Virus record (IMG/VR): IMGVR_UViG_3300005914_001759
Span: 1-20,771 of that record
Direction: 5' to 3' (one strand)
Source of the DNA: a virus
DNA length: 20,771 nucleotides
Shown here piece after piece: positions 1 to 20,771 of the stretch. Positions within the stretch are counted from its first letter, which is position 1, and each line of letters opens with the position of its first letter. Below the pieces are notes generated by a model that was not told the DNA's origin, searched no databases, and worked only from the letters and a program-made list of their open reading frames with translations. The translations under genes were made by a program, and so were the position numbers.

Positions 1-930
1 GAGGAAGAGTACATCTTGATGGGAATGGCAGCCTATGGGAATCCTAATACCTATTACGACAAAGTCTCAGAGTATTTTCCCAAAGCCTTTAAACAGAAAT
101 ACAGCTTTCACAAGGGTATCTACGACTGGGGGACTGTCTTCTCAGACTCTGACAAGTTCAACATAGCAGCAGCTGTCCAGAAAGTTTACGAGGACAGGCT
201 GAGAGAGTTTATGGTTTTTGCTCTAAAGAAAACTGGAAAAAGTAACTTGGTCTTTATGGGAGGTTGCGCCCTAAACGCCTCAGCAAACACTCTGCTATGG
301 GATATCTTCTCAAATGTTTGGATCATGCCCAATCCTGGTGACGCAGGAAGCTCTTTAGGAGCAGCGGCAGCAGCGTATGGACAACACCTAGACTGGAAGA
401 CTCCGTACCTAGGAACAAACTTAAAGGGCAAGTACCCAGTCAAAGCAGCCCTCGCAGCAATACTTGCAACGGGCGTTGCCCCCGTTGCTAATGGAAGAGC
501 AGAGTTCGGACCAAGAGCCCTAGGAAACAGAAGCATTCTGGCAGACCCCAGAGACCCTAATATAAAGGATAAGGTCAATAAGATAAAGAAGCGTGATAGA
601 TTTAGGCCCTTCGCCCCAGTAGTTCTAGAAGAGCATGCCAGTGAGTGGTTTGATCTGCCAGCCACGTCTCCTTATATGCAGTACACGGTGAAGTGCTTGC
701 AGCCTTCTCGGGTCCCCTCTGTGGTCCACCATGACGGTACGTCCAGAGTACAAACAATTAACCGTAAACAAAACCCAGGTCTCTATGACCTCATAAAAGA
801 GTTCTATAGGAGAACAGGTGTCCCCATGCTTCTAAACACTAGCCTAAACGTAAAAGGTCAGCCTCTACTTAATGACGAGCATGATATAATTGAATGGGAA
901 AAGGCCTATGGCCAGAAGGTGATAAGGTAA
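1..930 (+). CDS. O-carbamoyltransferase, NodU/CmcH family (5' truncated by the window)
   Basis: The reading frame is open from base 1, so the gene begins upstream and only about 309 C-terminal residues are present. The family transfers a carbamoyl group from carbamoyl phosphate (via carbamoyl-AMP) to a hydroxyl of a sugar or natural product. Visible family motifs are MGMAAYG near the start, the YrdC-like C-terminal domain motif EFGPRALGNRSIL (bases 502-540), KKRDRFRPFAPVVLEEHA after it, DGTSRVQTI and the terminal NTSLN motif. The C-terminus after NTSLN is short and ends differently from the complete paralogue at 13261-14892. The stop codon overlaps the next start (TAATG), so the two are probably translationally coupled. 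The family call is secure; the acceptor is unknown. Confidence 0.92.
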   Translation, partial: EEEYILMGMAAYGNPNTYYDKVSEYFPKAFKQKYSFHKGIYDWGTVFSDSDKFNIAAAVQKVYEDRLREFMVFALKKTGKSNLVFMGGCALNASANTLLWDIFSNVWIMPNPGDAGSSLGAAAAAYGQHLDWKTPYLGTNLKGKYPVKAALAAILATGVAPVANGRAEFGPRALGNRSILADPRDPNIKDKVNKIKKRDRFRPFAPVVLEEHASEWFDLPATSPYMQYTVKCLQPSRVPSVVHHDGTSRVQTINRKQNPGLYDLIKEFYRRTGVPMLLNTSLNVKGQPLLNDEHDIIEWEKAYGQKVIR

Positions 931-1589
931 TGAGCAACATAGAATTCGAAGTCTTAGACTTAGGCTTAGTCTTATATCATAAGATGATTCCAAATGCAGG
1001 GAAGGTTATAGTCCTAGCTAATAGCCTTGCAGAAAGATTCGTAGCTGGAGAGCACGGAGACAGTTACACGAGGATAAAAGACTGGGAACCTTGGTGGGAT
1101 GATCACATGCCAAAACCATTCAACCATAAGTTTTATGTATATAGGCACAGGGATATTTCTGATAATGATTACTATAGGAAAGAGTTAATAGAGATCGCAG
1201 ATTCACTCTACGGATCACTAGACACTGCTTTAGAACACTACTTTACCTTATATCCCTGGGCAAGGGCTTCCGTAAAAGGGGAGGAGCAGCTTGACGGCAT
1301 TCTCAGATATGATGAAGACGGTGGACACCTCCCAGCTCATCAAGACCTTGGTGTCAGCAGCCGTCTAATCTCAACTGTTAGCTACTTAAACGATGATTAC
1401 GACGGTGGAGAAATAGAATTCAGGCAGTCAAACGTAGTCATTAAGCCAGTAGTAGGAGACATAGTCTTCTTTCCATCAAACTATCTGTACGTACATGAGG
1501 TTATGGCCACACAAAATGGTACCAGATATTCAATGCCTCACTGGTTTCACAGCCAAAAGGAGATCCAGGAGTCAACTGGGGAAGAGTAG
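930..1589 (+). CDS. 2-oxoglutarate/Fe(II)-dependent oxygenase, prolyl 4-hydroxylase-like
   Basis: 219 residues. The Fe-binding HxD...H triad is H137-Q-D139 and H189, and the 2OG-binding basic residue is R199 in GTRYSM; the stretch GDIVFFPSNYLYVHEV is typical of phage and bacterial P4H-like dioxygenases. Such enzymes hydroxylate protein side chains (often proline) or small molecules using O2 and 2-oxoglutarate. An in-frame start exists at 894, but the ATG at 930 is preferred: it overlaps the stop of the carbamoyltransferase as TAATG and has AGAAGG/AAGG purine-rich sequence upstream. Pairing with a carbamoyltransferase suggests both act on the same modified molecule. Substrate cannot be read from sequence. 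Confidence 0.9.
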   Translation: MSNIEFEVLDLGLVLYHKMIPNAGKVIVLANSLAERFVAGEHGDSYTRIKDWEPWWDDHMPKPFNHKFYVYRHRDISDNDYYRKELIEIADSLYGSLDTALEHYFTLYPWARASVKGEEQLDGILRYDEDGGHLPAHQDLGVSSRLISTVSYLNDDYDGGEIEFRQSNVVIKPVVGDIVFFPSNYLYVHEVMATQNGTRYSMPHWFHSQKEIQESTGEE

Positions 1590-1600
1590 GGCCCCCAGTG

Positions 1601-1609
1601 TGCTACAAT
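1601..1609 (+). promoter_or_regulatory. Extended -10 promoter for the M23-LysM gene
   Basis: TGCTACAAT is an extended -10 element directly after the oxygenase stop. It predicts transcription from about 1616, just ahead of the AAGGAG at 1622-1627. No convincing -35. Confidence 0.5.
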
Positions 1610-1632
1610 TAGTATATAAACAAGGAGACATT

Positions 1633-2433
1633 ATTAACACTTATCAACAGCCTATCGATGGCGTATACGGCAAAGACTGGAAGATTTCAAGTAAGATGGG
1701 TTGGAGAATCCACCCAATTCATAAGACTAAGAAGCACCATAACGGTACGGACATCATAAGCCTCAAGAGGGGCACAACCTACGTAGAGGCTTTCGCCAAT
1801 GGCCGTGTAGTCAAGGCACGTCAATCCAACGCAGCTGGCGGAGGCTTCGGCTATTACGTAGTCCTGAGGCATTACTTAGACGGAGAATATTATACATCTC
1901 TGTATGCACACCTTGAACCCAACTCTTTTCAGGTAAAGGTTGGGCAACTAATCTCGGCTGGAGATGTCCTAGGGAAAATGGGAACATCGGGGATGAGTAC
2001 AGGAAAGCACTTACACTTTGAAATATGGAAGGGAAAGAAGCACGGATGGTCCTCTGATGGTAAAGGCTTCGTTGAGCCAGTTGGCTTTATTAAGGCCCTG
2101 AACGCTGCTGAAGAGGCTAAGAATTATGCCAATAAGTCAACTCCAGAAACTGATCCAGTGGCCCCAGTAGCTGTCCACGAGCCAGCCAAGAGAACCTCCT
2201 CCTCAACCTCTCCAGAGAGAGCAGCAGTCAAGACGGTCAAGGTTGTTCTAGTTCCGAAAGTTGCAAAGCCAAAGGTTGCAAAAGTAGCCAATAAGGTGTA
2301 TACTGTTAAGAGTGGAGACTCTCTGTCTAAAATTGCAAAAGCAAACAAGACAACAGTAGCTACTCTTAAAAAGCTTAACGGAATAAAGAATGTTAATATT
2401 ATTAGCATCGGCCAGAAGATTAAGCTTTCCTAA
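1633..2433 (+). CDS. M23 (LytM-type) metallopeptidase with C-terminal LysM domain; likely endolysin or tail peptidase
   Basis: The peptidase domain carries HHNGTD (Zn ligands H and D) and the HLHFE motif typical of M23 endopeptidases that cut peptidoglycan cross-bridges. A low-complexity Pro/Ala/Lys-rich linker (KPKVAKVANK) leads to a LysM module (YTVKSGDSLSKIAK to NIISIGQKIKLS), which binds GlcNAc-containing wall. The start is unclear. The frame opens at 1495 inside the oxygenase gene, but no ATG occurs where translation should begin. An AAGGAG at 1622-1627 sits 5 bases before ATT at 1633, just downstream of a -10 box, so an unusual ATT start is proposed; GTG at 1600 is the alternative. A holin lies 3.5 kb downstream, so this may be the lysin, although virion-associated use is possible. 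Confidence 0.88.
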   Translation: MNTYQQPIDGVYGKDWKISSKMGWRIHPIHKTKKHHNGTDIISLKRGTTYVEAFANGRVVKARQSNAAGGGFGYYVVLRHYLDGEYYTSLYAHLEPNSFQVKVGQLISAGDVLGKMGTSGMSTGKHLHFEIWKGKKHGWSSDGKGFVEPVGFIKALNAAEEAKNYANKSTPETDPVAPVAVHEPAKRTSSSTSPERAAVKTVKVVLVPKVAKPKVAKVANKVYTVKSGDSLSKIAKANKTTVATLKKLNGIKNVNIISIGQKIKLS

Positions 2434-2448
2434 CAGAAAGACAATTAC

Positions 2449-2625
2449 TTGGCAACCTACGAATATCTTTGCCCAGACTGCTCCATCGGCAAAGTCATAG
2501 CCAGATCTATGCTAGAGGCTGAGAAGCCAATTTTCTGTACATCATGTAAGTCACTAATGATGAGAGTATTTTCATCTCCAGGAGTAAAATTCAATGGCAG
2601 TGGATTCTACAGTACAGATAAGTAG
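2449..2625 (+). CDS. FmdB-like zinc ribbon protein (58 aa)
   Basis: A short TTG-started frame encodes MATYEYLCPDCS at the N-terminus and KFNGSGFYSTDK at the C-terminus, which together match the FmdB family of putative regulatory zinc ribbons. Four cysteines, C8/C11 and C30/C33, form two CxxC knuckles that should bind one zinc. FmdB proteins are small, found across bacteria and in actinophages, and their molecular role is not established. The ribosome site is weak (AGAAAG). The next gene starts inside its 3' end, 32 bases before its stop. The ends of the protein are so characteristic that the gene call is firm despite the small size and TTG start. Confidence 0.85.
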   Translation: MATYEYLCPDCSIGKVIARSMLEAEKPIFCTSCKSLMMRVFSSPGVKFNGSGFYSTDK

Positions 2626-3136
2626 TATTGAACATTGGCCTGTTTGCCAATCCTTTGATCCCATGATGTTCTTGCCAGAGAAGTATGACCTTATGGGTCA
2701 GGACTCTCCACTAAGTAGTTATTGCTCAGCTCCCAGTTACTACTACAAGAATGGAACCAAGGGAGAAAGCTACCTATGTGACTTCCACTACTTCTATCAG
2801 GCCTTGTCTATATCTGAACAAGAAAGAAATGAAGTCTTTTCTGTAGTTGTATCCAACGAAGAGAAGATTATGGAAGACTTTGCAAATTCCCCAGAGATTC
2901 CAAGACCAGACTTAAAGTGCTTCTCCTGTGGCAAAGATGCTCTAGTCTTCTTGTATTGTAACAAAGCTCTCGTCAACAGGTCTTGCAACTTTCATTATAG
3001 AAAAATACATTATAGAATGCAATCCAACGGACTAACCTATACAGACGTTGCAGGATACGAACCAGACATCCTAGACTTTAGGTCCACGGCAATTAACTCT
3101 ATCAAAGAGGATTACTCAGACATAAGAGTCTTGTAA
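2594..3136 (+). CDS. Cys/His-rich protein with two zinc-finger-like modules, unknown function
   Basis: 180 residues, not a recognised family. Two similar Cys/His modules are visible: C44 with C62-D-F-H65-Y, and C109-F-S-C112 with C131-N-F-H134-Y. The same C-x-x/H-H-Y signature recurs in the DUF7455-type protein encoded next (FCVHHY), so this looks like a duplicated relative of that zinc-binding fold. The ATG at 2594 is supported by GGAG at 2581-2584 (9 bases upstream) and overlaps the FmdB-like gene. A role in zinc-dependent nucleic-acid or protein binding is possible but not shown. Confidence 0.75.
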   Translation: MAVDSTVQISSIEHWPVCQSFDPMMFLPEKYDLMGQDSPLSSYCSAPSYYYKNGTKGESYLCDFHYFYQALSISEQERNEVFSVVVSNEEKIMEDFANSPEIPRPDLKCFSCGKDALVFLYCNKALVNRSCNFHYRKIHYRMQSNGLTYTDVAGYEPDILDFRSTAINSIKEDYSDIRVL

Positions 3137-3140
3137 TAGC

Positions 3141-3169
3141 TTGCAAATGCGATTAACCTAAGGTACAAT
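3141..3169 (+). promoter_or_regulatory. Promoter TTGCAA-17 bp-TACAAT, leaderless start at 3176
   Basis: -35 TTGCAA at 3141-3146 and -10 TACAAT at 3164-3169 are separated by 17 bases. The last T lies 7 bases before the A of the ATG at 3176, so the transcript is predicted to begin at the start codon. Confidence 0.7.
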
Positions 3170-3175
3170 AGTAGT

Positions 3176-3418
3176 ATGATAACTACAGAGACCCCAGAAA
3201 CATACACGCTAACTGCCAATGACCGCTGCGACTCTGATTGCTCAGCCCAAGCTTATATACAAGTTACGGGGGTATCAGGGGACCTAACCTTCTGCGTCCA
3301 CCACTATGAAAAGATAATGTCTAGCCCCACAGGCTATGAAAAAATGATTAAGTTCGGATTTGAGTTTTTAGACGAGAGATCCAGGCTCGTAGAGAATCGT
3401 CTCCAGGGTGAAAACTAA
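3176..3418 (+). CDS. DUF7455-type small zinc-finger protein
   Basis: 80 residues. The segment TANDRCDSDCSAQAYIQV followed by LTFCVHHYEK resembles the small actinobacterial DUF7455 proteins (usually LTAADRCDRCGAQAYV...LLFCAHH). Candidate zinc ligands are C18, C22, C40 and H42/H43. The usual CxxC is CxxxC here, a small departure. The C-terminal extension (about 30 residues) is helical and charged. Function of the family is unknown; its presence supports an actinobacterial host. A promoter with predicted transcription start on the ATG makes this a leaderless gene. Confidence 0.75.
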   Translation: MITTETPETYTLTANDRCDSDCSAQAYIQVTGVSGDLTFCVHHYEKIMSSPTGYEKMIKFGFEFLDERSRLVENRLQGEN

Positions 3419-3433
3419 GTGGGAGAAGAAGCT

Positions 3434-3751
3434 ATGAACGACATAGACCTAATGATCTTAAACGGAGCAGTAGAAGTGGTAGGCGTTGACGAGAGCGGGG
3501 AGTTCCTTTATCAGTTCACTGAGAAGATGCACGAGCTCTTCCCTGATTTTAAAAGTACGTTAGATGAACTATTCCTGCAGGAGATTGACACCCTATGGCT
3601 TAAGGGCTTTATAGATATGGATATAGCTTTAACAAACCCTGCTGTGAGCCTGACCTCCTCGGCTTACGACGAAGCGATGATCTCCGCATTGCCCGATAGA
3701 CTACGCACAGCTCTAAACCACATTAAACGTGTTCTGGAAAATGGTCTGTAA
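3434..3751 (+). CDS. Conserved phage hypothetical protein (105 aa)
   Basis: An acidic, soluble, mostly helical protein with no catalytic motif I can identify; the N-terminus (NGAVEVVGVDESGEFLYQF) resembles small hypothetical proteins found in phage genomes. A GTG at 3419 directly after the previous stop would also open the frame, but ATG 3434 is preferred because GGGAGAAG at 3421-3428 is placed correctly for it. It shares a transcription unit with the DUF7455-type gene. Confidence 0.7.
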   Translation: MNDIDLMILNGAVEVVGVDESGEFLYQFTEKMHELFPDFKSTLDELFLQEIDTLWLKGFIDMDIALTNPAVSLTSSAYDEAMISALPDRLRTALNHIKRVLENGL

Positions 3752-3758
3752 AATAATG

Positions 3759-3764
3759 TATAAT
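3759..3764 (+). promoter_or_regulatory. -10 box TATAAT ahead of 3785
   Basis: TATAAT with predicted transcription start near 3771, followed at once by GGAGG (3771-3775) 9 bases before the ATG at 3785. Unlike most promoters here it serves a Shine-Dalgarno gene. No clear -35. Confidence 0.5.
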
Positions 3765-3784
3765 AGTTATGGAGGATAAATATT

Positions 3785-4231
3785 ATGGATTTTTTAATGG
3801 GTTCAATCAGCGCAAGCCTAGCTATCTTCCTGTCCTACAAGGTTATAAGCAGGGCCATCTGGGACTCACAAGTATATCCGCTTAAGATTAAAACTTATCA
3901 AAGCCACAAGCATCAGACACTTGTTGACGCAGGGTATAGCTCAAAGTGGATGTCTGACGAAGAGGCCCCTTTGCTAAAGACACAGGCAACCGATTTCCAC
4001 GACAGCCAGGCCATCAGAATCCTGATCGTAGAGACAAAAGCTTACTGGATAGATAGGCATATTCTATATACAGCAGATGTAGTCAACGGAGATATGGACC
4101 AGAATACAGCTAAGCCTATTGACACTATGGTGTTAGATAAGGTACAATTAGATAAGATAATGTTTGTTGTTGACAAGCTGACAGAGAGGTACAACGGTGA
4201 AGATAGCGATCCAGGGAAACAAGGCTTTTGA
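3785..4231 (+). CDS. Hypothetical membrane-anchored protein (148 aa)
   Basis: Residues about 4-20 (LMGSISASLAIFLSYKV) form a hydrophobic segment that could anchor the protein, followed by a soluble, mixed alpha/beta part with no motif I recognise. Strong GGAGG upstream fixes the ATG. The last 35 bases overlap the next gene in another frame, which suggests translational coupling. Confidence 0.7.
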   Translation: MDFLMGSISASLAIFLSYKVISRAIWDSQVYPLKIKTYQSHKHQTLVDAGYSSKWMSDEEAPLLKTQATDFHDSQAIRILIVETKAYWIDRHILYTADVVNGDMDQNTAKPIDTMVLDKVQLDKIMFVVDKLTERYNGEDSDPGKQGF

Positions 4232-4553
4232 CAGCTATGAAATCTTTCTGCGAGCTATGGGAACAGCCCTTAACGCTTTAAGCAAAACAGAAGACAAAGA
4301 GTTCTTGGTGTTTACTGCAGGGCCAATGAAAATCAGCGACATGGCGAGAGGCTTCCTAAACATATCCGAAGACACCTTGAGATCTCACGGAGTAAAGTCT
4401 AAGCTAATCAAGGTTCCTCCTAGATGGATTAAAGACCACCTGCCTGAAATCGAGTACATGATTTATTTTGCTATGCCTAAAGAGCCTCTTCCAGAGATTA
4501 TAGAGCTATGCAATAGAAAAGACATGGATAATTTAGTATATCGTCAGTATTAA
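4197..4553 (+). CDS. Hypothetical protein, possibly a small Rossmann/SLOG-like fold (118 aa)
   Basis: GTG start inside the preceding gene, with AGAGG at about 4184-4188. The N-terminus MKIAIQGNKAFDSYEIF is a beta strand followed by a glycine turn, and later strands (EFLVFTAGP, YMIYFAMP) alternate with helices, the pattern of small nucleotide-binding Rossmann or DUF2493/SLOG-like domains. Typical SLOG glycine-rich loops (GGxxG) are not evident, so this is only a fold guess. An inverted repeat follows the stop. Confidence 0.65.
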   Translation: MKIAIQGNKAFDSYEIFLRAMGTALNALSKTEDKEFLVFTAGPMKISDMARGFLNISEDTLRSHGVKSKLIKVPPRWIKDHLPEIEYMIYFAMPKEPLPEIIELCNRKDMDNLVYRQY

Positions 4554-4558
4554 AGAAC

Positions 4559-4578
4559 TCTGAACGGATATGTTCAGA
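4559..4578. repeat. Perfect 7-bp inverted repeat
   Basis: TCTGAAC and GTTCAGA separated by GGATAT. It follows the stop at 4553 but is trailed by an A-rich rather than T-rich tract, so it is not a standard terminator for the plus strand. It could be an RNA hairpin or operator. Confidence 0.5.
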
Positions 4579-4617
4579 ATATATAAAAAAATAACCAAAT
4601 AGTAATAGGTGACTAAG

Positions 4618-4827
4618 ATGATAATTTCATCACTGAAGCAAATGGATAACATAGTAAAGAGCAACAGGAGCCTCGCCTGGGACGGTTGGGACGTAGTAAA
4701 GAGGGTTCCTGCAGCAACTGCATGGAAGTCTCCTAGCGGAGTGTTCGTGAAAAATAGGTGGTACCTTCAGAATAGGTTCAAGCTTATGGAGAACGGATGG
4801 AAGATCCCAGATAAGCTTGTGGGCTAA
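4618..4827 (+). CDS. Hypothetical small basic protein (69 aa)
   Basis: Basic and tryptophan-rich: SLAWDGWDVVKRVP, then a C-terminal part NRWYLQNRFKLMENGWKIP of a kind seen in small actinophage proteins. The ATG at 4618 is chosen over GTG 4609 because AGGTGA (4607-4612) lies 5 bases before it and includes that GTG. Its stop overlaps the WhiB start as TAATG, so the two are coupled. Function unknown. Confidence 0.7.
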   Translation: MIISSLKQMDNIVKSNRSLAWDGWDVVKRVPAATAWKSPSGVFVKNRWYLQNRFKLMENGWKIPDKLVG

Positions 4828-5117
4828 TGGCAGATAAGAACGCATGGAAAGACAGCGCAGCTTGCGAAGCTTATGATGTTAACTTATTCTTTGATAAGTA
4901 CGAAGAGAATGAACAGCTACGTCCAGCAATAGAGAACGTCTGTGCTGCTTGTCCAGTAAGGCGTGAGTGCTTTGCTAATGGAATATCAAACAAGGAGTAT
5001 GGAGTCTGGGGAGGTATCTACCTTGAGAAAGGTAAAATATCTAGAGAGTTCGGCAGGCATCGTAATAAAAAAGCTTGGGCGCAGGTCTGGAAAAAGCTGA
5101 CGATGGATGGGACATAG
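4827..5117 (+). CDS. whiB: WhiB-family iron-sulfur transcription factor
   Basis: 96 residues. Four cysteines that bind the [4Fe-4S] cluster are C13, C39, C42 and C48 (CAACPVRREC), followed by the WhiB turn GVWGG at 59-63 and a basic C-terminal tail (RHRNKK). WhiB proteins are confined to actinobacteria and their phages; they act with the primary sigma factor, and phage copies such as WhiBTM4 are known to interfere with host WhiB2. This is the strongest single host marker in the window. It overlaps the upstream small gene by one base (TAATG). Confidence 0.95.
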   Translation: MADKNAWKDSAACEAYDVNLFFDKYEENEQLRPAIENVCAACPVRRECFANGISNKEYGVWGGIYLEKGKISREFGRHRNKKAWAQVWKKLTMDGT

Positions 5118-5118
5118 G

Positions 5119-5364
5119 ATGTATACTTCCGAAATGAAGAGAGCATTCAGATCTCTAGACAGCCACTGCCCTAGGGGTTTTTCCCTTAAGGTGATGGACA
5201 ACGAGCACTTCTTGACAATAGCAGCAGAAGAGAAAGTTTTTATGAAGCTACCCTCAGACCTAAAGAGATCTGCCATAGAGTATATGTCTAGGGTTAAGAA
5301 AGCCCTAGAGGATAACGGTGCTATTGTGCTGCTTATCAGAGAAGGTGGGAAGGAGGAGCTATGA
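5119..5364 (+). CDS. Hypothetical protein (81 aa)
   Basis: No recognised family. A small basic protein, probably beta strands followed by a helical C-terminal half (SDLKRSAIEYMSRVKKALED). ATG 5119 directly follows the WhiB stop at 5117; ATG 5107 would overlap it. It ends in an ATGA overlap with the next small gene, whose strong AAGGAGG lies within its last codons. Confidence 0.65.
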   Translation: MYTSEMKRAFRSLDSHCPRGFSLKVMDNEHFLTIAAEEKVFMKLPSDLKRSAIEYMSRVKKALEDNGAIVLLIREGGKEEL

Positions 5365-5522
5365 GCAAAGAGTTAAGTGAAGCCCAGGTAGAGGTTGTGA
5401 CCTCGTTACTGAACCATGGAGCCAAGACAGAAAGAGAGCGAATTCTTTTGATAGTAAATAACCTTGAAGATCAGATAGACAAGCACTCGTTGTTGTCTGC
5501 TATTGACGAAGGTATATCATGA
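5361..5522 (+). CDS. Hypothetical small protein (53 aa)
   Basis: A short helical, charged protein beginning MSKELSEAQVEVV. It is supported by a consensus ribosome site (AAGGAGG, 5350-5356) and by 4-base ATGA overlaps with genes on both sides (5361-5364 and 5519-5522). No function can be inferred; its place between WhiB and the membrane/holin pair suggests it belongs to the same mRNA. Confidence 0.7.
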   Translation: MSKELSEAQVEVVTSLLNHGAKTERERILLIVNNLEDQIDKHSLLSAIDEGIS

Positions 5523-5908
5523 TAGATATCATCTTACAGACCACGGCCATAACTTTAGTGGCCTCGTTGACATCCGCATTCGTTGTCATAAAGCTTAAGC
5601 TTAATAAATCCAGGGAAGAGATCAAGGCAGAGATGTCTAGAAGCTTTCTTTTGATGGATGAGCTAGGCAAGGCTAACGACCGAGAAGCCCAAGCAAAGCT
5701 TGAAAAAACAGATGGTTTCGTAAAGTTTTTATCAGATTCACGTGACTGGTCATTTACTTACATCGAGAATGTCCAGCAGGCTATTCAGGGATTAGTCAAA
5801 GCCATGAAAGCAAATGACAAAGCTAAAATCCTCGAGTCCTATAATGAGCTACAAAATTTTCTTCCAACGGAAGAAGACTCAAATAAAAAACAAGGAGACA
5901 ACAAATGA
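5519..5908 (+). CDS. Single-span membrane protein upstream of holin (129 aa)
   Basis: One N-terminal transmembrane segment (about residues 7-25, TAITLVASLTSAFVVIKL) followed by a long charged, probably coiled-coil cytoplasmic region. It overlaps the holin gene by ATGA at 5905-5908. Position and topology would suit a lysis accessory protein, but there is no defining motif, so this is inference from context. Confidence 0.65.
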   Translation: MIDIILQTTAITLVASLTSAFVVIKLKLNKSREEIKAEMSRSFLLMDELGKANDREAQAKLEKTDGFVKFLSDSRDWSFTYIENVQQAIQGLVKAMKANDKAKILESYNELQNFLPTEEDSNKKQGDNK

Positions 5909-6276
5909 ATAAAGCTATGATTGAATCATATCTTCGTAACCTGTTAGGAGTTTTCCTAGCATTGACAACAACTACAATGGCAAACGTTGGAGTAACGTCC
6001 CCAATCGCCTTTGGCACAGGGGAGTGGCTACTAGTGGCTAACGGTGTGTGGGCAGCAGCAATTCCAACACTAATTCGTTACCTAAATACCAAGGACCCTG
6101 CGTTTGGTCGCATCGCTGAGGGCGTGGCCATGGAGGTAAGCAAGAGGCTAGCAGCAGAAGCAAAAGCTGCCACTGCAGCCAAGAAAGCATCTGAAGCACT
6201 CGCAAGAAAAGAAGCCTTAGCAGCGAAGGCGCTAGCAGCAGCAGCAAAATCAAAAAAAGCTGTCCCTACCAAGTAA
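5905..6276 (+). CDS. Holin, r1t-like
   Basis: 123 residues with two hydrophobic segments (roughly 11-25 and 42-58) and the phrase IPTLIRYLNTKDPAFGR, which matches the RxLNPxDxAFG end of r1t-type phage holins. Holins form membrane lesions that release or trigger the endolysin. The C-terminal half is an unusually long Ala/Lys-rich helix (AAEAKAATAAKKASEALARK and on), probably cytoplasmic and membrane- or nucleic-acid-interacting. AAGGAG at 5889-5896 region gives a good ribosome site. A strong terminator follows, so this is the last gene of its transcription unit. The M23-LysM protein at 1633-2433 is the likely partner. Confidence 0.78.
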   Translation: MNKAMIESYLRNLLGVFLALTTTTMANVGVTSPIAFGTGEWLLVANGVWAAAIPTLIRYLNTKDPAFGRIAEGVAMEVSKRLAAEAKAATAAKKASEALARKEALAAKALAAAAKSKKAVPTK

Positions 6277-6295
6277 ACAGTTAAAGATTAAGATT

Positions 6296-6326
6296 GACGG
6301 ATCACTATTGTGGTCCGTCTTTTCTT
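6296..6326 (+). terminator. Rho-independent terminator after holin
   Basis: GACGGATCAC (6296-6305), loop TATT, GTGGTCCGTC (6310-6319): a 10-bp stem with one G-T pair, followed by TTTTCTT. It closes the long leftward-to-holin transcription unit. Confidence 0.9.
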
Positions 6327-6336
6327 ATGCTATAAT
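6308..6336 (+). promoter_or_regulatory. Extended -10 promoter nested with the terminator
   Basis: TGC-TATAAT at 6328-6336 with a weak -35 TTGTGG at 6308-6313 (17-base spacer) located in the terminator stem. Predicted transcription start at about 6343, which is the first base of a long stem. Confidence 0.65.
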
Positions 6337-6342
6337 AGAATA

Positions 6343-6429
6343 GTCCTCATACAGGGCAAGGATTAGCCACTTTAGGATGACTAGTTACCATTTTTATATC
6401 GGGTTACGCCATGGTTGCTGTATGGGGAC
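6343..6429 (+). ncRNA. Candidate structured leader or small RNA
   Basis: GTCCTCATACAG (6343-6354) pairs with CTGTATGGGGAC (6418-6429) over 12 bp with one G-T pair. After a two-base bulge, C6357-A6359 can pair with T6415-G6417. The stem starts at the predicted transcription start of the TGCTATAAT promoter. The interior contains further short possible hairpins but no tRNA T-loop (no TTCRA), so it is not a tRNA. It could be a free small RNA or the leader of the GT61-like gene. It matches no riboswitch class that I know. A second TATAAT lies at 6440-6445 and a 6-bp hairpin TAGACT/AGTCTA at 6450-6475. Confidence 0.5.
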
Positions 6430-6496
6430 ATTTCTATCCTATAATCTGCTAGACTAAGAGGTAGACGTAAGTCTAAAACTTAAGAAAGATTGAGTA

Positions 6497-7567
6497 ATGA
6501 CACTTCACAGGCAAACCCCTTATCATGAGCCAAAGTACAATGATCCTAGGCCAGATCACGTATCCCCGAATATCATGAAAAAAGAGCTAACCTTTAACAT
6601 GAATAAGCTCTTTTACTTATCCTCTACTGAGGGAGTGATTATCAGTGACGTAAAGAAAGATTCTTTTGAGCCATACGACTATACGTTCTTGGGGCAAGAC
6701 GTAAAGATAGTTTCGGTAATAGCACCATCCGTGAGCCACATAATAGAAGACACCCTTTCGGATTTACTCAGAATGGCCTCCTGGTTCCCCAGTTCAGAGA
6801 TTGTTTTCGTTGATAACGGAATAGAAAAGGCTAAGTTTCATAATCTAAGAGAAGGATTGCTAAGGAATAACTCACTATTTGATTCTCTCGAAAAAGCCTT
6901 AGTATTGCAAGGTCATAGAGTTAGTTACATTACAGCAAGCGAGAAGACCAGGGTATCAATAGACAACTTCGTAATATCTAGCCCCTCCAGGTCACCTCAT
7001 GGGGATGTCAAAGGTTTCTTGCAGAAGTTCTTTGGACTCAGGTTAACCTCAGAACTTTTTAGATCTACATTCGTAACTGACCATGCAGACCCCACAGAGA
7101 AAATCTATGTCAGCAGGTCAAAGACCACACCAAGAGATGTGAGTGTCAAGAATAGTCCACACGAAGATAACTCTTTCATCCTTGACGATGTAAGGCTTTA
7201 CAATGAGAAGCTGCTAGAAGAATATTTTAAGTCCTTGGGGTTTGTCATTGTTTATGCAGAGGAGTTTGAGTCCTATGAGGATCAGGTTAGGTTCTTTGCC
7301 TCGGCAAAAGTGATAGCAGGAGTAACAGGCGCAGGCTTGTGGAATGCCTTGTTCATGAAAAGGGGAGGTTTAGTCTTAGAGATAGCTACCCCATTGGCAA
7401 CTTCAGATAATGGGTCCCCAATGGTTGACTATCACCCTCACTACTCCACCTTGGCCTACGCAATGGGGATGAACTATCTAGCTATTCCTTCTAGTCTAAG
7501 ACACGGTAGCGAAATTGTAGACAAAATAGAAAATAATCTTTTTTTAAGAAAGTCACTAGAATGTTAG
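6497..7567 (+). CDS. Glycosyltransferase, GT61/DUF563-like
   Basis: 356 residues. The C-terminal half carries the DUF563/GT61 signatures: KIYVSRSKT (202-210), the helix LLEEYFKSLGFVIVYAEE, then QVRFFASAKVIAGVTGAGL (263-281) and NALFMKRGGLVLEI. GT61 includes eukaryotic protein O-GlcNAc and O-xylosyl transferases and bacterial capsule enzymes; members transfer a sugar from a nucleotide sugar, retaining the family's usual GAGL motif. The usual HGAGL is TGAGL here. The first 190 residues are less conserved. The gene follows a promoter plus a 150-base leader and is followed by a kinase and a nucleotidyltransferase, so it may use the sugar they activate. Acceptor unknown. Confidence 0.82.
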   Translation: MTLHRQTPYHEPKYNDPRPDHVSPNIMKKELTFNMNKLFYLSSTEGVIISDVKKDSFEPYDYTFLGQDVKIVSVIAPSVSHIIEDTLSDLLRMASWFPSSEIVFVDNGIEKAKFHNLREGLLRNNSLFDSLEKALVLQGHRVSYITASEKTRVSIDNFVISSPSRSPHGDVKGFLQKFFGLRLTSELFRSTFVTDHADPTEKIYVSRSKTTPRDVSVKNSPHEDNSFILDDVRLYNEKLLEEYFKSLGFVIVYAEEFESYEDQVRFFASAKVIAGVTGAGLWNALFMKRGGLVLEIATPLATSDNGSPMVDYHPHYSTLAYAMGMNYLAIPSSLRHGSEIVDKIENNLFLRKSLEC

Positions 7568-7586
7568 TTCGTGGACTCTTGTGGTG

Positions 7587-7592
7587 TATACT
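7587..7592 (+). promoter_or_regulatory. -10 box TATACT, leaderless start at 7599
   Basis: The last T of TATACT is 7 bases before ATG 7599. This argues that ATG 7599, not GTG 7581, is the start, because 7581 lies upstream of the -10 box. Confidence 0.65.
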
Positions 7593-7598
7593 TGTCTT

Positions 7599-8441
7599 AT
7601 GGAATATATAACTAGAAGCTTCACAAAAATCTCGGTAGAAGATTTTATAGTAACAAAAACATCCACCAACGTAGATAAGCTCAAATCTGAGTATGCTTAC
7701 TACCAAGAGATCCCAGAGACCTACCATATCTTCTTTGCAGTAGGAAGAGACTTTAAAGAAGGTCTTGATTCCTGTAGTTACATCATGAACCTAATTCCAG
7801 GCAACGACTTTGGACATCATTATGCCCACGACACTCTGACGTATAACATGGTGCAAGGCCTTTTCCCAAGAATAGATGAGTTCAAGTCACAGACTTATAC
7901 AGAGATAGAGCTCCCAATGCTATTTTCTAAATCTCATGACCTAATCGTAAATAAAGCTAAGGCAAGGTCAGAGGAACTATCTATATTATCATCTGGGAAG
8001 TATGACACCCTCACCGAGGACTACGTAGCAAGAATAAGAAAAGCTTTTGAAAGCTTATTCATGAAGGAAAGAAAAACCTTCCGAACTGTCTTATCTCACG
8101 GAGACCTATGCTTCTCCAATATTCTTGAAGACGCAACCTTCATCGACCCCAGAGGCGTCGAGAGCATGCACTTAGACGAATACTACGATCTAGCAAAGCT
8201 AAGCCAAAGTATTCTTGGTGGTTACGACTTTATAGTTCATGGGAAGGATATTGCAATAGATGAAGAGCTTAAGGATATTTTTATTTCTTTCTTAGAAGAA
8301 AAAGAAATCTGCTATGATCTTCTTAGGCTGTATGAAGCATCCTTGTTTCTTTCTATGTGTCCTATTCATTACGAAAATACTTCTCATGTAGATCAATTTC
8401 TGACTAGGGCAGGGGAGATTCTTACAGAGATAGGTCATTAG
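7599..8441 (+). CDS. Aminoglycoside-phosphotransferase/choline-kinase-like small-molecule kinase
   Basis: 280 residues. The kinase catalytic motif HGDLCFSN (H167-N174, catalytic D169) and the metal-binding IDPRG (D183) are those of the APH/CHK phosphotransferases, and EYYDLAKLSQS fits the downstream DLA element. The N-lobe is degenerate but length is normal. These kinases phosphorylate small alcohols or sugars. The stop overlaps the GTG of a nucleotidyltransferase (TAGTG), a gene order found in surface-polysaccharide clusters, where the kinase product is then activated to a CDP- or UDP-linked form. Substrate could be a sugar, choline or another alcohol; sequence alone cannot tell. Confidence 0.82.
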   Translation: MEYITRSFTKISVEDFIVTKTSTNVDKLKSEYAYYQEIPETYHIFFAVGRDFKEGLDSCSYIMNLIPGNDFGHHYAHDTLTYNMVQGLFPRIDEFKSQTYTEIELPMLFSKSHDLIVNKAKARSEELSILSSGKYDTLTEDYVARIRKAFESLFMKERKTFRTVLSHGDLCFSNILEDATFIDPRGVESMHLDEYYDLAKLSQSILGGYDFIVHGKDIAIDEELKDIFISFLEEKEICYDLLRLYEASLFLSMCPIHYENTSHVDQFLTRAGEILTEIGH

Positions 8442-9124
8442 TGAACATCCTATTACTGATGTCTGGAGAAGGATCTAGATTCTTTGATAGTGAATACAAT
8501 CTTCCAAAGCCCTTAATCATAATCGATGGCAAGCCAATGTATCAGCTGGCCCTAGAAAGCCTAGGTCTAAAAGGGGAGCTGATTCTTGTCTCCAGAAAAG
8601 GTTTTAGATTATCCTTAGTTGACTGGGGAATGCCCACTACGATCATCGAGGTAGAATCAACGACATCTGGGCCAGCCACGAGTGCCATGTTAGCAGAAGA
8701 TCTAATAGACAGCGACGTGCCACTAGTAATCCTTAATGCTGACCAGATAGTTGAATGGGACTCCTCAATATTAAAAGACATCACTACCGATGGGGCATTA
8801 CTTCTTTTTAAATCCTCTGGAACCCGATGGTCATATGCTGATGTGGTGGGGGATAGGATCGTAAAAGTTGTAGAAAAACAAGAGATTAGTCATAATGCCC
8901 TAGCAGGAGTCCATTACTGGAAGAGAGGTAGTGACTTCGTAAGGTACGCAAAGAGAATGTTTGCAGCTAGAGACAGCTACCACGGGGAATACTACGTTGC
9001 CCCCGTATATCAGTATGCCCTCAATGATGGGTTAAGCATATCCCCAGTCTTTGTAGATCGGATGCATGACTTGGGTACTCCAGAAGCCTTAAAAATATAC
9101 ACCAAAACTCTTAACGAGTCATGA
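8441..9124 (+). CDS. Sugar-1-phosphate/choline-phosphate type nucleotidyltransferase
   Basis: 227 residues. MSGEGSRF (7-14) followed by LPKPLI (21-26) is the nucleotide-binding signature of the NTP_transferase family (GxGxRF...PKP). TTSGPATSAM (74-83) and LNADQ (98-102, metal-binding D101) complete the active site. The GTG start overlaps the kinase stop by one base, and both probably act on the same compound: phosphorylation, then transfer of a CMP/UMP or similar moiety. Resemblance is to compact single-domain enzymes such as LicC or capsule cytidylyltransferases rather than longer GlmU-type enzymes. The nucleotide and substrate are not determined. Confidence 0.87.
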   Translation: MNILLLMSGEGSRFFDSEYNLPKPLIIIDGKPMYQLALESLGLKGELILVSRKGFRLSLVDWGMPTTIIEVESTTSGPATSAMLAEDLIDSDVPLVILNADQIVEWDSSILKDITTDGALLLFKSSGTRWSYADVVGDRIVKVVEKQEISHNALAGVHYWKRGSDFVRYAKRMFAARDSYHGEYYVAPVYQYALNDGLSISPVFVDRMHDLGTPEALKIYTKTLNES

Positions 9125-9130
9125 TATAAT
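9122..9130 (+). promoter_or_regulatory. Extended -10 TGATATAAT, leaderless start at 9137
   Basis: The element overlaps the nucleotidyltransferase stop (TGA). Its last T is 7 bases before ATG 9137. No convincing -35. Confidence 0.7.
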
Positions 9131-9136
9131 ATATAC

Positions 9137-9418
9137 ATGTCAGAAAACTTAGATAAGCAGTCCCCATGCTGGGATGGATACGTCCAACGAGGTATGAAGC
9201 CAGGAGCAAACGGTAAGCAAGTCCCAAACTGTGTACCTGCAACGAAGTCATACAGCGGAGACGAAGATAATGCCCCAGAGGGATATCACCGTATGCCCGA
9301 CGGATCATTGATGGCCAACGAGGACCATGAAGATGACAAGTCACTGTTTGCAGGATTGGGAAAAGACTTTACACGATCAAAGAGTTTGACAGAAATCTTT
9401 AGACAAAGTCAAGATTAA
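9137..9418 (+). CDS. Small conserved CWDGY-motif protein, unknown function
   Basis: 93 residues. The N-terminal block PCWDGYVQRGMKPG, then GKQVPNCVP, contains two cysteines (C11, C32) and resembles a short motif I associate with small or internal proteins of environmental phages; the second block GYHRMPDGSLMANEDH also looks like a conserved peptide motif. The C-terminus (FTRSKSLTEIFRQSQD) is helical. No catalytic residues are evident; it could be a virion or DNA-packaging accessory. The 3' end overlaps the convergent oxygenase gene by 20 bases. A promoter with its predicted start on the ATG indicates leaderless expression. Confidence 0.75.
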   Translation: MSENLDKQSPCWDGYVQRGMKPGANGKQVPNCVPATKSYSGDEDNAPEGYHRMPDGSLMANEDHEDDKSLFAGLGKDFTRSKSLTEIFRQSQD

Positions 9419-9971
9419 TAACTGCTCTAAACGCTGACTCGGTTGGCGCACTAGGAGCATGGAAAATGTTACCATCAAAGACTACACCCTTGCCAGCTTC
9501 AGGACTAATCTTCTGATCAAGGGTAAACTTTTCTGGAGGGGTATCTCCAAGAGTCTCATTAAACAAGTAAGTATCACCATCAGAGTCATTTATATAGTAT
9601 AGGAAAACCTTATGCTTTTCATTTAAATCGACATGGGGCATCTGATATTTTCCAATACTGTCTTTACCAGCCATTGGTACAATGTTAATCTTTATTCTTG
9701 CTATCTCTGTGTACTTAAGCTTATGCTTTATTATGAAAGAATTAAATAGTTCTACAATCTTTTTCCTGTAAGGATGTCCTGGACCTACGAGAGAAACGAA
9801 CATGAGATGCTCATAAACCATATCGTCTAGCATTGCATTATGGCCATTCATGTCTGACATGTTGCTAGCAGGGGCAAAGACCCACTGAAACTTAGGATCC
9901 CAACCAAGGATTGCGTCTGAAAGCTCATCTTTTAGCTCTTTGTCCCCAAAGTCTTTGTCTACAATAATCAT
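9399..9971 (-). CDS. 2-oxoglutarate/Fe(II)-dependent oxygenase
   Basis: 190 residues. Iron triad H113-V-D115 (PHVDLNEKH) and H171 (NIFHAP), with 2OG-binding R182 (FRAVINLDFV); the order and spacing are those of the phage 2OG-FeII oxygenase superfamily. ATG 9971 is preferred over 10016 because it forms an ATGA overlap with the HNH gene stop. It is unlike the first and third oxygenases outside the motifs, so the three are not recent duplicates. Substrate unknown; hydroxylation of a protein or a sugar/base is possible. Confidence 0.87.
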   Translation of the reverse strand: MIIVDKDFGDKELKDELSDAILGWDPKFQWVFAPASNMSDMNGHNAMLDDMVYEHLMFVSLVGPGHPYRKKIVELFNSFIIKHKLKYTEIARIKINIVPMAGKDSIGKYQMPHVDLNEKHKVFLYYINDSDGDTYLFNETLGDTPPEKFTLDQKISPEAGKGVVFDGNIFHAPSAPTESAFRAVINLDFV

Positions 9972-10216
9972 TTTTTTAGTCTCATATCTCTCTCGTAAGT
10001 TCTTTCTTTGTGACAATTAGAACAAACAACGTCACACTTCTTTGCTTCATTCCAAGCTGCTTCCTGTCCAAACTTCTTCAATACCCTGTAGACAATGTCT
10101 ATTTTTTTAAACTCTGGCCTGTGATCAAACTCAAGGATGTAATGGGGGTACTTAACTAAACAGTCAAAGCACCCAACCGACTCTTTGTAGGCCTGAAACT
10201 CTGAGAATATGGACAT
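9968..10216 (-). CDS. HNH endonuclease-like protein
   Basis: 82 residues. Two CxxC zinc knuckles, C16-F-D-C19 and the one in VVCSNCHKERT near the C-terminus, flank the ILEFDHRPEFKK segment with the catalytic DH pair; the CxNCH end supplies the second histidine. This is the compact phage HNH pattern. Such proteins are often free-standing homing endonucleases or packaging nucleases; nothing here indicates an intron or terminase neighbour. It is coupled by ATGA to the downstream oxygenase. Confidence 0.85.
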   Translation of the reverse strand: MSIFSEFQAYKESVGCFDCLVKYPHYILEFDHRPEFKKIDIVYRVLKKFGQEAAWNEAKKCDVVCSNCHKERTYERDMRLKK

Positions 10217-10224
10217 ATGTTATA

Positions 10225-10233
10225 ATTATATCA
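10225..10233 (-). promoter_or_regulatory. Extended -10 TGATATAAT for the HNH gene
   Basis: On the minus strand the last T at 10225 is 9 bases from the A of ATG 10216, giving at most a two-base leader. Confidence 0.6.
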
Positions 10234-10236
10234 TTG

Positions 10237-10800
10237 TCAGTCGTTAAAACCTATAGATATGGAACATCTGGGCATTAAACTTTTAACACTATGAACGACC
10301 CCACTAGGAATGTAAACCATGTCACCAGGCCTGATAGTCCAAGACTCTTCTACCTCTCCGTAATAGGCTGTCCACAGAGTTTCTCCAACACACTGGAAGA
10401 ACATTCCGTCTACAGGGTCAGAGTGAATTGTCGCAGACATCATGGTTGGGTCAAAGTCTCTGGGCTTTTTCTGTGGATTAGATGATGTAAACTTTTGGTA
10501 GAAGTTATCGGCTTCTGCTGGGATCGAATTGTTAACGCTGTTCTCAAAGTGCGTGATAGCCAAGACAGCTATTAGATCTCCAGAGTGCCTTTCGTTTGCC
10601 ATGGATAAGAGGTCATCAAAGACTTCCGTCAGAGCCTCGGCATTGTCTACATTAAATGTCGCAAAGGATGACCAGTTAACCGATTCTTTTCCCTGAGCAG
10701 CATCAAACAAGGATTCAAAATCTGACCATGAGGGAAGGACTTCTGCCAACCCCCTATCTACGAATATTTTGCTTTCTTCTTTTGCACTAAAAATGTCCAT
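10237..10800 (-). CDS. Cupin/JmjC-like Fe(II) oxygenase
   Basis: 187 residues. A jelly-roll core in the C-terminal half carries H126-S-D128 (ATIHSDPVDGMFFQ) and H170 (IPSGVVHSV) after the GDMVYIP turn, the metal triad arrangement of cupin_8/JmjC-type hydroxylases. The N-terminal 100 residues are helical and may hold dimer or substrate contacts. These enzymes hydroxylate proteins (ribosomal proteins, asparagine or histidine) or small molecules. It is divergent from the epimerase operon, with the two promoters in the 41-base gap. Confidence 0.8.
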   Translation of the reverse strand: MDIFSAKEESKIFVDRGLAEVLPSWSDFESLFDAAQGKESVNWSSFATFNVDNAEALTEVFDDLLSMANERHSGDLIAVLAITHFENSVNNSIPAEADNFYQKFTSSNPQKKPRDFDPTMMSATIHSDPVDGMFFQCVGETLWTAYYGEVEESWTIRPGDMVYIPSGVVHSVKSLMPRCSISIGFND

Positions 10801-10806
10801 AGGTCT

Positions 10807-10815
10807 AGTATATCA
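10807..10815 (-). promoter_or_regulatory. Extended -10 TGATATACT, leaderless start at 10800
   Basis: Minus-strand last T at 10807 is exactly 7 bases from the A of ATG 10800. Confidence 0.7.
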
Positions 10816-10828
10816 TCACCTTCTGAGG

Positions 10829-10834
10829 TATAAT
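10829..10834 (+). promoter_or_regulatory. -10 box TATAAT, leaderless GTG start at 10842
   Basis: The ATG at 10833 lies within this -10 box, so the start is placed at GTG 10842, 8 bases after the last T. The resulting N-terminus MKNILVTGAAGFVG is canonical for the family. Confidence 0.65.
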
Positions 10835-10841
10835 GGTAATT

Positions 10842-11762
10842 GTGAAAAACATTTTGGTAACTGGTGCTGCAGGGTTTGTCGGTATGCATACTGTAAGAAT
10901 GCTCCATAACTTAGGCTATAGCGTTAGAGCTTTAGATAACAAGAAAAATGTAGACACTTCTCAGTGGCCTATAGGAGTTAGTCTTATTAGTCAAAGCTTG
11001 TTGGAGGATGACGTCTCTTCTCATTTTGAATGGGCGGACTACGTAGTTCACCTCGCAGCTTTAGCAGGTATGAAGCAGGGTATCTTTAATCCCTATGGGT
11101 CAATGCAGAACAACCTAAAGGCTACAGAGATAGTTTCTCTTCTATGCCTCAGGTACAATGCAGGACTGTTCTTCTCCTCTACTTCCGAAGTCTATGGTCT
11201 TTGCCCAGACGTCCCATTGAGGGAAGACTCTACAAGGATACTGGGAGGCACGGGAGATAACCGCTGGGGATACGCAGAGTCCAAGTCCATGTCTGAGCGG
11301 TTGCTACTCCTAGACGCAAAAGAACACGGACTAAAAGTTAAGATAGGCAGGCTATTCAATGTCGCTGGCCCAGGACAGTCTGGAGAGTATGGGATGGTTA
11401 TGCCCAGGTTTATTCATGCTGCCAAAAACGATAATAGCCTTTACGTATATGGCGATGGAACGCAGACAAGGTCTTTTTGTCATGTATCAGATACGGTCCG
11501 AGGAATATGTGAAATTATCTTAAAGGGTAAAATAGGGGAAGTGTATAACGTAGGAAACCCAACAGAGGTCTCCATAAACAACCTTGCCTCAACTGTGATA
11601 AGGATGTCGAACTCCCACTCAGACGTAAGGCACAAGGAGTATGAGGAGGTGTACCCTGGATATACAGAGATTAGCAGGCGTGTGCCAGACATCAGCAAGC
11701 TTAAGGCTTTAGGCTGGAGCCCAGAGTTCAGCCTCGGTGATATTATCAGGGACCTGTTATGA
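10842..11762 (+). CDS. NAD-dependent sugar-nucleotide epimerase/dehydratase (extended SDR)
   Basis: 306 residues. Rossmann glycine motif G8-A-A-G11-F-V-G14, FSSTSEVYG with the catalytic Ser/Thr, and the active-site pair Y144xxxK148 (GYAESK). The family interconverts or dehydrates nucleotide sugars such as UDP-glucose/GalNAc. It heads a four-gene operon (ATGA overlap with the glycosyltransferase) and probably supplies that enzyme's donor sugar. Length is close to the usual 310-330 residues. Confidence 0.9.
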   Translation: MKNILVTGAAGFVGMHTVRMLHNLGYSVRALDNKKNVDTSQWPIGVSLISQSLLEDDVSSHFEWADYVVHLAALAGMKQGIFNPYGSMQNNLKATEIVSLLCLRYNAGLFFSSTSEVYGLCPDVPLREDSTRILGGTGDNRWGYAESKSMSERLLLLDAKEHGLKVKIGRLFNVAGPGQSGEYGMVMPRFIHAAKNDNSLYVYGDGTQTRSFCHVSDTVRGICEIILKGKIGEVYNVGNPTEVSINNLASTVIRMSNSHSDVRHKEYEEVYPGYTEISRRVPDISKLKALGWSPEFSLGDIIRDLL

Positions 11763-12646
11763 GTATCTTTATATCAATTGCCTCATACCAAGACCCAACT
11801 CTGGTGAGAACAATCGAGAGAGCTCTTCAGAGGTCAGACAACCCCGAAGATTTGGTTTTTGGATTGGGATTGCAGTACGAAGAATTACCAGACCTATCTT
11901 CACTTCCCCAGAGTCAGCTAAGGATCCTTTCCTGGAATCCAAGAACTAGGCCTGGAATAGTCAAAGTGCGTTACGAGATCTCTCAACTTTTTAAAGATGA
12001 AGATTACTTCTTGATGATAGACTCTCATATGCAATTTACTCAAGGTTGGGACACAAAACTCGTATCTGTCATAAAAGAATTGCAGGAGTCTACTAAGACC
12101 TACAAAGTTATAGTGTTTCCTTTAGGGCTATACGGAAAAGAGGCTATGTCCTCTAGGTTCAGAATTGAGCAAAGGACTTCCACAAAGCTTCCTCTTAATG
12201 TAGCTGCCCAACCAGTAAATGGTAGGTACATACCAGAAAAGGAGATAGAAAAGATTTCCTTTATGAGGGTAGGGCAGATATTCTTTGACGGTAGGTTTAT
12301 CAAAGAGGTGGGGCTAGACTCTAGGTCTCAATACAATCAGGAGCAGGCATACCTTGGTTATAGGGCTTACCTTTCAGGTTGGGACACTTACCAATACCAT
12401 CAGGACCTTATGACCCACGATGATTCAATCTATGTTGCGTCAATTGATCAGGTAAAGGCCAAGGAGTTTGGGGCAGTTCCAGAGATCGACGACAGTGATG
12501 AAGACATGACGATGGCTTATATATATAATACGGGGCCATACGCAATCCCCAACGCAGAAAGAACTCCAGACGACTTCTGGTCAGCAAACAGATCTTTCTT
12601 TGAGTTTACACGTGCCAAGGCATTGCTAGACAAAAATAAGTTTTAG
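11759..12646 (+). CDS. Glycosyltransferase, GT60-like (Skp1-type GlcNAc-transferase)
   Basis: 295 residues. ISIASYQDPTLVRTIERAL (6-24) at the N-terminus and the metal-binding IDSHMQF (D88-S-H90) after EDYFLM are the signatures of the GlcNAc-transferase family of Dictyostelium Skp1 (GT60). The later stretch EQAYLGYRAYLSGWDTY with H220 fits the conserved C-terminal region. Characterised members add alpha-GlcNAc to hydroxyproline in Skp1, and bacterial or viral relatives are mostly unstudied. It follows the epimerase with an ATGA overlap and is followed, after a new promoter, by the deacetylase. This identity is the basis of the hydroxyproline-glycosylation idea; substrate is not proven. Confidence 0.82.
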   Translation: MSIFISIASYQDPTLVRTIERALQRSDNPEDLVFGLGLQYEELPDLSSLPQSQLRILSWNPRTRPGIVKVRYEISQLFKDEDYFLMIDSHMQFTQGWDTKLVSVIKELQESTKTYKVIVFPLGLYGKEAMSSRFRIEQRTSTKLPLNVAAQPVNGRYIPEKEIEKISFMRVGQIFFDGRFIKEVGLDSRSQYNQEQAYLGYRAYLSGWDTYQYHQDLMTHDDSIYVASIDQVKAKEFGAVPEIDDSDEDMTMAYIYNTGPYAIPNAERTPDDFWSANRSFFEFTRAKALLDKNKF

Positions 12647-12655
12647 TGGTATACT
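12647..12655 (+). promoter_or_regulatory. Extended -10 TGGTATACT, leaderless start at 12662
   Basis: Overlaps the end of the GT60-like gene (TAG at 12644-12646 just before it). Last T is 7 bases before ATG 12662. Confidence 0.7.
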
Positions 12656-12661
12656 TTAGAT

Positions 12662-13264
12662 ATGCAGACTTTAAAAGAAAAACATATAGTTATCCTTTCT
12701 GCTCACCCCGATGACCTAGAGATGTCCTGCGGAGGAACAGTTGCAAAATTTGTAGAAGATGGTAATAAGGTGACTAGCATAGTCATGGCAGGGGGGGTTC
12801 CTCACCTAGAGTATCTAAATAGAGCATCAGGTTATCTAGGGATAGATCCTATCATATTTTCCATGTCCAACTCAGTCAAAGTAGACAAAAATGTAATCAA
12901 AGAGTTAGAGGTAATGGTTGACTTTTCTACAGTGGACTTAATCATAACGCACTGGAACGAAGACTGGCACCAGGACCACCAGGCATGTCATGAAATAGGA
13001 AATATTTTAGCCAGGAAGCAACCTATGGACCTATGGTACATGTCTGCTCACCCATACAACCTAAAATATAAGCACTTTACACCAGACCTATATATTGACA
13101 TTGGTTCATGGTCATACAAGTCCAAGCTCAATGCCGTCAAGGCATACGACAACATACCAAATAAATGGGTAAGAGGAGTCATGCACCATGACGTATGGCG
13201 AGGCTCATACCTTGACACCAAGTATGCAGAAGTGTTCGCTGTCGGTAACCAGGTAATCAAATGA
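12662..13264 (+). CDS. PIG-L/LmbE-family deacetylase
   Basis: 200 residues. The zinc and catalytic motif AHPDDLE (H15, D17, D18) and a second motif WHQDHQACH (H103, D105, H106) are diagnostic of the family that removes acetyl groups from GlcNAc in lipids, mycothiol precursors and glycans. Coming directly after a GlcNAc-type transferase and before a carbamoyltransferase (ATGA overlap at 13261), it is a good candidate for deacetylating the transferred GlcNAc. Secreted signals are absent, so it should act in the cytoplasm. Confidence 0.9.
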   Translation: MQTLKEKHIVILSAHPDDLEMSCGGTVAKFVEDGNKVTSIVMAGGVPHLEYLNRASGYLGIDPIIFSMSNSVKVDKNVIKELEVMVDFSTVDLIITHWNEDWHQDHQACHEIGNILARKQPMDLWYMSAHPYNLKYKHFTPDLYIDIGSWSYKSKLNAVKAYDNIPNKWVRGVMHHDVWRGSYLDTKYAEVFAVGNQVIK

Positions 13265-14892
13265 TAATCATGGGCGTGAACTTATCACATGACGGAAGTG
13301 TCTGTGTTTTAGATAAGGGCAAGGTTGTCTTCTACCAAGAAGAAGAGAGAGTCACTCACGAGAAGCATACCACTGGGGTAATTCATAGCTTCGTAGCTGG
13401 TATGAAGTTTAACCCTACCCACGTCGTCTTTACCTCTGCAACACCGTATGAGATAAAAGTAAAAGACCTTTTTGCAAGCTTAATGGGAGCACATGGCAAG
13501 CTCAATCACTTTGAGGACTATGTCATGCCAGAGATTCACTTCATGAGAGATCACCACTTAGCCCACGCAGCAGCAGCCTTCTACAACTCAGGGTTCGACG
13601 AGGCCTCAGTTTTGGTTGTAGACGGTGCTGGCCAAGCCTTTATCGATGATGAATACCTATATAGAGAGACAGAGACTATCTTCTCTGCAAAATATAACAA
13701 CTTTGACGTAAAGCTAAAAAAAGTAATCAAGCAGCATACCCTACTCAACTACCAGCAGCTTTCTGGAGAGCTGGCAGACAAGACCTACCTTTCTCCATGT
13801 GCTAGCCCATTGCCTACTGAGTATGAAGTCAAGGTCCACGACGCAGATATGAGCATTGGCAAGATGTTTAGTAAGGCTGGTATTGATATCTTTGGAGACT
13901 ATCACCAAGCAGGCAAGGTCATGGGTCTATCGGCATACGGGGTAGACCAGAAGGAGGATCCAAGAGCTTTTATAGAAGACGATGCTAACCCAGGAATATT
14001 TACACATGGGATGTCTAACGAGGACCTGGCTTTTAGGATTCAGAACGACTCTCTAATCCCCATAGTTAACTTAGTTAGAGAAGCATTAGATAACTCAAAA
14101 CACGATAACGTTTGCCTCTCTGGAGGATACTTCCTTAACTGTGTGAATAACTACAAGCTGCTAAAGCTATTCCCTCATGCAAACTTTTACATAGAGCCTA
14201 ACTCCTCAGACGCAGGAACTGCCTTGGGGGCAGCAAAGTATTGGTGGCACACGCTTAGCGGAGACCACGATATAAGGGAGCTTGAGACCCTATACCTTAG
14301 TGGCCCAGCCGACCACAGATTTGATTCGAGAGACATAAGAGACATCGTACAGGCTTCGCCCAAAGACGTGGCAAAGCTTCTTTCCGAGAGAAACGTGGTC
14401 GCCATATATCAGGGCAAAGCAGAAGCTGGACCAAGGGCCCTCGGCAATAGGTCAATACTTTATGACCCAAGAGACAGAGATGCAAGAGATGTTCTCAACA
14501 TGATCAAGAAGCGTGAGAGCTTTAGGCCTTTTGGAGGCACTGTGCTTGAAGAGAAGGCATCTCAGTGGTTTGACATGTACACACTAAAGTCTAGCCCCTA
14601 TATGCTGTATGCTGTTGACTCCCAGGACGGGACCGCAGCACTTATCCCAGGGTTAATGCACAACGACGGGACTTCTAGGATACAGACCATTAATGAGAGT
14701 CAGAACCCGAACTATCATGCTTTAATCAGTGAGTTTGACAGCCTTACGGGTGTTCCTATGATCTTAAATACATCGTTTAATCTAGCTGGAGACACTCTGG
14801 TTCAAACAATGGACGATGCTATAAGAACATGTCTTCAGTCTGGGATCCCATACCTTTATTGTCCAGAGATCGAATCAATAATTACGTTTTAA
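13261..14892 (+). CDS. O-carbamoyltransferase, NodU/CmcH family (complete)
   Basis: 543 residues, full length for the family. N-terminal Kae1-like domain: GVNLSHDGS (5-13), DHHLAHAAAAFYNS (97-110, Fe/catalytic histidines), VVDGAGQ, then KVMGLSAYG and LSGGYFLNCVNN. C-terminal YrdC-like domain: EAGPRALGNRSIL, KKRESFRPFGGTVLEEKA, HNDGTSRIQTI, NTSFN. Such enzymes carbamoylate a hydroxyl, for instance O-6 of glucosamine in Nod factors by NodU, which in that pathway follows deacetylation by NodB. ATG 13261 overlaps the deacetylase stop (ATGA); ATG 13270 is the alternative. It is a paralogue of the partial gene at 1-930, and ends the operon. Confidence 0.93.
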   Translation: MIIMGVNLSHDGSVCVLDKGKVVFYQEEERVTHEKHTTGVIHSFVAGMKFNPTHVVFTSATPYEIKVKDLFASLMGAHGKLNHFEDYVMPEIHFMRDHHLAHAAAAFYNSGFDEASVLVVDGAGQAFIDDEYLYRETETIFSAKYNNFDVKLKKVIKQHTLLNYQQLSGELADKTYLSPCASPLPTEYEVKVHDADMSIGKMFSKAGIDIFGDYHQAGKVMGLSAYGVDQKEDPRAFIEDDANPGIFTHGMSNEDLAFRIQNDSLIPIVNLVREALDNSKHDNVCLSGGYFLNCVNNYKLLKLFPHANFYIEPNSSDAGTALGAAKYWWHTLSGDHDIRELETLYLSGPADHRFDSRDIRDIVQASPKDVAKLLSERNVVAIYQGKAEAGPRALGNRSILYDPRDRDARDVLNMIKKRESFRPFGGTVLEEKASQWFDMYTLKSSPYMLYAVDSQDGTAALIPGLMHNDGTSRIQTINESQNPNYHALISEFDSLTGVPMILNTSFNLAGDTLVQTMDDAIRTCLQSGIPYLYCPEIESIITF

Positions 14893-14941
14893 TGTTACCA
14901 AAATGTAATAAAAAACCCTTAGCTTTATAGCAAACAACAAC

Positions 14942-14947
14942 TATAAT
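14942..14947 (+). promoter_or_regulatory. -10 box TATAAT for the redoxin gene
   Basis: Predicted start near 14954, followed by AGAAGGAG (14961-14968) 9 bases before ATG 14978. A Shine-Dalgarno, not leaderless, promoter. Confidence 0.55.
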
Positions 14948-14977
14948 AGAATATTACTTAAGAAGGAGCCCCAAAGC

Positions 14978-15199
14978 ATGACCACAGTTTACACATTACC
15001 ATCCTGCGTTCAGTGTGATGCAACAAAACGATTTCTAACAAAGAATGGCCTACCATATGATACAGTGGATCTCAGCACTGATTCTAAGGCCTATGAGTAC
15101 ATAAAGGGGTTGGGCTTTAGTGCAGCTCCTGTTGTCGTAACCAGTCAGGATTCCTGGTCAGGCTTCCAGCCAGATAGACTTTCCATGATTGCTGCTTGA
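14978..15199 (+). CDS. nrdH: NrdH-type redoxin (glutaredoxin-like)
   Basis: 73 residues. The active-site C10-V-Q-C13 in VYTLPSCVQCDAT and the C-terminal WSGFQPDRL are characteristic of NrdH, which is reduced by thioredoxin reductase and donates electrons to class Ib ribonucleotide reductase. No ribonucleotide reductase gene is seen in the window. The thyX gene 600 bases downstream suits a role in dNTP supply. Strong AGAAGGAG site. Its stop overlaps the -35 of the next promoter. Confidence 0.9.
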   Translation: MTTVYTLPSCVQCDATKRFLTKNGLPYDTVDLSTDSKAYEYIKGLGFSAAPVVVTSQDSWSGFQPDRLSMIAA

Positions 15200-15224
15200 C
15201 AGCAAGTAAGCTTTAAGATATAAT
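15196..15224 (+). promoter_or_regulatory. Consensus promoter TTGACA-17-TATAAT
   Basis: -35 TTGACA 15196-15201 and -10 TATAAT 15219-15224 with a 17-base spacer. It predicts a start near 15231 and a 35-base leader to ATG 15266, serving the gene block up to the dehydrogenase. Confidence 0.85.
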
Positions 15225-15265
15225 AGAAACCTTACACAAATAACCTTAACGAGAGACTAAGACTA

Positions 15266-15520
15266 ATGAATATATTTACTGATAGCCACGATGACCATGG
15301 TGAGCATGCAGAACACTTAGATATCGCAGAGCATGCAGAGCATAGTGGAGTCGATGGTCTCCTAGAGGTGATGTTTGGCTTTGAGCATGTTGTTGCAGAG
15401 TTTTTCTGGAATGGTATCTTCGTAGCCCTAACTTTCTTTATTACAAGAGGATTTGCTTTGCGTAAAGCGCACAAGTACATTGACACTAAGCACGGCATAG
15501 AGCACGATGAAGGGTACTAA
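15266..15520 (+). CDS. His-rich small membrane protein, unknown
   Basis: 84 residues. The N-terminus is packed with His, Asp and Glu (H8, H11, H14, H17, H23, H26 inside the first 26 residues), followed by one transmembrane segment (about 44-61) and a charged tail. The His/acid region could bind divalent metal. It lies between NrdH and GroES under a strong promoter and ends in TAA immediately before the GroES ATG. No family recognised; the ribosome site is weak (GAGAGACTAAG). Confidence 0.65.
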   Translation: MNIFTDSHDDHGEHAEHLDIAEHAEHSGVDGLLEVMFGFEHVVAEFFWNGIFVALTFFITRGFALRKAHKYIDTKHGIEHDEGY

Positions 15521-15808
15521 ATGTTAAGACCATTAGAGGATAAAGTAATTGTAGAGCCGATTGTAGAAGCAGAAGTAGCCTCTTCATCAGGACTTATTTT
15601 AACTAATACAAGCAAGGATTCTCCAACCGAGGGAATCGTAATAGCAGTTGGACCAGGTACTGTATTCAGCGATGGCTCAAGGCTTGACCTTGACCTGAAG
15701 GTAGGAGACAAAGTAGCTTACTCAAAGTTTGCTGGTACCGAGGTAGAGCATGATCTTAAGACATACACTATCCTCCCATACAGAGAAATCTATGCGGTGT
15801 TAGGATAA
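15521..15808 (+). CDS. groES: GroES-like co-chaperonin
   Basis: 95 residues, the family's normal length. LRPLEDKVIVEP at the start, then SSGLIL (mobile loop region), EGIVIAVGPG, VGDKVAYSKFAGTEVE and the C-terminal ILPYREIYAVL match GroES throughout. Phage co-chaperonins (T4 gp31 type) act with the host GroEL to fold capsid proteins. The mobile loop appears shorter and differs from host-like GIVLP, which may tune GroEL binding. No groEL gene in the window. Confidence 0.9.
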   Translation: MLRPLEDKVIVEPIVEAEVASSSGLILTNTSKDSPTEGIVIAVGPGTVFSDGSRLDLDLKVGDKVAYSKFAGTEVEHDLKTYTILPYREIYAVLG

Positions 15809-15811
15809 TTA

Positions 15812-16525
15812 ATGACTACATATATTAGAACCATGCCAGAACCGATAAAGGTGTTAGACGAGGGATACTTGCGTCTTGTAGATGTGCTAGGAGATGATCT
15901 GGCTACGGTAAACGCAGCAAGAGTTTCTTATGACAAGGAAGCTGCAGAGTGGTCAGACAAAGAAGCTAGGCTAATTGAGTTCTTATTGCGTGAGGGTCAC
16001 ACATCTCCGTTTAGACACGCAGCACTAACCTTTGAGGTCTATGCTCCACTATTTGTTGCTAGGCAATGGTGGAAGTACGCAGTAGCCTCTAGTCATATTG
16101 ACGACCAGAATGGTTGGAACGAGTCCTCTAGGCGTTACATTACAGAAGAAGAAAAGTTCTATATTCCTCTACCTAATGAGTGGAGGAGTAAGCCAGAGAA
16201 TAGTAAGCAGGGCTCTGGTGAGCCCCTAGACATTGAGTTAGGTCAAAAGTACTTCGATCGTCTATGCGAGACCGTTGTAAGCGGAACAGAGGCGTATCAC
16301 GATGCCATGAATGATGGTGTAGCTCCAGAGATTGCCCGACTGTTTCTTCCAGCTTATGGTATGTACGTTAGATGGCGTTGGACGGTGTCTCTGCAGGGAG
16401 TTTTAACATTCCTTGACCAGAGAATGCCTAACGACGCTCAATGGGAAATCCAAAAGTATGCCCAAGCTGTTCTAGACCTGACCAGGGATGCATTTCCTGA
16501 AACAATTGGAGCACTTTATGAATAA
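15812..16525 (+). CDS. thyX: Flavin-dependent thymidylate synthase
   Basis: 237 residues. EGHTSPFRHAALTFEV (61-76), ARQWWKYAVASSH (83-95) and NESSRRY (103-109) mark ThyX, which makes dTMP from dUMP with FAD, NADPH and methylenetetrahydrofolate. The usual RHRx7S signature is replaced by RQWWKYAVASS, a form I associate with phage enzymes; R84 is kept. AGGA is 6 bases before the ATG. Together with NrdH it indicates phage control of nucleotide synthesis. Confidence 0.95.
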   Translation: MTTYIRTMPEPIKVLDEGYLRLVDVLGDDLATVNAARVSYDKEAAEWSDKEARLIEFLLREGHTSPFRHAALTFEVYAPLFVARQWWKYAVASSHIDDQNGWNESSRRYITEEEKFYIPLPNEWRSKPENSKQGSGEPLDIELGQKYFDRLCETVVSGTEAYHDAMNDGVAPEIARLFLPAYGMYVRWRWTVSLQGVLTFLDQRMPNDAQWEIQKYAQAVLDLTRDAFPETIGALYE

Positions 16526-16545
16526 GATAGATCAAGAGGGATAGG

Positions 16546-17646
16546 TTGACTGAAGTTGCGATCATAGGGCTTGGTTACGTTGGACAAGCACTGGCGAGCC
16601 GTGTGTCAAAAGTCAAAGGCTTTAGTGTTATAGGTGTAGAAAAGAGCAAAAGTGTTCTACTACCCATAATGTCAGATGACCTTGGGTACTCCGTTACCTC
16701 AGACATCAATGATGCAAAGAACGCTGACGTCTTTATCGTATGTGTGGCTACTCCATTATCTGGAGAAGACTACGTAGCCAAAGCAGCGCAGGAGATAGCT
16801 TCTGTAGCAAAAGAGGGGGCTCTAGCTATCCTAGAGTCCACGGTAGGAATAGGGGTAACCGAAAAGATCTTCTTCCCACCACTAACTAAAGCAGGAGTCT
16901 TAGTAGCCTATTCACCAGAACGAATTGACCCAGGCTCTGAGAAGTATAACATTAGTAATACTACTAAGGTTGTATCAGGAGCTACGCCTTTAGCCTTAAA
17001 AGCAGCTATGGCTTTCTATACTAAGTTTATTAAGAAAGTTGTAAGCGCCAGCGACGTAAGAGTTGCCGAGGCAGCAAAACTTCTGGAAAATTCTTACAGG
17101 CTTCTTAATGTATCTTTTGTCAATGAGTTTGCTAGGTCTTGCCTTGCTGCTGGGATAGATTCAAGTGAAGTCATTCAGTTGGCAAGTACTAAGGAGTTTG
17201 GATTTCAAGCATTCTATCCTAGTGCTGGTGCTGGTGGCCACTGCATCCCAGTTGATCCTGAGTTCTTGTCTAACCATATGAGGGAACTTGGAGTACCAAT
17301 TACTCTTCTCGAAACAGCCATAGAGATTAATGACTCAATGCCTAATGAGATTGTAGATGATCTTAATAAGAAGTTCAACGGACTACAGGATAAGAAGATC
17401 TTAATTGTAGGTATGTCATATAAGGCTAATACTGATGACACCAGGAACTCTTCAGGTAGTCAGATATATAACCTAATGAAGCACCTTGGGTATGATGTCA
17501 AGTGGCATGACGAAGTAGTTAAGACTTACGGAACAACTAAGTCTGTAAAGCCATCTAACAGCTTTGATGTAGTCCTTGTGACTGTAAGGCATGAAGAGCT
17601 GCACCTATCTATGATTAGTGAGTCTAAGATAGTTTCTTATGCGTAA
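16546..17646 (+). CDS. UDP-sugar (UDP-Glc/GlcNAc/ManNAc-type) 6-dehydrogenase
   Basis: 366 residues. N-terminal Rossmann GLGYVG (8-13), family motif YSPERIDPG (122-130), and the active-site loop GAGGHCIPVDP with catalytic C233, plus LLENSYR and MSYKANTDDTR, identify the UDPGDH/WecC family, which oxidises the C6 hydroxyl of a nucleotide sugar to a uronate. It is shorter than the usual 420-450 residues, mainly in the C-terminal domain. TTG start with AAGAGGG (16534-16540) upstream. Probably feeds the same glycan pathway as the epimerase. Its end overlaps the convergent hydrolase by 10 bases. Confidence 0.92.
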   Translation: MTEVAIIGLGYVGQALASRVSKVKGFSVIGVEKSKSVLLPIMSDDLGYSVTSDINDAKNADVFIVCVATPLSGEDYVAKAAQEIASVAKEGALAILESTVGIGVTEKIFFPPLTKAGVLVAYSPERIDPGSEKYNISNTTKVVSGATPLALKAAMAFYTKFIKKVVSASDVRVAEAAKLLENSYRLLNVSFVNEFARSCLAAGIDSSEVIQLASTKEFGFQAFYPSAGAGGHCIPVDPEFLSNHMRELGVPITLLETAIEINDSMPNEIVDDLNKKFNGLQDKKILIVGMSYKANTDDTRNSSGSQIYNLMKHLGYDVKWHDEVVKTYGTTKSVKPSNSFDVVLVTVRHEELHLSMISESKIVSYA

Positions 17647-18320
17647 TGGTCTTCTATAAAATCAGTTACAACCCATGGCTCATGCTCAAAGCAAGCCTCA
17701 ACAAGTGTTTCCAGGTCTATTCCTAGCTGACCAGGCAAACCGTGATCGTAATCATCTCCAAAGTCAAAGATGAACACATTGTCTTGGATGGGGAAGTGAG
17801 CTATCTGGATCTTGTCATCAGCCTCACAGCTGGCAAAAACATAGTAGTTTGTATCCTCCTGGAAGTATCCTTCGAGACTAGGTATCTTCCACTCCGTAAT
17901 GCTATTGGTATACATTCCTAACATAAAGCTATCTTCAGGCATGTACTCTGGCATCACACTGTACTGAGGGGTTATCGCCACTACAGAATGGATCCTAAAG
18001 TGCTTAGAAAGAACGGTAGCTAGGAAGCCTCCTAAGCAGAACCCCACAGCCCTCACGTCCTTATCTACCAGGTGTGGAGATAGGGTATCTATAACGACAT
18101 CCCAATCCAGCCTGTTGCCAAAAGAGTTGGTCTTGTCTATTAAGAATACACCCTTACCATCTTTGGTTGAGGTCTTAATGAACTCTTCACTTGAGAAGTC
18201 TTCGCCTATCCTTGGTGAGCTAGAGATAGAGAGGGTTACGATGTCACCATCTCCATCTATCATGCTTATTCTACAGAAGTCATCCTCGAATAAAGTTATA
18301 ATTTCTTTCTTTAATTCCAT
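17637..18320 (-). CDS. Alpha/beta-hydrolase-like protein with a Cys nucleophile
   Basis: 227 residues. The nucleophile elbow is G93-F-C95-L-G-G98 rather than the usual GxSxG, a layout seen in dienelactone-hydrolase relatives. VVAITPQYSVMPE follows, as in hydrolase-like proteins of glycan loci, and a candidate catalytic His is H193 (DYDHGLPG). The acidic residue is not certain. It is divergent from the third oxygenase and convergent with the dehydrogenase, so could act on ester or acyl modifications of the glycan. The family assignment is tentative. Confidence 0.6.
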   Translation of the reverse strand: MELKKEIITLFEDDFCRISMIDGDGDIVTLSISSSPRIGEDFSSEEFIKTSTKDGKGVFLIDKTNSFGNRLDWDVVIDTLSPHLVDKDVRAVGFCLGGFLATVLSKHFRIHSVVAITPQYSVMPEYMPEDSFMLGMYTNSITEWKIPSLEGYFQEDTNYYVFASCEADDKIQIAHFPIQDNVFIFDFGDDYDHGLPGQLGIDLETLVEACFEHEPWVVTDFIEDHYA

Positions 18321-18326
18321 GACTTT

Positions 18327-18335
18327 ATTATAACA
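18327..18335 (-). promoter_or_regulatory. Extended -10 TGTTATAAT, leaderless start at 18320
   Basis: Minus-strand last T at 18327 is exactly 7 bases from ATG 18320. The element faces the promoter at 18348-18356 within 43 bases. Confidence 0.7.
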
Positions 18336-18347
18336 GAATACTTGACA

Positions 18348-18356
18348 TGGTATAAT
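18348..18356 (+). promoter_or_regulatory. Extended -10 TGGTATAAT, leaderless start at 18363
   Basis: Last T 7 bases before ATG 18363. The TTGACA at 18342-18347 is only 3 bases upstream of the -10, so it is not its -35. Confidence 0.7.
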
Positions 18357-18362
18357 TGTTAC

Positions 18363-18977
18363 ATGATTAAAGATTACGGTAATGGAATAGTTAACACCCT
18401 GGCCTTCGTATCATACGAGGACTCCATGGAGATCAGTGCCTGGATAGATAATAATATAGATAACTTCTTAATCTATGAATTCCAAAACAATCCAGACAGG
18501 CATGCCATTAGATTTGGTAAAGATCAAATATTCTGGGATACGTCTCCTCACGACATACGTGGGGTAGAGGATATCGAAAAAACATGTAGACCATACTTCA
18601 AGAAGGTAACTGAGCATCTTAAAAAGCTGTACAACGATGACTCAGATCTCTTCATCAACTCCTTCTGGCTAGCTAAGCAAGACGCTGGTGGCTTTGTAGG
18701 ACCTCATCATGACTCTCACTCTGGAATGAACCCACAGTTTAAGTACAGTGTGATCTGCTATCTTAATGCAAACCCAACAGATGGAGAGTTGGAGTTTGTA
18801 AGCTTAGGGTTTGGGATTAAGCCACCTGCTGGCTCAATGGTTAGCTTCCCATCACAGGGGGAAAACCTAGACCATGAGGTAAAGGCCATAAGTCAGGAGA
18901 GGTACTCTATGCTATTCTGGGTTACTGATAACCCTGACTACGAAGTTAAGTGGCACAGCGATGAGTGCCCATCGTAA
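18363..18977 (+). CDS. 2-oxoglutarate/Fe(II)-dependent oxygenase, prolyl 4-hydroxylase-like
   Basis: 204 residues. Iron triad H115-H-D117 (GPHHDSHSGM) and H171 (NLDHEVKAI), 2OG-binding R180 (ERYSML), and the core strand YSVICYLN with GSMVSFPS between, a classic P4H-like double-stranded beta helix. The frame opens at TTG 18342, but that lies upstream of the -10 box, so ATG 18363 is used. It shares the P4H layout with the 930-1589 protein more than with the 9399-9971 one. Confidence 0.9.
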   Translation: MIKDYGNGIVNTLAFVSYEDSMEISAWIDNNIDNFLIYEFQNNPDRHAIRFGKDQIFWDTSPHDIRGVEDIEKTCRPYFKKVTEHLKKLYNDDSDLFINSFWLAKQDAGGFVGPHHDSHSGMNPQFKYSVICYLNANPTDGELEFVSLGFGIKPPAGSMVSFPSQGENLDHEVKAISQERYSMLFWVTDNPDYEVKWHSDECPS

Positions 18978-19065
18978 CCATCAGTTCCTGGTGATCAATG
19001 CCTTAAAGTTTTATTAAACATTTTTTGTAAAAGTGATGAATTGAGAGCATATCTCATTATAATCG

Positions 19066-19074
19066 TGTTATAAT
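19066..19074 (+). promoter_or_regulatory. Extended -10 TGTTATAAT, leaderless start at 19082
   Basis: Last T is 8 bases before ATG 19082. A second TATAAT lies at 19058-19063. Confidence 0.6.
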
Positions 19075-19081
19075 TAATCTT

Positions 19082-19267
19082 ATGAACTACAACACTCACC
19101 CATGCCCTGTCTGTTCAAAAGATATGGCTCCAGTAATCTATGGATTCCCTACCACTCACATGGTTGAGATGGCTCAGCAAGACATCATCGCTCTTGGAGG
19201 AACAAAGATGGACAAAGAAAACCCCACACACTATTGTTATAGCTGTGGGGATCCTTACCGTATCTAA
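19082..19267 (+). CDS. Small zinc ribbon protein (61 aa)
   Basis: CPVCSKDMAPVIYGFPT at the start and YCYSCGDPY at the end: two CxxC knuckles (C8/C11 and C52/C55) forming a zinc ribbon, with a helical middle. Proteins of this type are common hypothetical genes in bacteria; no function is known. The stop abuts the convergent nuclease stop. Confidence 0.75.
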   Translation: MNYNTHPCPVCSKDMAPVIYGFPTTHMVEMAQQDIIALGGTKMDKENPTHYCYSCGDPYRI

Positions 19268-19654
19268 TTATAGATAACGGATTTCGTCTATGTATTTAGC
19301 AGACAGTGCTATCTTTATCATATTATCTGCATAGCTGCCAGTCTTTGGAGGTGCAGAAAAATACACAACGTAATAAGTATTAGGATCAACAGCCTTTAGT
19401 ATTGCTCCATTGGCTACAGCCTTCTTTACGTTATCGGTTCTTTCCGCTCCTGGTCTTTTCTTGCCACCAGACCTACCACCCTTAGCCTCAACAAACTCAG
19501 TGCGTACCTTGTTATCCGCAACAAAATCAACTTCAACTCCCGTTTCAGGGATTTCATAGTTTCTGGCTGTAATCTTAGAGGTCTTTGATAGGTGCTGCTC
19601 AACAATCGCTTCAAATTCATCTCCAGCTCGTTTAGACTCTGCTTGAAAGTTCAA
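19268..19654 (-). CDS. PD-(D/E)XK-type nuclease-like protein
   Basis: 128 residues. GDEFEAIVEQHL with E14 in the first helix, D43 in ETGVEVDFVADN, and the E56-A-K58 motif in FVEAKGG match the restriction-endonuclease-like core. The following GKKRPG and conserved ERTDNVKKAV are likely DNA contacts. The frame extends upstream to 19771, but the TTG at 19654 is chosen: AAGGAG (19664-19659) lies 4 bases before it and the upstream gene stops at 19656. Coupled to a tandem-paralogue gene pair on the same strand. Could be a Holliday-junction resolvase or a phage nuclease. Confidence 0.7.
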   Translation of the reverse strand: MNFQAESKRAGDEFEAIVEQHLSKTSKITARNYEIPETGVEVDFVADNKVRTEFVEAKGGRSGGKKRPGAERTDNVKKAVANGAILKAVDPNTYYVVYFSAPPKTGSYADNMIKIALSAKYIDEIRYL

Positions 19655-19655
19655 T

Positions 19656-19820
19656 CTACTCCTTGTTCGCATTTGCTCTGGTATAGCCAGAGATGTATCC
19701 TGAACGCCATGCAACCATTTCCTCTTCGGTAATGTTTTCACGTTCCCCAGAAGATAAGTAAAGGTTAACATCTTCGTTAACAGCCTTAACTAGGTCTGCC
19801 TTGCTTGATTCCTTATCCAA
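19656..19820 (-). CDS. Small protein, paralogue 2 (54 aa)
   Basis: TTG-started short frame in a different register from the neighbours. The end reads MVAWRSGYISGYTRANANKE; the upstream gene has LEAWQAGYISGVNRTMGIDL. Both share AWxxGYISGxxR and similar acidic, helical starts, so they are tandem duplicates. It overlaps the upstream gene by 8 bases and is followed at once by the nuclease, whose ribosome site lies in its last codons. Alternative TTG at 19826. Function unknown. Confidence 0.72.
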   Translation of the reverse strand: MDKESSKADLVKAVNEDVNLYLSSGERENITEEEMVAWRSGYISGYTRANANKE

Positions 19821-19989
19821 GGTCAATTCCCATCGTTCGGTTTACTCCAGATATGTACCCAGCCTGCCAAGCTTCCAAGGTTTCTTGGGTAGTGTTACGT
19901 CCAGCAGTAGCTAAGAACTTTTGCAAGTCTTCGATAGCAGCCTCAGTAACCTTCAGTTTCTCTGATTCTGTATTATTAATTTCATCCAT
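19813..19989 (-). CDS. Small protein, paralogue 1 (58 aa)
   Basis: MDEINNTESE start, helical and acidic, then AWQAGYISGVNRTMG. The frame extends to TTG 20025, but a promoter lies within that extension and its predicted start is at ATG 19989, so the shorter form is used. Duplicate of the following gene (54 residues). Function unknown. Confidence 0.72.
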   Translation of the reverse strand: MDEINNTESEKLKVTEAAIEDLQKFLATAGRNTTQETLEAWQAGYISGVNRTMGIDLG

Positions 19990-19996
19990 AGTAGAT

Positions 19997-20025
19997 ATTT
20001 TACCACTAGTCCTGGGGATTGTCAA
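19997..20025 (-). promoter_or_regulatory. Promoter TTGACA-17-TAAAAT, leaderless start at 19989
   Basis: Minus strand: TTGACA at 20025-20020, 17-base spacer, TGG-TAAAAT ending at 19997. ATG is 8 bases after the last T. The -35 lies inside the coding end of the upstream gene (20006-20173). Confidence 0.75.
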
Positions 20026-20173
20026 GAGCTTTATCTAAAAGGTAAGTCCTTCTAATTTGATCCAAGATCTCTTGTCCAGATACTTCAATGGTAAATGGTA
20101 AGCCATCATAATCCTCTATAGTCACTTTGTATATGTTGTCAGGAGATAGCAGGTATCTAAAGTTATTGTTCAT
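20006..20173 (-). CDS. Small hypothetical protein (55 aa)
   Basis: Starts MNNNFRYLLSPDNIYK and ends with LDKALDNPQD. A beta-rich N-terminal half followed by a helix (EILDQIRRTYLLDKAL); no family recognised. An in-frame ATG at 20179 directly abuts the -10 box, so ATG 20173, exactly 7 bases from the last T, is preferred. It is divergent from the 20208 gene, and its start codon sits within that gene's -35. First gene of the minus-strand cassette. Confidence 0.7.
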   Translation of the reverse strand: MNNNFRYLLSPDNIYKVTIEDYDGLPFTIEVSGQEILDQIRRTYLLDKALDNPQD

Positions 20174-20201
20174 TGACATAGTATAGCACTTTTGCTATAA
20201 T
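20173..20201 (+). promoter_or_regulatory. Consensus extended promoter TTGACA-17-TATAAT, leaderless start at 20208
   Basis: TTGACA 20173-20178, spacer 17 with TGC at its end, TATAAT 20196-20201. The last T is 7 bases before ATG 20208: the clearest leaderless promoter in the window. Confidence 0.88.
20180..20188 (-). promoter_or_regulatory. Extended -10 TGCTATACT, leaderless start at 20173
   Basis: Minus-strand last T at 20180 is 7 bases from ATG 20173. Lies inside the spacer of the divergent promoter, so the two should compete. Confidence 0.7.
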
Positions 20202-20207
20202 ATAGAT

Positions 20208-20354
20208 ATGAAAAGTAAAAGAACGCTACAGTCCCAGGAGTGGGAATTCCACAAGGCAGAGAACACGGCCAACAAGGGTGTTGGATTCTTGCTAATATCC
20301 TGTGTGGTATGGCTACCAGCACTCATTCTATTTGTAATGATGTCAGGAGGCTGA
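20208..20354 (+). CDS. Small membrane protein (48 aa)
   Basis: Basic/polar first 23 residues then one transmembrane segment (about 25-44, VGFLLISCVVWLPALILFVM) and MSGG. No family recognised. Driven by the consensus promoter just upstream; AGGAGG at 20345-20350 in its last codons serves the next gene. Confidence 0.7.
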   Translation: MKSKRTLQSQEWEFHKAENTANKGVGFLLISCVVWLPALILFVMMSGG

Positions 20355-20355
20355 G

Positions 20356-20535
20356 ATGTCTCACTTTGATGCTCATGACTTAAAGAAAGCTTACGAAGCT
20401 GGAGTCTTAGACGAAAGACTAAGAATCATACGGGCTTTAAGAAAGGACCTAGGCAATACATCTGAGGTCAACAAGTTGGTAGCAGAGGATACCCAAGACT
20501 CAACTGTTCAGTATCTTGACATAGGTGAGCTATGA
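20356..20535 (+). CDS. Small hypothetical protein (59 aa)
   Basis: MSHFDAHDLKKAYEAGVLDE, helical and charged. Strong AGGAGG 5 bases before the ATG. It ends with ATGA-type overlap on the next gene at 20532-20535. Function unknown. Confidence 0.7.
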   Translation: MSHFDAHDLKKAYEAGVLDERLRIIRALRKDLGNTSEVNKLVAEDTQDSTVQYLDIGEL

Positions 20536-20711
20536 TGAATTGGGAAGAGGGCTTCCAGGTAGGCGTATTGGCAGGCATGAAAGCTGAGCGACAAAGGATC
20601 ATCGAAGCCCTTAAATCGGAGGCAGCCAACAGGTCAATCATGGAAGCCCTAGCCTACCCATACTTAGCGGAAGAGCTAGAAGCTACAATCATGAGAGACC
20701 AGGAAGACTAA
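20532..20711 (+). CDS. Small hypothetical protein (59 aa)
   Basis: MNWEEGFQVGVLAGMKAERQ: a W..GF.xGxLAGM start that loosely resembles the AWxxGYISG ends of the 19656-19989 proteins, then a charged helical region. Two adjacent ATGs (20532, 20535) are possible starts. A new AAAGGAG at its end serves the next gene. Confidence 0.65.
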   Translation: MMNWEEGFQVGVLAGMKAERQRIIEALKSEAANRSIMEALAYPYLAEELEATIMRDQED

Positions 20712-20721
20712 AAGGAGAGAG

Positions 20722-20771
20722 ATGAGTTTCCTATTTATAGGACTAGACGGAGAGATGTCCTCCAGTGAGCT
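20722..20771 (+). CDS. Start of a possible DEDD-type 3'-5' exonuclease (3' truncated)
   Basis: Only 16 codons are in the window: MSFLFIGLDGEMSSSE. The FIGLDGEM strand resembles the Exo I motif (DxE) of DnaQ-like exonucleases and related phage proteins (for example FLGLDxEMT). AAAGGAG (20711-20717) supports the ATG at 20722. Too little sequence to be sure. Confidence 0.5.
   Translation, partial: MSFLFIGLDGEMSSSE

Follow-up and report, generated by a model that had tools for sequence, protein, structure and literature searches.

The window analysed here is the whole of a 20,771-nucleotide viral sequence (IMG/VR record IMGVR_UViG_3300005914_001759), probably from a virus of actinobacteria, and its features are collected in the table. 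The initial annotation had named four genes of one operon, coding for an epimerase, a GT60-family glycosyltransferase, a PIG-L deacetylase and a NodU-type carbamoyltransferase, together with two P4H-like oxygenases encoded elsewhere (OG1 and OG2); all of them are real and each scores above its Pfam curated cut-off. The stop/start overlaps it described are present at 11759-11762 and 13261-13264, 15 bases separate the GT60 gene from the PIG-L gene, and the epimerase starts with GTG, an ATG being present at 10833. A second NodU-type gene, cut by the window edge, extends to the start of OG1 at 930. This gene, two more oxygenase-like genes and the genes for the GT61 enzyme, the nucleotidyltransferase and the UDP-sugar dehydrogenase were not listed in that annotation.

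Table 1. Genes and promoter-like sites in the window, in order of position.
Feature	Coordinates	Strand	Basis
Second NodU-type carbamoyltransferase, partial (window edge)	1..930	+	full-length counterpart at 3219-4655 in G004
OG1, P4H-like 2OG-Fe(II) oxygenase	930..1589	+	PF13640 E 1.2e-15
GT61-family glycosyltransferase	6497..7567	+	PF04577 E 9.7e-17
PHROG 21938 protein, upstream neighbour of nucleotidyltransferase	7581..8441	+	no Pfam match
Sugar nucleotidyltransferase-like gene	8441..9124	+	PF00483 E 5.9e-5; PDB 4evw E 1.2e-11
Oxygenase-like gene	9399-10016	-	motif-based call; no Pfam match
JmjC_2/cupin oxygenase-like gene, divergent from epimerase	10237..10800	-	PF08007 E 4.4e-7
-10 element TATAAT, placed for leaderless mRNA from epimerase GTG (10842)	10829..10834	+	consensus match only
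NAD-dependent sugar epimerase	10842..11762	+	PF01370 E 1.7e-46; PHROG 540 nucleotide-sugar epimerase
GT60-family glycosyltransferase	11759..12646	+	PF11397 E 2.7e-21; D88-S89-H90 motif conserved
Promoter-like site before PIG-L, TAGACA-17-TATACT	12627..12655	+	site count in the region no higher than chance
PIG-L (CE14-type) N-deacetylase	12662..13264	+	PF02585 E 1.5e-12; metal motifs AHPDD and HQDH
NodU/TobZ-type O-carbamoyltransferase, both domains	13261..14892	+	PF16861 Carbam_trans_C E 9.5e-57; PF02543 Carbam_trans_N E 1.2e-23
UDP-glucose/GDP-mannose dehydrogenase family gene	16546..17646	+	PF00984 E 2.6e-28
OG2, P4H-like 2OG-Fe(II) oxygenase	18363..18977	+	PF13640 E 4.7e-12
Small CxxC protein	19082..19267	+	homologue directly 3' of GT60 in L057-L059; 47-51% identity, E 4e-13 to 2e-15

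The promoter proposed in front of PIG-L does not stand out by number, as the region holds 9 such sites against 8.1 by chance, but its placement fits: the -10 element lies at the position needed for a leaderless mRNA beginning at the PIG-L ATG. Leaderless-type placement of -10 elements was found at 16 of 105 gene starts in the 111-kb relative G004, compared with 2 of 74 internal control positions.

The GT60 metal motif has D88 and H90 invariant and S89 nearly invariant across 35 sequences, while the HxD...H triad of the oxygenases has D117 and H171 invariant and H115 nearly so across 25; the PIG-L ligands A14, H15, D17, D18, H103, D105 and H106 are invariant in a set of 3 sequences only. The window carbamoyltransferase matches TobZ at E 4.3e-41. 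Single-sequence searches of the PDB found no match for GT60 or OG2. The predicted fold of OG2 aligns with collagen prolyl 3-hydroxylase 1 (Z 18.9) and with an algal P4H holding a Ser-Pro peptide (Z 18.7), its top Foldseek match is the chlorella-virus collagen prolyl hydroxylase, and AlkB- or TET-like entries are absent among the 50 matches listed for the oxygenase fold searches. The GT60 model aligns with ppGalNAc-T10 at Z 20.7, the best other family reaching 17.0 among the matches listed. Its fold is like that of the GT27 polypeptide GalNAc-transferases, to which it has a profile match of only E 0.0067 and no phmmer match.

In the window, the nearer oxygenase lies 5.7 kb from the GT60 gene, and the evidence that the two act together comes from relatives. 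Families were labelled with HMMs grown from seed proteins, Pfam being applied to selected members only, and redundancy was removed by shared 3-mers, which left 123 of 211 GT60 rows, 43 loci for the fibre-gene test, and 15 PIG-L and 49 GT60 loci for the pairing test. Across seven related contigs (G004, G014, G018, G020, G021, G023 and G024; G001, G013, G019 and G022 were omitted because they nearly duplicate, or are pieces of, populations already included), a same-strand oxygenase adjoins 7 of 13 GT60 genes, with 1.16 expected (p 5e-5, 20,000 shuffles) or 1.62 when all oxygenase labels are counted (p 3.5e-4), although the shuffles treat orthologous pairs as independent; with several orthologues among the linked pairs, the independent events may number three to four. 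Six of these seven pairs overlap, with gaps of -53 to +2 bases between the longest frames. GT60 also sits between an OG1-type oxygenase and a carbamoyltransferase gene in G021/L133, and in G018/G019 it is a GT61 gene that is flanked by two oxygenases. Most GT60 genes (87 of the 123) have no adjoining oxygenase, and an oxygenase lies within 10 kb of 7 of 85 viral GT60 loci by HMM labels.

OG2-type oxygenases overlap GT60 in three other contigs (L057-L059), and the best matches of OG2 itself, near-identical copies aside, are the overlapping oxygenases of L058 and L057 (74 and 70 bits, the next in the de-duplicated list scoring 39). Judging from gene order, the GT60 gene of the window has probably moved away from OG2, its place being marked by the small CxxC gene 3' of OG2. 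In the GT60 tree, the window protein, represented by its 98% identical copy in G004, falls in a clade of 10 rows, 7 of them oxygenase-adjacent, and stands beside two oxygenase-adjacent rows (support 91, not starred). A search of 50,697 phage records with the window GT60 gave nothing at E 1e-5; the relative from L058, used as query, retrieved three, all from phages of more than 300 kb.

Bacterial genomes carry the association further. PF11397 and PF13640 are fused in one open reading frame in L199, L225, L306 and L214, and are joined by PF23452, the hydroxyproline O-arabinosyltransferase family, in L151, L164 and L165; the arabinosyltransferase match of L214 is slightly below the Pfam cut-off (22.9 vs 23.9 bits). 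Seven fused frames were called by HMM, and Pfam, run on the six other than L204, confirmed them all. The best 80 of 358 confirmed matches to the phage-derived profile, which are not a random sample, include 21 loci titled SAR86, and all 21 have oxygenase and GT60 as divergent neighbours. Two taxon-wide samples added 14 bacterial GT60 loci, of which one was a fusion and none had an oxygenase next to it within about 1.5 kb. Taken with the overlaps in phages and the predicted folds, these arrangements support the earlier proposal that a P4H-like oxygenase acts with GT60.

The proposal that GT60 and PIG-L form a conserved unit fared differently and was rejected, since PIG-L and the carbamoyltransferase lie away from GT60 in G014/G022 and in G021. 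PIG-L and the carbamoyltransferase are instead a conserved pair in their own right, separate from oxygenase and GT60: a carbamoyltransferase lies within 10 kb of 8 of 15 de-duplicated PIG-L loci, one of which (L040) is closely related to the window, its carbamoyltransferase being 98% identical, compared with 1 of 47 GT60 loci without PIG-L (the 49 minus two with PIG-L; Fisher 1.5e-5). A nucleotidyltransferase-like gene is directly upstream of PIG-L in G014/G022, and GT60 adjoins a carbamoyltransferase also in phage XacN1 and in L064. The contig sequence examined of G018, G019 and G020 has oxygenase and GT60, with no PIG-L or carbamoyltransferase. Co-occurrence in relatives, which the initial annotation had made a condition of its proposal, thus holds for oxygenase and GT60, and for the full set only in part (the window clade, G014 and G021). 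As PIG-L and the carbamoyltransferase are not beside GT60 in two related lineages, action on the same sugar is something we can only infer.

Collagen-like fibres are a candidate acceptor without statistical support. Collagen-like (GXY) genes occur in 5 of 8 oxygenase contigs longer than 39 kb (G004, G001, G018, G019 and G020; not G014, G021 or G022), and in G018 five oxygenase genes at 49972-54979 lie just upstream of long collagen-like genes. However, such genes are also found in 4 of 7 GT60 contigs without these oxygenases, so their presence does not discriminate, and collagen-like fibres were set aside as the specific acceptor while staying a candidate.

The best explanation for these observations may be a phage protein-glycosylation kit of two modules, a reading that we hold tentatively and place just short of evenly balanced. 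With the acceptor, sugar, order of steps and joining of modules that we infer, an oxygenase, most likely OG2 and possibly also OG1, would hydroxylate a residue, probably proline, of a phage or host protein, and GT60 would then attach an N-acetylhexosamine at the hydroxyl so created, with GlcNAc the probable sugar; for this first module the case for and against seems equally strong. The PIG-L enzyme would N-deacetylate the sugar and a hydroxyl, probably on the same glycan, would be carbamoylated by the NodU-type enzyme, with the epimerase and the UDP-sugar dehydrogenase supplying sugar nucleotides. That both modules serve one glycan, the sugar added by GT60 being deacetylated and carbamoylated, is rather doubtful.

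Hydroxylation need not precede glycosylation, because the GT60 family includes Ser/Thr-type transferases too. GT60 might glycosylate Ser/Thr of phage fibre proteins directly, the oxygenases having other roles, an alternative that is unlikely but deserves serious attention: the GT60 model is nearest to Ser/Thr polypeptide GalNAc-transferases, P/T/S-rich or collagen-like genes lie within two genes of 10 of 43 viral GT60 loci (5.9 expected, p 0.025, post hoc), and 16 of 23 contigs searched, 13 with GT60 and three with PIG-L, have no match to the oxygenase profile. Against it stand the strong pairing within the window's clade and the bacterial fusions that unite both activities, three of them with a hydroxyproline arabinosyltransferase domain, and G004 yielded no P/T/S-rich protein at the threshold used. 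Those fusions and pairs, together with the polypeptide-transferase fold, also point toward protein rather than glycan as the substrate, and the Pfam scan of 20 window ORFs picked out no gene for glycan export. The genes might nevertheless make or decorate a glycolipid or a polysaccharide, surface-bound or free, and so alter the host envelope or exclude superinfection; we consider this improbable, even though the genes nearby for GT61, nucleotidyltransferase, epimerase and UDP-sugar dehydrogenase resemble a polysaccharide pathway, PIG-L lies beside sugar epimerases in other viral contigs (L141, L145 and L149), and NodU-type enzymes have lipo-oligosaccharides and antibiotics as substrates.

There is also a small chance that these are ordinary, freely recombining auxiliary genes whose neighbourhood has no joint meaning. 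Gene order is shuffled among relatives, and marine cyanophages commonly carry carbamoyltransferase genes and, according to one source (PMC9602691), 2OG oxygenases, but pairs with overlapping frames are seen repeatedly, involving different subtypes of oxygenase, and several bacterial groups have fusions. Least probable by far is DNA hypermodification, in which oxygenase and carbamoyltransferase would modify pyrimidines and sugars would be put on the base. TET enzymes are known in phages. A phage NodU/TobZ-type enzyme is reported to carbamoylate 5-hydroxymethylcytosine, DNA-acting carbamoyltransferases being described there as going with PF00303 thymidylate synthases (PMC8670742). PF00303 had no match in nine contigs and Tet_JBP only matches below the cut-off, although these contigs may be incomplete; the Tet_JBP matches compared by coordinates fall on P4H-like genes, and a TET assignment was rejected. 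The oxygenase profile is far nearer to prolyl 4-hydroxylases (2e-32) than to a TET-like enzyme (1e-5). TobZ W408, G421 and R423 are reported as residues separating DNA-acting carbamoyltransferases (PMC8670742); the window enzyme has I for W and keeps G and R (by alignment, with the chain offset counted by hand), but no statement of which state marks which kind of enzyme was found, and we gave these residues no weight.

A protein-glycosylation kit would bear on a wider problem. The functions of marine-phage 2OG-Fe(II) oxygenases, of which one cyanophage has 24, are described in one source as not specifically investigated (PMC9602691), and another notes similarity of phage 2OG oxygenases to human prolyl hydroxylase EGLN3 (PMC12774648). 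The link to GT60 makes part of this puzzle testable chemistry, hydroxylation and then glycosylation. A broader reading, which we regard as possible but unlikely, is that prokaryotes and phages own a hydroxyproline-type O-glycosylation of fibre or surface proteins, with P4H-like oxygenase and GT60 as pairs in actinophages and SAR86 and as single polypeptides elsewhere, some with an arabinosyltransferase domain, this phage also deacetylating and carbamoylating the sugar. If so, such glycosylation would not be confined to eukaryotes, host-recognition fibres could be shielded or tuned by phages in this way, some of the many unexplained phage 2OG oxygenases would have a role, and new enzymes for glycosylated hydroxyproline or carbamoylated amino sugars would be at hand. 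Full-text searches of literature outside subscription journals brought up no paper that, judged by title and abstract, describes GT60, P4H-GT60 pairs or hydroxyproline glycosylation in prokaryotes or their phages.

Among known systems, Nod-factor tailoring (NodB deacetylase, NodU carbamoyltransferase) deacetylates and O-carbamoylates an amino sugar, and the window likewise pairs a deacetylase with an O-carbamoyltransferase for a predicted amino sugar substrate; unlike in that system, the deacetylase is a PIG-L (CE14) rather than a NodB-type enzyme, and the 20 ORFs covered by the Pfam scan include no chitin synthase-like gene. The 5-hydroxymethylcytosine carbamoyltransferase of MetaGPA is also a NodU/TobZ-type phage enzyme, but no thymidylate synthase partner was found in the nine contigs searched here. 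Mycobacteriophages, which infect actinobacteria as this virus probably does, are suspected of particle glycosylation, with no oxygenase-first chemistry mentioned in the abstract (PMC11256854). Collagen systems (LH3/PLOD3, the mimivirus lysyl hydroxylase-glycosyltransferase and the PBCV-1 collagen prolyl hydroxylase) are alike in that the nearest folds include viral collagen hydroxylases and G004 encodes collagen-like proteins. Mimivirus and PBCV-1 infect eukaryotes and, unlike in these systems, collagen is here a candidate acceptor only. Protein chemistry that hydroxylates and then glycosylates is best known from amoebae and parasites. In the Skp1 pathway of Dictyostelium and Toxoplasma (PhyA and Gnt1), the GT60 enzyme is reported to require a hydroxylated proline made by a P4H-type oxygenase (PMC6939170), and both enzyme types are present here and linked in relatives, though in a phage rather than a protist and with a deacetylase and a carbamoyltransferase nearby.

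Each of the four genes assigned to the window by the initial annotation, made from the sequence alone, exceeds its Pfam cut-off in this virus record of 20,771 bases, and the gene overlaps that it claimed are real, with two stop/start overlaps found in the window sequence. The same gene set occurs in four near-identical contigs (L001-L004), of which G004 is the largest (111 kb). The observation was confirmed, but its interpretation as one phage pathway, in which a protein is hydroxylated, receives GlcNAc from GT60 and is then deacetylated by PIG-L and carbamoylated by a NodU-type enzyme, was supported in part only. The window also encodes a protein that we take to be WhiB-like from its cysteine motif, which points to an actinobacterial host. 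WhiB is named a key indicator for actinophages in a passage of PMC10202952.

Linkage between GT60 and 2OG oxygenases was evident in seven related contigs, where 7/13 GT60 genes had a same-strand oxygenase as immediate neighbour (1.16 expected from shuffles, p 5e-5, kinship ignored). When all glycosyltransferase labels were taken in these contigs, 12 of 22 had such a neighbour (1.85 expected, kinship again ignored); counting every oxygenase label raises the expectations to 1.62 for GT60 (p 3.5e-4) and 2.66 for all glycosyltransferases. In six of the seven oxygenase-GT60 pairs the two genes share 1 to 53 bases, as measured from longest-frame starts (two each in G021 and G020, one each in G023 and G024), and the seventh, in G014, is separated by 2 bases. 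Since the oxygenase partners belong to different subtypes, the linkage is not one inherited pair; several linked pairs are orthologous, leaving perhaps three to four independent events.

Of 358 bacterial GT60 loci, the best 80 included seven single reading frames containing both GT60 and an oxygenase, six of them confirmed by Pfam (L199, L151, L225, L164, L165 and L214), as was a further fusion, L306, from a separate sample. The fusion protein of L199 is 605 aa long. Three of the fusions, L151, L164 and L165, also match the hydroxyproline O-arabinosyltransferase family (PF23452), and L214 does so slightly below the cut-off. In the same best 80 loci, all 21 with SAR86 titles, which form one clade, carry GT60 and oxygenase as divergent neighbours, and mapping the label "fused or adjacent" onto the GT60 tree takes at least 8 changes. 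The link is recurrent, but not universal: no oxygenase lies within two genes of GT60 in 87/123 de-duplicated rows, an oxygenase is present within 10 kb in only 7/85 viral GT60 loci, and two taxon-wide samples added 14 loci, of which 1 is linked (about 1.5 kb searched on each side). GT60 itself is rare in those samples (4/274 and 12/292 genomes).

Coordinates of features in the window and in other GT60 or PIG-L loci
Locus	Position	Feature	Basis
Window	1-1589	Second carbamoyltransferase, extending to start of P4H-like oxygenase OG1	
Window	4827-5117	WhiB-like gene	Cysteine motif
Window	10829-10842	-10 element to start codon of epimerase	
Window	12650-12662	-10 element to start codon of PIG-L	
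L151	742-4452	PF23452 + PF11397 (GT60) + PF13640 (2OG oxygenase), single protein	Pfam
L164	4294-7848	As L151	Pfam
L165	2606-6118	As L151	Pfam
L306	184-2439	AhpC/TSA (peroxiredoxin) domain between GT60 and oxygenase	Pfam
L225	9101-15184	AhpC/TSA-like stretch, not among Pfam matches for L225	By eye
L172	5082-6461	GT60 protein ending in AhpC/TSA-like stretch; oxygenase is neighbour	By eye
L285 (XacN1)	5995-9712	GT60-like gene, then carbamoyltransferase	
L134 (viral contig)	9288-10576	PIG-L overlapping unclassified gene; glycosyltransferase-like DxD, no Pfam match	DxD by eye
L138 (viral contig)	1263-2545	As L134	DxD by eye

GT60 and oxygenase are not adjacent in the window. L057-L059 all have an oxygenase followed by GT60 and then a small CxxC gene; the overlapping oxygenase-GT60 pair of L058 spans 5151-6636. 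In the window the P4H-like oxygenase OG2 (18363-18977) is followed by a small CxxC gene with 47-51% identity to theirs; near-identical copies aside, the best matches of OG2 are the L057-L059 oxygenases. On the GT60 tree, the window protein (as its G004 copy) belongs to a starred clade of 10 rows, 7 of them oxygenase-adjacent, and is placed next to two of these with support 91, though this clade holds two long branches and its inner order is uncertain. The likeliest explanation for the separation, given the synteny with L057-L059, is that GT60 left its position after OG2 and came to follow the epimerase. In G021 (L133), a GT60 gene is inserted between the second carbamoyltransferase and an OG1-type oxygenase and overlaps both.

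AlphaFold2 models were confident for GT60 (pLDDT 88.7) and OG2 (85.7). Polypeptide GalNAc-transferases aligned best with GT60 (Z 20.7, 258 residues, 3.5 A), the next-best family among the matches listed reaching Z 17.0. The highest Z scores for OG2 were 18.9, to collagen prolyl 3-hydroxylase 1, and 18.7, to an algal P4H with a Ser-Pro peptide, and its top Foldseek match was a chlorella-virus collagen prolyl hydroxylase. When the PDB was searched with single sequences, GT60 and OG2 had no match, and OG1 matched just prolyl 3-hydroxylase 1, weakly (E 0.0036). A shared fold is not proof of substrate for either predicted structure. The P4H-GT60 core is supported by linkage, synteny, fusions and folds, evidence beyond the reach of the initial annotation. 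Ser/Thr glycosylation with no hydroxylation and a polysaccharide pathway are less likely readings, of similar probability to each other. Cytosine hypermodification of DNA is very improbable, as no PF00303 thymidylate synthase was found in nine contigs and no Tet_JBP match exceeded the cut-off in the contigs scanned. The DNA carbamoyltransferases described in PMC8670742 accompany thymidylate synthases, so this would be hypermodification without its partners. The oxygenase profile scored 2e-32 against prolyl 4-hydroxylases vs 1e-5 against TET-like enzymes, a score that bacterial members in the profile may drive.

Candidate acceptors for the P4H-GT60 core include collagen-like proteins encoded by G004, and in G018 five oxygenase genes lie upstream of long collagen-like genes. 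Presence of collagen-like genes does not discriminate, however, with 5/8 larger contigs that have these oxygenases vs 4/7 GT60 contigs without them. Among cultured relatives, phages E7 and F5 of 'Ca. Planktophila' code for glycosyltransferases as well as collagen-like proteins (PMC10202952). Viral GT60 genes lay near P/T/S-rich or collagen-like genes in 10 of 43 cases (5.9 expected, p 0.025), a modest result of a post hoc test. Fibre-like genes with long Thr-Pro repeats directly adjoin GT60 in the viral contigs L067, L095 and L005. The GT60-bearing phage contig G034 (L276-L279) has an open frame with 1,168 uninterrupted G-X-Y triplets, which, if real, would encode an enormous collagen-like protein.

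Gene order in relatives reveals two modules, not one. PIG-L and carbamoyltransferase adjoin in all three related lineages where they were found (the window clade, G014/G022 and G021), and the gene preceding PIG-L varies, being GT60, a nucleotidyltransferase and a small divergent gene, respectively. Among de-duplicated loci of viral contigs, 8/15 PIG-L loci (one of the 8, L040, is close kin of the window) have a carbamoyltransferase no more than 10 kb away, vs 1/47 GT60 loci without PIG-L (Fisher 1.5e-5). A promoter-like element upstream of PIG-L, its -10 stopping 6 bases short of the ATG, would fit a separate transcript start there; such elements were not above chance in the region (9 found vs 8.1 expected). 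A -10 element 6-7 bases upstream of the start codon was seen for 16/105 genes in G004, 9/93 in G018 and 11/111 in G020, vs 2/74, 0/69 and 1/74 internal control positions, a spacing that suggests leaderless mRNAs.

GT60 is followed by a carbamoyltransferase in Xanthomonas jumbo phage XacN1, the order in L064 is GT60-GT60-carbamoyltransferase, and 5/85 viral GT60 loci (one of the five kin of the window) have a carbamoyltransferase within 10 kb, which mildly favours the GT60 sugar as the carbamoylation target. That deacetylation and carbamoylation are joined to the P4H-GT60 core is a plausible inference. The window set resembles the Skp1 pathway in being of the P4H-GT60 kind, but it differs in being a variant rather than a member of that pathway.
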